The notes under the pieces were generated by a model. The model was not told where the DNA came from and searched no databases. It worked only from the letters and a program-made list of their open reading frames with translations. A program made the position numbers and the translations under genes. Shown one piece after another: positions 1 to 64,000 of a stretch of DNA of 64,000 nucleotides. How positions within the stretch are numbered: the stretch's first letter is position 1; each line of letters starts with the position of its first letter. Source of the stretch: Microbispora sp. NBC_01189 (GTDB lineage: Bacteria; Actinomycetota; Actinomycetes; Streptosporangiales; Streptosporangiaceae); NCBI RefSeq assembly GCF_036010665.1, contig NZ_CP108581.1, forward strand, positions 751,501 through 815,500. Direction: 5' to 3'.

Positions 1-83
1 GCAGGGCATCGTGGCCTCCAAATGGGGCGAGCGAGGGGACGAAAACCGTATATGTCAATGCCCGGAGTCAGGCGATGAAACGA

Positions 84-539
84 TCAGACCGCCGCGAGCG
101 CCTTGCGGTACTCGTCGAGGTCGCGTGCGGAGCCGATCGGGTTGACGACCTTCCAGCGCACGACTCCCTCGGCGTCGATGACGAACGTGCCCCTGAGGGC
201 GAGCCCCCTGTCCTCATCGAGGACACCGTACGCCCGTGCGACCTCACCATGGGGCCAGAAATCCGACAACAGAGGAAACGTGAAGTTTTCCTGGTCGGCC
301 CAGGCGCGCTGGCTGAACATCGAGTCGACCGAGACCGCCAGCACCTGGACGTCCGCGGGCAGTGAGCCGGCGAACCCGTCGCGGATCGCCGCGAGCTCGC
401 CGTGGCAGACGGGGCTGAACGACAGAGGGTAGAAGACGAGCACCACTCGCCTGCCTCGCAGGTCGGAGAGCCGCACGGGCACACCGTGCTGGTCCTTCAG
501 CGCGAAGTCCGGAGCCCGCTGCCCGACCTCAACCGTCAT
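84..539 (-). CDS. ahpE: Peroxiredoxin, AhpE/BCP type
   Basis: This 151-residue protein is a cytoplasmic thiol peroxidase that reduces peroxides. The thioredoxin-fold start (VGQRAPDFALKDQHG) is followed by the peroxidatic loop FYPLSFSPVC, which places the catalytic cysteine at residue 45. The loop and length match the AhpE subgroup of actinobacteria. I see no resolving cysteine further on, which suggests a one-Cys mechanism that uses an external thiol. A GGGAGGG Shine-Dalgarno sequence lies about 7 bases before the ATG. It sits next to a DUF3052 gene, as ahpE (Rv2238c) does in Mycobacterium tuberculosis. Family call is firm; exact substrate is inferred. Confidence 0.9.
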   Translation of the reverse strand: MTVEVGQRAPDFALKDQHGVPVRLSDLRGRRVVLVFYPLSFSPVCHGELAAIRDGFAGSLPADVQVLAVSVDSMFSQRAWADQENFTFPLLSDFWPHGEVARAYGVLDEDRGLALRGTFVIDAEGVVRWKVVNPIGSARDLDEYRKALAAV

Positions 540-611
540 GAGCAGTCCCTCCCAGGTGTCCGCCCATCAGCCTGCCGTACGGCATCCCCGGGCCGTACGG
601 CAGGGCGACGA

Positions 612-1040
612 TCAGCGGCGGGCCTTCGGGGCGACCAGCCTCGTGCCCGACCAGTCCCTCGCGGCGCTCACGCTGCTCGTCTGGGAAAGCCCGGCGGTCG
701 TCGCGTCCTCACCGATGTCGCTGGGCTCCACGTGGCCGTCGCGCCCCGCCTTCGGGGTGAGCAGCCAGATCTGGCCGCCGTCGGCGAGTGCCGTCATGGC
801 GTCGCTCAGTGCGTCGAAGAGGTCTCCGTCCCCGTCACGCCACCACAGCAGCACGACGTCGACGACGTCCTCGTAGTCCTCTTCCACCAGCTCGTTGCCG
901 GTCAGGTTCTCGATGGACTGGCGCAGCGCCTCGTCACAGTCCTCGTCCCAGCCGACCTCCTGCACCACCTGACCGGCTTTGAGGCCGAGTCTTTCGGCCA
1001 GGCCGCGCTCGCCTTGCGCCTGACCCGCGGTCGCGCTCAC
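612..1040 (-). CDS. DUF3052 family protein
   Basis: The protein has about 142 residues and belongs to DUF3052, a conserved actinobacterial family without a known function. Visible family features are the segment AERLGLKAGQVVQEVGWDED near the N-terminus and an acidic middle followed by VVLLWWRDGDGDL. The GTG at 1040 is chosen because AGGAGGG lies 7 bases before it. The ATG at 1046 would touch the Shine-Dalgarno sequence directly. The last 35 residues are Ser/Thr/Ala-rich and look disordered. It is on the same strand as the peroxiredoxin and 72 bases upstream of it, so co-transcription is likely. Same neighbour as Rv2239c in M. tuberculosis. Confidence 0.85.
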   Translation of the reverse strand: MSATAGQAQGERGLAERLGLKAGQVVQEVGWDEDCDEALRQSIENLTGNELVEEDYEDVVDVVLLWWRDGDGDLFDALSDAMTALADGGQIWLLTPKAGRDGHVEPSDIGEDATTAGLSQTSSVSAARDWSGTRLVAPKARR

Positions 1041-1180
1041 GTTCATCCCTCCTGCTTGGGGTGACCCCGCCCATGTTGCGGTTGTCGCGGCTCATTGAGA
1101 GCCATGCTTCGGCACAGTCCACACGCTGCGACCGGTCGTCGTCAACGGTCGCCACGACGGGTGACCCGCACCGTTATCTC

Positions 1181-1588
1181 TTAATCGGTCAAAAACGACA
1201 AACGGACCCGCCTGTCGGGGTTGTCGACGTTGAGGTCGACCAGGGCGACCGACTGCCAGGTCCCCAGCGCGAGACGGCCCCCCAGGACGGGAACCGTGGC
1301 GTACGGCGGAATGAGTGCGGGCATGACATGCGACCTTCCATGCCCCCTGGAGCCGTGGGCATGCCGCCACCGGTCATCCGCGGGGAGCAGGTCGCCGAGA
1401 GCGGCCAGCAGGTCCTCGTCGCTTCCGGAGCCGAGCTCCAGCAGCGCCACGCCCGCGGTCGCGTGCGGGACGAAGACGTGCAGCAGCCCGTCTCCCCCGC
1501 AGTCGCGGGCGAAGTCCGCGCATTCCCGGGTGATGTCGTGTACGCGCTCCCGCGCGCCGGTCCGCACCTCGATCACCGTCGATTTCAC
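1181..1588 (-). CDS. YjbQ/UPF0047 family protein
   Basis: This 135-residue protein belongs to the YjbQ (UPF0047) family, sometimes annotated as secondary thiamine-phosphate synthase. Family landmarks are LHVFVPHATAGVALLE near residues 36-51, the histidine-rich loop ending GHGRSHVMPAL, and LALGTWQSVALVDLN near the C-terminus. The histidines fit a metal-site trimer fold. A TAATAT box at 1595-1600 (reverse strand) ends 6 bases before the GTG start, so the mRNA is probably leaderless. It lies directly downstream of the DUF1918 gene. The family call is firm; the biological role of these proteins remains uncertain. Confidence 0.88.
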   Translation of the reverse strand: MKSTVIEVRTGARERVHDITRECADFARDCGGDGLLHVFVPHATAGVALLELGSGSDEDLLAALGDLLPADDRWRHAHGSRGHGRSHVMPALIPPYATVPVLGGRLALGTWQSVALVDLNVDNPDRRVRLSFLTD

Positions 1589-1597
1589 ACCGTGATA

Positions 1598-1792
1598 TTA
1601 CGATCCGCGCTGAGCTGCGACGACGACGGCGTCCGGCCCGGGGAAGACGAGCGCCTCGTGCCCGTCCTCGAACCGCACCAGGAACGGCGGACCGCCCTCT
1701 GGACCGCGGACCTCGATGATCTCACCGTGCTTCTCGTGCTCGCCCACGACGGCGCTGTGCACCACGAGCCGGTCTCCTACCGCTGCGTGCAT
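1598..1792 (-). CDS. DUF1918 domain protein
   Basis: This is a 64-residue actinobacterial small protein of the DUF1918 family. The start MHAAVGDRLVVHS and the following pattern HGEIIEVRGPEGGPPFLVRF are typical of the family, which looks like a small SH3-like beta barrel. The reading frame remains open upstream to 1954, but the ATG at 1792 is preceded by a strong GGGGAGGAG Shine-Dalgarno sequence and matches the usual family start. It is 9 bases upstream of the yjbQ-like gene. The function is not known; nucleic-acid binding is possible from the fold type only. Confidence 0.8.
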   Translation of the reverse strand: MHAAVGDRLVVHSAVVGEHEKHGEIIEVRGPEGGPPFLVRFEDGHEALVFPGPDAVVVAAQRGS

Positions 1793-2326
1793 CCCACTCC
1801 TCCCCCTCTTCCAGAGCCTGGTACGGCTATCGCCACCTGGAAAGGGGAGAAACCCTGCCCTCCACAGAGGGAGGGACAACTCATACCAAAACGTTACGTA
1901 AGCCCACAGACCTGCTGGGGTCTTCTCGGTGACCGTGGCGAACGCCCGGAGCACCGCCCGTCCACCCCTCGCCGGGGCCGTACGGAACGGCCCGGGTGAA
2001 GCGGCGCCGGAGGGGGTAGGGGGGAGCGGACGGCACCTTGGGTGACCAGGGGCAACGCCACCCGTTCGCTCTGGGGGAAACCCGGGGGCAACATGGAATG
2101 TGCAGTCTGCGAAAATCGTCCTACCATCGGTGGTCTAGGCCAAGCCGCGTCCGCTGCCAGCGGGGACGGTTCGGTTACCGGGAAGTAGAGATGCGCTTTC
2201 CGGTGGGACGAGACAGGATGGAAGACGACCGCAACGCCGCGACCAAGCGCTGAGCGCATCGCTGCAGGCAACACCGACGTAACAGATCCGACGAGACCAA
2301 AGTCCATTCTCGGAAGGCGAGACCCA
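1793..2326. other. Intergenic region upstream of DUF1918 gene and aceE
   Basis: These 534 bases lie between two divergent genes. I see no convincing coding region: the open frames here have random third-position base use. The right half is the likely aceE promoter and leader and carries a DasR-like palindrome at 2131-2142. The left half should hold the promoter for the leftward genes; it has a 6-bp inverted repeat (CCCTCC/GGAGGG) near 1858-1875. The aceE Shine-Dalgarno sequence GGAAGGCGA lies just before the GTG at 2327. Confidence 0.5.
2131..2142. promoter_or_regulatory. DasR-like operator (dre-type palindrome)
   Basis: The sequence TGGTCTAGGCCA differs at one base from the perfect palindrome TGGTCTAGACCA. 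That palindrome is the core of the dre sites bound by DasR, the GntR/HutC-type regulator of amino-sugar use in Streptomyces. It lies 185 bases upstream of the aceE start in the only large gap on that side. Binding is an inference from similarity; other HutC-type regulators bind related sequences. Confidence 0.4.
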
Positions 2327-5080
2327 GTGGCTTCCGGACGCCAGCGTTTTTCGATCATCAGTGACGGCCTACCCAGCCAGTTGCCTGATGTCGATCCGAG
2401 CGAGACCAACGAATGGCTCGAATCGCTCGACAACGTCATCAAGACCGAGGGCCGCACCCGCGCCCGCTACCTGATGCTCCGGCTGCTCGAGCGCGCCCGG
2501 GAACACCAGGTCGGCGTACCCGGCCTGCGCAGCACGGACTACATCAACACCATTCCCCCCGAGCGCGAGCCCTGGTTCCCCGGAGACGAGTACGTCGAGC
2601 GCCGCATCCGGGCCTACATCCGCTGGAACGCGGCGGTCATGGTCACCCGGGCGAACGCGCGGACCAACGTCGGCGGCCACATCGCCACCTACGCCTCCGC
2701 CGCCTCCCTGTACGAGGTGGGCTTCAACCACTTCTTCCGCGGCAAGGACCACGGGGAGTCGGGCGACCAGGTCTTCATCCAGGGCCACGCGGCCCCGGGC
2801 ATCTACGCCCGCGCGTTCCTGGAGGGCCGCCTCGACGCGCCCCAGCTCGACGCGTTCCGCCAGGAGCTGTCGCACGGGATCAAGGGCCTGCCCTCCTACC
2901 CGCACCCCCGGCTCATGCCGGACTTCTGGGAGTTCCCCACGGTCTCGATGGGCCTCGGCCCGATCGGCGCGATCTACCAGGCGCGGTTCAACCGCTACCT
3001 GCTCAGCCGCAAGATCAAGGACACCAGCCGCAGCCACGTCTGGTGCTTCCTCGGCGACGGCGAGATGGACGAGCCCGAGTCGCTCGGCGCGATCGGCGTG
3101 GCCGCCCGCGAGGAGCTCGACAACCTCACCTTCGTCATCAACTGCAACCTGCAGCGGCTCGACGGTCCGGTGCGCGGCAACGGCAAGATCATCCAGGAGC
3201 TGGAGTCGTACTTCCGCGGCGCCGGCTGGAACGTCATCAAGGTCGTCTGGGGCCGCGACTGGGACCCGCTGCTGGCGGCCGACGTCGACGGCGTGCTCGT
3301 CAACCAGATGAACACCACCCCCGACGGCCAGTTCCAGACCTACTCGGTCGAGTCGGGCGGCTACATCCGCGACAACTTCTTCGGCGGCGATCCGCGCCTG
3401 CGCAAGATGGTCGAGCACATGTCGGACGACGACATCCGCAAGCTGTCGCGCGGCGGGCACGACTACCGCAAGGTGTACGCCGCGTTCAAGGCGGCCCGCG
3501 AGCACGTCGGCCAGCCGACCGTCATCCTGGCCCAGACGATCAAGGGCTGGACGCTCGGCAAGGACTTCGAGGCGCGCAACGCGACGCACCAGATGAAGAA
3601 GATGAGCAAGGCCGAGCTCAAGGAGTTCCGCGACCGGCTCTACCTGCCCATCCCCGACAAGGACCTCGACGCCGACATCCCGCCGTACTTCCACCCCGGG
3701 GAGAACAACGAGGAGATCGCGTACATGAAGGAGCGCCGGGCGGCGCTCGGCGGTTACCTGCCCAAGCGGGTGGTCCGCGCCAAGCCGCTCAAGCTCCCCG
3801 GCGACCCGGTGTACGCGGGCCTGCGCAAGGGTTCGGGCAAGCAGAACGTCGCCACCACGATGGCGTTCGTCCGTCTGCTCAAGGACCTCATCCGCGACAA
3901 GGAGATCGGCGCGCGGTTCGTGCCGGTCATCCCGGACGAGGCCCGCACGTTCGGTGTGGACGCGATGTTCCCGACCGCCAAGATCTACTCGCCGCACGGG
4001 CAGACGTACGAGGCGGTCGACCGCGAGCTGCTGCTGTCGTACAAGGAGTCGACCGAGGGCCAGATCCTGCACGAGGGGATCAGCGAGGCCGGCTCGATGG
4101 GCTCGGTCATCGCGGCCGGCAGCTCCTACGCCACGCACGGCGAGCACATGATCCCGGTCTACATCTTCTACTCGATGTTCGGGTTCCAGCGGACCGCCGA
4201 CCAGATGTGGCAGCTCGGCGACCAGATGGGCCGGGGCTTCCTGCTCGGCGCCACGGCCGGGCGGACCACGCTGAACGGCGAGGGCCTGCAGCACGAGGAC
4301 GGCCACACCCCGCTGATCGCCTCCACGAACCCCGCCGCCGTGTCGTACGACCCGGCCTGGGCGTTCGAGATCGCGCACATCGTGCGGGACGGTCTGCGGA
4401 GGATGTACGGGGAGCGGCCCGAGAACGTCTTCTACTACCTGACCGTCTACAACGAGCCCTACCCGCAGCCGGCCGAGCCGGAGAACGTCGACGCGGAGGG
4501 CATCCTCAAGGGCCTGTACCTCTTCGCGCCCGCCGCCGGCGAGGGGCCGAAGGCGAACATCCTGGTGTCCGGCGTCGCCGCCCCGTGGGCGCTGGAGGCC
4601 CAGCGGATGCTGGCGGAGGACTGGGGCGTGTCGGCCGCCATCTGGTCGGCGACCTCCTGGAGCGAACTGCGCAGGGACGCCCTCGCCGTCGAGGAGCACA
4701 ACCTGCTCAACCCCGACGCCGAGCAGCGGGTGCCGTACGTCACCGCCAAGCTGTCCGGCGTGCCGGGGCCGTTCGTGGGGGTCAGCGACTACATGCGCGC
4801 CGTCCCCGACCAGATCTCGCAGTGGGTGCCGGGTGACTGGTCCTCGCTCGGGACCGACGGGTTCGGCCTGTCCGACACGCGTTCGGCGCTGCGCCGCCAC
4901 TTCCACGTGGACGCGGCCTCGATCACGCTGGCGGTGCTGACCCAGCTCGCCCGCCGGGGCGAGGTCAAGGCGGAGACGCTGCAGGAGGCGATCGCCCGGT
5001 ATCACCTCAAGAACGGGGTGACCGAGGTGACGGCCCAGCAGACGCCGGAGACCAACGACACCCAGTCCATGGGCGTCTGA
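2327..5080 (+). CDS. aceE: Pyruvate dehydrogenase E1, homodimeric type
   Basis: This 917-residue enzyme is the thiamine-diphosphate-dependent E1 of the pyruvate dehydrogenase complex. It decarboxylates pyruvate and passes the acetyl group to lipoyl-E2. The thiamine-binding motif runs from [10 protein letters not shown] to [14 protein letters not shown], and the transketolase-like middle ([13 protein letters not shown]) and C-terminal domains are present. Length is normal for the homodimeric AceE family. The GTG start follows GGAAGGCGA. No E2 or E3 gene is next to it, which is usual in actinobacteria. A dre-like palindrome upstream suggests carbon-source control. A second, shorter AceE paralogue lies at 45092-47548. 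Confidence 0.97.
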
Positions 5081-5105
5081 CCGGGCTGACGCGGGAACCA
5101 CGATC

Positions 5106-5137
5106 GACGGCCTCTGCCCCTCCGGGCGGGGGCCGTC
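5106..5137 (+). terminator. Hairpin terminator after aceE
   Basis: GACGGCC (5106-5112) pairs with GGCCGTC (5131-5137), and an inner GCCC pairs with GGGC. The hairpin begins 26 bases after the aceE stop. There is no T-tract, as is common at high GC. Its position 3 bases before the possible GTG at 5141 argues that the following gene starts further downstream. Confidence 0.6.
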
Positions 5138-5209
5138 GGCGTGTCCATTCCAAGCAGTCCCAAGCCAGCTCCAAGCAAGAAACAAGACCAAACCTCCACG
5201 ATTGCTGCC

Positions 5210-7084
5210 GTGGATGGAACGTTCAGAAAATATCTCGGCAGAGTGACCGGAGGGATGGCCGCGCTGGCGGCCGTCGCCGTGGTCGTCACCGCCGTTCCCG
5301 CTTCGGCGGACACCGCAGACGAGGTGCCCGTGGGCACCAAACTGGCCGCGCGCACGCACCCGGCCGTCCAGCTCACCAGCCTCACCTACTCGGGCGAGGT
5401 CGTCGTCCCGACCAGCCAGGTCAGGCAGGGACCGTTCCAGCAGCTGGTCAACGACGCCACCCAGTCCGTGATCGCCGGCAAGATCCCCTCCGACGAACGC
5501 AGCATCGCCAAGTTCCTGTTCCAGCGCATGGCGGCCGACGTCGACCGGTACCTTGAGCCCGTCACGCCGGAACGCACCGCCAAGGCGCAGGTCGGCGGCA
5601 TGTGCACGGGCTGGTGGGTGACCCCCGACGGCTACATGGTCACCGGCGCGCACTGCGTCGAGTTGAACGACGACGAGTTGTCGCAGACCTTCGCGCAGCA
5701 GGCGCTGCAGAAGTTCAACAAGCAGGACGCCAAGGAGATCATCAACGGGCTGCAGGGCATCGAGGCCGACAAGGAGCTTCTCGAGCTCGCCCAGCAGGTC
5801 TACGTCACCTTCAACACCAGCCACCTGCAGATCCGCGGTCTGCAGAAGAGCCTGTCGGTGCTGCAGAGCCTCCCCGGCGGCGGCGTCGACAAGACGGCCA
5901 AGGAGGTCCCGGCCGAGCTCGTGTCGGTGGGCGAGAGCTACCCGGGCAAGGACTTCGCCCTGCTCAAGGTCAACGGCCAGCAGAACCTGCCGACGGTCCC
6001 GCTCGGCGACGACGCGGACGTGCAGACCGGCAACACGCTCTACATCAGCGGCTTCCCCGGCCTGGTGACCAACACCCCGTGGTTCAGCGTCGAGTCGAAG
6101 CTCGACCCCGCGCTGACCGAGGGGCCGTACAACGCCAAGCGCAGCACCCAGGAAGGCGTGCCGTACATCCAGACGCAGGCACCCTCCTACCACGGCAACT
6201 CCGGCGGTCCGGTCTTCAGCCGCGCGGGCAAGGTCGTCGGCATGCTGATCGCCGGCACCGTGAGCGAGAACGGCGAGGCGTCGGAGAACGAGAGCTTCGT
6301 GCTCCCGGTCTCGATCATCAAGGAGAAGCTCAACGAGAAGAACGTGAAGCCCTCCGCGTCGATGACGACGACGAAGTACAACGAGGCGCTCGACGACTTC
6401 TTCCTGCGGCACTACAAGGACGCGCTGCCGAAGTTCCGCGAGGTCCAGGCGCTGTTCCCGAGCCACCCGTACGTCGCGAAGTACATCACCGACTCCCAGC
6501 AGGCGATCTCGTCCGGCAGGGACGAGACCCCGCAGCCGATGTGGGTGTGGATCGCGACCGGAGCCGGCGCCCTGGTCCTGGTCGGCGGCGGCCTCCTGCT
6601 GCTGCTCGTGCTGCGCAGGCGCGGGAAGGCGTCCGCCTCCCCGCAGGGCCGGGCGCCCACGCCCTCGTACGGCGGGAGTCCCTTCCCCGGCCCGAACGGC
6701 GCCTCCTACCCGGCGCAGGTGGGCGCCGGCTACGGACAGCAGCCGGTGAACGGCCAGGTGCTGCCCCAGGGCTGGCAGCCGCAGAGCCTCCCGCCGGCCG
6801 GCGGCGACGCCCAGCGCTCCGGCGGGGGCTACGAGCCTCCGCGTCCCGGAGGGTACGACCCCCAGCGGCCGGGCGAGAGCGGGGAGCCCCAGCGGCCCGA
6901 CGGCGCGACGCAGTACGTGCGCCCCACTCCGTCGCCGTACGCGCAGCAGCCGGGCCGTCCGCAGCCGTCGCAGCCCGTCCCGGACCAGGCCCCGGCCGGC
7001 GCCGACGCTCCCCAGGTCGCCGACCTGGAGCGGGAGATCGCCGAGCTGCGCCGCCAGTTGCAGCACCGTCAGCCGGACGCGTGA
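5210..7084 (+). CDS. Membrane-anchored trypsin-like serine protease
   Basis: The order is signal peptide, S1-type protease domain, one transmembrane helix and a Pro/Gln/Gly-rich tail. Counting from GTG 5210 (624 residues), the signal sequence ends near PASA. The catalytic triad is His148 (TGAHCVE), Asp248 (GKDFALL) and Ser331 (HGNSGGPV). The helix spans about 446-468 and is followed by RRR. The protease should therefore face outside with a disordered tail of about 150 residues inside, ending in a short coiled-coil-like segment (DLEREIAELRRQLQ). GTG 5141 is an open alternative start, but it abuts the aceE terminator and adds low-GC codons. The substrate is not evident. Confidence 0.82.
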   Translation: MDGTFRKYLGRVTGGMAALAAVAVVVTAVPASADTADEVPVGTKLAARTHPAVQLTSLTYSGEVVVPTSQVRQGPFQQLVNDATQSVIAGKIPSDERSIAKFLFQRMAADVDRYLEPVTPERTAKAQVGGMCTGWWVTPDGYMVTGAHCVELNDDELSQTFAQQALQKFNKQDAKEIINGLQGIEADKELLELAQQVYVTFNTSHLQIRGLQKSLSVLQSLPGGGVDKTAKEVPAELVSVGESYPGKDFALLKVNGQQNLPTVPLGDDADVQTGNTLYISGFPGLVTNTPWFSVESKLDPALTEGPYNAKRSTQEGVPYIQTQAPSYHGNSGGPVFSRAGKVVGMLIAGTVSENGEASENESFVLPVSIIKEKLNEKNVKPSASMTTTKYNEALDDFFLRHYKDALPKFREVQALFPSHPYVAKYITDSQQAISSGRDETPQPMWVWIATGAGALVLVGGGLLLLLVLRRRGKASASPQGRAPTPSYGGSPFPGPNGASYPAQVGAGYGQQPVNGQVLPQGWQPQSLPPAGGDAQRSGGGYEPPRPGGYDPQRPGESGEPQRPDGATQYVRPTPSPYAQQPGRPQPSQPVPDQAPAGADAPQVADLEREIAELRRQLQHRQPDA

Positions 7085-7150
7085 CGCGCCGGGCAGGAGG
7101 GCGTCTTCCCCACGCCCTCCGCTCCGCCGGGCACGCGAGGTGACGCCTCC

Positions 7151-7188
7151 GCCGGCCGTCCGCACGGGCACCCGTGCGGACGGCCGGC
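7151..7188. terminator. Perfect 18-bp inverted repeat, two-way terminator
   Basis: GCCGGCCGTCCGCACGGG (7151-7168) is followed after CA by its exact reverse complement (7171-7188). It lies 67 bases after the protease stop, between convergent genes, and would fold the same way on both strands. The rest of the gap 7085-7467 is GC-rich with no supportable gene. Confidence 0.8.
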
Positions 7189-7467
7189 CAGCCCGGCCCG
7201 CCCGGAAGGGGCGTGCGCGGCCAGGGCGGGGAAGGGCCGTCCGTGCGCCCTTGGCGGCCCGGAGGGGAAGGACCCGGGGGAAAGGCGCCGCAGGGGAAGC
7301 ACGGGACGAAGTCCCGGCGGGCGTCCGGACGGCCTCGGTACGCTCCGGCCGGTCGCACCGGCCGTCGCGAAGCTTACTGACGCATCACGCCCACCCTCAC
7401 CTGCACCGGGCGCCGGACCACCTGGGCGCCGGGCCACCTCTCTCCGGGAGTGTGGGCATGTGGAGGG

Positions 7468-7863
7468 TCAGGAGGCAGGGGGGGCGAAGATGCCGAAGAG
7501 GTTGCCCGACGTGTCGTGGAGGTAGGCGAAGTCGGGCCCGTCCTCGTTGCCCACGGCTTTGCTGAGCACCTTTCCGCCGAGGGCCTCCACCTGCCGGCAG
7601 GTCTCCACGACATCGCGGACCATCACGGTGAAGATGGCGTGGCCGGGCATGTCGCCCCCGGTGGCGAACACTCCGCCCTGCACCTCGGCGTCGTCGGCGT
7701 AGCTGATGAGCCGGTAGTCCATGCCCATCGCGTCGGAGTTCTCGTCGGTCCGGAAGCGCCAGCCGAACAGGTCGCCGTAGAACCGCTGGACGCCCTCGGG
7801 GTCGTCGCTCGCGATCTCGAACCAGGCGACCGTGTTGACTGCGGGCTCGGCGGGAGTCGTCAT
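7468..7863 (-). CDS. VOC family (glyoxalase-like) protein
   Basis: The protein has 131 residues and a single vicinal-oxygen-chelate fold unit pair, as in small glyoxalase/bleomycin-resistance-like enzymes. Visible landmarks are VAWFEIASDDPEGVQRFYGD (residues 12-31) and, at the end, FAYLHDTSGNLFGIFAP, typical of the two beta-alpha-beta modules. The ATG at 7863 is preceded by GAGGAAGAG; the frame extends upstream but without family similarity. Just upstream are four 10-bp tandem repeats and then a WYL-type regulator on the same strand, which may control it. The substrate cannot be named. Confidence 0.85.
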   Translation of the reverse strand: MTTPAEPAVNTVAWFEIASDDPEGVQRFYGDLFGWRFRTDENSDAMGMDYRLISYADDAEVQGGVFATGGDMPGHAIFTVMVRDVVETCRQVEALGGKVLSKAVGNEDGPDFAYLHDTSGNLFGIFAPPAS

Positions 7864-7885
7864 CGTCGGTTCTCTTCCTCTGAAG

Positions 7886-7925
7886 TCTGTGCAGCTCTGT
7901 GGAGTTCTGTGGAGTTCTGACGAGC
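7886..7925. repeat. Four 10-bp tandem repeats
   Basis: The units are TCTGTGCAGC, TCTGTGGAGT, TCTGTGGAGT and TCTGACGAGC. They start 23 bases upstream of the VOC gene start codon. The 10-bp period equals about one helical turn, so all units face the same side of the DNA. This would suit cooperative binding by a regulator or could affect the 5' leader of the mRNA. Confidence 0.65.
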
Positions 7926-8121
7926 CGCTCAGCATCTCCTCCCGGCGCCTCCACGTGCTGTCTGCGTGGAAGCGCACGCCGGGCGGCGGGCTCTGAGCGG
8001 GGCGGACCGGATCGGTTCGGGCCGGGACCGGTGCGCCGCTCGCGTGAGTAGAGACTCCCAGCCCCTCGCGACACCCCCCTGTCGGTGTTTCCGGGCCATC
8101 GCGAACGTTTTTTCGAATACT

Positions 8122-8835
8122 TCAGTCGAGTGCCGGAGTTCGCGCGATCATGTGCGGTATGTCGGCGTCGAAAGCCTCCAGAGGCCGTCCGGGCACTGGC
8201 TCCTCGGTGCGGGCGGCGTCGGCGATCCGGTCGAGCCGGAAGACGCGGACGGCGTCGCGCAGGCGGCACCACGCCACCAGATACCACCACCCGCTCCGCC
8301 CGCCGACGAACGCCCCGGGCTCCACCTCCCTCGCGGTGAGGACGCCCTGGGCGTCGGCGTACCGGATACGCAGGACAAGGCCCTTGAGCAGGGCCTCCTC
8401 GATGACCCGGCCGATGGACCCGGTGTATCGCGACTCCGGCTTCTCCTCGGTCAGGATCTGGACGCGGGCCGCCAGCTGACGGGCGCGCTCCCCCTCGGGG
8501 CCCGGCATGGCGGCGACGAGCTTGCGCAGCGCGCTGCGCGCCTCGTCGGCGAAGGGCTGCTGCTCGGTGCGGCTGAGGGCGATCGCCACCGCGACGGCCT
8601 CGGCGGGGGTGAAGTTGAGCGGGGGCAGGGACATGCTCCTGTCCAGGGCGTACCCTCCCCTGCGCCCGACCTCGGCGTAGATGGGCACGCCGGCCTGCTG
8701 CAGCGCGGAGATGTCCCGCTCGATGGTCCGCGAGCTCACCTCGAAACGCTGGGCGAGCTCACGCGCGGACCGGCAGCGCGGGGAGATCGCCCGCAGGTCC
8801 TCGACGATCGCGTAGAGCCGGTCGGTACGGTTCAC
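8122..8835 (-). CDS. YafY-type HTH-WYL transcriptional regulator
   Basis: This 237-residue regulator has a DeoR-like winged helix (about residues 5-55; RELAQRFEVSSRTIERD) and a WYL domain from about 130. The WYL strand reads GWWYLVAWCRLRDAVRVFRL. WYL domains usually bind a small ligand and control DNA binding. The GTG at 8835 gives the usual family start NRTDRLYAIV. An ATG 30 bases upstream lacks a Shine-Dalgarno sequence. It is on the same strand as the VOC gene, with a 258-bp gap, and is the obvious candidate regulator for it. Confidence 0.88.
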   Translation of the reverse strand: MNRTDRLYAIVEDLRAISPRCRSARELAQRFEVSSRTIERDISALQQAGVPIYAEVGRRGGYALDRSMSLPPLNFTPAEAVAVAIALSRTEQQPFADEARSALRKLVAAMPGPEGERARQLAARVQILTEEKPESRYTGSIGRVIEEALLKGLVLRIRYADAQGVLTAREVEPGAFVGGRSGWWYLVAWCRLRDAVRVFRLDRIADAARTEEPVPGRPLEAFDADIPHMIARTPALD

Positions 8836-8958
8836 GCCCCCGAAGGTAGGCCACCCCACCGACATTTTTTCGCTGACCCGTTCGACTCCGGTCGTCCCGG
8901 CTCTGCTTCGAACCTCATCGGGCCCGCTCTCCGCCGCAAGGCCCCGGCGGTGCGCCCG

Positions 8959-9198
8959 TCAGCCGCCGGCGGCTTCGGCGAGGTCGGCCAGGTGGTCGCG
9001 GCCCGGCTCGGGGAAGCGCTCCTCGGTGACCTCCGCCCGGGAGATCCGGTCGAGCCGGATGGGGACCCCGGCCTCCCGGAGCCTGGCCACGTCGCGCACG
9101 ACCGTGCTCCTGCTGACCCCGAGGCGCGAGGCGAGTTCACGGGCCGGCAGGCAGCCGCCGGACTCCAGCTCCTTCACCAGCGCGTCGCGGCGTTTCAT
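8959..9198 (-). CDS. Small orphan HTH protein, YafY-like N-terminus only
   Basis: This protein has 79 residues. The helix-turn-helix segment LASRLGVSRSTVVRDVARLR resembles the DNA-binding end of the adjacent WYL regulator, and the two share RELA and LREAGVPI/LQQAGVPI. There is no WYL domain. After the wing it ends in a short acidic tail. It may be a stand-alone small regulator or the remnant of a duplicated WYL gene. A TAGCGT box lies 6 bases before the ATG, compatible with a leaderless mRNA, which suggests it is expressed. Confidence 0.65.
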   Translation of the reverse strand: MKRRDALVKELESGGCLPARELASRLGVSRSTVVRDVARLREAGVPIRLDRISRAEVTEERFPEPGRDHLADLAEAAGG

Positions 9199-9272
9199 GA
9201 TTCGACGCTACGTCGATCAGCCCGGACAGACCGGTACAACACACCTCACCCAGACGCCACAGCCCTATCACC

Positions 9273-9985
9273 TCAAGTGCCCCACGGCCGGGTGTTGCGG
9301 ATGCGTTCCGCCGGAATGCCGCACAGGGCCGCCCGCTCGCAGCCGAACCGCTGCCAGTCGAGCTGGCCGGGGGCGTGCGCGTCGGAGTCGATCGCGAAGT
9401 CGCAGCCCATCTCGTACGCGAGACGCAGCAGGCGCTTGGGCGGGTCGAGCCGGTCGGGCCGCGAGTTGATCTCCACGGCGACCCCGAACCTCCGGCACGC
9501 CTCGAAGACGATCTCGGCGTCGAAGCGCGACTCGGGCCGGCCGCGGCCCCGCACCACCCTGCCCGTGCAGTGCCCGAGGACGTCCACGTCCGGGTCGGCC
9601 ACCGCCGTGACCATCCGCCGCGTCATGTCGTCAGCGTCCATCCGCAGCAACGAGTGGACGCTCGCCACCACGACGTCGAGCCGTCCGAGCAGCCCCGGCT
9701 CAGCGCCCGCGCGGCCTCGTCCAGGTCGGTGTCCACGGTGTCCTCCAGACGCCGGAGGTACGTCGGCACGACGCCGGCCAGCGCCTCGGTGACGGCCAGG
9801 GACGTGACCTTGCCGACGCCCTTCAGGTCCGTCAGCCCGCCGGTGCGCGCGAGCCGTACCAGCTCCTCCCGGGGCAGGTCTGCGATCGCGGCGGCGGCGG
9901 CGCGGAAGGCGCGCACCCGGTAGGTCGGCTCGCCGGCCCGCTCCAGCAGGAAGGCGATGCGCTTGAGCGCCTCGACTGGGTCCAC
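9273..9985 (-). pseudogene. PHP-domain phosphoesterase, internally deleted and frameshifted
   Basis: Two adjacent reading frames carry the two ends of one protein. The first part, from GTG 9985, holds the helix-hairpin-helix region (MDPVEALKRIAFLLER, then LKGVGKVTSLAV). The second part, in another frame from about 9692 to 9273, reads LLGRLDVVVASVHSLLRMD and continues to FAIDSDAHAPGQLDW, the C-terminal PHP metal site. About 95 plus 140 residues are present, against about 330-340 in intact actinobacterial relatives. The missing middle contains the first metal-binding motif of the PHP domain (normally HTH-S-DG). The join near 9692-9704 also shifts frame, so the product cannot be functional. Comparison with intact relatives is from memory of the family. 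Confidence 0.75.
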
Positions 9986-10095
9986 ACCGGGCACGCTACC
10001 CGGGGCCGCGCGCGCCGATCCGGAACCACGAACCGGGCTGTCCCGTTCGTCCGACGAGACGATAATGTGTGCCGATCTCGAGAGCAGGAGCCGGA

Positions 10096-10596
10096 TTGCC
10101 AGAGCCAGAGGACAGTCCCCCACGCGGAACACCGCCCTCCGGCGGCTCCTCACCGCCGCCTCATCCCCCCTCGACGGGCGCGCAGTGGCCGGCGCGCCAG
10201 GCGGGGCACACGCCGGCTCCGCCGCCACCCGAGGGCGGCGGCAAGTCGTCCACGGCGGTCAAGCTCGGCACGCTGGGCGTGCTGTCGGTGCTGCTCGTCG
10301 GCTTCTGCGCGGCCCAGGACGACTACGAGGAGGTCGGCGCGGACTGCGTGGACACCTCGACGTCCAACCCGGACGGCTCCTACCTGGTCGTCGACGACCA
10401 CTACTGCGACGACGACGACCATCGTCACTACGGCGGCTCGCACGGCGCGTACCGCTGGTACTACGGCGGCAGCCGCACGGGCGCCCGGGTGTACAACGGG
10501 ACGACGGTGCGGCCCGCCGACGCCCGGATCACCAGCCATACGGGACGGGTGATCCAGCGGGGCGGATTCGGGTTCCACAGCGGCGGCGGTGGCTGA
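10096..10596 (+). CDS. Membrane/lipid-associated protein, YjfM/YgiB-like position
   Basis: This is a 166-residue protein that I recognise only by context. It has a Pro-rich N-terminus, a hydrophobic segment (TLGVLSVLLVGFCAAQ) ending in a cysteine, then an Asp/His/Tyr/Gly-rich region with four further cysteine or acidic clusters, and a Gly-rich end (GGFGFHSGGGG). The TTG at 10096 is preferred because AGGAG lies 5 bases before it; GTG 10069 is an alternative. It ends 3 bases before a glutathionylspermidine-synthase-like gene, the same order as yjfM-yjfC and ygiB-ygiC (DUF1190 plus ligase) in Escherichia coli. A DUF1190-like role is therefore inferred. Confidence 0.65.
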   Translation: MPEPEDSPPRGTPPSGGSSPPPHPPSTGAQWPARQAGHTPAPPPPEGGGKSSTAVKLGTLGVLSVLLVGFCAAQDDYEEVGADCVDTSTSNPDGSYLVVDDHYCDDDDHRHYGGSHGAYRWYYGGSRTGARVYNGTTVRPADARITSHTGRVIQRGGFGFHSGGGG

Positions 10597-10599
10597 CGG

Positions 10600-11763
10600 G
10601 TGCGCAGGCAGACCTCGGCGCCCAGGGAGGACTGGGCGGCGATCATCGAGTCGCAGGGCCTGGCCTACCACCGGTCCGCCCACCCCGAGGGCCTCACCCG
10701 GCCCTACTGGGACGAGGGCGTCCACTACGTCTTCACGCTGGACGAGGTGCTCAGCCTGGAGGACCAGGTCGAGGAGCTGCACCGGATGTGCCTGGCGGCG
10801 GCCGACCATGTCGTGACCCACGACCGGTACGCCGACCTCGGCATCCCCCCGCACTGCCGTACGGCCGTCGCCGAGTCGTGGCGGCGGCGCGACCCGCACC
10901 TCTTCGGCCGCTTCGACCTCCGCTACGACGGCACCGGACCGGCCAAGCTGCTGGAGTACAACGCCGACACCCCGACCAGCCTCGTCGAGAGCTCCGTCGT
11001 GCAGTGGTTCTGGCTGAAGGACGCCCATCCCGGCGACGACCAGTGGAACTCGATCCACGAGCGCCTGATCGACCGCTGGAAGTCCCTCACGCTCCAGACC
11101 GGCCCGGTCCACTTCGGGTGGACCAGCGCCGACGAGACGGGCGAGGAGGCGATGACCGTCGGCTATCTCCAGGAGACCGCGGAGCAGGCCGGCCTGACCA
11201 CCGCGGCGGTCGCCATGGAGGACATCGGCTGGGACGCGCTCAACCGCCGGTTCGTCGACATGGAGCACCGGGTCGTCCGCACCCTGTGCAAGCTGTATCC
11301 CTGGGAGTGGCTCGTCGCCGAGCCGTTCGCCCCGCAGGCCCTGGCGCAGCAGGTCTCCATGACGTGGATCGAGCCGCTGTGGAAGATGCTGCTGTCCAAC
11401 AAGGCCCTGCTGGCGATCCTGTGGGAGCTCTACCCCGGCCATCCCAACCTGCTGCCCGCCTATCTCGACGGGCCCCGTGAGCTGGCCGCCGGGCCGGGCT
11501 ACGTGCGCAAGCCGCTGCTCGGCCGCGAGGGCGCCTCCATGCGGATCTCCGCGCCCGGAGTCGAGCTGGAGACCGGCGGCGACTACGGCGCCGAGGGCTT
11601 CGTCCACCAGGAGTTCCGGCCGCTGCCGGACTTCGGCGGCTGGCGTCCGGTGCTCGGGGCCTGGGTGGTCGACGACGAGGCGGCCGGGCTCGGCATCCGG
11701 GAGACCTCCGGCCTCGTCACCGACGACACGTCCTCATTCGTCCCCCACCGCATCCACGGCTGA
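10600..11763 (+). CDS. Glutathionylspermidine synthase-family ATP-grasp ligase
   Basis: This 387-residue protein belongs to the YjfC/YgiC group of ATP-grasp amide ligases related to the glutathionylspermidine synthetase domain. Supporting segments are AKLLEYNADTPTSLVESSV (about 125-143), VSMTWIEPLWKMLLSNKALLA (about 250-270) and the C-terminal VHQEFRPLP. The natural substrate of this subgroup is not established; the family forms an amide bond to a peptide or polyamine. GTG start 3 bases after the preceding stop. Followed after 13 bases by a DUF350 gene, completing the YjfM-YjfC-YjfL-like set. Confidence 0.88.
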   Translation: MRRQTSAPREDWAAIIESQGLAYHRSAHPEGLTRPYWDEGVHYVFTLDEVLSLEDQVEELHRMCLAAADHVVTHDRYADLGIPPHCRTAVAESWRRRDPHLFGRFDLRYDGTGPAKLLEYNADTPTSLVESSVVQWFWLKDAHPGDDQWNSIHERLIDRWKSLTLQTGPVHFGWTSADETGEEAMTVGYLQETAEQAGLTTAAVAMEDIGWDALNRRFVDMEHRVVRTLCKLYPWEWLVAEPFAPQALAQQVSMTWIEPLWKMLLSNKALLAILWELYPGHPNLLPAYLDGPRELAAGPGYVRKPLLGREGASMRISAPGVELETGGDYGAEGFVHQEFRPLPDFGGWRPVLGAWVVDDEAAGLGIRETSGLVTDDTSSFVPHRIHG

Positions 11764-11776
11764 AAGCGAAGGCCCC

Positions 11777-12219
11777 GTGAACACCACCACCTCTCTCGCC
11801 GGTGTGCTCGGCCACGGCGCCCTGGCGATCGTCTCGTACGCCGTCCTCGGCGTGCTGCTGCTCGTCGCCGGGTTCTACGTCGTGGATCTGGCGACCCCCG
11901 GCAGGCTCAGCACGGTGATCCGCACCGACCGCAACCCCAACGCGACCGTGCTCGCCACCTCCAGCGTGGCCGGCGTGGCGCTCGTCGTGGCGGCGTCCAT
12001 CTGGTCGTCGGGCGGCGAACTGCGCGAGGGCCTGCTCGCGACGCTCGTGTTCGGGCTGGTCGGCATCGCCGTGCAGACGCTCGGCTGATCGCCTTCGACA
12101 AGATCGCGGGGATCTCGGTGCGTGAGCTGGTCCGCGACGACGCGTTGCGGCCCGCCGCCGTGCTCCTCGGGGTGACGCACTTCTTCATCGGCCTCATCAC
12201 GGCGGTCGCCGTCCTCTGA
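11777..12219 (+). pseudogene. DUF350 membrane protein with frameshift
   Basis: The GTG-started frame encodes two or three membrane helices (GALAIVSYAVLGVLLLVAGFY; TSSVAGVALVVAASIW; LATLVFGLVGIAVQTL) and stops at 12086-12088. The -1 frame then continues at once from 12085 with LIAFDKIAGISVRELVRDDA and another membrane helix ending at 12219, with nearly all codons ending in G or C. Joined, the product has about 147 residues and the usual two-half architecture of DUF350 proteins such as YjfL. A single missing base near 12080-12086 explains the break. It could be a real mutation or a sequencing error. Confidence 0.75.
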
Positions 12220-12391
12220 CGCCCCGCCGTCCGACGCCGTCGCAACGCGCCGTACGGGACCGGGAGCGCGTTCCGCGCGGCGACCTGGCACGCTAGGGGA
12301 CGTGAGCGAACGGGGCGCGCGAAACGGCGGACAGGTGCGTACTGACAGGCAGAGCGAGGGTGTCACCCGGAGGGCCGGAGACGATGTGCCG

Positions 12392-13540
12392 ATGAGCGAT
12401 CGGATCCGGGTGGACACGGCGCGGCGGCTCGACCGCGCCATGGGCAGCCTGGGGACCGCCGCGATGGCCCGGATGGAGGAGCGGCTCGCCTGGTACCGGG
12501 CGCTGTCCGCGGAGGACAGGTCGTGGGTCGGGCTGGTGGCGCAGGCCGGCATCGCGGCGTTCGTGGAGTGGTTCGGCCACGCGGGCGAGGGCAGGCCGAC
12601 GCCGAGCATCGAGTTCTTCGGCACCGCGCCGCGCGAGCTGAAGCGCAGCGTCTCACTGCAGCAGACCGTCGACCTCGTCCGCATCGTCGTCGAGGTCGTC
12701 GAGGCGCAGGTGGAGGAGCTGGCCGCGCCCGGCGGCGCGGAGCTGCTGCGGCACGCCATGCTGCGCTACACGCGCGACGTCGCCTTCGCCGCCGCCCAGG
12801 TGTACGCCAGGGAGGCGGAGGCGCGCGGCTCGTGGGACGCGCGGCTGGAGGCGCTGATCGTGGACGCGCTGGTGCGCGGCCAGGTCGACGACGGCCTGCA
12901 CTCGTGGGCCGCCGCGCTCGGCTGGACCTCCACGCCGGTCGTCGTCTTCGCGGGGTTCGCCCCGGACGAGGACCCGCAGAGCGTCATCGACGGGCTGCGC
13001 GACAAGGGCCGCCGGATCGGCCACGAGCTGCTGGCCGGCGTGCAGGGCGACCGGCTCATCGTGATCGTGGGCGGGGCGGACGGCGTCAAGGACGCGGCGC
13101 GCGGCGTCGTGTCGCGCTTCGGACCCGGGCCGGTCGTGATCGGGCCGGAGGTGCCCGACCTGCACGCGGCGGCCAGGTCGGCCCGCGCCGCCATCGCCGG
13201 GCTGCGCGCCGCGGCCGGCTGGCCCGACGCGCCCCGGCCCGTGCTCGCCGAGGACCTGCTGGCCGAACGCGCTCTGGACGGCGACGAGGACGCCCGCGCC
13301 CAGCTCGTGGAGAACGTCTACAAGCCGCTGGCCGGCACCCCGCTGCTCGACACCCTCGCGACGTACCTGGAGCAGGGGACCTCGCTGGAGGCGACCGCGC
13401 GGCTGCTGTTCGTCCACCCCAACACGGTGCGGTACCGTCTACGGAAGATCACGGAGCTGACCGGATACCAGCCGACGGAGGGCAGGTCCGCATTCACCCT
13501 CCAGGTTGGTCTGATACTCGGTCGCCTGTCCGTAACCTGA
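12392..13540 (+). CDS. fasR: PucR/CdaR-type activator of fatty acid synthesis (FasR-like)
   Basis: This 382-residue regulator lies 117 bases upstream of fabD on the same strand, where FasR (SCO2386) lies in Streptomyces coelicolor and Rv2242 in M. tuberculosis. The C-terminal PucR-type HTH is clear (ATARLLFVHPNTVRYRLRKI). The N-terminal half contains the conserved RLAWYRALSAEDRSWVGLVA. FasR activates the fabD-fabH-acpP-fabF operon in S. coelicolor; the same role is inferred here. The frame opens at GTG 12302, but its first 30 codons have poor GC at position three, so ATG 12392 is preferred. A TAGGGG box at 12294 would make the GTG start leaderless, so that start cannot be excluded. Confidence 0.85.
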   Translation: MSDRIRVDTARRLDRAMGSLGTAAMARMEERLAWYRALSAEDRSWVGLVAQAGIAAFVEWFGHAGEGRPTPSIEFFGTAPRELKRSVSLQQTVDLVRIVVEVVEAQVEELAAPGGAELLRHAMLRYTRDVAFAAAQVYAREAEARGSWDARLEALIVDALVRGQVDDGLHSWAAALGWTSTPVVVFAGFAPDEDPQSVIDGLRDKGRRIGHELLAGVQGDRLIVIVGGADGVKDAARGVVSRFGPGPVVIGPEVPDLHAAARSARAAIAGLRAAAGWPDAPRPVLAEDLLAERALDGDEDARAQLVENVYKPLAGTPLLDTLATYLEQGTSLEATARLLFVHPNTVRYRLRKITELTGYQPTEGRSAFTLQVGLILGRLSVT

Positions 13541-13657
13541 GCCGGGCTCCTTAATCATCTCGACACCGAAACTGTAGGTACCCCACAACGCCACCTCCAC
13601 AAAGTTCGTTCGGATCTCCATCAGTGTGGTGAACCTCTACAGGGCAGGGTTGAGTAC
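13541..13657 (+). promoter_or_regulatory. fabD operon promoter region
   Basis: This 117-bp spacer is AT-richer than its flanks and must hold the fab promoter. CCACAA occurs twice, at 13583 and 13597 (14 bp apart), and AGGG precedes the fabD GTG. In S. coelicolor FasR binds in the equivalent spacer. The repeat is a candidate binding element, not a proven one. Confidence 0.4.
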
Positions 13658-14554
13658 GTGCTCGTCATCGTCGCTCCGGGCCAAGGCGCCCAAACCCCAG
13701 GATTCCTCAGTCCATGGCTTGAGATCCCCGCGTTCCGGGACCGAATCTCCGCGTGGTCCGACATCGCGGGGCTCGATCTCGCGTCGTACGGGACGACCGC
13801 CGGGGCCGACGAGATCCGTGACACCGCCGTGGCCCAGCCGCTGCTGGTGGCGGCGGCCCTGGCGGCCTTCGAGACGCTGGGCGTACGGCCCGGCCTGGTC
13901 GCCGGGCACAGCGTGGGCGAGTTCGCCGCCGCCGTGGTCGCCGGGGTGCTGACCTCCGAGCAGGCCATCGCCCTGGTGCGGGAGCGCGGGATGGCGATGG
14001 CCAAGGCCGCCGCCGTCACGCCGACCGGCTTGAGCGCGGTGCTCGGCGGCGCGGAGGACGAGGTCCTGGCCGCGCTGGACAGGCACGGCCTCACCCCCGC
14101 GAACATCAACGGCGCGGGCCAGATCGTCGCGGGAGGCACGCTGGAGCGCCTGGAGGCGTTCGCGGCCGACCCGCCGGCCAGGGCGCGGGTGCGCTCCCTG
14201 GCGGTCGCCGGAGCCTTCCACACCGTCCACATGGCCCCCGCCGTGGATCATCTGCGCGCCGAGGCCGCGACCGTCACCCCCGCCGAACCGTCGGTCACGC
14301 TGCTGTCCAACGCCGACGGCGCGGCGATCACCGCCGGGGGCGAGTTCCTGGAGCGGCTGGTGACCCAGGTCGCCAGCCCCGTTCGGTGGGACGCCTGCAT
14401 GGCGACGATGGCCGAGCGGGGGGTCACCACCATGATCGAACTGCTGCCCGGCGGCACGCTGACGGGCCTGGCCAAGCGCGCCATGCCCGGCGTCCGGACG
14501 GTCGCGCTCAAGACCCCCGCCGACCTCGACACGGCCCGGGAGGTGCTGGGATGA
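13658..14554 (+). CDS. fabD: Malonyl-CoA:ACP transacylase
   Basis: This 298-residue enzyme moves malonyl from CoA to the acyl carrier protein, supplying extender units for fatty acid synthesis. The nucleophile motif GHSVGEF places Ser85 in the active site, and GAFHTVHM near residue 187-194 carries the catalytic histidine. APGQGAQTPGFL at the N-terminus is typical. Length is normal. The start is GTG at 13658 after AGGGCAGGG. Its stop overlaps the fabH start (ATGA), so the two are translationally coupled. First gene of the fabD-fabH-acpP-fabF-accD run. Confidence 0.96.
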   Translation: MLVIVAPGQGAQTPGFLSPWLEIPAFRDRISAWSDIAGLDLASYGTTAGADEIRDTAVAQPLLVAAALAAFETLGVRPGLVAGHSVGEFAAAVVAGVLTSEQAIALVRERGMAMAKAAAVTPTGLSAVLGGAEDEVLAALDRHGLTPANINGAGQIVAGGTLERLEAFAADPPARARVRSLAVAGAFHTVHMAPAVDHLRAEAATVTPAEPSVTLLSNADGAAITAGGEFLERLVTQVASPVRWDACMATMAERGVTTMIELLPGGTLTGLAKRAMPGVRTVALKTPADLDTAREVLG

Positions 14555-15507
14555 GACTCGGCCAGGGCGCGCCCGCCGCGCGGATCCTCGCGTTCGGCGG
14601 CTACCAGCCCGCGCAGGTCGTCACCAACGACGACCTCGCCGCGCGGCTCGACACCAACGACGAGTGGATCCAGAGCCGCGTCGGGATCAAGGAGCGCCGA
14701 ATCGCGGGGCCGCAGGAGTCGGAGATCGACCTCGCGGTCCAGGCGGGCGGCAAGGCGCTGGCCGCCAGCGGCCTGTCGAGCGACGACATCGACCTGGTGA
14801 TCGTGGCGACCTGCACGACCGAGGCGCCCATCCCCAACGCCGCCGGCCGCGTCGCCCACCGGCTGGGCATCACCGCGCCCGGCGCCTATGACCTGAACGC
14901 CGCCTGCGCCGGGTTCTGCTACGCCCTGGCCGCCGCGTCCGACGCCGTACGGACGGGGTCGGCGACCAACGTGCTGGTGGTGGGCAGCGAGAAGCTCAGC
15001 CAGTGGGTCGATCGCGACGACCGGTCGACCGCCGTCATCTTCGCGGACGGCGCGGGCGCCGTCGTCGTCGGCCCCTCCGACCGGCCGGGCATCGGCCCGG
15101 TGGCCTGGGGCAGCGCCGGCGACAAGGCCGACGCGATCATGATCAAGGACCGGAACTCCTTCCTCCACCAGGAGGGTCAGGCGGTGTTCCGCTGGGCCAC
15201 GACCACCCTTCACCCCGTGGCCATGCTGGCCTGCGAGCGTGCCGGCGTGGACCCCGCCGACCTGGCCGCCTTCGTCCCCCACCAGGCGAACCTGCGGATC
15301 GTCGAGGCCATCGCCCGCAGGATCGGCGCCGGCAACGCCGTCGTCGCCAAGGACATCGTGCTCGCCGGCAACACCTCGGCCGCGTCCATCCCGCTCGCGC
15401 TCTCCCGCATGATCGAGCGCGGCGAGATCGCGTCGGGCGGCCTGGCCCTGCTGCTGGGCTTCGGCGCCGGCCTCACCTACGCCTCCCAGGTGATCGAGAT
15501 CCCCTGA
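14551..15507 (+). CDS. fabH: 3-oxoacyl-ACP synthase III
   Basis: This 318-residue ketosynthase condenses a starter acyl-CoA with malonyl-ACP to begin fatty acid synthesis. The catalytic triad is complete: Cys119 (LNAACAGFCYAL), His244 (PHQANLRI) and Asn274 (LAGNTSAAS). In actinobacteria FabH usually prefers branched or acetyl starters; which is used here cannot be told. The start ATG overlaps the fabD stop by 4 bases. The frame is open further upstream, inside fabD, but without FabH similarity. Confidence 0.96.
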   Translation: MRLGQGAPAARILAFGGYQPAQVVTNDDLAARLDTNDEWIQSRVGIKERRIAGPQESEIDLAVQAGGKALAASGLSSDDIDLVIVATCTTEAPIPNAAGRVAHRLGITAPGAYDLNAACAGFCYALAAASDAVRTGSATNVLVVGSEKLSQWVDRDDRSTAVIFADGAGAVVVGPSDRPGIGPVAWGSAGDKADAIMIKDRNSFLHQEGQAVFRWATTTLHPVAMLACERAGVDPADLAAFVPHQANLRIVEAIARRIGAGNAVVAKDIVLAGNTSAASIPLALSRMIERGEIASGGLALLLGFGAGLTYASQVIEIP

Positions 15508-15585
15508 GAGACCCCGTACGGCCCGCCGTACGGATCTGGGGCGACCCAGACGAACCAGGAAAACACAACAAGGAGAAGTCGCGAC

Positions 15586-15825
15586 ATGGCACTGACCGAG
15601 CAGGAGATCCTCGCGGGCCTCGGCAAGATCGTGAACGAGATCACCGGCATCCCGGCCGCGGAGGTCACCCCGGAGAAGAGCTTCGTGGACGACCTCGACA
15701 TCGACTCGCTCTCCATGGTCGAGATCGCCGTCGCGGCCCAGGACGAGTTCGGCGTCGAGATCCCCGACGACCAGCTCAAGCACCTGAAGACCGTCAAGGA
15801 CGTCATCAGCTTCATCCAGAACTGA
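15586..15825 (+). CDS. acpP: Acyl carrier protein
   Basis: This 79-residue acidic carrier protein holds growing acyl chains on a phosphopantetheine arm. The attachment motif is DDLDIDSLSMVEI with Ser41 as the modified residue. Helix one starts TEQEILAGLGKIVNEITG, as in other ACPs. An AAGGAG Shine-Dalgarno sequence precedes the ATG. It lies 78 bases after fabH and 90 bases before fabF in the operon, the order seen in Streptomyces. Confidence 0.97.
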   Translation: MALTEQEILAGLGKIVNEITGIPAAEVTPEKSFVDDLDIDSLSMVEIAVAAQDEFGVEIPDDQLKHLKTVKDVISFIQN

Positions 15826-15915
15826 ACCACCGGACGTGCCCTGCCCGCGCCACCGGGAGCGGCCGGGCATGTCTGGTCCCTTCACGCCCCGAACAGCAAG
15901 AGGAGTGCAGACGAA

Positions 15916-17148
15916 GTGAGTAAGGACCGGGTACGTGTCGTGGTCACCGGGCTCGGCGCGACGACGCCCCTCGGTGGAGACGTCGCATCGACCTGGTCGG
16001 CGCTCCTCGAGGGGCGGTCGGGCATCCGCCCGCTCACCGAGGACTGGGTCGACTCCGTGCCGGTGAAGTTCGCCGGTGTGGCGGCCGTCGATCCGGCCGA
16101 GGTCCTGCCGCGGCCGGAGGCCCGCAGGCTCGACCGCAGCGAGCAGTTCGCGCTGATCGCCGCCCGCCAGGCATGGCAGGACGCGGGTGCCCCCGAGGTG
16201 CCCGCCGAGCGGCTCGGGGTCTGCGTCTCCAGCGGCATCGGCGGCATCGGCACGACGCTGTCGGCCTACGACACCTTCAAGGAGCGGGGCTGGCAGCGGC
16301 TGTCGCCGTTCACCGTGCCCATGCTGATGCCCAACGGCCCGGCGGCCTGGGTGGGCCTCGAACTGGGGGCCAGGGCCGGCGTCCACGCCACCGTCTCCGC
16401 CTGCGCCTCCGGCGCCGAAGCCATCGGGTATGCGCTGGACATGATCCGCGCCGGGCGGGCGGACATCGTCGTGGCGGGCGGCACGGAGGCGGCGATCCAC
16501 CCGCTGAACGTGGCGGCCTTCGCGGCGGCCCGGGCCATGTCGACCCGGAACGACGAGCCCGAGCGGGCCTCCCGTCCCTGGGACCGCGGCCGTGACGGCT
16601 TCGTCCTCGGTGAGGGCGCCGGCCTCGTCGTGCTGGAGTCGTACGAGCACGCGGTGGCCCGCGGCGCCCGGATCTACGCCGAGGTGGCGGGCCTCGGCCT
16701 GTCCGCCGACTCCCACCACATCACCCAGCCCGAGCCCGAGGGCCGGGGGCTCGTCACGGCGATGACCCAGGCCCTGACCGACGCCGGGCTGACCGGGCGC
16801 GACATCCTGCACGTCAACGCGCACGCCACCTCCACCCCCGCGGGCGACGTGATCGAGGCCCAGGCGGTCGAGAAGTCGTTCGGCTCGCACGTCCTCGTCA
16901 CCTCGACCAAGTCGATGACGGGGCATCTGCTCGGCGGCGCCGGCGGCATCGAGTCGGTCTTCACGATCAAGACGCTGGCCGAGCGGCTGATCCCCCCCAC
17001 GATCAACGTGGACGACCTGGACGACGGCATCGGCGTCGAGATCGTGTGCGACAAGCCGCGCGACCTGCCCGAGGGGCAGATCGCGGCCGTGAACAACTCC
17101 TTCGGGTTCGGCGGCCACAACGTCGCCGTGGCCTTCACGACGGTTTGA
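15916..17148 (+). CDS. fabF: 3-oxoacyl-ACP synthase II
   Basis: This 410-residue elongating ketosynthase condenses acyl-ACP with malonyl-ACP. The Cys-His-His active site is complete: Cys163 (TVSACASGAEAIG), the histidine in NAHATSTPAGD and the histidine in TKSMTGHLLGGAGG. The N-terminal VVVTGLGATTPLGG is typical of KAS II. The GTG start follows AGGAG. In mycobacteria this slot holds kasA and kasB; here a single FabF is present. Downstream accD begins after 14 bases. Confidence 0.96.
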   Translation: MSKDRVRVVVTGLGATTPLGGDVASTWSALLEGRSGIRPLTEDWVDSVPVKFAGVAAVDPAEVLPRPEARRLDRSEQFALIAARQAWQDAGAPEVPAERLGVCVSSGIGGIGTTLSAYDTFKERGWQRLSPFTVPMLMPNGPAAWVGLELGARAGVHATVSACASGAEAIGYALDMIRAGRADIVVAGGTEAAIHPLNVAAFAAARAMSTRNDEPERASRPWDRGRDGFVLGEGAGLVVLESYEHAVARGARIYAEVAGLGLSADSHHITQPEPEGRGLVTAMTQALTDAGLTGRDILHVNAHATSTPAGDVIEAQAVEKSFGSHVLVTSTKSMTGHLLGGAGGIESVFTIKTLAERLIPPTINVDDLDDGIGVEIVCDKPRDLPEGQIAAVNNSFGFGGHNVAVAFTTV

Positions 17149-17162
17149 CAAGGGAGTCTCGA

Positions 17163-18635
17163 ATGACTGTGCTCGACAGCGGGACGACGGCCGACAGAAG
17201 GACGACGGCTGACGGCGCGACCGCGGCAGCCAGGGAGACGGCGCCCGCGACCGCCGAAGCGGCGGCCGTCGACTCTCGCGACCCCCTGGTGCGCCTCGGT
17301 CACCTGCTGGACGAGGACTCGATCCGGCGGATCACCCCCGAGGACGGGAGCGGCGTGCTGGCCGTGACCGGACGGGTGGACGGCGTGCCGGTCGTGGCGT
17401 TCTGCAGCGACGCCCGCATCCAGGGCGGCGCCATGGGCGCGGAGGGCTGCGAGCACATCGTCCACGCCTACGACGTGGCCGTCCGCGAGCGGGTGCCGGT
17501 CATCGGCGTCTGGCACTGCGGCGGCGCCCGCCTCGCCGAGGGCGTGGAGTCGCTGCACGCCGTGGGCCGGGTGTTCGCGGCCATGACCAAGGCGTCCGGC
17601 GTCGTGCCCCAGATCTCCGTCGTCGTCGGCCCGGCGGCCGGCGGCGCCGCGTACGGACCGGCCCTGACCGACATCGTGATCCTGGCCGACAACGGCCGCA
17701 TCTTCGTCACCGGGCCCGACGTCGTCCGCAGCGTCACCGGCGAGCAGATCGACATGGCCGCCCTGGGCGGCCCGGAGCCGCACAGCAAGCGCAGCGGAGT
17801 CGTCCACGTCGTCACGAAGGACGAGCCCGAGGCCCTGCTGAAGGCCCGCCAGCTCGCCGGCCTCCTCGGTCACCAGGGCCGGATGCGCGAGGTGGACGAG
17901 GTCGACTTCAGTGCCGTGCTCCCCGAGAACCCGCGCCGCGCGTACGACGTCCATCCCCTGGTCAAGGGCCTGCTCGACGAGCCCGGCGTGGAGCTTCAGC
18001 CCAAGTGGGCGCCGAACATCGTGACCACCCTGGGCCGGCTCGGCGGCCGCACCGTCGGTGTCATCGCCAACAACCCCATGCGGCTCGGCGGCTGCCTCGA
18101 CTCCGCGTCGGCCGAGAAAGCCGCCCGGTTCGTCCGGATGTGCGATGCCTTCGGGGTTCCTCTGATCGTGCTGGTGGACGTGCCGGGCTACCTCCCCGGC
18201 GTCGGACAGGAGCACGACGGCGTCGTCCGGCGCGGCGCGAAGCTGCTGCACGCCTTCGCCGAGGCGTCCGTGCCCCGCGTCACGCTGATCACCCGCAAGG
18301 CGTACGGCGGGGCGTACATCGCGATGAACTCCCGCTCGCTCGGCGCGACCCGCGTGTTCGCCTGGCCGACCATGGAGGTGGCGGTCATGGGCGCGGTCGC
18401 GGCGGTGCGGATCATCAAGCGGCGCGAGATCGCCGCCGTGCCGGAGGAGGAGCGGGCCGCGCTGGAGGCCCGGCTGGCCGAGGAGCACGAGAAGGCCGCG
18501 GGCGGCCTTCAGCGCGCCATCGACCTCGGCGTGGTCGACGAGGTCATCGAGCCGGCCAAGACGCGCGGCGCGATCGCCCGGGTGCTCGCGCAGGCCACCC
18601 CGGCCCGCGGCGCGCACGGCAACATCCCGCTCTGA
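17163..18635 (+). CDS. accD: Acyl-CoA carboxylase, carboxyltransferase beta subunit
   Basis: This 490-residue subunit transfers CO2 from biotin to acetyl- or propionyl-CoA, giving malonyl- or methylmalonyl-CoA for the synthases upstream. The first 40 residues are low-complexity (Thr/Ala-rich). The carboxyltransferase core has FCSDARIQGGAMG with the oxyanion-type glycines, VVGPAAGGAAYGPAL and ITRKAYGGAYIAMNS. The ATG at 17163 follows AAGGGAG, 14 bases after fabF. Its place matches accD6 at the end of the M. tuberculosis fabD-acpM-kasA-kasB cluster, so malonyl-CoA supply is the likely job. A biotin-bearing alpha subunit must come from elsewhere. Confidence 0.92.
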   Translation: MTVLDSGTTADRRTTADGATAAARETAPATAEAAAVDSRDPLVRLGHLLDEDSIRRITPEDGSGVLAVTGRVDGVPVVAFCSDARIQGGAMGAEGCEHIVHAYDVAVRERVPVIGVWHCGGARLAEGVESLHAVGRVFAAMTKASGVVPQISVVVGPAAGGAAYGPALTDIVILADNGRIFVTGPDVVRSVTGEQIDMAALGGPEPHSKRSGVVHVVTKDEPEALLKARQLAGLLGHQGRMREVDEVDFSAVLPENPRRAYDVHPLVKGLLDEPGVELQPKWAPNIVTTLGRLGGRTVGVIANNPMRLGGCLDSASAEKAARFVRMCDAFGVPLIVLVDVPGYLPGVGQEHDGVVRRGAKLLHAFAEASVPRVTLITRKAYGGAYIAMNSRSLGATRVFAWPTMEVAVMGAVAAVRIIKRREIAAVPEEERAALEARLAEEHEKAAGGLQRAIDLGVVDEVIEPAKTRGAIARVLAQATPARGAHGNIPL

Positions 18636-18645
18636 TCGCTTCTTG

Positions 18646-18677
18646 TGAGCGCCGGCCCCCGATCACGGGGACCGGCG
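18646..18677. terminator. Two-way terminator between accD and DUF3145 gene
   Basis: AGCGCCGG (18646-18653) pairs with CCGGCGCT (18670-18677), with inner CCCCG/CGGGG pairs around an ATCA loop. It sits 10 bases after accD and between convergent genes, so it can end both transcripts. Confidence 0.85.
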
Positions 18678-18709
18678 CTTCCGCGTCTCCGCGGGGTCGG
18701 ACGGCGGGG

Positions 18710-19207
18710 TCAGACGGCGGCGTGCAGCCAGCGGACCGGGGCCCCCTCGCCCGCGTAGCGGAACGACTCGAGCTCCTCGTCCCACTGCTTGCCGAGCAGG
18801 CGGTCGAGTTCGTCCTCCAGGACCACCCGGCCCTGGGCCGCCATCAGCATGACGTTGCGTAGCCGGTCCTCGGGGACCAGGATGTCGCCGTTCGCGCCGA
18901 CGACGGCCGTGAAGGCCCCAAGCGTCGGCGTGTAGGCGTGCCGGGATCCGTCGACGCCCGGCGAGGCGTCTTCGGTGATCTCGAAGCGGATGCGCTGCCA
19001 GCCCATGAGCGATGACGTGATCGCCGCGGCGGTGCCGGGACGGCCCTCCCACTCCGCCTGGGCCCGCAGGGTCCCGGGCGCGGCGGGCTGGGCGGTCCAC
19101 GTCAGGTCGACGGGAACGCCAAGAACGCCTGCGACGGCCCACTCGATATGCGGGCACAGCGCAGGCTGAGCCGAGTGGACGTACAGGACGCCACGAGCAG
19201 CAGCCAC
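18710..19207 (-). CDS. DUF3145 family protein
   Basis: This 165-residue protein belongs to DUF3145, an actinobacterial family of unknown function. The family start RGVLYVHSAQPALCPHIEWA and the segment MGWQRIRFEITEDAS are clear. The GTG at 19207 is chosen because GGGAGG lies 4-5 bases before it, and it gives the usual family N-terminus. The gene is often found next to the fab operon in actinobacteria, as here, in convergent orientation. No catalytic motif or membrane segment is visible. Confidence 0.87.
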   Translation of the reverse strand: MAAARGVLYVHSAQPALCPHIEWAVAGVLGVPVDLTWTAQPAAPGTLRAQAEWEGRPGTAAAITSSLMGWQRIRFEITEDASPGVDGSRHAYTPTLGAFTAVVGANGDILVPEDRLRNVMLMAAQGRVVLEDELDRLLGKQWDEELESFRYAGEGAPVRWLHAAV

Positions 19208-19371
19208 CGGACCTCCCAATTCGCATGAGGTGCGCCTTCCCCAACGGCCTCACGGTTTGAGATGATCACGGTTGGATGACTGTAGGAGAGACTACCGTCC
19301 GTCGCAGCCTGGCACCAGAGGGGGGTCATACCGAATGGTGCTTGGCAACTCTTTGCATTGGGAATGACACC

Positions 19372-19401
19372 TTCCGCGATCTCCCCGGAAAGATCGCGGA
19401 A
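19372..19401. promoter_or_regulatory. 30-bp inverted repeat before the subtilase/CHAT operon
   Basis: TTCCGCGATCT (19372-19382) is repeated as its exact reverse complement at 19391-19401, with an 8-base spacer (CCCCGGAA). The right arm ends 11 bases before the ATG of the subtilase gene. It can act as an operator for a dimeric regulator or as an RNA hairpin that covers the ribosome site. The only gap of size upstream of this gene is 19208-19412. Confidence 0.65.
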
Positions 19402-19412
19402 AGGCTCCGCGA

Positions 19413-20456
19413 ATGCGCACCCGGCTCATCGAGCCCGTCCCCGGGCTCCCCGCCCTCATCCGCCCCGGCGAACTGCTGACCTCCGCCCCCGCCGCCGTCG
19501 CCCGGTGGGCGCTCGCCGCCGAACCGCTCCCCGGGCCGCTCCTCAGGACGGGCCGCGGGACGGGCCGCGTCCACCGCGTACGGCTCACGCCGGACGCCGA
19601 CGTGGTCGACCTGACGGCCACGCTGCGCGACCGCGGGCACGCCGCCTCCCCCAACCACGTCCTGTCGGGCCAGCCGTTGTTCTTCGGCGGGCCCGGCGGG
19701 GCGCCCTCCCCCGCGCCGCCTCCGCCGTACGAGCCGGGGGAGCCCTGCGAGGTCACTGTCGCGGTGCTCGACACGGGCCTGGCCCCGCATCCCTGGCTGG
19801 CACGGTGGTACCACGCCGACATCGCCGAGACGCCCGACGCCGACGGTGACGGCGTGCTCGACCGGCAGGCCGGGCACGGCACGTTCGTGGCCGGGCTCAT
19901 CCTGCGGCACGCCCCCGGCGCGCGCCTGCGCGCCCTGCGCGTCCTCGACAGCGACGGGGTCAGCGACGAGGCGGCGCTGCTGGGCGCCCTCTCCGTGCTG
20001 CGCGGCGGGCCGGCCGACGTGCTCAACCTCTCCTTCGGCGGGCACACCTTCGACGACGGGCCGCCCCTGGGGCTGGCCGAGGCGCTCGCCGCCTTCCCCG
20101 CCGTCGTCGCCTGCGCCGGCAACACGGCCTCCGCACGCCCCTTCTGGCCCGCCGCCCTGCCGGGCGTCGTCGCGGTCGGCGCGCTCGACGGGGACGACCG
20201 CGCGTCCTTCTCGGCGTACGGGCCCTGGGTGGACGTGTGGGCGCCCGGCGTCGGGCTCGTCAGCAGCTTCCTGGAACACCGCGACTTCCACGGCTACGCC
20301 TCCTGGAGCGGCACGTCCTTCGCCGCCGCCGCGGTCTCCGGCGCGGTTGCCCGCCTGTGCCGGGAGGTTCCGCCCGATCAGGCCGTACGGCGCCTGCTGC
20401 GGGACGGCCGGCGGGCCGGGGATCTCGGGGTGGTCGTGATGACCGGGGATCGATAG
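19413..20456 (+). CDS. Cytoplasmic subtilisin-like (S8) serine peptidase
   Basis: This 347-residue subtilase has a complete triad: Asp120 (VAVLDTG), His155 (GHGTFVAG) and Ser302 (WSGTSFAAA), plus the oxyanion asparagine in ACAGNTAS. Residues 1-110 look like a propeptide-type domain (PNHVLSGQPLF) followed by a Pro-rich linker. There is no signal peptide or membrane helix, so it should act in the cytoplasm, which is unusual for a subtilase. It is the first gene of a same-strand run with an ECF sigma factor, a small two-domain protein and a TPR-CHAT protease. An inverted repeat lies just before its start. The likely role is regulated cleavage within that system. Confidence 0.9.
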   Translation: MRTRLIEPVPGLPALIRPGELLTSAPAAVARWALAAEPLPGPLLRTGRGTGRVHRVRLTPDADVVDLTATLRDRGHAASPNHVLSGQPLFFGGPGGAPSPAPPPPYEPGEPCEVTVAVLDTGLAPHPWLARWYHADIAETPDADGDGVLDRQAGHGTFVAGLILRHAPGARLRALRVLDSDGVSDEAALLGALSVLRGGPADVLNLSFGGHTFDDGPPLGLAEALAAFPAVVACAGNTASARPFWPAALPGVVAVGALDGDDRASFSAYGPWVDVWAPGVGLVSSFLEHRDFHGYASWSGTSFAAAAVSGAVARLCREVPPDQAVRRLLRDGRRAGDLGVVVMTGDR

Positions 20457-20502
20457 GGTTTCGGTCACCATTCGCATTCCCCCGAGCGCGAAGAGTGACA
20501 AA

Positions 20503-21024
20503 ATGTCGACAGACGACTCGTTCGCCACCATCGACCAGGCCAGCTGGGAGGACCTGGTCGCCCGGTTCGACGGCAGGATGTGGGCGGTCGCGCGGGCGTT
20601 CGGGCTCAGTGCCGCCGACGCCGCCGACGCGGTGCAGTGCGCCTGGCTCCGGCTCGTGGAGAACGCGGGCGCCATCCGCGACCCGGCCCGGATCGGCGCC
20701 TGGCTCATCACCACCACCCGGCACGAGGCCGCCCGGCTCAGCCGCAGGGCCCGTGGTGAGGTGGTCGCCGACCTGGACGTGCCGGACACGGCGCAGCCCG
20801 ACCCGACGGCGGCCGTGGTCGACGCCGACTTCGGCAGGCAGGCGTGGCGGCGGCTCGACCTGCTCGGGGAGCCCTGCCGCTCGCTCATCCGCCTCTACGT
20901 GCTGCATCCCGAGGCGAGGTACGCCCAGATCGCGGTCCGGCTCGACCTGCCGGTCGGCAGCATCGGGCCCACCCGGGCCCGGTGCATGTCACGGCTGCGC
21001 GCGCTGATGGAGGAACCGGAGTGA
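20503..21024 (+). CDS. ECF-type RNA polymerase sigma factor
   Basis: This 173-residue sigma factor has region 2 (about residues 10-70; the DAADAVQCAWLRLVENA core) and region 4 (about 115-170; RYAQIAVRLDLPVGSIGPTR as the HTH). No region 3 or C-terminal extension is seen, so it is an ordinary ECF size. It lies 46 bases after the subtilase gene. A TAGGGT box overlaps the subtilase stop codon (20454-20459) and could be an internal promoter. No classical anti-sigma factor with a zinc motif or membrane helix is adjacent. Control by the neighbouring small protein and proteases is inferred. Confidence 0.88.
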   Translation: MSTDDSFATIDQASWEDLVARFDGRMWAVARAFGLSAADAADAVQCAWLRLVENAGAIRDPARIGAWLITTTRHEAARLSRRARGEVVADLDVPDTAQPDPTAAVVDADFGRQAWRRLDLLGEPCRSLIRLYVLHPEARYAQIAVRLDLPVGSIGPTRARCMSRLRALMEEPE

Positions 21025-21095
21025 GCGAGAACCGGGTCCGCCCCGCGTGGCGGCCGTGTGGAAGCGGGACGACGAGGCACGAGGAGCGCCGTTGA
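21021..21095 (+). CDS. Possible 24-codon bridging ORF
   Basis: GTG at 21021 overlaps the sigma-factor stop (GTGA). The frame runs 24 codons (VSENRVRPAWRPC, then basic residues) and stops with TGA at 21093-21095, which overlaps the TTG start of the next gene (TTGA). This would let ribosomes be handed from the sigma gene to the next gene. The peptide itself need not have a function; no similarity is recognised. It may also be chance. Confidence 0.3.
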   Translation: MSENRVRPAWRPCGSGTTRHEERR

Positions 21096-21652
21096 GGGAC
21101 GAATACCTGCTCGCGGCCCTCCGCATGGGGGCGGGCGCCGACCCCGTGCCCGAGGGGGTCTCGGCCGCGGCCCGGGCGGTGTTCCATCTGCGCGTGCCCG
21201 GAGGGGTGCCCGCCGGGCCGGTGGACCTCGCCGCGCCGCCCGGAGCGCGCTCCTCCCCCGCGTCCGGCACCTCGTCCGGCACCTCGTCCGGCACGGATGC
21301 CGCGGCCGGGGAGCCGGGCGCCGCCGGGGCGGGGGACGAGTCGTGGCGGCCGGCCGCCGCGGACGACCGGGACACCCCGGCGCACGTACGCAGGTTCAGC
21401 GCGGCGGGCCTGGTCATCGACCTGGAGACGACCATCGCCGGTGGGCGGATGGAGGTGGCCGGGCAGGTGTCCCCCGCCCCCGGGCCGGACGCCAGGATCG
21501 AGGTGCGCACCCCGCACGTCGGCAAGGTCCGCGTCCTCTCCGAGACGGGTCACTTCGCGGTCACGGGCCTGCCGCCCGGATGGGTCAGCGTGGTCTGCCA
21601 TCGACCCGGCCGACCGCCCGTCTTCACCCGCTGGCTCCGCGTGCGCCCGTGA
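21092..21652 (+). CDS. Small two-domain protein of the sigma/CHAT module
   Basis: This protein has 186 residues. The N-terminal helix region (residues 1-35; LLAALRMGAGADPVPEGVSA) resembles a motif I associate with small proteins encoded between ECF sigma and CHAT genes in other actinomycetes. A Gly/Ser/Thr/Ala linker (about 50-85) follows. The C-terminal 90 residues form a beta-rich domain with FSAAGLVIDLETTIAG and a carboxypeptidase-regulatory-like end (GHFAVTGLPPGWVSVVC). The TTG at 21092 is preferred because GAGGAG lies 5 bases upstream and it fits the motif start; GTG 21047 is also open. Its stop overlaps the CHAT gene start (TGATG). It is a candidate sigma regulator or protease substrate. 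Confidence 0.72.
   Translation: MRDEYLLAALRMGAGADPVPEGVSAAARAVFHLRVPGGVPAGPVDLAAPPGARSSPASGTSSGTSSGTDAAAGEPGAAGAGDESWRPAAADDRDTPAHVRRFSAAGLVIDLETTIAGGRMEVAGQVSPAPGPDARIEVRTPHVGKVRVLSETGHFAVTGLPPGWVSVVCHRPGRPPVFTRWLRVRP
21263..21295 (+). repeat. 12-bp coding minisatellite
   Basis: TCCGGCACCTCG occurs twice in tandem, and a third partial copy (TCCGGCACG) follows. It encodes Ser-Gly-Thr-Ser units in the flexible linker of the small protein between the sigma factor and CHAT genes. Copy number may vary between strains by slippage without a frame change. Confidence 0.7.
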
Positions 21653-24570
21653 TGTCGCGACGGCCCGCCCACCCGCCGGACCCCTCGGGACCGTGCCCCC
21701 GCCCCGGCCCCTCCCATGAGCCTCACCGAGGCCTCGACCGGCTGGTCGGCCGGGCCGAGGCGGCCGTACGGCTCTCGGGCACCGATCCGCGGCGGGCCCT
21801 GTCGGAGGCGCGGGCCGTGCTGGAGCTGACCCGGCGGGCGGAGACGGCCGGGCCGTACGGCGAGGCGGCCTCGGTGGCGCTGCGCGCGTCCGCGCTGGCG
21901 GCCCGCGAGCTGGGCGACCTGGAGCTGGCCGAGGAACGCCTGCGAGAGGCGATCGAGGCGGCGCGGGAGCATCCGCGGCGGGTGGCCCAGGCGTGGATGT
22001 CGCTCGTCACGGTCCGGGCCCAGCTCGGCGATCCCGAGGGCGGGCTGCGCCTGGCCGGCCTCGCCGAGCGGCACCTCACGGGGACCGACCTCGCGAGGCT
22101 GGACGTGCAGCGGTCGGTCGCCCTGATGCTGCTCGGGCGGCACGCGGAGGCCGTGCGGCACTGCGACCGGGCGATCGGCCCGCTGGGCGAAGATCCCCGC
22201 TTCCAGGCGGGCGCGCTGCTCAACCGCGGCCTCGCCCACGCCTACCTGGAGCGGTACGGAAGGGCCGAGGCCGACCTGGCCCGATGCGCCCGGATCGCCA
22301 GGTGCGCGGGCCTCGACCATCTCGTGATGCTGGCGGAGGGCAACCTGCCGTTCGTGGCGGCCCGCCGGGGCGACATCGCCGCGGCCTTCACACGGTACCG
22401 CGCGGCGGAGGAGACGTTGTTCGGCTTTCCCGAGCGGCTCGCCGCGATGCGGACGGACTTCGCCGAGGCGCTCGTGGCCGCCCGGCTACCCGGCGAGGCA
22501 CGCGCGCTGCTCGAACAGGCCGTGCCCGAGCTGGTGGCCGCGCAGGCGCACGCGGCGATCCCCCAGGCGCGGCTGTCGCTCGCCCAGACCGCCCTTCTTT
22601 CCGGGGACGCCCGGCTCGCCGGCGCGACCGCGCGCACCGCGTACGCGGAACTGGCCGCGCAGGGCAGGACCGCCTGGCTGCCGCTGGCCACGGAGGTCGT
22701 CCTGCGGGCCCGCCTGGCGGGCACGACCGACCGCCCACGGGACGGGTTCACCGGTCCGGCGGGCGGCTCGGCTCCCGGCGCCCCGGAAACGCCCAATACC
22801 TCGGGAACGCCCAGCGCCCAGGATGAGCCCGGCTCCCCGGAGACACCGGCCTCCCTGGAAGCACCGGGCGACGACCTGATCGCCGAACTGGTGGCCTGTG
22901 CCGACGAACTGGCTGCCTGCGGGTGGTCCGCGGCGTCTTCGGCGCTGCGGCTCACCGCCGCCGCCTCGGCCGTACGGCTGGGCGCGCTCGGCCGCGCCCG
23001 CGAGCAGTTGCGGATCGCCGCCGCCACCGCGACGCGCCCACTCGTCCGCTGGCACGCGGTGGCCCTGCGGCACCACCTGGACGGGGATCTGGCCCAAGCC
23101 CTGGCCGCCGCCGCCCGCGGCATCGAAGCCACCCGTCCGGGGAGCGGCGCGGACGCCGAGACCAGCGGCGACACGGCCCTACAGGCAGGAACCATCCACC
23201 GTGCGGGAGCCGGGAGCAGTGGTGGCGCGGTTCCGCCGGCAATCACCGGCCGGACAGCGGGCGGCGCGGCTTCGGAGGACGTTCGCGCGCCTGAGCGGGA
23301 CGCGGAGCTGCGGGCCCACGCCGCACGGCCCGCCGAAGATCTCGCTTCGTTTGGCCTGGAGATCGCCATCGACCATGCCCGCCGCACGGGCGACGCCTGG
23401 GCCGTGCTGGAGTGGTCGGAGCGGTGGCGGGCAGTCGTGCGCGGCGCACCGCCGCCGCTCCCGCCGCTTGAGAACCGCTCGGAGCGCCCGCCCGAGATTC
23501 CAGCCGGGACATGTGCTGCGACCCGGGCTGGGACGCGGCGCGAGATCCAGCCCGAGCCCGCGCGCCTGTCCGTGCCTCTGCCCGTGCCTCTGCTCGGGGA
23601 CCGGCGTGCCGGGGCCGGGCTCCTCGTCGAGCTGGTGCGGCGTGGTGACGAGTTGTTCGCCGTCACCGCCGCCGCCGGCGGGTGCGCGCTGCGCGCCCTG
23701 GGCTCCTATCAGGCGGCGGTGGAGGCGACCAAGCGGATCCGGTACGGCCTGCGCCGCCGCGTCCTGCGCGACGCCGGTCATCCGGCGGGCGCCGACGACG
23801 CGGCGGTGGCCCTCGAACTGTCCGCCCTCGACCGGCTGCTCCTGAGCGGTCCCGGCACGCTCGCCTCTCCGGGCTCTCCGGGGCAGGGGGCGGCCGGGCC
23901 GGTGACGATCGTGCCCACCGGTGCGCTGGGCACGCTGCCCTGGCCGCTGCTTCCCTCGTTGCGCGGACGGCCGGTGTCGGTCGCGGCGGACGCCGCCCGA
24001 TGGGTCGCCCCGGCCCCCGCTCCGCCCGGCGGCGATCCGCTGGTGCTGTCGGTGGCGGGCCCGGGGCTCGACCACGCCGCCGCCGAGGCCGCGATGGTCG
24101 CCGCCGCGCATCGGCGGGCGCGGCGCGTCGGCGCCTCCAGGGCGGAGGTGCTGCGCGCGCTGGAGCGGGCCGACGTGCTCCACGTCGCCGCCCACGGGCT
24201 GTTCAGCCCGCGCGGGCCCATGCTGTCGCACATCACGCTGGACGACGGGCCGCTCATGGCCTACGACCTGCTGACCGCGCGCCGGATGCCCCGGCTCGTC
24301 ATCCTGTCGGCCTGCGACGCCGGGATGGCGCACGCGCCGGTGGACGGCGCGGTGCTGGGACTCGCGGGGACCTTCCTCGACCGGGGCGCGGCGTGCGTGG
24401 TCGCCGGAGTCGTGCCGGTCCGCGACGACGAGGCCCCGGCGCTGATGACGCTTCTCCACACACTGCTGGCGGACGGCCGCTCCCCCGCCGAGGCGCTGGC
24501 CCTGGCGTCGGAGAAGACGGCCGTGCCGGGTTTCGTCTGCTTCGGCGACGGCCGCCTCGGCCCGGGATGA
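21652..24570 (+). CDS. TPR-CHAT caspase-like protease
   Basis: This 972-residue protein has TPR-like helical repeats (about residues 20-350; for example QAGALLNRGLAHAYLERYGR), a disordered Pro/Gly/Ser/Thr linker (about 360-410), more helices, a second poor linker and a C-terminal CHAT domain (about 650-970). The caspase-type dyad is intact: His848 in LHVAAHGLFS and Cys888 in LVILSACDAGMA. The fold is that of separase/caspase relatives such as Csx29. The ATG overlaps the preceding stop by 1 base. The TPR part should sense a partner; the CHAT part should cut a protein. No transmembrane helix is seen. The target is unknown. Confidence 0.9.
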   Translation: MSRRPAHPPDPSGPCPRPGPSHEPHRGLDRLVGRAEAAVRLSGTDPRRALSEARAVLELTRRAETAGPYGEAASVALRASALAARELGDLELAEERLREAIEAAREHPRRVAQAWMSLVTVRAQLGDPEGGLRLAGLAERHLTGTDLARLDVQRSVALMLLGRHAEAVRHCDRAIGPLGEDPRFQAGALLNRGLAHAYLERYGRAEADLARCARIARCAGLDHLVMLAEGNLPFVAARRGDIAAAFTRYRAAEETLFGFPERLAAMRTDFAEALVAARLPGEARALLEQAVPELVAAQAHAAIPQARLSLAQTALLSGDARLAGATARTAYAELAAQGRTAWLPLATEVVLRARLAGTTDRPRDGFTGPAGGSAPGAPETPNTSGTPSAQDEPGSPETPASLEAPGDDLIAELVACADELAACGWSAASSALRLTAAASAVRLGALGRAREQLRIAAATATRPLVRWHAVALRHHLDGDLAQALAAAARGIEATRPGSGADAETSGDTALQAGTIHRAGAGSSGGAVPPAITGRTAGGAASEDVRAPERDAELRAHAARPAEDLASFGLEIAIDHARRTGDAWAVLEWSERWRAVVRGAPPPLPPLENRSERPPEIPAGTCAATRAGTRREIQPEPARLSVPLPVPLLGDRRAGAGLLVELVRRGDELFAVTAAAGGCALRALGSYQAAVEATKRIRYGLRRRVLRDAGHPAGADDAAVALELSALDRLLLSGPGTLASPGSPGQGAAGPVTIVPTGALGTLPWPLLPSLRGRPVSVAADAARWVAPAPAPPGGDPLVLSVAGPGLDHAAAEAAMVAAAHRRARRVGASRAEVLRALERADVLHVAAHGLFSPRGPMLSHITLDDGPLMAYDLLTARRMPRLVILSACDAGMAHAPVDGAVLGLAGTFLDRGAACVVAGVVPVRDDEAPALMTLLHTLLADGRSPAEALALASEKTAVPGFVCFGDGRLGPG

Positions 24571-24572
24571 GG

Positions 24573-25436
24573 TCAGCCGGTCGCGACGGGCCTGCCGGGG
24601 TCGGCCACCCAGTTGGACCACGAGCCGGCGTACAGGGCGGCGGGCAGTCCGGCGATCTCCAGTGCCAGCACCTCGTGCGCGGCCGTCACCCCCGACCCGC
24701 AGTAGGCCCCGACGGGCACGCCCTCGACGGCCCCCAGCGTGTTGAACCGCTCCCGGAGGAACGACCCGCTGTGGAACCGCCCGCCGGGTTCGACGTTCTC
24801 GGAGGTGGGGGCGCTGACCGCGCCGGGGATGTGACCGGCGACCGGGTCGACGGGCTCCACCTCGCCCCGATACCGCTCGGCCGCCCGCGCGTCGAGCAGC
24901 ACGCCGTCGGCCGCGAGCGCGGCCGCCTGCCCGGCGTCGAGCACCGGCATCCCGCCGGGCCGGGCGGTGAAGTCTCCCGGCGGCACCGGCCCCTCCTCCT
25001 TGGAGACCGGGAGCCCGGCCCGGGTCCAGGCCCGCAGGCCGCCGTCCAGCACGCGGACATCGCCGTGGCCGAAGTATCGCAGGGTCCACCACGCCCGGGC
25101 GGCCGACGTCGAGTCGGCGTCGTCGTACACGACCACCGGGCGCGCGCCCGACACCCCGAGGCGGCGCATGGCCGCGCCGAAATCCTCGGGAGAGGGCAGC
25201 GGATGCCGCCCGGCCGGGCCGGGCGGGGCGGCGAGATCGGCGTTCAGGTCGCAGAAGACCGCGCCGGGCACGTGCCCCTCACGGTACGACTCGATGCCGG
25301 GCGGCCCGCCGAGCCGCCAGCGGACGTCGAGGATCGTGACGCCGGCGAGCGCGGCGAGTTCCACGGGAGTGATCAGCGGGCCGTGCTGCCCGCCGCGCTG
25401 CTCCCCGATCCGCTGTTCCCCGACTCGCTCGCTCAT
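24573..25436 (-). CDS. Sulfurtransferase, two rhodanese domains
   Basis: This 287-residue enzyme moves sulfur from thiosulfate or 3-mercaptopyruvate to an acceptor. The N-terminal inactive rhodanese domain begins LLDVRW-like (TILDVRWRLGG) and includes GHVPGAVFCDL. The C-terminal domain carries the active cysteine at about residue 246 in YCGSGVTAAH. That CGSGVTA loop is typical of SseA/mercaptopyruvate-type enzymes. AGGAGG lies 6 bases before the ATG. It converges on the CHAT gene with a 2-base gap. Substrate preference is not certain. Confidence 0.9.
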   Translation of the reverse strand: MSERVGEQRIGEQRGGQHGPLITPVELAALAGVTILDVRWRLGGPPGIESYREGHVPGAVFCDLNADLAAPPGPAGRHPLPSPEDFGAAMRRLGVSGARPVVVYDDADSTSAARAWWTLRYFGHGDVRVLDGGLRAWTRAGLPVSKEEGPVPPGDFTARPGGMPVLDAGQAAALAADGVLLDARAAERYRGEVEPVDPVAGHIPGAVSAPTSENVEPGGRFHSGSFLRERFNTLGAVEGVPVGAYCGSGVTAAHEVLALEIAGLPAALYAGSWSNWVADPGRPVATG

Positions 25437-25557
25437 GAGACCCCTCCTGGCCGGTACGGTGGCACAGCCAATTGTGCCAAGCCGTCGCCACCGCCCGGCC
25501 TCACGCGGTACTCCGCGGTGGCAGCGGTTTGATCTGGTACGGGTGCCTTTCGCTGCT

Positions 25558-26250
25558 ATGGTCGCGCGAATGCGATCGAGTTACCTCGCCTGGGGCGATG
25601 CGGTGGACCTGTTCGAGCGGCGCGGGCTGCCGAAGGGAACGTACGAGAACCTGTACGAGGAGGAGTACATCCTTGTGCCGGGTCCCGCCGCGGTGACCGG
25701 CGAGCTTCCCCTCGACGAGCACGAGCGGACGCCGTGGCGGGAGGGCACGCCCGAAGCGGCCACCGGGTACGTCGTGGACGGCGACCTGGTCGTCGACGGC
25801 AACATCACCGATGTGGACGACGGGGCCGCCGCGCTGATCGTCCTCGGGAACCTGCGGGCGAGGAACATCTACCTGGCCGGTGACGCGAAGCTGGTTGTGC
25901 ACGGCCATGTGACGGCTGAGACCTTCGTCGGCGACATGACCGACAAGCTGGTGATGATCCACGGGGACCTGCGCGCCACCGTCTCGATCTTCTGGAACGA
26001 GTTCTGCCCCGACCTGGTCGCCGGCACCCTCCATGGCAGGACCCTCGCCCCCGCCTACCTCGACCTGTCCACGGCCCCCATCGGCTGTCTCGCCGACCCG
26101 GCGCCCGAGGCCCCGCTCAGCCGCCTCCTCGTGCCCGAACTGCTGGTCACCGGCGCCCCCGGCCCCGACGACCTCACCAAGATCGGCATCCGCGGCGACG
26201 CCCTGCGTGACCGCCTGCTGGGCGGCCTTCCCCTCACCACGACCCCCTGA
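25558..26250 (+). CDS. Probable beta-helix protein of unknown function
   Basis: This protein of about 230 residues is not one I can name. From residue 60 on it has short valine- and aspartate-rich strands in regular succession (VVDGDLVVDGNITDVDDG, then LVVHGHVTAETFVGDMTDK). This pattern suggests a right-handed parallel beta-helix like polymer-forming cytoskeletal (bactofilin-like) proteins. The N-terminus is charged and has no signal peptide. ATG 25558 and ATG 25570 are both possible; neither has a clear Shine-Dalgarno sequence. It stands alone between two leftward genes, so it has its own promoter in the 120 bases upstream. Confidence 0.65.
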   Translation: MVARMRSSYLAWGDAVDLFERRGLPKGTYENLYEEEYILVPGPAAVTGELPLDEHERTPWREGTPEAATGYVVDGDLVVDGNITDVDDGAAALIVLGNLRARNIYLAGDAKLVVHGHVTAETFVGDMTDKLVMIHGDLRATVSIFWNEFCPDLVAGTLHGRTLAPAYLDLSTAPIGCLADPAPEAPLSRLLVPELLVTGAPGPDDLTKIGIRGDALRDRLLGGLPLTTTP

Positions 26251-26311
26251 CCCCCGGCGAGCCGCTCTCGAGAAGGCGAGATCCCGGCGCGGTTCACCGA
26301 TCGGTGACCGG

Positions 26312-27520
26312 TCAGCGGCGGATCTCCAGGAGCGGCACGTTCTGCTCGGCCGGGGTCAGCGATCCGTGGTAGCCGGTCAGGGACGACTCCACCGGCTCGG
26401 CGGCCGAGGCCACGATCACGCACTCGCCGTACGGCACCGCCAGCACGTCGCCGATGCGGCCGAGCCACTCGCGTCGGACGCGGTGCCCGAACCAGCCGGT
26501 GTCGGCGGCCTCTTCGCGGGTCACCACCCAGGCGCGCCCGCGCAGCGCCTCGCGCCAGGTCTCCAGGACCCCCGCCGCCGCGCCCGGCCTCGTGTAGACG
26601 TGGCGGGCGCGGGCCTCGCCGCCGAGCATGAGCACGCCTTCCCGCAGGTCGGGGCGGAGGTCCACGTCGACCTTGTCCGTGGCATTGATCATGCCGTGGT
26701 CGGCCGTGACGTACAGGACGGCTCCCGGCGGCAGGGACTCCGCGATGCGTTCGGCCATACGGTCGACGACGGCGAGCTGTTCGAGCCACGCGCCGCCGCC
26801 CCAGCCGCCGACGTGGCCGGCCCGGTCGACGTCGCCGTAGTAGACGGTGACGTAGGAGGTCTCCCGCAGCGCGTGCCGCACCGCCTCGACACGCTCGCCG
26901 GCGGTCTCCGCCGCCCAGTAGCGCATGCCCCGATAGACCGCGCGGGTGAGTCCGGTGCCGTCGAAGGAGGCGGGCGCGACGTAGACGGGATCCACCCCCG
27001 CCGCGGCCATGCGCTGGTAGACGGTCTCGGCGGGCTGCCAGACGTCGGGGTCGACGGGCAGGCCGGGGGCGGTCCAGCGCAGGCAGTTGAACAGCCTGCC
27101 CTCTCCCGGCACCGCCATCTGGATCCCCATCATGCCGTGCTCCCCCGGAGGCGCGCCGGTGCCGAGCGTGGCGAGGCTCGTCGGGGTGGAGGACGGGAAG
27201 CCCGCCGTGAGCGTGCCGCGCAGGTGGGCCGACAGGAACGGCGCCGTTCCGGGATGGGCGGCCAGCATCTCGGCCCCGAGCCCGTCCACGAGGAACAGGC
27301 ACACCCGCGCGGCCGGCTCCAGCGCCAGCGTGTTGTCCGTGGACAGGCCGAGGGAGGCGAGCATCGAGCCCGGCAGGTCGGCGAGCGAGGCCGTGCCGTA
27401 CGCGGGCACGTACGGCACGGCCGGCGGCCCCTCGGCGACGGCCCCGAAAGCCTCGGACGCCCCGCCGGATGCCGCCCCGGGCGTCCCGCGCGACGCCGCT
27501 GGAAGCTGGGGATCGATCAC
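26312..27520 (-). CDS. Alkaline phosphatase superfamily phosphodiesterase
   Basis: This 402-residue protein is of the nucleotide pyrophosphatase/phosphodiesterase type. Metal-site motifs are present: LVDGLGAEML (first Asp), TSLATLGTG region with the nucleophilic Thr, YYGDVDRAGH and TADHGMI. The first 50 residues are Pro/Ala-rich and probably disordered. GGGAGG precedes the GTG start. There is no signal peptide, so it should be cytoplasmic. It lies next to the DUF5998 gene, a pairing I know from other actinomycetes. The substrate is unknown. Confidence 0.87.
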   Translation of the reverse strand: MIDPQLPAASRGTPGAASGGASEAFGAVAEGPPAVPYVPAYGTASLADLPGSMLASLGLSTDNTLALEPAARVCLFLVDGLGAEMLAAHPGTAPFLSAHLRGTLTAGFPSSTPTSLATLGTGAPPGEHGMMGIQMAVPGEGRLFNCLRWTAPGLPVDPDVWQPAETVYQRMAAAGVDPVYVAPASFDGTGLTRAVYRGMRYWAAETAGERVEAVRHALRETSYVTVYYGDVDRAGHVGGWGGGAWLEQLAVVDRMAERIAESLPPGAVLYVTADHGMINATDKVDVDLRPDLREGVLMLGGEARARHVYTRPGAAAGVLETWREALRGRAWVVTREEAADTGWFGHRVRREWLGRIGDVLAVPYGECVIVASAAEPVESSLTGYHGSLTPAEQNVPLLEIRR

Positions 27521-27640
27521 GTTGCCTCCCGGCGGGACGAAGAGGGGGACGGCGTCGGGGAGTGCCCGCCGGCTCCCCTGCGTGACGGGACGTTCCTCAG
27601 GCGGCGTTCTCCTGGACGGTTGACCTCTCAGACGGTCCTC

Positions 27641-28219
27641 TCAGATGGTGGCCTCGGACAGCGCCTTGGCGAAGGCCAGCACATGACTGACGGCCTCCGG
27701 CCCGTCGGCGGCCTCGCTGACCCGCAGCGACAGGTCGTCGGCGGTGATCGCGCCGGTGTAGCCGTGGTCGGCCTCGCAGTTCTCGTCGCCGCAGGTCGCC
27801 GGTTCGAGGTCGACGTGTGAGATCGCGCCCCATCCGATCGTCAGCGTGACCTCCGTGGGGGAGGTGCCCGGCGCGTACGACGCGGGGTCGGGCACGACTC
27901 TGGTCACGGCGACCGACTGGATGCGGCTGAGCCGCACCGCCTCCGTGGTGGTGGAGGCGTGCGAGGCGGGCATGCCCTCCGCCGGCGGATGCTCGTCGGT
28001 GTGGCAGACCAGCAACCGGGTGGGTGACAGGACCAGCACCGTGACGTGCCTGCGCACCTCCATCGCCGGGTCGAACGTCGCCTCGTGATGCACGACGTAC
28101 GCCGTCACCTGCTCGCTGCCGAGTGCGGAGTCGACGGCGTCGGCCACCAGATCCGGGTAGTAGCCGCTGCGATCTATGGCCTCGCGCAAGCCCGCGGCGG
28201 AGACTCGGGTTTCCCTCAT
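27641..28219 (-). CDS. DUF5998 family protein
   Basis: This 192-residue actinobacterial protein matches DUF5998. It starts RVSAAGLREAIDRSGYYPDL and has a long beta-rich core (VRRHVTVLVLSPTRLLVCHT; VTLTIGWGAISHVDLEPA). CGDENCEADHGYTG contains a Cys-X4-Cys-like pair and His that could bind metal. The frame is open upstream to 28375, but the ATG at 28219 gives the family start and has GGCAGGA before it. The next gene downstream is the phosphodiesterase, 120 bases away on the same strand. The function is not known. Confidence 0.82.
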   Translation of the reverse strand: MRETRVSAAGLREAIDRSGYYPDLVADAVDSALGSEQVTAYVVHHEATFDPAMEVRRHVTVLVLSPTRLLVCHTDEHPPAEGMPASHASTTTEAVRLSRIQSVAVTRVVPDPASYAPGTSPTEVTLTIGWGAISHVDLEPATCGDENCEADHGYTGAITADDLSLRVSEAADGPEAVSHVLAFAKALSEATI

Positions 28220-28376
28220 GGGTCCATCCTGCCCTGTAAGGGACACCTGTTTCACACCCCGGCGGGACGGGTTTTCCGTCCGCGCCGCGCCGCACGCCCT
28301 CCGGGCCCCGCTTTCCCGCGCCCTTCCCGCAGGGGAGTACGTCAGCCGCCCGCCGTGCTCCCGAGCGCTCGCCACG

Positions 28377-31058
28377 TCAGCGCAGGCGGCGGGGGCCGGC
28401 GTCGGGGCGCAGCGTGGTGACGGGCCGCAGGACGGCGCGGGCGCCCAGCACCACCGCGCCGGACGCGCCCGCCAGCACCGGGTCGAGGTCCATCCGCACG
28501 ACCTCCGGCAGCGCGTCGGCCAACGACCCCACCCGCACCAGCAGGTCCTCCAGCGCCTCCACCGCCACCGGCTGGTAGCCGTACTCGCCGAACAGCAGCG
28601 GCGCGGCGCGCACCGACCGCACCAGCGCCGCCGCGTCCTCCACCGAGAGGGGCGCGAGGCGGTGCGCCTGGTCGCCGAGCAGCCGGGCGGTGACCTCGCC
28701 GAGGCCGAACGTGACGACCGCGCCGAAGTACCGATCCTGCGTCACCCCGACGACGGCCGGCACCGCGGGCTGCGGAGCCATGCGCTGCACCGCGAGCGGG
28801 GTGCCGGGCCCGAGCAGCGCGGCCAGACCGGCGTACGCCTGCCGGACCCCGGCGGCGTCGGTGAGACCGACGCGGACGGTGCCCGCGCGGCGGACGTGTT
28901 CCGGGTCGGCCGACCTGATCACCACGGGCGGGCCGACGCGCTCGGCGAGGGCGACGGCCTCCTCCGCGTCGCCCGCGACGTACGCCGGCCACACCTCGAT
29001 GCCGTAGCAGGCCAGGAGGGCGGTCGCGTCGATCTCCCGCTCGGCCTCGCCGTCCCCGGCCGCGTCCACGGCGTCCACCGCGTCCACAGCATCCCCGGCC
29101 GTCTCTCCGGCGAGCGCGTCGGCGACGATCCGCCGCGCCGCGGCCGGGTCGATCCCGTCCACCCGCGGCACCGGGCCGAGGGGCTCCCGGCGCCAGTGGG
29201 CGTACCGCACCACGTGGGCCAGCGCGCGGACCGCCTCCTCCGGGGCCTGGTACGACGGGATCGACCCCCGCCCCGGGGCCTCGTCGCCGGGAGCGCCCGG
29301 GACGCGCAGTTCGTCCGGCATGCCCAGCCGGCCCTGGAAGGTGGCGAGCACGGGTTTGCCCGACTCCCGCGCGGCGTCGAGCAGCGCCCCGGCGACCTCG
29401 CGGCAGTCGCCCGGGATCGGCGGCATGTAGATCGCGACGGCGGCGTCCACCTCGGGCAGCACGCTCCGCAGCGCCGCGGCGAACTCGGCGGCGCCGGCCC
29501 GGGCACCGAGGTTCACCGGCGGGCGGGGCTCCAGGCCCGCGCCCGCGCACGCCTCCTCGGCCAGCAGCGTGAGGGCGTCGGAGTTGCCGACGACGCCCAC
29601 CCGCGGCCCGGCCGGCAGGGGCTGGTGCGCCAGCAACTGGGCGACGTCGAAGAGCTGGACGAGGTCGTCGACCCGGATGACCCCCGCCTGCGCGAACAGC
29701 GAGCTCAGCGCGGTGTCGGGCAGGGCCAGCACCGGCGCGGCGTGTCCCCCGGGCACCCCGCGCGACCTGACCACCACGATCGGCTTGGACCGGGAGATCC
29801 GCCGGGCCAGCCGGGTGAACTTGCGCGGGTTCCCGATGGACTCCAGATAAAGGAGGATCACGTCGGTCGCCGGGTCCTCCTCCCAGTACTGCAGGAGGTC
29901 GTTGCCGGACACGTCGGCCCGGTTGCCGGCCGAGACGAACGTCGAGATGCCCATGCCGCGCTGCGCCACCCGCTGCAGCAGCGCGGTGCCGAGCGCGCCC
30001 GACTGGCTGAAGAAGCCGACCCTCCCCCGGCCCGGCAGGGTCGCCGCGAGCGTCGCGTTGAGCCGTACGGCGGGGTCGGTGTTGGCGATGCCGAGACAGT
30101 TGGGACCCACCACCCGCATGCCGTACGCGCGGGCGATGCGGACGAGTTCCTCCTGGCGGGCGAGGCCCTCCGGACCGGTCTCGCCGAACCCGGAGGAGAC
30201 GACGACCAGGCCCTTCACACCCTTCCGCGCGCACTCCTCGACCAGTTCGAGCACGCCCTCGGCGGGCACGGCCAGCACGGCGAGGTCCACCTCGCCGTCG
30301 ATCGCCGACACGCTGCGGTGCGCCGGCACGCCGGCCACGGCCCGCACCTGCCGGTGGACGGGGTAGACGGGCCCGGTGAAGTCGGCGGCGAGCAGGTTGC
30401 GCAGCACCGCCTGGCCGATGCCGCCCGGTTCGCGGCTCGCGCCGATCACCGCGACCGACTCCGGCGTGAGCAGGCGGGCGATCGAGCGGGCCTCGGCGCG
30501 GTGCTCGCGGGCCAGCCGCACCTCCAGGGCCGTCTCGGTGCTCGACAGGTCGAGCGTCATGCGGACGACGCCGTCCTCGAACTGGCTCTGCGCCGTGTAT
30601 CCCGCCTGGCGGAACAGGCCCGTCATCCGGTGGTTGCCGGGCAGCACGTCGGCGATGAACGTCTTGATCCCGCGCTCGCGGGCGGCGGCCCGCAGGTGCT
30701 CCATCAGCACCGAGGCCACTCCCCTGCCCTGGTGGGCGTCCTCGACCAGGAAGGCCACCTCGGCGTGGTCGCGCGGCCGCACGCGGTCGTAACGCACGAC
30801 CGCCACCATCTCCGTGCCGATCGTGGCTATCAGGGCGACCCGGTTGTCGTAGTCGACATTCGTGAAGAATGCGACGTCCTTGTCGGTCAACCGGGGACGC
30901 GGACCGAAGTATCGGAAGTAGATGGACTCCGCGGACAGGCGTGAGTAGAAGGAGCGCAGCATGCCGGCGTCGTCCGGCCTGATCGGGCGGACATGGGCGG
31001 TGCCGCCGTCGGACAGCACGACGTCCGCCTCCCAGTGAGCGGGGTACTGAGGGTGCAC
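28377..31058 (-). CDS. GNAT acetyltransferase fused to ADP-forming acyl-CoA synthetase
   Basis: This 893-residue fusion has an N-terminal GNAT domain (about residues 15-170; acetyl-CoA loop EDAHQGRGVASVLMEHL). It continues into an NDP-forming acyl-CoA synthetase: CoA-binding start SVAVIGASREPGGIG, the phosphohistidine domain (VVSSGFGETG) and an ATP-grasp region. Such proteins act as protein lysine acetyltransferases (Pat family) that modify acyl-CoA synthetases and other enzymes. Here the GNAT part comes first, the reverse of the enteric enzyme. The ATG/GTG start is GTG at 31058, with a GATAAT -10 box 9 bases upstream, so translation is probably leaderless. Confidence 0.88.
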   Translation of the reverse strand: MHPQYPAHWEADVVLSDGGTAHVRPIRPDDAGMLRSFYSRLSAESIYFRYFGPRPRLTDKDVAFFTNVDYDNRVALIATIGTEMVAVVRYDRVRPRDHAEVAFLVEDAHQGRGVASVLMEHLRAAARERGIKTFIADVLPGNHRMTGLFRQAGYTAQSQFEDGVVRMTLDLSSTETALEVRLAREHRAEARSIARLLTPESVAVIGASREPGGIGQAVLRNLLAADFTGPVYPVHRQVRAVAGVPAHRSVSAIDGEVDLAVLAVPAEGVLELVEECARKGVKGLVVVSSGFGETGPEGLARQEELVRIARAYGMRVVGPNCLGIANTDPAVRLNATLAATLPGRGRVGFFSQSGALGTALLQRVAQRGMGISTFVSAGNRADVSGNDLLQYWEEDPATDVILLYLESIGNPRKFTRLARRISRSKPIVVVRSRGVPGGHAAPVLALPDTALSSLFAQAGVIRVDDLVQLFDVAQLLAHQPLPAGPRVGVVGNSDALTLLAEEACAGAGLEPRPPVNLGARAGAAEFAAALRSVLPEVDAAVAIYMPPIPGDCREVAGALLDAARESGKPVLATFQGRLGMPDELRVPGAPGDEAPGRGSIPSYQAPEEAVRALAHVVRYAHWRREPLGPVPRVDGIDPAAARRIVADALAGETAGDAVDAVDAVDAAGDGEAEREIDATALLACYGIEVWPAYVAGDAEEAVALAERVGPPVVIRSADPEHVRRAGTVRVGLTDAAGVRQAYAGLAALLGPGTPLAVQRMAPQPAVPAVVGVTQDRYFGAVVTFGLGEVTARLLGDQAHRLAPLSVEDAAALVRSVRAAPLLFGEYGYQPVAVEALEDLLVRVGSLADALPEVVRMDLDPVLAGASGAVVLGARAVLRPVTTLRPDAGPRRLR

Positions 31059-31067
31059 GCACCCGAG

Positions 31068-31073
31068 ATTATC
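31068..31073 (-). promoter_or_regulatory. -10 box of the GNAT/acyl-CoA synthetase gene
   Basis: GATAAT on the reverse strand ends 9 bases before the GTG start at 31058. A transcript starting about 7 bases downstream would carry almost no leader. I see no good -35 box. Confidence 0.5.
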
Positions 31074-31338
31074 CGTGCCCGGCTTAGCAGTGATTGGGGT
31101 ATTTCTACTTACTTATCGGGATACGCGCGCGAGACCGCTTATAAGGGATCTACCAACCGTGGGGGGACGAGTTGGACAACGCTTGTGCATCGACTGTTCC
31201 CGTCTGTCCGCTCTCCACCCACGGCGCCCCTGGAAGCTGTTAGGTTTCTGGGCGTCAGCCTCTACAGCACGGAGCGGACGCCGCCCCTCCTCGGGGCCTG
31301 GCTCGCCCCCATTAGCCAGTTGGCAAGGTGGTGACAGC

Positions 31339-32232
31339 ATGACGCGGGTCGTCGTGGTGGGCGATCTCATGACGGACGCGGTCGCACGCGCGAAGTTCCC
31401 TCTCGCGAGGGCGAGCGACACCCCTGCCGTCGTGACCATGCACGGCGGCGGATCCGGCGCCAACATCGCCTCCTGGCTCGCCGTGGAGGGCTCCGAGGTG
31501 GCCTTCATCGGCCGCCGCGGCGCCGACATCACCGGCCGTAACCGGGACATGGAGCTCATGGGCTACGGCGTGGACGCCCGGCTCGTCATGGACCCCGAGC
31601 GGCCGACCGGCACCTGTGTCGTCCTCGTCACGCACAAGGGCGAGCGGACCATGCTCTCCGACCCGGGTGCCAACGCCGCGCTGTCCCCCGAGGACCTGCC
31701 GCGTGACCTGTTCAGCGCCGGCGGGCACCTGCACGTGTCCGGCTACACGCTGATCAACGAGGGTTCGCGCGACGCCGGTCTCGCCGCTCTCGACATGGCC
31801 CGCCGGGCGGGCATGTCGATCTCCGTCGACTGCTCCTCCTCCGCCCCGCTGGAGCGGACCGGCGCCGAGCCGTTCCTGGAGTGGACCGACGGCGCGAAGC
31901 TGCTGTTCGCCAACGCCGACCAGGCCAAGGTGCTCACCGGCAGGGACGACCCCGCCTCGGCCGCGAAGGTGCTGACCGCCTGGTTCCCCCAGGTGGTGAT
32001 CAAGGTCAACGCCGAGGGCTCGCTCTGGTACTCCAACAGCCGTCCCGAGCCGGTCAGGGCGTCGGCCGAGGTCGTCGACCGAGTGGTGGACGGAACCGGC
32101 GCCGGGGACGCCTTCGCCGCCGGCTTCCTGCCGGTCTGGCTGGACGGCAAGCCGGCCGCGGAGGCCCTGGCCGCGGGCAACTCCCTCGCCGCCCGGTGCA
32201 TCTCCAACCTCGGCGCCCGCCCCCGCCTCTAG
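31339..32232 (+). CDS. PfkB-family carbohydrate kinase
   Basis: This 297-residue kinase belongs to the ribokinase/PfkB family, which phosphorylates sugars or nucleosides with ATP. Both signatures are present: GGGSGANIASWLA (about residues 35-47) and the ATP/anion-hole motif DGTGAGDAFAAGFL (about 254-267), with Asp in GAGD as catalytic base. The ATG at 31339 follows AAGGTGG. A TAGGTT box at about 31242 could be its -10. The substrate is not evident from sequence or neighbours. The 280-bp gap upstream holds no recognisable gene. Confidence 0.88.
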   Translation: MTRVVVVGDLMTDAVARAKFPLARASDTPAVVTMHGGGSGANIASWLAVEGSEVAFIGRRGADITGRNRDMELMGYGVDARLVMDPERPTGTCVVLVTHKGERTMLSDPGANAALSPEDLPRDLFSAGGHLHVSGYTLINEGSRDAGLAALDMARRAGMSISVDCSSSAPLERTGAEPFLEWTDGAKLLFANADQAKVLTGRDDPASAAKVLTAWFPQVVIKVNAEGSLWYSNSRPEPVRASAEVVDRVVDGTGAGDAFAAGFLPVWLDGKPAAEALAAGNSLAARCISNLGARPRL

Positions 32233-32264
32233 CCGAGCGCGGGCCGGTGACGGCCGTCCCGGGA

Positions 32265-34376
32265 CTAGTTCGTGACGGCGAGGGCGAGGGGAAGCGCGGC
32301 GGGGGCGCCCGCGTGGCGGACCTGGGCGGCGGCGAGCGCCATCGTCCAGCCGGTGTCGACGCGGTCGTCCACCACCAGAACCGGTCCGTCCAGGGCGGCG
32401 ATCCGGGCGGCGAGCTCACGCGGCATCGCGAGCGTCCCCCGGATGGCCGCCACCCGCTGGGCGCTGTTGTGCCTCGCCGCCGGTGATCCGTCACGGTAGC
32501 CGAGCGTCCCCAGGTGCTCCAGGCGGCCCACCTGGGCCAGCCGTTCGGCGAGCGACCCGACCAGCACCGGCCGCGACCCCGAGGGCATCGCGACCACGCC
32601 GACCGGGCGCCGCGCCCACTCCCACGACTTCAGCACCTCGACGACCGCGGCGAACACGTCGTCGGGGACCGGCCCGTCGCCCGCGGCGAACAGCTCCCGC
32701 AGCCGGGTGCCCCAGCCGATGTCGGTGAGGCGGCCGAGCGCGCGGCCCGGCTCCGCGCACAGCTCCGGCTTGATCCGCCCCTTCAGGTCGGGCAGGCCGG
32801 TGGGCCACTGCCGGCGCGGCTCGATCCCCACGCCGGGCCGCGCCAGCCGCTGCCGAGCGGCCTGTACGGCCTCCTCCGGCACCTCGGCGGAACGGTGGGC
32901 GCCGGAGCAATTGTCGCACCGGCCACAGGGCTCGGCCGTCTCGTCGTCGAGATGACGGCGCAGGTACCGCTCCCGGCACTCGGTGGTCGTGATGTAACCG
33001 AGCATCGCCTCCTGCTCGGCCCGGCGTTCGGCGGCCACCCTGGCGTAGCGCTCGGTGTCGTAGCTCCACGGCTCGCCGGTGGCCTCCCAGCCGCCCTTGA
33101 CCCGGCGGACGGCGCCGTCCACGTCGAGCACCTTGAGCATCATCTCCAGGCGGCTCCGGCTGAGGTCGACCCTCGTCTCCAGCGCGGGAGTGGACAGCGC
33201 GCCCGCCTGCGAGAGCGCCTCCAGCGTCGCCCTCACCACCCCCTCCGGGGGGAAGGCGAGCGAGGCGAAGTAGGCCCAGATCTCCCGGTCCTCCGAACCG
33301 GGCAGCAGGATGACCTCGGCCCGCTCGACGCCGCGACCGGCCCGGCCCACCTGCTGGTAGTACGCCACGGGCGAGGCCGGCGCGCCCACGTGGACGACGA
33401 AGCCGAGATCGGGCTTGTCGAACCCCATCCCCAGCGCCGAGGTCGCCACCAGCGCCTTGACCCGGTTGCCGAGCAGGTCGGCCTCCGCCGCCAGCCGGTC
33501 CGCTGTCTCGGTCTGCCCCGTGTACGCGGTGACCGGGTGGCCCTGCTCACGCAGGTACGCGGCGATCTCCTGGGCGGCGGCGACGGTCAGCGTGTAGACG
33601 ATGCCGGAGCCCGGCAGGTCGTGGAGCGTCCTGGCCAGCCAGGCGAGCCGCTGACCGGCTCCACCCAGCCGTACGACGCTCAGGTGGAGGCTCTCGCGCT
33701 CCAGCGGGCCGCGCAGGACGAACACCTCGCCGCCGGGCAGTTCGTCCCACTCCTGGGTGACGGCGAGCTGCTCGGCGACGTCGCGGGTGACCCGGGCGTT
33801 CGCGGTGGCGGTCGTGGCGAGCACGGGGATGCCCGACGGCAGCTCGGCCAGCAGGGTGCGGAGCCTGCGGTAGTCGGGCCGGAAGTCGTGCCCCCAGTCG
33901 GAGATGCAGTGGGCCTCGTCGATCACCAGGAGCCCGGCGCTCGCGGCCAGCTCGGGCAGCACCTGGTCGCGGAAGTCGGGATTGTTCAGCCTCTCGGGGC
34001 TCACCAGTAGCACGTCGACCATGCCCTCGGCGACCTGGCCGTAGACCTTCTCCCAGTCCTCGGGGTTGGCCGAGTTGATCGTCTCCGCGTGGATGCCGGC
34101 CCGCTCCGCGGCGTCGATCTGGTTGCGCATCAGCGCCAGCAGCGGGGAGACGATGACCGTGGGCCCCTCGCCGAGCTCGCGCAGCAGCGCGGTCGCGATG
34201 AAGTAGACGGCCGACTTGCCCCAGCCGGTGCGCTGCACCACCAGCGCGCGCCTGCGGTCCATGACCAGGGCCTTGATGGCGGCCCACTGGTCGTCACGTA
34301 GCCGCGCGTGGTCTCCGGCGAGCGCCCGCAGCCGGGCCTCCGCCTCTTCCCGCAGCGTCACCTCTTCTTCGCTCAC
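32265..34376 (-). CDS. RecQ-like DNA helicase with C-terminal phosphoribosyltransferase-like domain
   Basis: This 703-residue ATP-dependent helicase contains Walker A (QRTGWGKSAVYF), the DEAH-type box (IDEAHCISDWGHDF), motif VI (QQVGRAGRG) and the RecQ zinc cysteines (CGRCDNC). After about residue 520 it has no HRDC domain. The end instead carries a phosphoribosyltransferase signature (VLVVDDRVDTGWTMALA). The GTG at 34376 is preferred to the 34475 frame opening because it starts in a charged family-like helix (EEEVTLREEAEARLRA) after GGGCGG. It should act in DNA repair or recombination. The role of the added domain is not known. Confidence 0.9.
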   Translation of the reverse strand: MSEEEVTLREEAEARLRALAGDHARLRDDQWAAIKALVMDRRRALVVQRTGWGKSAVYFIATALLRELGEGPTVIVSPLLALMRNQIDAAERAGIHAETINSANPEDWEKVYGQVAEGMVDVLLVSPERLNNPDFRDQVLPELAASAGLLVIDEAHCISDWGHDFRPDYRRLRTLLAELPSGIPVLATTATANARVTRDVAEQLAVTQEWDELPGGEVFVLRGPLERESLHLSVVRLGGAGQRLAWLARTLHDLPGSGIVYTLTVAAAQEIAAYLREQGHPVTAYTGQTETADRLAAEADLLGNRVKALVATSALGMGFDKPDLGFVVHVGAPASPVAYYQQVGRAGRGVERAEVILLPGSEDREIWAYFASLAFPPEGVVRATLEALSQAGALSTPALETRVDLSRSRLEMMLKVLDVDGAVRRVKGGWEATGEPWSYDTERYARVAAERRAEQEAMLGYITTTECRERYLRRHLDDETAEPCGRCDNCSGAHRSAEVPEEAVQAARQRLARPGVGIEPRRQWPTGLPDLKGRIKPELCAEPGRALGRLTDIGWGTRLRELFAAGDGPVPDDVFAAVVEVLKSWEWARRPVGVVAMPSGSRPVLVGSLAERLAQVGRLEHLGTLGYRDGSPAARHNSAQRVAAIRGTLAMPRELAARIAALDGPVLVVDDRVDTGWTMALAAAQVRHAGAPAALPLALAVTN

Positions 34377-34449
34377 CCGCCCATTGGTACCAGGTCCGGC
34401 CGACCGTTTCGGCCCCGAGCGCGAAGTGACCGGCGGGCGTAGTGGTTGG

Positions 34450-35037
34450 ATGAGCCCCGTTATGGACGTCACCACGTGGTATCTCGAACAGACCAGCTCC
34501 TCCGACCTGCGACCGGGACGGCCGCCCGCGCTCCCCGCCGAGGTCGTCCGCGCGGAGGCCCCCTGCCCGGAGTTCAGCCGGTTCCTCTACACCGCGGTCG
34601 GCGGCGACTGGCAGTGGACCAACCGGCTGCCGTGGACCTGGAAGCAGTGGAAGGACTGGCTCGACCGGCCCGGGGTCGAGACCTGGGTGGCCTGGACGCG
34701 CGGCACACCCGCCGGGTACGCCGAACTGGTCGCGCAGGACGGCGGCGTGGTCGAGATCACCAACTTCGGGCTGCTGCCGTACGCGATCGGGCAGGGGCTC
34801 GGCGGATGGCTGCTCGGCGAGGCGGCGGCCCGCGCGTGGGACATCGCGAGCCGGTGGCCCGGCCTGGAGCCCGCCCGGCGGGTCTGGGTGCACACCTGCT
34901 CCCTGGACGGCCCGGCGGCGCTGGCCAACTACCGAGCCCGCGGCTTCCGCGTCTACGACGAGAAGCTGAACGCGCCGGGCGACGAGGACGAGGGCGAGAC
35001 GCCCGGCCCCTGGCCCGGAGCCGGTCCCCGCACCTGA
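34450..35037 (+). CDS. GNAT family N-acetyltransferase
   Basis: This protein of about 195 residues has a GNAT core with ITNFGLLPYAIGQGLGGWLL as the acetyl-CoA binding loop and VHTCSLDGPAALANYRARGF as the conserved end. The early part (WLDRPGVETWVAW, then GYAEL) fits the family. The acidic, Pro-rich tail is probably disordered. It diverges from the RecQ gene over 73 bp. ATG 34450 and ATG 34462 are both usable. The acetyl acceptor is unknown. Confidence 0.83.
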   Translation: MSPVMDVTTWYLEQTSSSDLRPGRPPALPAEVVRAEAPCPEFSRFLYTAVGGDWQWTNRLPWTWKQWKDWLDRPGVETWVAWTRGTPAGYAELVAQDGGVVEITNFGLLPYAIGQGLGGWLLGEAAARAWDIASRWPGLEPARRVWVHTCSLDGPAALANYRARGFRVYDEKLNAPGDEDEGETPGPWPGAGPRT

Positions 35038-35044
35038 CGCCGCG

Positions 35045-35082
35045 TCCCTGATCGCATGCCCGGCCACCCCTGTGATCAGGGA
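35045..35082. terminator. Stem-loop after the GNAT gene
   Basis: TCCCTGATC (35045-35053) pairs exactly with GATCAGGGA (35074-35082) around a 20-base loop, 8 bases after the stop codon. The loop is long, so it may also be an operator-type inverted repeat. The remaining 190 bases to parC hold its promoter and no gene I can support. Confidence 0.5.
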
Positions 35083-35274
35083 GACCGGCGCGTGGCGGCG
35101 ACCGTACGCGCGGGCGCACCGGCGAAGCCGGAACGGAGGGCATGGGCCCGGCAGTAGGGTGGTGAGTCGCGAACATGGCGAACTCTCGGCAGAATGTTCG
35201 ATGTTCACGACCCACGTTCGCCCCTCCCCGGTCCCGACGGCCGGGGCCCGGCTCCTCGACACGCAGGAATCCAC

Positions 35275-37797
<2,523 letters not shown>

Positions 37798-37801
37798 GAC
37801 G

Positions 37802-38176
37802 TCAGTCCGGCGGGATCAGGCAGAACGGGTGCCCGGCCGGGTCGAGGAAGACCGTCCAGTTCTCGTCCTCGCCCGGCTGGTGCTCGTGCCTGACCGCGCC
37901 CAGGGCGAGCACCCGCTTCTCCGCCTCGGCCATGTCGTCCACGGTCAGATCCAGGTGGAACCGCTGGGGGTGCTCGGAGCCGGGCCACTGCGGGGGCCGG
38001 TAGTCCGGGACACGCTGGAAGGCGACGCGGACCTGGTCGTCACCGGCGAGCGTGACCCATTCGTCTCCCTCCTCGTAGACGACCTTCCACCCCAGCACCT
38101 CCGCGTAGAAGGCGGCCAGGGCCTTTGGTTCCGGACAGTCGAGCACGACCGTGCGCATCCGCGCGACACCGCTCAT
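37802..38176 (-). CDS. VOC family protein
   Basis: This 124-residue glyoxalase-fold protein starts MRTVVLDCPEPKALAAFYAE-like after a short MSGVAR lead and ends WTVFLDPAGHPFCLI. This pattern is typical of the glyoxalase/dioxygenase-like VOC subgroup. AAGGAG lies about 7 bases before the ATG at 38176, which decides the start over the longer open frame. It converges on parC with 4 bases between stops. There is no clue to its substrate. Confidence 0.86.
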   Translation of the reverse strand: MSGVARMRTVVLDCPEPKALAAFYAEVLGWKVVYEEGDEWVTLAGDDQVRVAFQRVPDYRPPQWPGSEHPQRFHLDLTVDDMAEAEKRVLALGAVRHEHQPGEDENWTVFLDPAGHPFCLIPPD

Positions 38177-38312
38177 GAGGGATCTTTCTCCTTTCGTTGC
38201 AACACCAGTGAAAACTGTATACCGGTGTCGCAGTGAGGGCCAGGCGACACGGAGAGGGAAATCCGCTACCCCCGCGCCGACCGCTGAAAGGGGATCGGGC
38301 AACATCTGTCAC

Positions 38313-38813
38313 ATGACCGGTGCTTTCGATGATCTCCTGGCCGCCAACGAGAAGTACGCGAGCACGTTCTCGCACTCCGGCCTCACGGGCCGGGCCGCGC
38401 GCGGCCTCGCCGTGGTGACGTGCATGGACTCCCGCATCGACCCGCTCGGACTGCTCGGCCTGACGGCCGGCGACGCGAAGATCCTGCGCAACGCGGGCGC
38501 CCGGGTGACCGACGACGTCCTGCGGACCCTCGTCCTCGCCGTCTACCTGCTCGGCGTGAACCGGGTCCTGGTGATGCCCCACACCGACTGCCGGATGTCC
38601 AAGTCGACCGACGAGGACGTCCACAACCTCATGGCCGACGAGTACGGCATCGACACCCGCAGCCTGGAGTTCCGGACCGTTCCCGACCAGCCGGCGGCGC
38701 TGCGGCACGACATCACCCGCATCACGTCCAGCCCGTACCTGCCGGCGGATCTCGTCGTCGGCGGCGCGCTGTACGACGTGCACACGGGGAGGCTCCAGCC
38801 CATCGAGATCTGA
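38313..38813 (+). CDS. Beta-class carbonic anhydrase
   Basis: This 166-residue zinc enzyme hydrates CO2 to bicarbonate. The zinc and catalytic residues are in place: Cys37 and Asp39 (VTCMDSRID), His90 and Cys93 (MPHTDCRMS). ILRNAGARVTDDVL is the conserved core. The size fits the short cytoplasmic beta class seen in actinobacteria. The ATG at 38313 opens the conserved protein; no strong Shine-Dalgarno sequence is visible. A remnant of a second carbonic anhydrase lies at 40321-40515. Bicarbonate for the acyl-CoA carboxylases is one plausible use. Confidence 0.93.
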   Translation: MTGAFDDLLAANEKYASTFSHSGLTGRAARGLAVVTCMDSRIDPLGLLGLTAGDAKILRNAGARVTDDVLRTLVLAVYLLGVNRVLVMPHTDCRMSKSTDEDVHNLMADEYGIDTRSLEFRTVPDQPAALRHDITRITSSPYLPADLVVGGALYDVHTGRLQPIEI

Positions 38814-38934
38814 CCCCGCCGTACGGAGAGGGCGCGGCCGGCGCGAGGACGGAACCTGGGATGGTGGCTTTGACGTTCTCCTGGCAACTGACGAAAATCT
38901 GACACCTCCCGCCACTCCACCCCCAGGAGCACAT

Positions 38935-39948
38935 ATGCCCAGCCACACCTCCTCCGCCGCCGCGTCCGGCGGCGCCTCCCGCCGGTCGTTCCGCGGGCTC
39001 GCCGTCGTCCTGATCCTCGCGCTCATCGTGGCCGGGGTGCCGGCTCTGTACGGCGCCTTCCAGGGCTTCGAGCGCACGACCGGCGGCGAGGTGGCGGTTG
39101 TCCGCGACGGCGGCCCGCTGGACGACAACAAGGTCCGCCAGATCATCGACCCCGGCTCCGGGGTCACCTGGATCGGCTGGTGGTCGCAGATGCACCGCTA
39201 CCCCGCCCAGCAGCGGTTCTACACGATCACCTCGGAGGGCGGCCACGGCGAGAGGTCCGGCGTCGACGTCGTGAACGTGCCGAGCGGCGACGGCGTCAAC
39301 ATGGGCATCGAGGGCACGCTCTACTTCGGCCTCAACCTCGACCACCAGACGCTGAAGTCGTTCGACGACAAGTTCGGCACGCGGAAGTTCCGCAGCACCA
39401 ACGGCGGGACCTACTACCCCTGGCAGGGCGACGAGGGCTGGTCGGCGTTCCTCGACCAGATCATCCGGCCGGTGATCGACAACGACCTGCGCACGCAGAT
39501 CAACAACTTCCGCTGCGCCGAACTCGTCTCCTCCTGCGCCCTCGTGCAGAACAACAGCAGCCAGCAGGGCGGGGGCACGCCGCAGCAGGGCAACAACGCG
39601 AACATCGCGAAGATCCAGAACGCGGTCAACACGAGCCTGGCCGAGGACCTGAAGGCGACCCTCGGCGCCGACTACCTCACCGGCATCCACTTCAACCTCT
39701 CCCGGGTGACCCTGCCCTCGGAGGTCCAGGATGCGGTGAACCAGGCGCAGGCGGCGTTCGCGAAGGTCACCGAGGCGCAGGCGAAGGTCGCCCAGGCCCG
39801 CGCCGAGGCGGACGCCAACAAGGCCCGGCAGGACGGCTACAACAAGTGCCCCACGTGTGCCGAGATCGAGAAGCTGAAGGCCCTGCCCCAGGGCATCACG
39901 GTCTACGCGCCGGGCAATACTGGTGGCGTCGCTCTGCCCACCAAGTAA
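38935..39948 (+). CDS. SPFH/Band 7 membrane protein
   Basis: This 337-residue protein has an N-terminal membrane anchor (about residues 20-45; LAVVLILALIVAGVPALYG). An SPFH domain follows (GVTWIGWWSQMHRYPAQQR), and then an Ala/Gln/Glu-rich coiled coil (about 265-300; AQAAFAKVTEAQAKVAQARA). A Gln/Asn/Gly linker near 205-225 interrupts the domain. Two CXXC-like cysteines (NKCPTCAEI) lie near the end. SPFH proteins usually form oligomeric membrane scaffolds. AGGAG precedes the ATG. A small membrane protein gene follows after 14 bases, probably co-transcribed. Confidence 0.86.
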   Translation: MPSHTSSAAASGGASRRSFRGLAVVLILALIVAGVPALYGAFQGFERTTGGEVAVVRDGGPLDDNKVRQIIDPGSGVTWIGWWSQMHRYPAQQRFYTITSEGGHGERSGVDVVNVPSGDGVNMGIEGTLYFGLNLDHQTLKSFDDKFGTRKFRSTNGGTYYPWQGDEGWSAFLDQIIRPVIDNDLRTQINNFRCAELVSSCALVQNNSSQQGGGTPQQGNNANIAKIQNAVNTSLAEDLKATLGADYLTGIHFNLSRVTLPSEVQDAVNQAQAAFAKVTEAQAKVAQARAEADANKARQDGYNKCPTCAEIEKLKALPQGITVYAPGNTGGVALPTK

Positions 39949-39962
39949 AGGGTCGTGATCCG

Positions 39963-40286
39963 ATGCGCCTGCTCACCCTTCCGGTGACGCTCATCGTGCT
40001 CGCCGTGCTCCTGTACCTGCTCTTCGCGGTCGTACGCCGGTCGGGCCCGGCGTCCCGGCGGGACGCGGGCGGCCCTCCCCGCTGGGAGGCCGACACGGTC
40101 ATGGAGAACGGGTGGACGCTGATCGTGGTGCGCAAGGTCGCGCCCGGCAGGAACGGCCCGGTGGAGCTGACCAGGCAGACGGTCCGCGCCATCGCCGACG
40201 ACGATCCCGACTGGGACGAGCGCTACCGGCAGGGCATGCTGGAGGCCCGCAACCGCGTCAGCACCCTGGAGATCGAGTCCGGCTGA
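39963..40286 (+). CDS. Small membrane protein next to SPFH gene
   Basis: This 107-residue protein has one N-terminal transmembrane helix (LTLPVTLIVLAVLLYLLFAVV) and a basic stop-transfer (RRSG). A soluble part ends ARNRVSTLEIESG and contains a strand-rich region (NGWTLIVVRKVAPG). It starts 14 bases after the SPFH gene. I do not recognise a family. Its linkage suggests it works with the SPFH protein at the membrane. Confidence 0.7.
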   Translation: MRLLTLPVTLIVLAVLLYLLFAVVRRSGPASRRDAGGPPRWEADTVMENGWTLIVVRKVAPGRNGPVELTRQTVRAIADDDPDWDERYRQGMLEARNRVSTLEIESG

Positions 40287-40320
40287 GCCCTCCGGAAGGC
40301 CCGGGGCTCCACGCGTCACC

Positions 40321-40515
40321 TTGAGGCGCTGGAGCCTCACCCTCCGTCGCATTACCGTGATCCGCAACGCGGGAGGGGTGGTCCCCGACCTGGACGCGGA
40401 CGTGATCCAGTCGATCAACCGCATCGAGGCCGACCCGTTCATCCCGCACAAGGACTCGGTGCGGGGATTCGTCTACGAGGTCGAGACCGGGCGTCTGCGC
40501 GAGGTCAAGCCCTGA
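40321..40515 (+). pseudogene. Remnant of a beta-carbonic anhydrase
   Basis: The 64-codon frame from TTG 40321 contains ITVIRNAGGVV, the core strand of beta-carbonic anhydrases. It then jumps to DVIQSINRIEADPFIPHK and VYEVETGRLREVKP, which align with the C-terminal end of the intact carbonic anhydrase at 38313 (ALRHDITRITSSPYLPAD; LYDVHTGRLQPIEI). The N-terminal Cys-Asp site and the central His-Cys zinc site are both missing. This looks like an internally deleted and decapitated gene, not a short functional protein. It is not a copy of the intact gene, since the two differ at many positions. Confidence 0.65.
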
Positions 40516-40650
40516 CGCGGTCGCCGCCGGTCACGGCCGCGTCCGGGGGCTGACTGACCGTTTCCGGACACCGCGTGGCGGATCGGTCCGGAGCCGGCCG
40601 GGTAGGGGTGCACGCGTCCGCACCTCCCTCCCCGGTAAAGGACACCCCCC

Positions 40651-40938
40651 ATGAACGCTCCGTTCAAGCGCGCGCTCACGATCTGCGCCGCCGCCGTGCT
40701 GGTGACCGGCGCCACCGCGGCCCCCGCCGCGGCCCTGGGCACCGCCGACTACACCTGCACGTACGGCGCCCTACTCCCCGCGCTCAACCCGGACGTCTAC
40801 GTCGTCCTCGCCGGCGACTGCACGGGGTCGGGCACCGGCACCGCGGGGAGCATCACCCTCCCGTCCGGGACCTACTTCTGCCACAGGGTGACCTCCACCC
40901 CCGAGGCCGACCACGTCGCCGGCTATGACTGCTGGTGA
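40651..40938 (+). CDS. Small secreted protein
   Basis: This 95-residue protein has a signal peptide (KRALTICAAAVLVTGATAAP, cleavage near AAA-LG). The mature part of about 65 residues has four cysteines (YTCTYG, GDCTGS, YFCHRV, YDCW), likely forming two disulfides. AAAGGAC lies before the ATG. No family is recognised. It converges on parE with a 23-base gap. Confidence 0.72.
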   Translation: MNAPFKRALTICAAAVLVTGATAAPAAALGTADYTCTYGALLPALNPDVYVVLAGDCTGSGTGTAGSITLPSGTYFCHRVTSTPEADHVAGYDCW

Positions 40939-40961
40939 GCCGATGCCCGGCGGGGCGCCGG

Positions 40962-43034
<2,073 letters not shown>

Positions 43035-43089
43035 ACCCAGCTCCCACCTATCAATCGAACACGCGTACGCAGCTTAACGTCACTTCTGT

Positions 43090-43103
43090 TTGTACGCGTA
43101 CAA
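43090..43103. promoter_or_regulatory. 14-bp palindrome upstream of parE
   Basis: TTGTACGCGTACAA is a perfect palindrome located 56-69 bases before the parE start. TTGTAC on the reverse strand could also act as a -35 element with the TAAGCT near 43071. It does not match the actinobacterial LexA box. It is a candidate operator, by position only. Confidence 0.4.
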
Positions 43104-43279
43104 GCTTGCCAGGCACAGCGGGTTGACCGGCACTTCCGCTGTGATCCCGGTCACTTCCAGGGGCATTCTGCTCTCGGCGTAGCCGGAGCACGATTGGGAA
43201 CGCCCGCATCCGGTTAGATGTTGTCCCAAGTGACTGACGCCAACGACCCCGCACCGTGGGGCGACCCGAAAGGCGATAC

Positions 43280-43510
43280 GTGACTGGAGCTCTCGCCCCC
43301 GCCAAGCCGCTGACGGCCCTGGACCGGTGTGACCGGTGCGGTGCTCAGGCCTACATCCGCGCGACCCTGCCCGTGGGCGGGGAGCTGCTGTTCTGCGCCC
43401 ACCACGGGCGTCAGCACGTGGCTGTCCTGCGCGGCAAAGGTGCTGAGATCCAGGACGAGTCGGCCCGACTCTCCGCATCCCCCGCGATCGCCCCTGACGG
43501 CGAGCGCTGA
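43280..43510 (+). CDS. DUF7455 small zinc-ribbon-like protein
   Basis: This 76-residue protein has DRCDRCGAQAYIRATLP and LLFCAHHGRQH, together a Cys-X2-Cys...Cys-X2-His-type metal site. Such short proteins lie between parE and the principal sigma gene in many actinomycetes. GTG 43280 follows AAAGG and gives the conserved TGALAPAKPLTALDRC start. The C-terminal 20 residues are acidic and low-complexity. The function is unknown; nucleic-acid or protein contact through the zinc ribbon is possible. Downstream 43511-43634 holds no gene. Confidence 0.82.
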   Translation: MTGALAPAKPLTALDRCDRCGAQAYIRATLPVGGELLFCAHHGRQHVAVLRGKGAEIQDESARLSASPAIAPDGER

Positions 43511-43634
43511 CCCATAGACGGCGTGCCTGAGCATCACGACGACGACGTCGGCTCGGTGCGCCGTCACCTAGATTCCCTCGATTCCCGTCCGTCTCCATGC
43601 CGTCCCGCCGTACCCGACCCGACCGCGGCGCCCG

Positions 43635-44378
43635 TCAGGGCCGTACGCGGTAGTGGTAGCGGCCGGCGACGCCGAAGCCCTCCCGCTCGTAGAGCGCGCG
43701 GGCCGCGGTGTTGGCCTCCGTGACCACCAGGTAGGCGCTGTCCGCGCCCTGCCGCCGTCCCCAGGCGGTCAGTGCGCGCAGCACGGCCCCGCCCAGCCCG
43801 CGCCGCCTGGCGTGCGGCTGGACGGCCATGCAGTAGATCCCCAGCCAGCGGCCCTGTGGCACGCCCCGGCCCACCGCGCCCCCGTCCCCGGAGGCGTCGC
43901 CGCCGAGGAGGGCGTAACCGGCGGGCACCCCGGTGACGATCCGCTCGGCCCACACCCGCGCCGGGGCGTCCCCGGTCGCGGCGTGCCGCCCGCCGTCCAC
44001 GCTCCACCAGGTGCGCAGCCACCGCTCGGACGGCGCGCCCGCCACCTCCACGTCCGGCGCGCCGGTTGGCAGCGGCGCGGTCATCACCAGGGTGGGGTCC
44101 ACCAGCCGGTATCCCCGGCGGTCGAGTTCCTCGTCGAGCCCCGGCGTCGCGCCCATGCCCACGGAGAACACGCACGGAAGGCCGACGCCCGCGTAGAAGC
44201 GCTCCGCCTGGTCCACCGCCTCCGGCAGGTCCGCCCGCTCCCCCAGCGGCAGCACCGAGTTGGCCCGCTTCGTCACCCCGCCGGCATGGCGGTAGACCCA
44301 GCTTCCCTCCCCGGCCCGGCCGGGCGCCGGCCAGCCCTCGTCCACCAGCAGGTCGAACTTCGCCGTGTCCTGACTCAC
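43635..44378 (-). CDS. GNAT family N-acetyltransferase
   Basis: This 247-residue protein has a C-terminal GNAT domain with YCMAVQPHARRRGLGGAVLR as the acetyl-CoA loop and AARALYEREGFGV as the last conserved strand. The N-terminal half (WVYRHAGGVTKRANSVLPLG) is typical of a subgroup with two GNAT-like lobes. The start is GTG at 44378: a TAGGCT box ends 7 bases upstream, so a leaderless mRNA is likely. The frame remains open to 44591 but without similarity. The acceptor is unknown. Confidence 0.85.
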   Translation of the reverse strand: MSQDTAKFDLLVDEGWPAPGRAGEGSWVYRHAGGVTKRANSVLPLGERADLPEAVDQAERFYAGVGLPCVFSVGMGATPGLDEELDRRGYRLVDPTLVMTAPLPTGAPDVEVAGAPSERWLRTWWSVDGGRHAATGDAPARVWAERIVTGVPAGYALLGGDASGDGGAVGRGVPQGRWLGIYCMAVQPHARRRGLGGAVLRALTAWGRRQGADSAYLVVTEANTAARALYEREGFGVAGRYHYRVRP

Positions 44379-44413
44379 CCGCCGCAGCCTAACCGGCCCG
44401 CACGGCTCCGGGT

Positions 44414-45028
44414 TCAGGGCTCGGCCGGGGCGTAGCCCAGCACGTGCTCGCGGAGCAGGACGCCCGCCTCGGGGTCGCCCCGCTCGAACGCCTCCACGAG
44501 AGGTTCGTGGTCGGCGGCGTTCTCGTGCGGGTGCGTCCGGAAGAGGCGGATCGACAGGTGGGTCCACACCTCGATGCCGAGCGACTCCCACACAGACAGC
44601 AGCACCGTGTTGCCCGAGGCTTTCACGATCTCGCGGTGGAAGGCGACGCCGTGCCGCACCTGATCGTGCGGGGAACCGGCGGACGCCGCCTCGTGCAGGC
44701 GGCGCAGATGCGCACGCAGCGACTCCGCGCGGGGCGTGCCCAGCCGGACGGCCGTCTCCTCCAGGCCCGCCCGCACCTCGTACACCTCACGGAGATCGCT
44801 CCTGGTGAGCCTGCGGACCCGCGCGCCCTTGTTGGGCGCGGACTCGATGAGCCTGAGGGCCTCCAGCTCGCGCAGCGCCTCGCGCACCGGGGCCTGGCTG
44901 ACGCTCAGCTCGGCCGCCATGCGCCGCTCGACGAGGCGGTCGCCGGGCTTCCATCGGCCGCTGATCAGGCCGTCGAGCACGGCTTGCCGGATCTGGTCAC
45001 GAAGCGGCGACCGTACGACGGGTTCCAC
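44414..45028 (-). CDS. GntR/FadR-family transcriptional regulator
   Basis: This regulator has 204 residues. An N-terminal GntR winged helix (about residues 5-70; LVERRMAAELSVSQAPVREA) is followed by an all-helical FCD ligand domain with metal-site histidines (VAFHREIVKASGN). The GTG at 45028 is chosen because TATCAT (reverse strand, 45036-45041) ends 7 bases before it and the upstream codons consist of palindromic DNA; ATG 45058 is the longer alternative. It diverges from the second aceE over 63 bases with palindromes, so it probably controls that gene in response to a carboxylic acid such as pyruvate or lactate. Confidence 0.87.
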   Translation of the reverse strand: MEPVVRSPLRDQIRQAVLDGLISGRWKPGDRLVERRMAAELSVSQAPVREALRELEALRLIESAPNKGARVRRLTRSDLREVYEVRAGLEETAVRLGTPRAESLRAHLRRLHEAASAGSPHDQVRHGVAFHREIVKASGNTVLLSVWESLGIEVWTHLSIRLFRTHPHENAADHEPLVEAFERGDPEAGVLLREHVLGYAPAEP

Positions 45029-45091
45029 GCGACCGATGATAGGCCGTAGGCCATACATCCTATGATCGATCATTGGGTGTTTAATGGATCC
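45029..45091. promoter_or_regulatory. Divergent promoter/operator region, gntR - aceE2
   Basis: This 63-bp spacer holds ATGATCGATCAT (45062-45073, perfect palindrome), ATGGATCCAT (45084-45093) and a near-perfect inverted repeat GATGATAGG...CCTATGATC (45035-45043 and 45059-45067). Candidate -10 boxes are TATCAT for gntR and TTTAAT (45080-45085) for aceE2, each 6-7 bases before its start codon. The palindromes lie between the two -10 boxes, where a bound GntR protein would block both. Confidence 0.65.
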
Positions 45092-47548
45092 ATGGATGTA
45101 GACCCGAATCCCCAGGAGACCGCCGAGTGGCTCGAATCCCTCGAGGCGGTGCGCCGGGCGGCCGGCCCCGAGCGGGCCGGCTACCTGCTGAGGCGGCTGG
45201 CCACGAGCACCCGCTACCTCAACACCGTGCCGACGGACGAGGAGCCGGTCTACCCGGGCGACCTCGAACTGGAGGAACGCATCGCCGCGTACGACCGGTG
45301 GAACGCCGCGGCCATGATCACCAGGGGAAGCCGGCTGGGGCTCGGCGGCCACCTTGCGACCTACGCCTCCGCCGCCTGGCTGTACGAGGTGGGCTTCAAC
45401 CACTTCTTCCACGCCGGCCACGACCAGGTCTACTTCCAGGGCCACGCCTCCCCGGGCGTCTACGCCCGGGCCTTCCTGGAGGGCAGGCTGAGCGAATCCC
45501 AGCTCGACCTGTTCAGGCGCGAGCCCGAGGGCGGGCTGCCGTCGTACCCGCATCCGCGGTCCATGCCGGACTTCTGGCAGTTCCCCACCGTCTCCATGGG
45601 GCTCGGTCCGCTCAACGCGGTCTACCAGGCCAGGTTCAACCGCTATCTGCACAATCGAGGCATAAAGGACACCTCGCGCAGCCACGTGTGGGCCTTCCTC
45701 GGCGACGGCGAGATGGACGAGCCGGAGTCCACGGCCGCCCTCACCCTGGCCGCCCGCGAAGGACTCGACAATCTCACGTTCGTGATCAACTGCAACCTCC
45801 AGCGGCTCGACGGACCGGTGCGGGGCAACACGCGCGTCGTACAGGAGCTCGAAAGCGTGTTCACGGGCGCGGGCTGGCACGTCGTCAAGGCGCTGTGGGG
45901 CCGGGAATGGGACGAATTGCTCCACTCGGACGAACTGGTGGCACGGCTGGGCGAGGTGCCGGACGGGCAGTTCCAGACGTTCGCCGCCTCGGCGGGCTCC
46001 TACATCAGGGAGCGGTTGTTCCAAGGGCTCGACGTGCCGTACACGGACGAGGACCTGCGGCGCGTCGTCGGCGGGTCGCGGGCGGGCCACGAGCCGCGGA
46101 AGGTGTACGCGGCCTACCGCAGGGCCCTGGACAACCGGGGCGCGCCCACGGTGGTCCTCGTACAGACGGTGAAGGGCTGGACCCTCGGCGCGGGGATCGA
46201 GGCGCGCAACGCCAACCACCAGATGAAGAAGCTCACCCAGGACGAGTTCCGCGCCCTGCGCGACCGGCTCGGCCTGCCGGTGCCGGACGAGGCTCTCGAC
46301 GGCGACCTGCCGCCGTACCTGCACCCCGGGCCGGGCTCGCCGGAGGCGCGGTACGCCGCCGAACGGCGCCGCGACCTGGGCGGACCCGTCCCCCGCCGCA
46401 CCGTCTCCCACCGCCCCCTGCCGACCCCGGGGGAGGCGGCGTTCCGGGCCCTGGAGAAGGGCTCGAAGCAGCCCGTGGCCACGACGATGGCGTTCGTCCG
46501 CCTGGTCAAGGACCTAATGAAGGAGCCGGAGACGGGACGCCGCTGGGTGCCGATCGTGCCGGACGAGGCCAGGACGTTCGGCATGGAGTCGCTGTTCCCC
46601 ACGGCCAGGATCTACTCACCTCTGGGCCAGCGCTACGAGTCCGTCGACCGGGACCTACTGCTGTCGTACAAGGAGGCGACCGACGGGCAGATCCTGCTGG
46701 AAGGCATCACCGAGGCCGGGTCGATGGCGTCGTTCACCGCCGCGGCCTCCAGCTACGCCACCCACGGCGAGGTCATGATCCCCTTCTACATCTTCTACTC
46801 GATGTTCGGCTGGCAGCGCACCGGCGACCAGATGTGGGCGCTGGCCGACCAGCTCGGCCGCGGGTTCCTCGTCGGCGCGACCGCCGGCCGGACGACGATG
46901 ACCGGGGAGGGCCTGCAGCACGCCGACGGCCACTCGCAGCTCCTCGCCTCCGCCAACCCCGCGTGCCTGGCCTACGATCCCGCCTTCGCCTACGAGGTGG
47001 GCACGATCGTGCGTGCGGGGCTCCGGCGCATGTACGGCCCCGACGGCGAGGACATGTTCTACTACCTGACCGTGTACAACGAGCCGATGCCGCAGCCCGC
47101 GATGCCCGAGGGAGTGGAGGAGGGCATCCTCCGGGGCGTCTACCGGTACGCCGCCGGCGGCGGTGACGCCCACCTGCTGGCCAGCGGCACCGCGATCCAC
47201 TGGGCGCTGGCCGCGCAGCGCCTGCTCCGGGAGGAGTACGGCGTGGGCGTGGACGTGTGGTCCGTCACCTCCTGGAGCGAGCTGCGCCGCGACGCCATGA
47301 CCACGACCGGCGTGCCGTACATCCGGCGGGCCCTGGCCGGGACCTCGGGGCCGGTGATCGCGGTCAGCGACTGGATGCGTGCGGTGCCGGACCAGATCAG
47401 CCCGTGGATCGACCGGCCGTGGACCTCGCTCGGCACCGACGGGTTCGGGCTGTCGGGCACCCGCGAGGCGGTCCGCAGGCATTTCGGGGTGGATCCGCGC
47501 TCGATCGCGGAGGCCGTGCTCAAGGCGGTGGAGACCGGGCGGGAGTGA
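45092..47548 (+). CDS. Second pyruvate dehydrogenase E1 (AceE paralogue)
   Basis: This 818-residue AceE-type enzyme retains the thiamine motif ([11 protein letters not shown] to [14 protein letters not shown]), FVINCN and the middle domain ([15 protein letters not shown]). It is about 100 residues shorter than the AceE at 2327. It lacks the longer inserts and the C-terminal extension, and has [12 protein letters not shown] in common at the start. ATG 45092 fits the family start; ATG 45062 would lie in the palindrome. A GntR gene diverges from it. No E2 or E3 is adjacent. It could be a conditional E1 for pyruvate or a related 2-oxo acid. Confidence 0.92.
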
Positions 47549-47620
47549 GGGAGCACAGCCCTCCGAGACAGCGCCCCGGCCGCGAACCTCTCCGGCGGGG
47601 GCGCAGTAAGCTGCGGAATC

Positions 47621-48370
47621 GTGCTCATCCTGCTGCCTCCGTCGGAGGGGAAGGCCGAGCGGGGGACCTCCCGCGCCCGCCGGCTGAGCTTCCCCGAACT
47701 CGCCTCCCCGCGCGAGAAGGTCCTCGACGCCCTCGTCTCGCTCTGCCACACGCCCGGGGCACGCGACGTGCTGGGCCTCTCGGACGGGCAGTCCGGTGAG
47801 ATCGAGCGCAACCGGGCGCTGCCCGCGGCACGCACGCTGCCCGTCGCCGACCTCTACACCGGCGTGCTGTACGACAACCTCGGCCTCGGCGCCCTCTCCC
47901 CCGAGGCGCGGCGGCGGGCCGACCGGCGGATCATCGTGTTCTCCGGCCTGTGGGGCCTGCTGCGCCCCTCCGACCGGGTGCCGCCGTACCGGTTGTCCAT
48001 GGGCGTACGGCTGCCGCCGATGGGCGGCCTGGCCGCGTTCTGGCGGCCGTCGATCGGTGGGGTGCTCGACGCGACGAAGGGCCTGGTGGTGGACCTGCGG
48101 TCCGCGACGTACGCCGCCGCCTGGCAGCCCGGCGAACGCGGCGTGGCCGTACGGGTGCTCAGGGAGGCGGCCGGGAAGCGGACGGTCGTCAGCCACATGG
48201 CGAAGGCCACGCGCGGCGTGGTCGCCCGCTCGCTGGTCGAAACCCCTGACCGGCCGCGTACGGCCGGCGACCTCGCCGACCTGCTGGCGGGGCTGGGACA
48301 CCGGGTCGAACTGGCCGCGCCCGCCGGAGGGAACCGGCCGCGGACCCTCGACGTGATCGTGGGCGAGTGA
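47621..48370 (+). CDS. yaaA: Peroxide stress protein YaaA (UPF0246)
   Basis: This 249-residue protein matches YaaA, which lowers free iron and DNA damage during peroxide stress in E. coli. The start MLILLPPSEGKAE and the segments GVLYDNLGL and VVSHMAKATRGVVAR are diagnostic. The family has a helix-hairpin-helix-like DNA-binding fold. TAAGCT (47607-47612) ends 8 bases before the GTG, so the mRNA is probably leaderless. It ends 1 base before the stop of the convergent gene. Confidence 0.9.
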   Translation: MLILLPPSEGKAERGTSRARRLSFPELASPREKVLDALVSLCHTPGARDVLGLSDGQSGEIERNRALPAARTLPVADLYTGVLYDNLGLGALSPEARRRADRRIIVFSGLWGLLRPSDRVPPYRLSMGVRLPPMGGLAAFWRPSIGGVLDATKGLVVDLRSATYAAAWQPGERGVAVRVLREAAGKRTVVSHMAKATRGVVARSLVETPDRPRTAGDLADLLAGLGHRVELAAPAGGNRPRTLDVIVGE

Positions 48371-48371
48371 G

Positions 48372-49337
48372 TCAGAGGTTGAGCCGGGCGCAGGCCCGGC
48401 GGTACTGCTGACCGGGATCGCCGAGATGCGACCAGGGCAGGCGGCTGAACCGGCCGTCCGTCCTGCTGAGATGCGCGCGTGCCGGGCGGCGCAGGTCCGC
48501 GAGGAAGAAGGCGGCGCCGAAGGCGTTGTGCGCCTCGATCGCCCGGGGGTGCGCGCCGCCGAACCGCCGCTCCGACCAGTGCCCGGCGGCCGAGACGATG
48601 TCGCGCTGCGCATCGAAGGGGAACCATCCTCCCCGGGACATCGGCGCCCGGCCGGCAGCGGTGATCTCGAAGTGGGCCAGCGGCACCAGCGCCGGGAGCG
48701 GGCTGCCCTCGGGAGCGTGCGCGGCGGCCGAGCGGGCGAAGGCGAGCGTCTCCTGGGCGGAGCCGCCCCAGCCCGGCGACAGGGTGATCAGGCGGACCAC
48801 CGCCGCGGAGTAGAGCGACGGCCACCGCCGGGAGCACTCGTGCCAGACCGCGTCCTTGTCGGCCCGCGGCCGGTCCAGCCCGACGGCCAGCCACATCAGG
48901 CACTCCCACGGCACCGGGTCGCCGGAGGCGAGCGCCGCCGCCGCCAGCAGCGGCTGCCTCGCGCTCTCCATCGCCGACTGGTAGGCGTGCAGCCGGTCGG
49001 CCTGCACGGCTCTGGCCCGGACGTCGGGCCGCAGTTCCCAGGCCTCCTCCAGCCGGGTCCGCCCCAGCCACAGCCACAGGTCGGGATTGCCCTGGTCGTA
49101 GGCGAGCGGCGCCTCGATGAACCGGCTCGCGCCGACGAGGGCGCGCGACAGCGCCTCCACCCGCAGTGAACGTGTCTCCGGGTCACCCCTGCTCGCGGCG
49201 AGAGCGGCGATCGCCGGTCCGATGTCTCCCCGCTGGGCGGAGATGACCGCCTCGTCGAGGATGGTGTCCGCCCACGGGCGGTCCGGGATCATTCGTGGCC
49301 CCCGAGCACGTGCCCGATCCACTTCGATCACTCCCAT
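48372..49337 (-). CDS. Alpha-helical protein of unknown function
   Basis: This 321-residue protein is rich in Ala, Arg and Trp and looks like TPR/SEL1-style helical repeats. Examples are YDQGNPDLWLWLGRTRLEEA and WECLMWLAVGLDRPRADKDA. SPGWGGSAQETLAFAR recalls DUF4034-type proteins. The ATG at 49337 is chosen because a TAGGCT box (reverse strand, 49346-49351) ends 8 bases before it; ATG 49292 (MIPDRPWADT) is an alternative. No signal peptide. I cannot assign a function. Confidence 0.7.
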   Translation of the reverse strand: MGVIEVDRARARGPRMIPDRPWADTILDEAVISAQRGDIGPAIAALAASRGDPETRSLRVEALSRALVGASRFIEAPLAYDQGNPDLWLWLGRTRLEEAWELRPDVRARAVQADRLHAYQSAMESARQPLLAAAALASGDPVPWECLMWLAVGLDRPRADKDAVWHECSRRWPSLYSAAVVRLITLSPGWGGSAQETLAFARSAAAHAPEGSPLPALVPLAHFEITAAGRAPMSRGGWFPFDAQRDIVSAAGHWSERRFGGAHPRAIEAHNAFGAAFFLADLRRPARAHLSRTDGRFSRLPWSHLGDPGQQYRRACARLNL

Positions 49338-49390
49338 GAGGCGCGAGCCTAGGAGCGACAGCGTGCCCATGGTGCTACCACGATGTTACG

Positions 49391-49436
49391 GAAAAGTTAA
49401 TCGTCCTCCGGCCTTCCCCGCGGGGCCGAAGGACGA
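49391..49436 (-). terminator. Intrinsic terminator of sigA
   Basis: On the reverse strand a 13-bp stem with one mismatch (49424-49436 with 49401-49413; GGCCGAAGGACGA and TCGTCCTCCGGCC) is followed by the T-rich tract TTAACTTTTC (49391-49400). It begins 13 bases after the sigma-factor stop. It is the only terminator here with a clear T-tract. Confidence 0.88.
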
Positions 49437-49448
49437 TCGACTCGTGTC

Positions 49449-51146
49449 TCAGTCGAGATAGTCGCGCAGGACCTGGGACCGGGACGGGTGGCGCAGCTTG
49501 GACATCGTCTTCGACTCGATCTGGCGGATCCGCTCGCGGGTCACGCCGTAGACCTTCCCGATCTCGTCGAGGGTCTTCGGCTGTCCGTCGGTGAGACCGA
49601 AACGCATCGACACCACGCCCGCCTCCCGCTCCGACAGCGTGTCGAGAACGGAGTGCAGCTGCTCCTGCAGCAGCGTGAAGCTGACCGCGTCGGCCGGGAC
49701 GATGGCCTCGGAGTCCTCGATCAGGTCGCCGAACTCGCTGTCGCCCTCCTCGCCCAGCGGCGTGTGCAGGGAGATCGGCTCGCGGCCGTACTTCTGCACC
49801 TCGATGACCTTCTCAGGGGTCATGTCGAGCTCGCGGGCCAGCTCCTCGGGCGTGGGCTCGCGGCCGAGGTCCTGCAGCATCTGCCGCTGGACCCGGGCCA
49901 GCTTGTTGATCACCTCGACCATGTGGACCGGGATGCGGATGGTCCGCGCCTGGTCGGCCATGGCCCGGGTGATCGCCTGCCGGATCCACCACGTGGCGTA
50001 CGTGGAGAACTTGTAGCCCTTGGTGTAGTCGAACTTCTCGACCGCGCGGATCAGGCCCAGGTTGCCCTCCTGGATCAGGTCCAGGAACAGCATGCCGCGC
50101 CCGGTGTAGCGCTTGGCCAGCGACACGACCAGGCGGAGGTTGGCCTCCAGCAGGTGGTTCTTGGCGCGGTGGCCGTCCTCGGCGATCCACTCCAGCTCGG
50201 CGCGGACGTCGACCGGGAGGTTGTCGGCCTCCTGGGCGAGCTGCTCCTCGGCGAACAGGCCGGCCTCGATCCGCTTGGCGAGCTCGACCTCCTGCTCGGC
50301 GTTGAGCAGGGGCACCTTGCCGATCTGCTTGAGGTAGTCCTTCACCGGGTCGGCGGTGGCGCCGGCCGCCGCGACCTGCGCGACGGGCGCGTCGTCGTCG
50401 TCGTCGGTGAGGATCAGCACCTCGTCCTCGGACTGCACGAGCGCCTCGGCCTTGGGCTCTTCGCTTTCGGGCTCCGCCTCGGTCTCGGTCTCGGTCTCGG
50501 GCTCCGCCTCGGCCTCGATCTCGACGTCCTCGACGTCCAGCTCGAAGTCCTCGATGTCGACGTCACCCTCGAGGTCGATGTCCTCCTCGTCCTCGGCGAC
50601 GTCGGCGGACTTGGGCTTGGAATCGGCCTTGGGCGCCTTGCCCTCGGGGCCGGCGGCGGGGGCCGCCGTGGCGTCCTTGGCCGCGGGCGCGGCCTTCTTC
50701 GGCGGAGCGGGCTTGCCGGGAGCCGGCTTGGCCGCCGCGGCGGGCTTGCCCGGGGCCGCCTTCTTCGCCGCCGGCTTGGCGGGGGCGGGCTTGGCGACCG
50801 GCGCGGAGTCGGTCACCACGGCGGTGACGGTCTCCGGCTGCGACTCCTTGGCCGCCGCGGACTTGGTGCTCTTCTTGACGGGCGCGGTGGTGCGGCGTTT
50901 GGCTTGACCTCGAGAACGCTTGGGAGCCGCGGAGTCGGCGGCCGTCACCACGACGGTCACGCCCTCCTTGCTGAGGCTTCGCAGGAATCCAGCGGCTTGC
51001 GACATCGGGATGTCCGCTTCCTCGAAGGCCTTGCGGACATCCTCGGACTCGAGGAAACCCTGCGAGCGCCCACGCTCGAGGAGCTGCTGAATCACTGGCT
51101 CGTTCAGCTCCGACGGCTTCGAGCGAGTCGAACTTGCAGGCGACAC
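49449..51146 (-). CDS. sigA: Principal RNA polymerase sigma factor (SigA/HrdB type)
   Basis: This 565-residue group 1 sigma factor directs housekeeping transcription. Regions 1.2 to 4.2 are complete: region 2 has [14 protein letters not shown] and [13 protein letters not shown]; region 4 has [19 protein letters not shown]. About 220 residues of low-complexity sequence precede them: an Ala/Lys/Pro-rich basic stretch, then a very acidic Glu/Asp/Thr block. GTG 51146 is chosen because GAGAGG lies 5-6 bases before it, and the N-terminal region-1.1-like helix ([17 protein letters not shown]) follows. The 218-bp upstream gap holds its promoter. Confidence 0.95.
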
Positions 51147-51364
51147 GAACACCTCTCGAACGAACGCATGGCGAGAATGGACCCAGGTTCTTCTTCTTTT
51201 CCGGTGGTGTGGTCGCGCGAACCGCGACATGCCATTGTGGCACGCCAAGGTCCGTGATACGGCCGCGTCCTGCCGGTTGCCCCTCCACCCTAGGCCGACC
51301 GAGAGACTACTGCGTACGGACGGAGGTCACTGATACCCGAAAGCAACCGTTATGACTGTTTCAT

Positions 51365-53449
51365 TCAGTCACTCTTCGTGGCCGGTGGGACGTGGACCGC
51401 GAGTACCGTTACGTCATCATCCTGTTCATACCCGGACAGCATGCGCTCCACCAGGAAATCGAGCAGCATATGCGGATGGCTCACGACTTCCGGCGGCGCT
51501 TCGGCCACGACGCTTGACAGCTCCCTGAGCCCGGCGTCCAGACCGCGCTTGCGGTTCTCCACGAGCCCGTCCGAGTACAGCACGGCGGTGTGCCCCGGAG
51601 GCACGCAGAACCGGCCCTGCTTGCGGCTGGTGGCCCAGCCCAGCGGCGTGCCGGGCTCACTCTCGTGCAGCAGGCCGACGCCCTGCGGCGAGACCAGCAG
51701 CGGCGGCGGGTGACCGGCCAGGGCCAGCGTGCCCTCCCCGGTCCCAGGCTCGACGACCATGTACGCCAGCGTCGTGACCTGCTCCTCCTCCTCGGTGGCC
51801 TCGAACACCCGGTCCAGCCCGGTGAGCACCGCCGCGGGCGGCGGGTTGTTCAGCGCGAGCGCCCGCATGGCGTTGCGGATCCGGCCCATCCCGGCGGCGG
51901 CCTTGACGCCCTTGCCCATGACGTCGCCGACGACGGCCGCGACCCGCCCGTCCTGCAGGACGAACGCGTCGTACCAGTCTCCGCCGACCTGCACGTGCCG
52001 GGAGCCGGAGCGGAAACGCTGGGCCAGGGCCAGGCCGCGCACGACCGGCAGCCGGTCGGGCAGCAGGCTCCGCTGCAACGTTTCAGCGGTGCGGTGCTCA
52101 CGCTCGAACAGCGTGGCCCGCTCGACCGCGAGCGCGCACTGACCGGCCAGCGCCTCCAGGAAGACGCCGTCCTCCTGCGAGATCTTCTGCGACCGGTTGA
52201 ACGAGAACCGCAGCGCGCCGAGCGCACGGCCGGCCGCGAGCAGTGGCAGGCCCACCCAGGCCCGTTCCTCGGTCTGCGCGAGGAACTTGGCGATCTGCGT
52301 CTCGTCGGCGCCGGCGTCGACGAGCTGGGTGCGCAGGCTGTCCAGGGACTCGGCGAAGACGGGCCGGCGGCTGTTCACCGCCATCGTCATGACGCTGGGA
52401 TGGGCGAGGTCGATGTCCTCGCCCGGCGCGTCGGGGGTGCCACCGCTGTTGATCACCTTCAGGGTGGCCCTGTTGTTTTCGTCGAGGAGGGCGACGGCCG
52501 AGTGGTCGGCGGCCAGCGCCGTCCGCCCGACGTCGATGATCACCTGCACCACCTGCTCGACCGTCAGCGCCTCGGCGAGCTGCGCCGTCGCGCCCTGGAG
52601 CCGGGCCGTGCGCAGGGCGGCCGCGCCGAGCTGGTCGGTCAGCCGTCCCCGCATGTCCTCGGCCTCGCGCTGCGGCGTGACGTCGGTGTTCGCGCCGACC
52701 CACTCCACCACGCGGCCCAGCCGCATGATCGGGACGGCCCGCACCTCGAAGTGCCGGTAGCCGCTGGCCCGGGTGCGCACCCGGTAGCTCCACTCGAACA
52801 TCGTCCGGCCGCGCAGGGCCTCGCGCCACGCCTCGTCGGTGCCGGGGCGGTCGTCGGGATGCACCGCCTCCAGCCAGCCGTGCGCGAGGTACTCCTCCAA
52901 GCCCTGGCCGGTGACGGCCCGCCACTGGGGCGCGTCCTCGATCACCCCGCCGTTCGGCGAGGTGATCCAGACGAGCTGCTGCTGCGACTCCACGAGAGAC
53001 CGGTAGCGCTCCTCACTGCGCTCCAGCTCTTCCTTGTCCATCTGCCGGTCGGTCAGGTCCACCCCGAACAGGGCGGTCCCGAGCACGCCGTCGTCACCGC
53101 GGATCGGGAAGAACGACACGGTCCAGTGCCGGGCGTCGCCGTTCTCCGCCCTGGTCGGGTACGCCTGGTCGGTGACCGGCAGGCCCTCGTCGGCGATCCG
53201 GCGCAGCGCCGACTCGATCAGGGCCGTCAGGTCGGCCGGCAGCAGTTCGGCCGGGAGGCGGTCGAGATGCGACTCGACAGGATGGCCGGTCAACTCGGTG
53301 AAGGTCGAGTTGACTCGGACGAACCGCCCGGAGGGGTCGAAAAACGCGAAGGCGAAGGGCGCCTCCGACATCAGGCCTCTGAAGAGGTCGGAGTCTGAGA
53401 TGTCCAAACCGGACTCCCGGGGCCGGGGCACGGAGGTTTCGGCGCTCAT
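51365..53449 (-). CDS. PAS-GAF-PP2C (SpoIIE-type) protein phosphatase
   Basis: This 694-residue sensor phosphatase has two PAS domains (about residues 20-130, FDPSGRFVRVNSTFTELTG; and 150-260), a GAF domain (about 290-440, DHSAVALLDEN) and a C-terminal SpoIIE/PP2C domain (about 460-690). The PP2C metal motifs are visible: [18 protein letters not shown] and YSDGLVENR. Such enzymes dephosphorylate anti-sigma antagonists in partner-switching pathways. GGAGG precedes the ATG at 53449. No HATPase domain is fused, and no antagonist gene is next to it. The signal it senses is unknown. Confidence 0.9.
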   Translation of the reverse strand: MSAETSVPRPRESGLDISDSDLFRGLMSEAPFAFAFFDPSGRFVRVNSTFTELTGHPVESHLDRLPAELLPADLTALIESALRRIADEGLPVTDQAYPTRAENGDARHWTVSFFPIRGDDGVLGTALFGVDLTDRQMDKEELERSEERYRSLVESQQQLVWITSPNGGVIEDAPQWRAVTGQGLEEYLAHGWLEAVHPDDRPGTDEAWREALRGRTMFEWSYRVRTRASGYRHFEVRAVPIMRLGRVVEWVGANTDVTPQREAEDMRGRLTDQLGAAALRTARLQGATAQLAEALTVEQVVQVIIDVGRTALAADHSAVALLDENNRATLKVINSGGTPDAPGEDIDLAHPSVMTMAVNSRRPVFAESLDSLRTQLVDAGADETQIAKFLAQTEERAWVGLPLLAAGRALGALRFSFNRSQKISQEDGVFLEALAGQCALAVERATLFEREHRTAETLQRSLLPDRLPVVRGLALAQRFRSGSRHVQVGGDWYDAFVLQDGRVAAVVGDVMGKGVKAAAGMGRIRNAMRALALNNPPPAAVLTGLDRVFEATEEEEQVTTLAYMVVEPGTGEGTLALAGHPPPLLVSPQGVGLLHESEPGTPLGWATSRKQGRFCVPPGHTAVLYSDGLVENRKRGLDAGLRELSSVVAEAPPEVVSHPHMLLDFLVERMLSGYEQDDDVTVLAVHVPPATKSD

Positions 53450-53625
53450 GGTCGGCACCTCCGTCGCGTGCCAGCGTCTCCCACGAGGCACATCTCCATA
53501 ACTGTGATTTGGTAGCGCGATCTGCCCTACATCATCGGCGATCGGCATGCGCGGACGGAAGCCCCGCCAGCCATGCGGTCAACGCATCCTGTCAAAGACC
53601 GGCACCTCGCGCAGGAAGATCCGGC

Positions 53626-53876
53626 CTACTTCTTGGCCGCCCGCTTCGCTTCCCGCTCGGTCGCGCGACCGGTCGCGGGCTTACGCCGTGGGCCGGGCCA
53701 TCGTAGTGCTCGGAGAGGTGGGCCGCGAGTGCCCGGACGCCGGCCGCCATCGCCCTCGGACACCGGTGGACGGCGGGCGGGTCCGCGAGCAGGGCGGCGA
53801 GCCGGCCAGGATCACAGCGAACGAAGGGTTGACACCGCCGGGGAAAGAGGTGGAATTGGGGGCGGCAGGTCCCCAT
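53626..53876 (-). pseudogene. Possible frameshifted small gene remnant
   Basis: This lies in the 446-bp gap between the phosphatase and the next small gene. One frame reads FVRCDPGRLAALLADPPAVH and then AMAAGVRALAAHLSEHYDGP. In another frame the sequence then reads PRRKPATGRATEREAKRAAK and a stop at 53626-53628, a typical basic C-terminal tail. Joining the two needs one frameshift near 53690. I do not recognise the family, so this is tentative. Nothing else in the gap looks coding. Confidence 0.3.
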
Positions 53877-53895
53877 TCAGCGAGGAATGCAGTCC

Positions 53896-54150
53896 ATGCC
53901 CGTACTCGCAGCACGAATCGATGGCGGCCCATCGCCGGAGCCGAGGCTCCGGGAGCTGGTGGAACCGGTGGTCACCCGGCTCGCCGCGGAGTTCCTGACC
54001 GTCCCCCTGCCCACCGTCGCCCGCTGCGTCGCCGACGCCTGGGCCTGCGGTGAGCATCTGGGGGTGGCCGTCACGCCGGAGATCGCCGGAAGGGTCGCCC
54101 GGGAGCGCCTCCTGGGGCTGGTGAACTCGGCGCCGCCTTCCCGGCGCTGA
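53896..54150 (+). CDS. Small helical protein, unknown function
   Basis: This 84-residue protein has a conserved-looking core (VARCVADAWACGEHLGVAVT followed by PEIAGRVARERLLGLV). I have seen similar short proteins in many actinomycetes without a function. GAGG lies 10 bases before ATG 53896; ATG 53887 is 9 bases upstream and possible. It has no signal peptide or membrane helix. The third-position GC is high, supporting that it is coding. Confidence 0.65.
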   Translation: MPVLAARIDGGPSPEPRLRELVEPVVTRLAAEFLTVPLPTVARCVADAWACGEHLGVAVTPEIAGRVARERLLGLVNSAPPSRR

Positions 54151-54297
54151 GGCGCCGTACGGCGCGCGGGCGGTGGCCGTACGGCACGGCGGGGCGGGAG
54201 CGGCAGATAACGGGGAAGTCACCGGGCCGCGTTCCTGGTGCCCTTCCCGGCGTGAATGCGAGAGGGTGGTGACCGTGAGCGAGCGGAGCGATATCTC

Positions 54298-55863
54298 GTG
54301 AGTCACCGGCGCCGACGTGGCCCCCGGGGGACCCGGCCGCCGGACGACGTGTTCGCGGAGATGCTGCTGGCGGCCAGGGAGCTGCTCGCCGTGCGCAGCC
54401 CGCTCGACGCGGAGCTCGTGGTCTCCGACATGCTCGGCGCATGGTGGGGCAGGCGGCTGCCCGGCGGCGACGTCGAGCAGATCCTCGGCGAGGGCCTGGT
54501 CGACTACGCGGCCAAGGCGGGCACTCCCGCGGCCCTGTCCCTGCTCGTCTCCGTCGCCTATCTCGGCACCGCCCGGCAGGCGGCGAAGGCGGAGGGCGCG
54601 GCGCTCGCGCTGATGGAGTCCGACGTGCCCCGGCCCCGCTGGGCCGACCGCGTCGGCGCGGTCAAGCCGGCCGGCTGCTACGTCTCCAGGGACGTGTACG
54701 GCGACCAGGACACCGTGGTCTGCACGTTCGCCTACAACGGCGAGGACAGGCACGCGCTGGTCGTGGTCGTCGACTACAACATGGGCGGAATGGCCCGGGA
54801 CGCCTGGGTGTCCTCGCAGGTCGACAAGCTGCTCGACCAGGCACGGCTGGAGGCCGCCGGCAACGAGCTGCTCCGGTTCGAGGAGCTGGAGCCGCAGCAG
54901 GCGCGGGCGCTGCTGGAGTTCGCGATGAAGGCCGCCAGGGCCGCCGCGCACAACCGCAAGGGGCCGAAGCCGGTCAGCGACAGCTACAGCGCCTACCACG
55001 CCTTCGCGCGGGCGCGGATCAAGGCGCTGCCGCCCGGGCGCATGCGGCCCGCCCCCGCGCACACCGAGGCTCCCTACAGCCGCGACCGCCGGGCGATGCT
55101 GGCTGCCGAGTTCCTCGCCTCCGACGCGGCGGAGAACCTGTCGGACCCGTCGGCCGCCTCGCGGTGCGCCGACCACATCATCGAGTACGGCTGCGACCAG
55201 GATTTCAGCCGGCCGACGCGGGTCAGCCCCACGAAGTGCGAGACGTTCCTGCTGGACTGGCTGCCGCGCAAGGTCCTGCTCACCCCGGCCGAGCAGGACG
55301 CGATGCCGCACGTGCTGTCGGCGTGGGTCCGCTTCGCGGGGCCCCGGATCGGGCTGCCGGAGCAGGGCGTGCGGGCGACGCTCGACGCGGTCTGGGAGGC
55401 CATGGGCCGCTTCACCGAGGCCTACCGGGACCCGGCCACCTTCGGGCTGGACCGCTCCCTCGTGGAACGGCTGCTGCCCGACGGCGACCTGTCGGCGCTG
55501 GCCCGGCGGGCCTTCGCGTTTCCCCTGCTCCAGGGCATGCGCGGCGCGACCAACCTCGACCTGCTCAACCCGGCGGACGAGGCGGACCGGCGGATCCTGC
55601 TGGAGATCGACCACACCGGCGAGCTGGACCGCACCGACCTGGAGGAGCACCTGGCCTGGCACGAGGAGATCGCGAGCCGCCTGTGGGTCGGCGACCCGCC
55701 CCAGCTGTGGGAGGCCGCCCAGCGCCTACTCGACCTCGGGCACGACCGGCACGAGGTGCTGCACGTCCTGATCGAGATCGCCGAGCGCATCGGCGACCAC
55801 CCGGACGAGCTCGCCGCCGCCCTCGACGACATCGCCGACATCCCCGACGAACCTCCCCTCTGA
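54298..55863 (+). CDS. Helical protein with DUF1841-like C-terminus
   Basis: This 521-residue protein is found widely in actinomycetes without a defined function. The N-terminal half holds repeated short helices and a beta core (YNGEDRHALVVVVDYNMGGM). The last 90 residues resemble DUF1841 (LWVGDPPQLWEAAQRLLDLG followed by HEVLHVLIEIAER). There is no signal peptide or membrane helix. GTG 54298 follows GGAGCG; ATG 54256 would add a non-conserved, GTGAGCGAGCGG-coded tail. It stands 110 bases before pxpA on the same strand. Confidence 0.72.
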   Translation: MSHRRRRGPRGTRPPDDVFAEMLLAARELLAVRSPLDAELVVSDMLGAWWGRRLPGGDVEQILGEGLVDYAAKAGTPAALSLLVSVAYLGTARQAAKAEGAALALMESDVPRPRWADRVGAVKPAGCYVSRDVYGDQDTVVCTFAYNGEDRHALVVVVDYNMGGMARDAWVSSQVDKLLDQARLEAAGNELLRFEELEPQQARALLEFAMKAARAAAHNRKGPKPVSDSYSAYHAFARARIKALPPGRMRPAPAHTEAPYSRDRRAMLAAEFLASDAAENLSDPSAASRCADHIIEYGCDQDFSRPTRVSPTKCETFLLDWLPRKVLLTPAEQDAMPHVLSAWVRFAGPRIGLPEQGVRATLDAVWEAMGRFTEAYRDPATFGLDRSLVERLLPDGDLSALARRAFAFPLLQGMRGATNLDLLNPADEADRRILLEIDHTGELDRTDLEEHLAWHEEIASRLWVGDPPQLWEAAQRLLDLGHDRHEVLHVLIEIAERIGDHPDELAAALDDIADIPDEPPL

Positions 55864-55973
55864 CGTCTCCACCCCCGCACCCCCTGCGGCAGGATGGACA
55901 TGGCGAAGCGGGAAGCACCGAGCGAGCCGGAGGGGCGCGCCGGTGTCTGGACCGACGAGGGAAGACATCGGGC

Positions 55974-56774
55974 GTGAGCGCCCCGATGAGCGAAGCGGGA
56001 AACACAGTGTCTGTGATGGATTTGAACGCCGATCTCGGGGAGGGCTACGGGATCTGGCGGTTGGGGGACGATCTGGCCCTGCTCGACCTGGTGACGAGCG
56101 CGAACGTGGCGTGCGGCTTCCACGCGGGCGACCCGCTGATCATCCGCCGGACCTGCGCGGCGGCGGTGGACCGCGGCGTGGCGATCGGCGCCCAGGTCTC
56201 CTATCGCGACCTGGCGGGCTTCGGCCGCCGGGAGATGGAGGTGGACCCGGAGGAGCTGTGCTCCGACGTGCTCTACCAGCTCGCCGCGCTCGACGGGATG
56301 GCGAGATCGATGGGCGGGCGCGTGTCGTACGTGAAGCCGCACGGCGCCCTGTACAACCGGGCCTGCCGCGACGAGGAGCAGGCGGAGGCCGTGGTGGCGG
56401 CCGTCACCGCCTTCACCCCCGCCGCCTCGGCACTGCCGATCCTCACGCTGCCGGGGTCGGCCCTGACGCGGGTGGCCGCCCGGCACGGCGTGCCCACGGT
56501 GGCCGAGTGTTTCGCCGACCGCGCGTACACGCCGGAGGGGACGCTGGTGCCGCGGCGGCGGCCGGGCGCGGTGCTGCACGACCCGGACGAGGTCGCGGCC
56601 CGCGCCGTACGGATGGCCGTCGAGGGCGTGGTGACGACGATCGAGGGCGGTGAGGTGCGGGTCGGCGCGCGGTCCGTGTGCGTCCACGGGGACACTCCCG
56701 GCTCGGTGCGGATCGCCACGGCCGTCCGGCGGGCCCTGCTGGACGCGGGTGTCGTCGTGGGGTCGTTCGCATGA
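55974..56774 (+). CDS. pxpA: 5-oxoprolinase subunit A (LamB/YcsF family)
   Basis: This protein of about 266 residues is subunit A of the ATP-dependent 5-oxoprolinase, which opens 5-oxoproline to glutamate. The family motifs MDLNADLGEGYG, NVACGFHAGDP and YVKPHGALYN are present, and all metal-site His/Asp residues look intact. Several starts are in frame: GTG 55974 (best Shine-Dalgarno, GAGGGAAG), ATG 55986, GTG 56007 and ATG 56016. The conserved protein begins at 56016. Its stop overlaps the pxpB start (ATGA), so the three pxp genes are coupled. Confidence 0.93.
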   Translation: MSAPMSEAGNTVSVMDLNADLGEGYGIWRLGDDLALLDLVTSANVACGFHAGDPLIIRRTCAAAVDRGVAIGAQVSYRDLAGFGRREMEVDPEELCSDVLYQLAALDGMARSMGGRVSYVKPHGALYNRACRDEEQAEAVVAAVTAFTPAASALPILTLPGSALTRVAARHGVPTVAECFADRAYTPEGTLVPRRRPGAVLHDPDEVAARAVRMAVEGVVTTIEGGEVRVGARSVCVHGDTPGSVRIATAVRRALLDAGVVVGSFA

Positions 56775-57394
56775 CCGTCCGGGCGGCGGGCGAGCACGCG
56801 CTGCTGGTGGAGACCGGCTCGCTGGAGACGGCCCACCGGCTGGACGCGCTGCTGCGTGCTGATCTCCCGCCGGGCGTGGAGGACGTCGTGCCCGGCTCGC
56901 GGACCGTGCTCGTCGTGGCTCCCGCCGCCGACCGGCCGCGCCTGGAGGCGCTGCTCGCCTCGCTCCTGCGTACGGCTCTCGCACCGGCGGGCGGAGGCGA
57001 GCCGGGGCGGCTCGTGGAGATCCCGGTGGTCTACGACGGGGAGGACCTGGCGGAGGTGGCGGCGCTCAGCGGCCTTTCGGCCGAGGAGGTGGCCGCCCGG
57101 CACGCCGCCTCCGAGTTCACGGTGGGGTGGCTCGGGTTCGCCCCCGGCTTCTCCTACCTGATCGGCCTGGATCCGGCGCTGCACGTACCCCGCCTGGCGG
57201 TGCCCCGCACCAGCGTGCCGCCCGGCTCGGTGGCGGTCGCCGGGTCGTACTCCGCCGTCTATCCGTCGGCCTCTCCCGGCGGCTGGCGGCTGCTCGGCCG
57301 TACGGACGTGCGGGTGTGGGACGCGGCGGCCGAGCCGCCGGCGATGCTGCCGCCCGGCACGCGCGTGCGGTTCCGGCCGGGGGCGAGATCATGA
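56771..57394 (+). CDS. pxpB: 5-oxoprolinase subunit B
   Basis: This 207-residue subunit corresponds to the KipI-type half of the ring-opening enzyme. Family features are the N-terminal AAGEHALLVETG and the strong C-terminal block FTVGWLGFAPGFSYLIGLDP with PRTSVPPGSVAVAGS. It works as a heterocomplex with PxpC. Both ends overlap neighbouring genes by 4 bases (ATGA with pxpA, ATGA with pxpC). Confidence 0.92.
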   Translation: MTVRAAGEHALLVETGSLETAHRLDALLRADLPPGVEDVVPGSRTVLVVAPAADRPRLEALLASLLRTALAPAGGGEPGRLVEIPVVYDGEDLAEVAALSGLSAEEVAARHAASEFTVGWLGFAPGFSYLIGLDPALHVPRLAVPRTSVPPGSVAVAGSYSAVYPSASPGGWRLLGRTDVRVWDAAAEPPAMLPPGTRVRFRPGARS

Positions 57395-58329
57395 CCGCCT
57401 GCGTCGAGGTCCTGGCGCCCGGGCCGTACGCGACCGTGCAGGATCTGGGGCGGCCCGGCTACGCCCATCTGGGGGTGCCGAGGTCGGGGGCGGCCGACCC
57501 GCCGAGCCTGCGGCTGGCGAACCGGCTGGTCGGCAACGCGGAGACCGCCGCGGGCATCGAGCTGACCTTCGGCGGGGCGGCGCTGCGCTTCACCGCCGGC
57601 GTCTGGGTCGCGGTCACCGGGGCGCCGTGCCCGGTGGAGGCGGCCGGGCGGGCGGCCGGGACGGACGCGCCTCTGTGGGTGCCGCCCGGCGGCGTGCTGC
57701 GGGTGGGTGCGCCCCGCCGGGGCCTGCGGACCTACGTGGCGGTGCGCGACGGGCTCGGCGTGGAGCGGGTGCTGGGCAGCCGCTCGACCGACTCGCTGTC
57801 GGGCATCGGGCCGCCTCCGCTGCGGGCGGGGGCGACGCTGCCGGTCGGCGCCGGGGCCGTGGCCGCCGCGATCCTCGCCGACTTCGCCGCCCCGCCGCCG
57901 CTGCCCCGCCGCCCGGTCGTCCGGGTGCTGCCGGGGCCGCGCGACGACTGGTTCGTCCCGGAGGCGCTCACGGCCCTGTGCGCGGCGGCGTACGAGGTCA
58001 CGGCGGACAGCAACCGGGTCGGGGCGCGGCTGCGCGGCGCCCCGCTGGAGCGGGCCAGGCCCGGTGAGCTGGCCAGCGAGGGTATGCCGCTCGGCGCCGT
58101 CCAGGTGCCGCCGGGCGGACAGCCGATCGTGTTCCTGGCCGATCATCCGCCGACCGGGGGTTATCCGGTCGTCGGCGTCGTCGCCGCCGGCGACGTGCCG
58201 CTGGTCGCCCAGGCGCGGCCGGGCGACCTGCTGCGTTTCCGGCTCGTACGGCGGGCCTCCCACGACCGGGCCACGGCCCACCACCGGGAGGCGGCGGACC
58301 GGCCCGGCGGCGCCCGTCAGGAGGCGTAG
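57391..58329 (+). CDS. pxpC: 5-oxoprolinase subunit C
   Basis: This 312-residue subunit corresponds to the KipA/biotin-dependent-carboxyltransferase-like half. The N-terminal VLAPGPYATVQDLGRPGYAH and the late block SEGMPLGAVQVPPGGQPIVF are diagnostic. It completes the pxpABC operon and starts in the pxpB stop. Its C-terminus (about 25 residues, Arg/His/Ala-rich) runs past the usual family end and overlaps the end of the convergent lipoprotein gene by 13 bases. Confidence 0.92.
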   Translation: MTACVEVLAPGPYATVQDLGRPGYAHLGVPRSGAADPPSLRLANRLVGNAETAAGIELTFGGAALRFTAGVWVAVTGAPCPVEAAGRAAGTDAPLWVPPGGVLRVGAPRRGLRTYVAVRDGLGVERVLGSRSTDSLSGIGPPPLRAGATLPVGAGAVAAAILADFAAPPPLPRRPVVRVLPGPRDDWFVPEALTALCAAAYEVTADSNRVGARLRGAPLERARPGELASEGMPLGAVQVPPGGQPIVFLADHPPTGGYPVVGVVAAGDVPLVAQARPGDLLRFRLVRRASHDRATAHHREAADRPGGARQEA

Positions 58330-60017
58330 CCGATGTCCTCGTACCTGAGGTCGTAGAAGCCGCCGGCTCCGATGTTGGCCAGCGCGGACCGCACCACGAC
58401 GCCCTGCGGGCACTGGTAGAGCGGCAGCACGTTGACCTCCTTCCAGACCAGCCGGTCGGCGTCGTTGAGCAGGCCGGGCACCCGGGCGGGGTCGAGCAGG
58501 CTGCCGGCGCGGTACATCGCCTGGTCGATCTGCTTGCTGCCGCTGCGCCCCAGGTTGGAGTACCACTCGACGTCGTCGCCCTTGCCGCGCTCCCCGTCGG
58601 CGTAGACGTCGAAGGCGCCGGACACCGGGTACGGCGTGCTCGGGTAGGCGAAGGCGGCGAGGTCGAAGTCGCCGGGGATGAGGTACTTGCCGAAGAAGTC
58701 GTTGAAGGACACCTTGCGCACCTCGGCCCGCACGCCGACGCGCTGCAGCATCCGCCCGGCCGCCTGGGCCTCGGCGAGGCTCGGCGGGATCCCGTCGGGG
58801 ACGACGAAACGCAGCGTGAGCGGCTTGCCGTTCTTCGTCCGGGCCTTGCCGGACATCTTCCAGCCCGCCTGGTCGAGCAGCCGGCCGGCCAGGGCCGGGT
58901 CGTAGCCGCCGATCTCCCGTGCGTTGGCCTGGTAGCCGTACTGGCTGTTCATGAGGAAGTGGTTGTCCAGGGTCACGGTCGGCCACCCGAGGCCCTTGAG
59001 GTCGGCCTGCATGAGGGCACTCCGGTCGAGCGCCGCGGCGACGGCCTGGCGCACCCGGACGTCGGACAGGACCGGGCTCTCGCCGTTCAGGGTGAACTGG
59101 CGGTACTGCGTGCCGGCGGCCTGCCGGACCACCGCGTCCCACGCCTCCCTGACCCGCGCGTAGTCGTCGGGGGACGGGCCGACCTCGAACACGTCGACGT
59201 CCCCCTTGGTGAACGCGCGCACCATCTGGTCGGGCCGCACCGTCCGGAACACCACGCGGTCGAGCTTGGGCCGGTTCCCCCACCAGGCGGGGTCGCGGGC
59301 GAGGGTGACCGTCCTGCCCTTGGCGTCGAGCCGCTCCACCCGGAACGGCCCGGCGGTCACCGGGATCCGGTTGATCCAGTCGGAGTTGAACGCGGCCGGC
59401 GTCGCGTTGGTCGCGCTGGGATACAGCGGCGTGAACAGCGACTGCCACTCGTTGAACGGCTGCGCGAGGGTGACCACCACCTCGCGGTCGCTCGATCCCC
59501 GGGCCACGCTCTGGATGTTCTCGTAGGCGATGGCGGCGTCGACCCGGTAGTCGTGGTCGCGCCCGCTCATCGCCTTCCACTGGGCGGCGAAGTCGTTCCA
59601 GGTGATCGGCTTGCCGTCCGACCACCTCGCCTTGGGGTTGATCGAGTAGGTGATGACCTGCCGCGGAGAGGTGGCGGTGATCCGGGCGTTGGTCACGTAG
59701 TCGGTGTCGAGGGACGGCCGTCCCCGCTCGTCGGACCGGAAGGTGCGCGGCATGAGCGCGTCGGTCACGGCCTCGACCGCGTTGCCGTCGCCGTCGACGT
59801 GGTTGCGGTTCCACTGGGTGGGGAAGTCGACGAGCCCCCACCGCAGGGTGCCGCCGTCCTTCACCTTGTCCCGGGGCAGGGGGTTGATGTCGTACGCCTT
59901 GACCGGGGAGGGGGCGAGCGCGCCGTCCTGTTCACCGGGCCCCCGCTGCGCGCCGCAGGCGGCCGCGGTCCACACGGCCGCCAGCAGGGCCAGGGCGACC
60001 GGCCGTCGTGGTCTCAC
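58317..60017 (-). CDS. Oligopeptide-type ABC transporter substrate-binding lipoprotein
   Basis: This 566-residue protein of the SBP_bac_5 (OppA/DppA) family has a lipoprotein signal (LLAAVWTAAAC; Cys21 as the lipid anchor). The family region NPKARWSDGKPITWNDFAAQ lies near residue 130, and PVTAGPFRVERLD near 220. It should bind peptides or similar solutes at the outer face of the membrane. GGAGGAGCGGAG precedes the GTG, and TAGGGT (reverse strand, 60040-60045) is a good -10. No permease genes are adjacent, so it is an orphan binding protein in this window. It faces the pxp operon tail to tail. Confidence 0.9.
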   Translation of the reverse strand: MRPRRPVALALLAAVWTAAACGAQRGPGEQDGALAPSPVKAYDINPLPRDKVKDGGTLRWGLVDFPTQWNRNHVDGDGNAVEAVTDALMPRTFRSDERGRPSLDTDYVTNARITATSPRQVITYSINPKARWSDGKPITWNDFAAQWKAMSGRDHDYRVDAAIAYENIQSVARGSSDREVVVTLAQPFNEWQSLFTPLYPSATNATPAAFNSDWINRIPVTAGPFRVERLDAKGRTVTLARDPAWWGNRPKLDRVVFRTVRPDQMVRAFTKGDVDVFEVGPSPDDYARVREAWDAVVRQAAGTQYRQFTLNGESPVLSDVRVRQAVAAALDRSALMQADLKGLGWPTVTLDNHFLMNSQYGYQANAREIGGYDPALAGRLLDQAGWKMSGKARTKNGKPLTLRFVVPDGIPPSLAEAQAAGRMLQRVGVRAEVRKVSFNDFFGKYLIPGDFDLAAFAYPSTPYPVSGAFDVYADGERGKGDDVEWYSNLGRSGSKQIDQAMYRAGSLLDPARVPGLLNDADRLVWKEVNVLPLYQCPQGVVVRSALANIGAGGFYDLRYEDIGYAS

Positions 60018-60163
60018 GTGTCTCTCCGCTCCTCCGGCTACCCTACGAATTAGATTAGTAGCAGGAAGTGACGACCGGCGTCAGCGGGACACGCACCGCC
60101 GTGCCGCGGCTCTCCTCCGCATCACGACGGCTCGCGGATCACGATGGCTCGGGGATCAGGACG

Positions 60164-62512
60164 TCAGGACAGCTCGTCCACCGCGCTGCGGACGTCCTCG
60201 CTGGTGATCGTGGTCAGCTCGGCGGCGTTCGCCGTGCCCTGGGCGGCCAGGCGCACGTCGCGCCGCAGGGCCGCGCGCTCGTACAGCGAGCGGGCGAAGC
60301 GGCCGTTGCCCAGCCCGTCGATCAACCCCTCGCGGCAGACCCAGTCGAAGACGTCGGCCAGGTCGCGCCCCGCGGAGGCGTCGAACCTGTCCCCGGCCGC
60401 GGCGGCCTGCAGATCGGCGATCTCGGCCAGCTCGGACGGCGAGTAGGAGGGGAACGCCACCCGCTGGTTGAACCGCGAGGCCAGGCCGGGGTTGGTGGCG
60501 AGGAAGGCGTCCATTTCGCGCTCGTAGCCCGCCAGGATTATCACCAAGCGGTCGCGGTCGTCCTCGGCCCGCTTCAGCAGGGTCTGCACGGCCTCGGACC
60601 CGAAGGCGTCGCCTCCCGAGTAGCCGGTGTTGACCAGGCCGTACGCCTCGTCGACGAACAGCACCCCGCCGAGCGCCCGGTCGACCAGCTCGTTGGTCTT
60701 GATCGCGGTGGCGCCCAGGTGCTGACCGACGAGGTCGGCCCTCGACGCCTCGACCACGTCGGGACGGGCCAGCAGGCCGAGCGCCGAGAAGATCCGGCCG
60801 AGGATCCTCGCGACGGTCGTCTTGCCGGTGCCGGGCGGGCCGGCGAACACGAAGTGCCGCATCTGCGACTGGACCGGCAGGCCCTGCTCCTGGCGCATCC
60901 TGGCCACCGTGAGCTGAGCCGTGATCGCGTGGACCTGCCGCTTGACCGGCTCCAGCCCGGCCATCCTGTCGAGGTCCGCGAGCGCCTCGTCCAGCGTCGG
61001 CGTGGCCTGGTAGCCGCGGTATCTCGCGGTGATCTCGTCGAACGCCTTGGTCACGTCACCGGCCGTGATCGTCACCAGGTCCTCGCCGCGCGGCGCCCCG
61101 CCCGCGCTCACCACCCGCACGTCGCGCGCCTGCGCGGCGGCCTCGGCGAGGCTGCGGGCGAAGCGGGCGTTGCCGAGATCGTCGACGAGCCCCCGGCGGT
61201 GGACGTCCTCGAAGAGGCGGCGCAGCACGGGACGGGCGTCGGGGGCGAGCCGGTCACCCCGGCGCTCCTGCACCGCCTCGATGATCTCCAGCAGCTCGCC
61301 GGGGTCGTAGCTGGGGAAGCGGACCCGGGTGGCGAACCGGCTGGACAACCCGGGGTTGGACGACAGGAAGTCGTTCGTCTCGCGCTCGTATCCGGCCAGG
61401 ATGACGATGAGCCGGTCACGGTCGTCCTCGGCCCGCTTGAGCAGCGTCTGCACGGCCTCCGCGCCGAACCGGTCGGGCTGGCCGTCGCCCGAGTTGATCA
61501 GGCCGTACGCCTCGTCCACGAACAGGACCCCGCCGAGCGCCCGGTCGATCAGCTCGTTGGTCTTGATGGCGGTCGCGCCGAGGTACTCCCCCACCAGGTC
61601 GGCCCGCTGCGCCTCGACCACGAAGGGCGTCTCCAGGAGGCCGAAGGCGTAGAAGATCTTGGCGAGGGTGCGGGCCACGCTCGTCTTGCCCGTCCCCGGC
61701 GGGCCGACGAACACGAAGTGCCGCATCGGCCGCTCGTTGGTGTAGCCCGCCTCCCTGCGCAGCCTGGCCGCCTCGATGGACGCGGCGATGGCCCGCACCT
61801 GCTCCTTGACCGGTTCGAGGCCGATCATGGACTCCAGCTCGGCGAGGGCCTGCTCGACGGTGATCGGCGGCGGCGCGCCGGTCTCGGCCGCGGCGGGCCG
61901 GTGCCCGCCCGCCCTGACCTGCTGCCGCTCGTGGGCCTCGCCGCCGACCGGCTCACGCTCCGCGCCGGCCCGCGCCCTGCGGGCCAGGATCAGGCGGTAG
62001 AGGAGCACCGCGGCGGCCGCGCCGTACGCGCCCCACAGAGCGGTGGAGGAGGACAGCGGCGACAGCGACAGCGCGACCAGCCCGGCGGCCGCCAGGGACA
62101 TGAGCGTCGTGAGCCAGGGCGGCACCCACCGGATCAGGTGGGCCGCGATCGCGACCAGCGGGCCGAGCAGCATCAGCAGGCCGGGCACGGGCGTCTGCCC
62201 GCCGAACACCGCCATGAACAGGGGCAGCAGGAGGCCCCACCCGGCGAGCACCAGCACGGTCGCGGCGGCGCGGGGATAGCTGAGCGCCAGCGCGACGAAG
62301 GCCAGCGCCGCCACGGTGCAGATGAAGGTGGGCATCAGCGACCAGTTGAGCGCGGCGGCCACCCCCATGACGGCGACCAGCAGCACCACGAACAGCACAC
62401 GCCGCCCGAACGGCGGAAGGTGGAAATAGCGGAAACGCACCTGTTCGAACAGATCACGTGCCGCAGTCCGACTTAAGAGGCTCGCCGCCCGTGCTCTGTC
62501 GGAGTCCCGCAT
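60164..62512 (-). CDS. Membrane protein with two CbxX/CfqX-type AAA+ domains
   Basis: This 782-residue protein has about six transmembrane helices in the first 190 residues (VLFVVLLVAVMGVAAALNW and others). Two AAA+ modules of the CbxX/CfqX type follow, each with Walker A (GPPGTGKTS and GPPGTGKTT), the sensor region GGVLFVDEAYGL and RAEDDRDRL. The two modules are clearly duplicates. EccA of type VII secretion belongs to the same wider family, but no ESX genes are near. GGGGAGG lies before the ATG at 62512. It may act as a membrane-bound remodelling ATPase; the substrate is unknown. Confidence 0.88.
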   Translation of the reverse strand: MRDSDRARAASLLSRTAARDLFEQVRFRYFHLPPFGRRVLFVVLLVAVMGVAAALNWSLMPTFICTVAALAFVALALSYPRAAATVLVLAGWGLLLPLFMAVFGGQTPVPGLLMLLGPLVAIAAHLIRWVPPWLTTLMSLAAAGLVALSLSPLSSSTALWGAYGAAAAVLLYRLILARRARAGAEREPVGGEAHERQQVRAGGHRPAAAETGAPPPITVEQALAELESMIGLEPVKEQVRAIAASIEAARLRREAGYTNERPMRHFVFVGPPGTGKTSVARTLAKIFYAFGLLETPFVVEAQRADLVGEYLGATAIKTNELIDRALGGVLFVDEAYGLINSGDGQPDRFGAEAVQTLLKRAEDDRDRLIVILAGYERETNDFLSSNPGLSSRFATRVRFPSYDPGELLEIIEAVQERRGDRLAPDARPVLRRLFEDVHRRGLVDDLGNARFARSLAEAAAQARDVRVVSAGGAPRGEDLVTITAGDVTKAFDEITARYRGYQATPTLDEALADLDRMAGLEPVKRQVHAITAQLTVARMRQEQGLPVQSQMRHFVFAGPPGTGKTTVARILGRIFSALGLLARPDVVEASRADLVGQHLGATAIKTNELVDRALGGVLFVDEAYGLVNTGYSGGDAFGSEAVQTLLKRAEDDRDRLVIILAGYEREMDAFLATNPGLASRFNQRVAFPSYSPSELAEIADLQAAAAGDRFDASAGRDLADVFDWVCREGLIDGLGNGRFARSLYERAALRRDVRLAAQGTANAAELTTITSEDVRSAVDELS

Positions 62513-62700
62513 CGACGCCTCCCCGCTTCGACCCCGGTTATACCGCACGCGGGAAGGGAATGGGTGGACCCCGCGCGGCACGGTGGACGGGGCACCCGCC
62601 GGTCCCTGTGATCACCTGGAACGATACGGAACCGGCGCTGTGTTCCCGACATCACCGGAAGGGCTGAGAGATCCCCTTCCCATGGCCTAAGCTGCCACGC

Positions 62701-62727
62701 ATGTTCCAGCGGGGCCGCGAGCACTGA
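62701..62727 (+). CDS. Possible 8-codon leader ORF before the MFS gene
   Basis: ATG 62701 opens MFQRGREH and a stop at 62725-62727. TAAGCT (62688-62693) ends 7 bases before the ATG, as for the leaderless genes in this window. The MFS gene starts 7 bases after this stop. It may be a leader peptide that tunes expression of the exporter, or chance. Confidence 0.35.
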   Translation: MFQRGREH

Positions 62728-62734
62728 GCGGTTT

Positions 62735-64000
62735 ATGATCATGGTTTCGGTCGGGTCCGTCACCGTCCGCGCGGCGGGCGCCCTGCGCGAGCCCCGGGTC
62801 AGCCGGTGGTCGGTCCTCGTGCTGCTGTGTTCCAGTCTGCTCCTGATCGCGGTCGACGCGACCGTGCTGCACATCGCCGTCCCCGCGCTCACGGCGGCAC
62901 TGGAGCCGTCGTCGGTCCAGCTCCTGTGGATCATCGACGTCTACTCGCTGGTGGTCGCGCCGCTGCTGGTGACGTTCGGCACGCTGGGCGACCGGTACGG
63001 CAGACGGCCGTTCGTGCTCGGCGGTTACGTGGTGTTCGGCCTGGCCTCGCTGGCGGCGGCGTTCGCCGCGACGCCGCTCGGGCTGATCGTCTCGCGGGCC
63101 TTCCTCGGCGTCGGCGGTGCGATGATCATGCCGGCGACGCTGTCGATCATCCGGCAGGTGTTCACCGACCGGCGGGAGCGGGCCGTCGCGCTCGGCGTCT
63201 GGAGCGCCGTCGCCGCCGCGGGCGCGGCCGTCGGGCCGCTGATCGGCGGGGTGCTCGTCGAGCACCTGTGGTGGGGCGCGGTCTTCCTCATCAACGTGCC
63301 GCTGCTGCTGGTCGCGCTGCCGTTCGCCGTACGGATCCTGCCCGCCTCGCCGGGGCGGGCCGACCACCCGTGGGACGCGCTCAGCGCCGCGCTGTCCACC
63401 CTCGGCATCCTGTCGGTCGCGTTCGGGCTGAAGGAGGCGGGATCGGGGCACACGCTGGGCCGGGGTCCCGCGCTCGTCGTCCTCGTGGCCGGCGCCGCGC
63501 TGCTCGCCTGGTTCGTGCTGCGCCAGCGGCGGCTGGCCTTCCCCCTGCTCGACATCGGGCTGTTCGGCCAGCGCGGCTTCGCGGCCGGCGTCGGCTGCGT
63601 GGTACTGGCCGTCTTCGCGCTGGTCGGCCTGGAGTTGATGCTGGCGCAGTATCTCCAGCTCGTGCTGGGGCTGTCCCCGCTGGAGGCCGCCGTGCGGATG
63701 CTGCCGCTCATGGTCGCGGCCGTCGCGGGCGGCCTCGCCGCCGCGCACGTGCTGGGGCGGATCGGGCTGCGCGCGACGGTCGGCGGCGGCCTCGCGCTCA
63801 CCGCGCTGTCCCTCGCCCCGGTGCTGACCTGGGGCACCGAGCAGCACCCCCTGATGCTCGCCGCGTGTTTCGCGGGGATCGGCTTCGGCGTCGAGGTCGC
63901 CCTGCTCGCGGCGTCGGACACGATCATGGCCTCGGCGCCGGAGTCGCGCGCCGGCGGCGCGGCCGCGATCGAGGAGACCGCCTACGAGCTCGGGGCCGGC
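62735..64000 (+). CDS. MFS drug transporter, DHA2 type, cut by window end
   Basis: The visible 422 codons encode a 14-helix-type major facilitator with the motifs LTFGTLGDRYGRRPFVLGG (motif A between helices 2 and 3) and AAAGAAVGPLIGGVLVEHLWW (motif C). The N-terminal helix pattern LLIAVDATVLHIAVPALTA is typical of QacA/EmrB-like DHA2 exporters. The protein is open at the right edge. ATG 62735 or ATG 62741 are possible starts; neither has a clear Shine-Dalgarno sequence. It diverges from the AAA gene over 220 bases. It should export cationic drugs or metabolites by proton antiport. Confidence 0.88.
   Translation, partial: MIMVSVGSVTVRAAGALREPRVSRWSVLVLLCSSLLLIAVDATVLHIAVPALTAALEPSSVQLLWIIDVYSLVVAPLLVTFGTLGDRYGRRPFVLGGYVVFGLASLAAAFAATPLGLIVSRAFLGVGGAMIMPATLSIIRQVFTDRRERAVALGVWSAVAAAGAAVGPLIGGVLVEHLWWGAVFLINVPLLLVALPFAVRILPASPGRADHPWDALSAALSTLGILSVAFGLKEAGSGHTLGRGPALVVLVAGAALLAWFVLRQRRLAFPLLDIGLFGQRGFAAGVGCVVLAVFALVGLELMLAQYLQLVLGLSPLEAAVRMLPLMVAAVAGGLAAAHVLGRIGLRATVGGGLALTALSLAPVLTWGTEQHPLMLAACFAGIGFGVEVALLAASDTIMASAPESRAGGAAAIEETAYELGAG

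What the first reader, a model, noticed from the sequence alone, without database searches (positions are those of the whole stretch)
19372..24570. Candidate signalling or conflict module: cytoplasmic subtilase + ECF sigma + small adaptor + TPR-CHAT protease
Four genes on one strand, with coupled ends, combine two intact cytoplasmic proteases (S8 triad Asp120/His155/Ser302; CHAT dyad His848/Cys888) with a sigma factor and a small two-domain protein. The closest mechanistic parallel is Csx29 (TPR-CHAT), Csx30 and RpoE in type III-E CRISPR, where the protease frees a sigma factor by cutting its inhibitor. Here there is no CRISPR, so another trigger would be sensed. The hypothesis is that TPR-CHAT or the subtilase cuts the adaptor or sigma regulator after infection or damage. 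Homologous sets occur in other actinomycetes to my knowledge, but I know of no experimental function.
Basis: partly seen in the sequence, partly recalled or inferred. Interest (0 to 1): 0.85.

Follow-up and report, generated by a model that had tools for sequence, protein, structure and literature searches.

The report
Protease-controlled sigma factor switch, actinomycetes
Four neighbouring genes in a soil actinomycete appear to form an internal switch in which a caspase-like protease probably frees a gene-activating sigma factor from a small inhibitor; the set is a long-standing part of these bacteria's chromosomes, and its function has not been tested.

Summary
In detail: S8 subtilase, ECF sigma, a small protein (SMALL) and TPR-CHAT, with intact catalytic residues. 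The context is in print: a review gives carboxypeptidase-, subtilase- and CHAT-domain neighbours for group ECF54 and speaks of proteolysis without an anti-sigma factor. I found no experiment.

New here: (1) ECF-SMALL is the near-invariant pair (128 of 131 long loci); CHAT and subtilase move around it, and lie together elsewhere in 11 of 11 genomes checked where ECF-SMALL stands alone. (2) SMALL and this CHAT type co-occur (123 both, 1, 10, 259 of 393 genomes; 8 of the 10 are missed SMALLs). (3) The subtilase looks dispensable: 12 of 15 genomes with ECF-SMALL-CHAT but no linked subtilase have no homologue. (4) AlphaFold2 of a joint ECF-SMALL chain (pTM 0.74; ECF alone 0.53) gives SMALL two N-terminal helices and a sigma arrangement closest to some anti-sigma-bound structures. 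I infer that SMALL is a class-II-like anti-sigma factor and TPR-CHAT the releasing protease, as in Craspase but without CRISPR. The 'conflict' part is unsupported: the locus is vertically kept beside fatty-acid genes. Trigger, regulon and cleavage are unknown.

The parts
19413..20456 (+). SUB: cytoplasmic S8 subtilase, 347 aa, D120/H155/S302; about 110 residues precede the catalytic domain
   Evidence: Pfam PF00082 1.1e-27, residues 114-320; triad; no strong hydrophobic segment (max KD19 1.59, inside the catalytic domain)
20503..21024 (+). ECF: ECF sigma factor, 173 aa, ECF54-like context
   Evidence: Sigma70_r2 4.9e-9, no Pfam region-4 match; TIGR02937 7.1e-14 over residues 15-167
21092..21652 (+). 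SMALL: predicted anti-sigma factor, 186 aa from TTG (alternative GTG 21047 or 21056)
   Evidence: family profile found in 196 of 200 genomes of the order; predicted in complex with ECF for relative L104
21095..21193 (+). SMALL N-terminal two-helix segment (residues 2-34), proposed sigma-binding part
   Evidence: aligned to helices 223-239 and 244-258 of the L104 model; conserved positions
21248..21250 (+). codon of Arg53 of SMALL, the near-invariant Arg of the hinge between helices and beta domain; candidate cleavage or sigma-contact residue
   Evidence: column 58: Arg 99% weighted, 200 sequences, effective number 129; coordinate
21392..21649 (+). SMALL C-terminal beta-sandwich (CarboxypepD_reg-like), residues 101-186
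   Evidence: Pfam 0.0065, sub-threshold; strands 287-359 of the L104 model
21652..24570 (+). TPR-CHAT protease, 972 aa, H848/C888
   Evidence: Pfam CHAT 1.3e-27 at 724-953, TPR_8 3.4e-6; dyad; strong co-occurrence with SMALL

Best explanation
A cytoplasmic, protease-controlled ECF switch. The two N-terminal helices of SMALL clamp the sigma2 and sigma4 domains of the ECF, as class II anti-sigma factors do, and keep it off RNA polymerase (predicted). The TPR part of TPR-CHAT senses an unknown internal signal and the CHAT domain then cuts SMALL, most plausibly in the hinge between its helices and its beta-sandwich, where an Arg is nearly invariant (inferred). SMALL is thereby destabilised and sigma is released to start an unknown regulon (inferred). 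The subtilase is an accessory protease that may mature or switch off another part, or finish SMALL degradation (guess). Shown: gene set, intact active sites, co-occurrence. Predicted: the complex. Inferred: cleavage, signal, output.
For: SMALL and this CHAT type: 123 genomes both, 1 SMALL only, 10 CHAT only, 259 neither, of 393; 8 of the 10 have diverged ECF-SMALL beside CHAT. ECF-SMALL standing alone: 13 loci; of the 11 genomes checked all 11 have a TPR-CHAT with the best subtilase homologue within about 3 kb elsewhere. Subtilase absent by a blast-type search in 12 of 15 genomes with ECF-SMALL-CHAT, weak in 3. Joint chain of L104: pLDDT 87.1, pTM 0.74; the same ECF alone with the same seven ECF rows: 80.2, 0.53. 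Foldseek of the joint model: CnrH/CnrY TMt 0.73, SigW/RsiW 0.68-0.69, RpoE/NepR 0.66, polymerase-bound ECFs in the listing 0.33-0.43. Partial distance correlations over 81 loci: ECF-SMALL 0.50, SMALL-CHAT 0.42, ECF-CHAT 0.30, ECF-SUB 0.30, CHAT-SUB 0.14, SMALL-SUB 0.10. SMALL Arg 99% in a variable hinge. Precedents read in passages: Csx29-Csx30-CASP-sigma (PMC10028731, PMC9729208) and CalpL-CalpT-CalpS (PMC11417357).
Against: No binding or cleavage data. The joint chain is an artificial read-through of a TAG stop in a relative, not the window's own pair; no interdomain error matrix or coordinates were given. The fold search of the ECF-alone control never ran (server busy), so whether ECF alone is also predicted closed is unknown. 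Other anti-sigma complexes fit less well (RseA 0.48-0.51, MucA 0.42-0.45, RskA 0.45, RsbN-BldN 0.45), so 'closed' means one subset. The separase Asp that reads P1 Arg (D2151; K670 in Csx29, PMC9729208) has no conserved acidic counterpart here: the family's invariant Asp (window D925) aligns with Csx29 S666, so Arg-specific cutting has no support from the pocket. Direct coupling analysis was uninformative. Three of 131 loci have SMALL without ECF (L108, L115, L139). Fisher-type counts and distance correlations are not corrected for phylogeny, and the CHAT threshold (1e-40) was chosen after seeing the list.
Confidence: 0.55

Rival explanations
1. The proteases act on the sigma factor itself and SMALL is a delivery adaptor or scaffold; there is no anti-sigma factor. 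[quoted passage not shown]
For: PMC8999054 passages. ECF and CHAT distances also correlate (partial 0.30).
Against: SMALL raises model confidence of the ECF (sigma4 blocks 81-92 alone, 94-96 joint) and is kept beside ECF in 128 of 131 loci, as expected of a direct binding partner; neither excludes an adaptor.
Confidence: 0.2
2. The subtilase is the releasing protease and TPR-CHAT has another job, such as activating the subtilase by cutting its N-terminal part.
For: The subtilase triad is kept in all aligned rows and SUB sits beside ECF-SMALL or CHAT in many loci.
Against: No homologue in 12 of 15 genomes that keep ECF-SMALL-CHAT; lowest partial correlation with SMALL, 0.10. A diverged subtilase could have been missed, since one query was used.
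Confidence: 0.12
3. SMALL is the sensor: its beta-sandwich binds a ligand and lets sigma go without being cut; the proteases work downstream, as effectors or as off-switches.
For: The beta domain is the better conserved half (Gly, Phe, Thr, Trp columns at 93-100%).
Against: Near-obligatory company of SMALL and CHAT; the precedents work by cutting (PMC10028731, PMC11417357 passages).
Confidence: 0.15
4. The set is an anti-phage or conflict system.
For: CHAT and subtilase have weak PADLOC matches: BovA 1.7e-6, subtilase 3e-14; Csx29 is a relative.
Against: Found in 196 of 200 genomes of the order and in one syntenic place in 20 of 20 named relatives. tblastn of the CHAT protein on plasmids gave one record, 11.85 Mb long, i.e. 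chromosome-sized; of the ECF on phages one 42% match over 72% in an unannotated 7.5-kb record. SMALL was searched in neither.
Confidence: 0.1

Closest known systems
ECF54 group context (review PMC8999054, citing Casas-Pastor 2021 and Huang 2015; those two not held)
   Same: ECF with carboxypeptidase-like, subtilase and CHAT proteins conserved around it; actinobacterial example (Geodermatophilus) in the review's table
   Different: The review speaks of proteolysis without an anti-sigma factor; here SMALL is predicted to be one, and the subtilase is dispensable. Formal ECF54 membership was not testable.
Type III-E CRISPR: Csx29 (TPR-CHAT), Csx30, CASP-sigma/RpoE (PMC10028731, PMC9729208; passages)
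   Same: TPR-CHAT protease, soluble sigma inhibitor, ECF sigma; logic of cutting the inhibitor
   Different: No Cas7-11/gRAMP or repeat array beside it; NCBIfam Csx29 model 19 bits against a cut-off of 300; SMALL is 186 aa against the 565 residues of Csx30 given in PMC10028731; core chromosomal
CalpL-CalpT-CalpS (PMC11417357, passages)
   Same: Protease cuts a soluble anti-sigma factor bound to an ECF
   Different: Lon protease with a SAVED sensor and cA4 signal; here CHAT with TPRs and unknown signal
Class II anti-sigma factors CnrY and NepR (PMC7406223, PMC8103513; passages)
   Same: Two helices embracing sigma2 and sigma4; the joint model is closest to CnrH/CnrY in TMt and close to RpoE/NepR
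   Different: SMALL adds a hinge and a beta-sandwich; no sequence relation was shown

Membership tests
ECF54 group | Subtilase-, CHAT- and carboxypeptidase-type domain proteins in the gene context | tested here: met
   the carboxypeptidase-like match is sub-threshold (0.0065)
ECF54 group | Score with the ECF54 profile of the ECF classification | not testable with these tools
   profile not held; classification papers not held
Type III-E Csx29 | NCBIfam NF041237 cut-off (300 bits) | tested here: not met
   19 bits, 5.1e-4, residues 830-928
Type III-E Csx29 | Beside Cas7-11/gRAMP and a CRISPR array | tested here: not met
   No direct repeat of 23 nt or more within 120 nt in 12000-32000; RAMP matches in this genome lie about 126 kb before the window starts. 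Cas7-11 itself was not searched by its own model.
Csx30-type sigma inhibitor (works like) | Binds the ECF and is cut by the TPR-CHAT | tested here: inconclusive
   Binding predicted for a relative; cleavage not testable here
Class II anti-sigma factor | Two helices contacting sigma2 and sigma4, sigma held closed | tested here: inconclusive
CHAT protease | CHAT fold with His/Cys dyad | tested here: met
   Pfam 1.3e-27; His 133 of 134, Cys 132 of 132 aligned
Separase-like P1-Arg specificity | Asp at the D2151 position | tested here: not met
   Invariant Asp aligns with Csx29 S666, not K670; four residues on, the column is V/A/P/R; the spacing in separase is recalled

The most novel reading that the evidence does not exclude
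Most of one actinomycete order and many other members of the class carry, in the core chromosome, a CRISPR-free counterpart of Craspase: a TPR-CHAT that senses an internal signal, cuts a class-II-like anti-sigma factor in its hinge and so frees an ECF. Type III-E CRISPR would then have joined a guide RNA sensor to an older housekeeping circuit, or reached the same design independently.
Probability: 0.35. Interest if true: 0.78.

Novelty: new variant of a known kind. Interest (0 to 1): 0.6.

Why it matters
If right, protease-triggered release of an ECF from a soluble anti-sigma factor is not a CRISPR speciality but a common, vertically inherited circuit of large-genome actinomycetes (196 of 200 genomes in one order). 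It would give the ECF54 group an inhibitor, name the essential protease, and turn an annotated but unexplained gene set into a testable switch with a three-protein core that can be rebuilt in E. coli.

Tried and rejected
Rejected or dropped: (a) 'SMALL is cut after Arg because CHAT has the separase Arg pocket': the pocket Asp is not at the right place. (b) Direct coupling analysis of 199 ECF-SMALL pairs (effective number 121): pairs within and between proteins were mixed in the ranking, so I draw nothing from it. (c) Promoter footprints: a conserved block lies before SUB in 20 of 20 relatives, but it also lies before the divergent DUF3145, and no ECF-type motif was identified. (d) A four-family alignment mixing ECF-only and SMALL-only rows misplaced SMALL and was replaced by A5. 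(f) One of the 11 hits in the first phylum scan, L033, looks like a false positive: its reading shows no SMALL features. (g) Fold search with the second aligner: not ready. (h) Fold search of the ECF-alone control: server busy in all seven tries.

Literature searches covered open-access papers only; absence of experiments is a statement about those.
Full report
What is there. The window belongs to an actinomycete whose closest named relative found is Microbispora amethystogenes (L001, 92% identity in the small protein); the contig is 7.37 Mb in one piece. All four proteins lack a clear transmembrane segment.

Surroundings. Upstream lie a PucR-type regulator, fabF-type ketoacyl synthase, a carboxyl transferase and DUF3145; downstream a rhodanese and a phosphodiesterase-type protein. 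The same order holds in all 20 named relatives as far as contigs reach. This is a vertical, housekeeping place.

Distribution. With a profile of SMALL broadened by relatives (A2), 196 of 200 genomes of the order and 124 of 393 of the class have a match; the narrow profile A1 had found 11 of 296 in the phylum, one of them (L033) apparently false. Some genomes hold several copies, up to 5 in the listing. I fetched 120 stretches from the match lists. Of 131 loci with at least 5 kb on both sides, 95 have all four families, 20 lack the subtilase, 13 have only ECF-SMALL, 2 have CHAT, SMALL and subtilase without ECF, and 1 has SMALL and subtilase. The fetched set was my selection from the hit lists, not a random draw.

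Two halves that travel together. In 11 of the 13 ECF-SMALL-only cases I searched the genome: all 11 have a TPR-CHAT elsewhere whose neighbour within about 3 kb is the best or, where there are several copies, a good subtilase match. The other two (L185, L186) were not searched. Over 393 genomes of the class, SMALL (E up to 1e-3) and this CHAT type (E up to 1e-40, chosen after seeing the list) give 123, 1, 10, 259. Eight of the 10 CHAT-only genomes have diverged ECF and SMALL beside CHAT; in G257 my stretch ended before the place; in G352 only CHAT and subtilase were seen; the one SMALL-only genome (G354) shows ECF-SMALL without CHAT in a 12-kb stretch. These counts are not corrected for shared ancestry.

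The subtilase is the loose part. For 15 of the 20 ECF-SMALL-CHAT loci I searched the genome with the window's subtilase: 12 have no match at E up to 1e-3 and 3 have weak ones (2.3e-8, 4.4e-7, 3.2e-4). A diverged subtilase might be missed. So the constant core is ECF, SMALL, TPR-CHAT.

SMALL. Across 200 aligned members it has two short conserved helices, then a variable hinge with one Arg at 99% (weighted), then a beta domain with near-invariant Gly, Phe, Thr and Trp. In most Streptosporangiaceae members, the window's included, the motif following the helices elsewhere (D-A-E-L-A-x-L-x-x-D-S) is gone: a strict form of it was found in 76 of 206.

Structure. In relative L104 ECF and SMALL lie in one frame with a single TAG between them. 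Read through, with 61 relatives aligned (six of them read through likewise, 55 SMALL only), AlphaFold2 gave pLDDT 87.1 and pTM 0.74. The same ECF alone, with the same seven ECF rows, gave 80.2 and 0.53. By the pTM formula, 0.74 asks for a mean error of about 2.6-3.3 A over the 310 well-modelled residues, that is, a defined arrangement of both partners (assumes low scores for the 64 others). Foldseek places the sigma part nearest to CnrH/CnrY (TMt 0.73), SigW/RsiW (0.68-0.69) and RpoE/NepR (0.66); RseA, MucA, RskA and RsbN complexes score 0.42-0.51 and polymerase-bound ECFs in the listing 0.33-0.43. In CnrY, helix 1 binds sigma4 and helix 2 sigma2 (PMC7406223, passage). Hence the reading of SMALL as a class-II-like anti-sigma factor. 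The same search for the ECF alone could not be run (seven busy answers), so this comparison lacks its control; the pTM comparison does have one.

Who cuts what. Partial correlations of distances over 81 loci put SMALL between ECF (0.50) and CHAT (0.42), with the subtilase tied mainly to ECF (0.30); this is suggestive only. Both proteases keep their active residues. CHAT relatives of known structure are 8rot (1.8e-13) and Csx29 chains (about 4e-9). Csx29 cuts Csx30, which binds and inhibits the ECF CASP-sigma (PMC10028731, passages); CalpL cuts CalpT to release CalpS (PMC11417357, passages). Craspase sites differ between orthologs (A|S, L|D, M|K; PMC11106740, abstract passage), so a conserved Arg need not be the cut. 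The separase pocket Asp is not conserved here.

Novelty. The gene context is known for ECF54; the anti-sigma reading, the two-halves split and the dispensable subtilase I did not find in the papers searched. I therefore call it a new variant of a known kind.

Noticed in passing
window 19240-19335: Strongly conserved non-coding block (core GAGAGACTACCGTC) between divergent DUF3145 and SUB in all 20 named relatives; could belong to either gene.
   Followed up: partly
window about 20440-20460: A TAGGGT/TAAGGT-like box shortly before ECF, overlapping the end of SUB in the window, recurs in many relatives; possible separate promoter.
   Followed up: no
G000:C1:621196-625121 (L261, L262), outside the window: Three RAMP-domain (PF03787) matches, so a type III CRISPR-like locus may exist about 126 kb before the window.
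   Followed up: no
G000:C1:1372111-1372953 (L021): A second CHAT protein in this genome without ECF, SMALL or subtilase match in its 3.8-kb stretch.
   Followed up: partly
L108, L115, L139: SMALL directly after the subtilase with no ECF between or nearby.
   Followed up: partly
L145, L150, L156-L158, L162, L165, L166: ECFs whose region 4 has lost the G-S-I-G-P-T-R motif (strict form in 150 of 200 ECFs).
   Followed up: no
G714, G789 and others: Several SMALL copies per genome, up to 5; paralogous switches with possibly different signals.
   Followed up: no
window 28176-30944: A 922-aa open frame without a Pfam match up to 0.1; it may be antisense to another frame.
   Followed up: no
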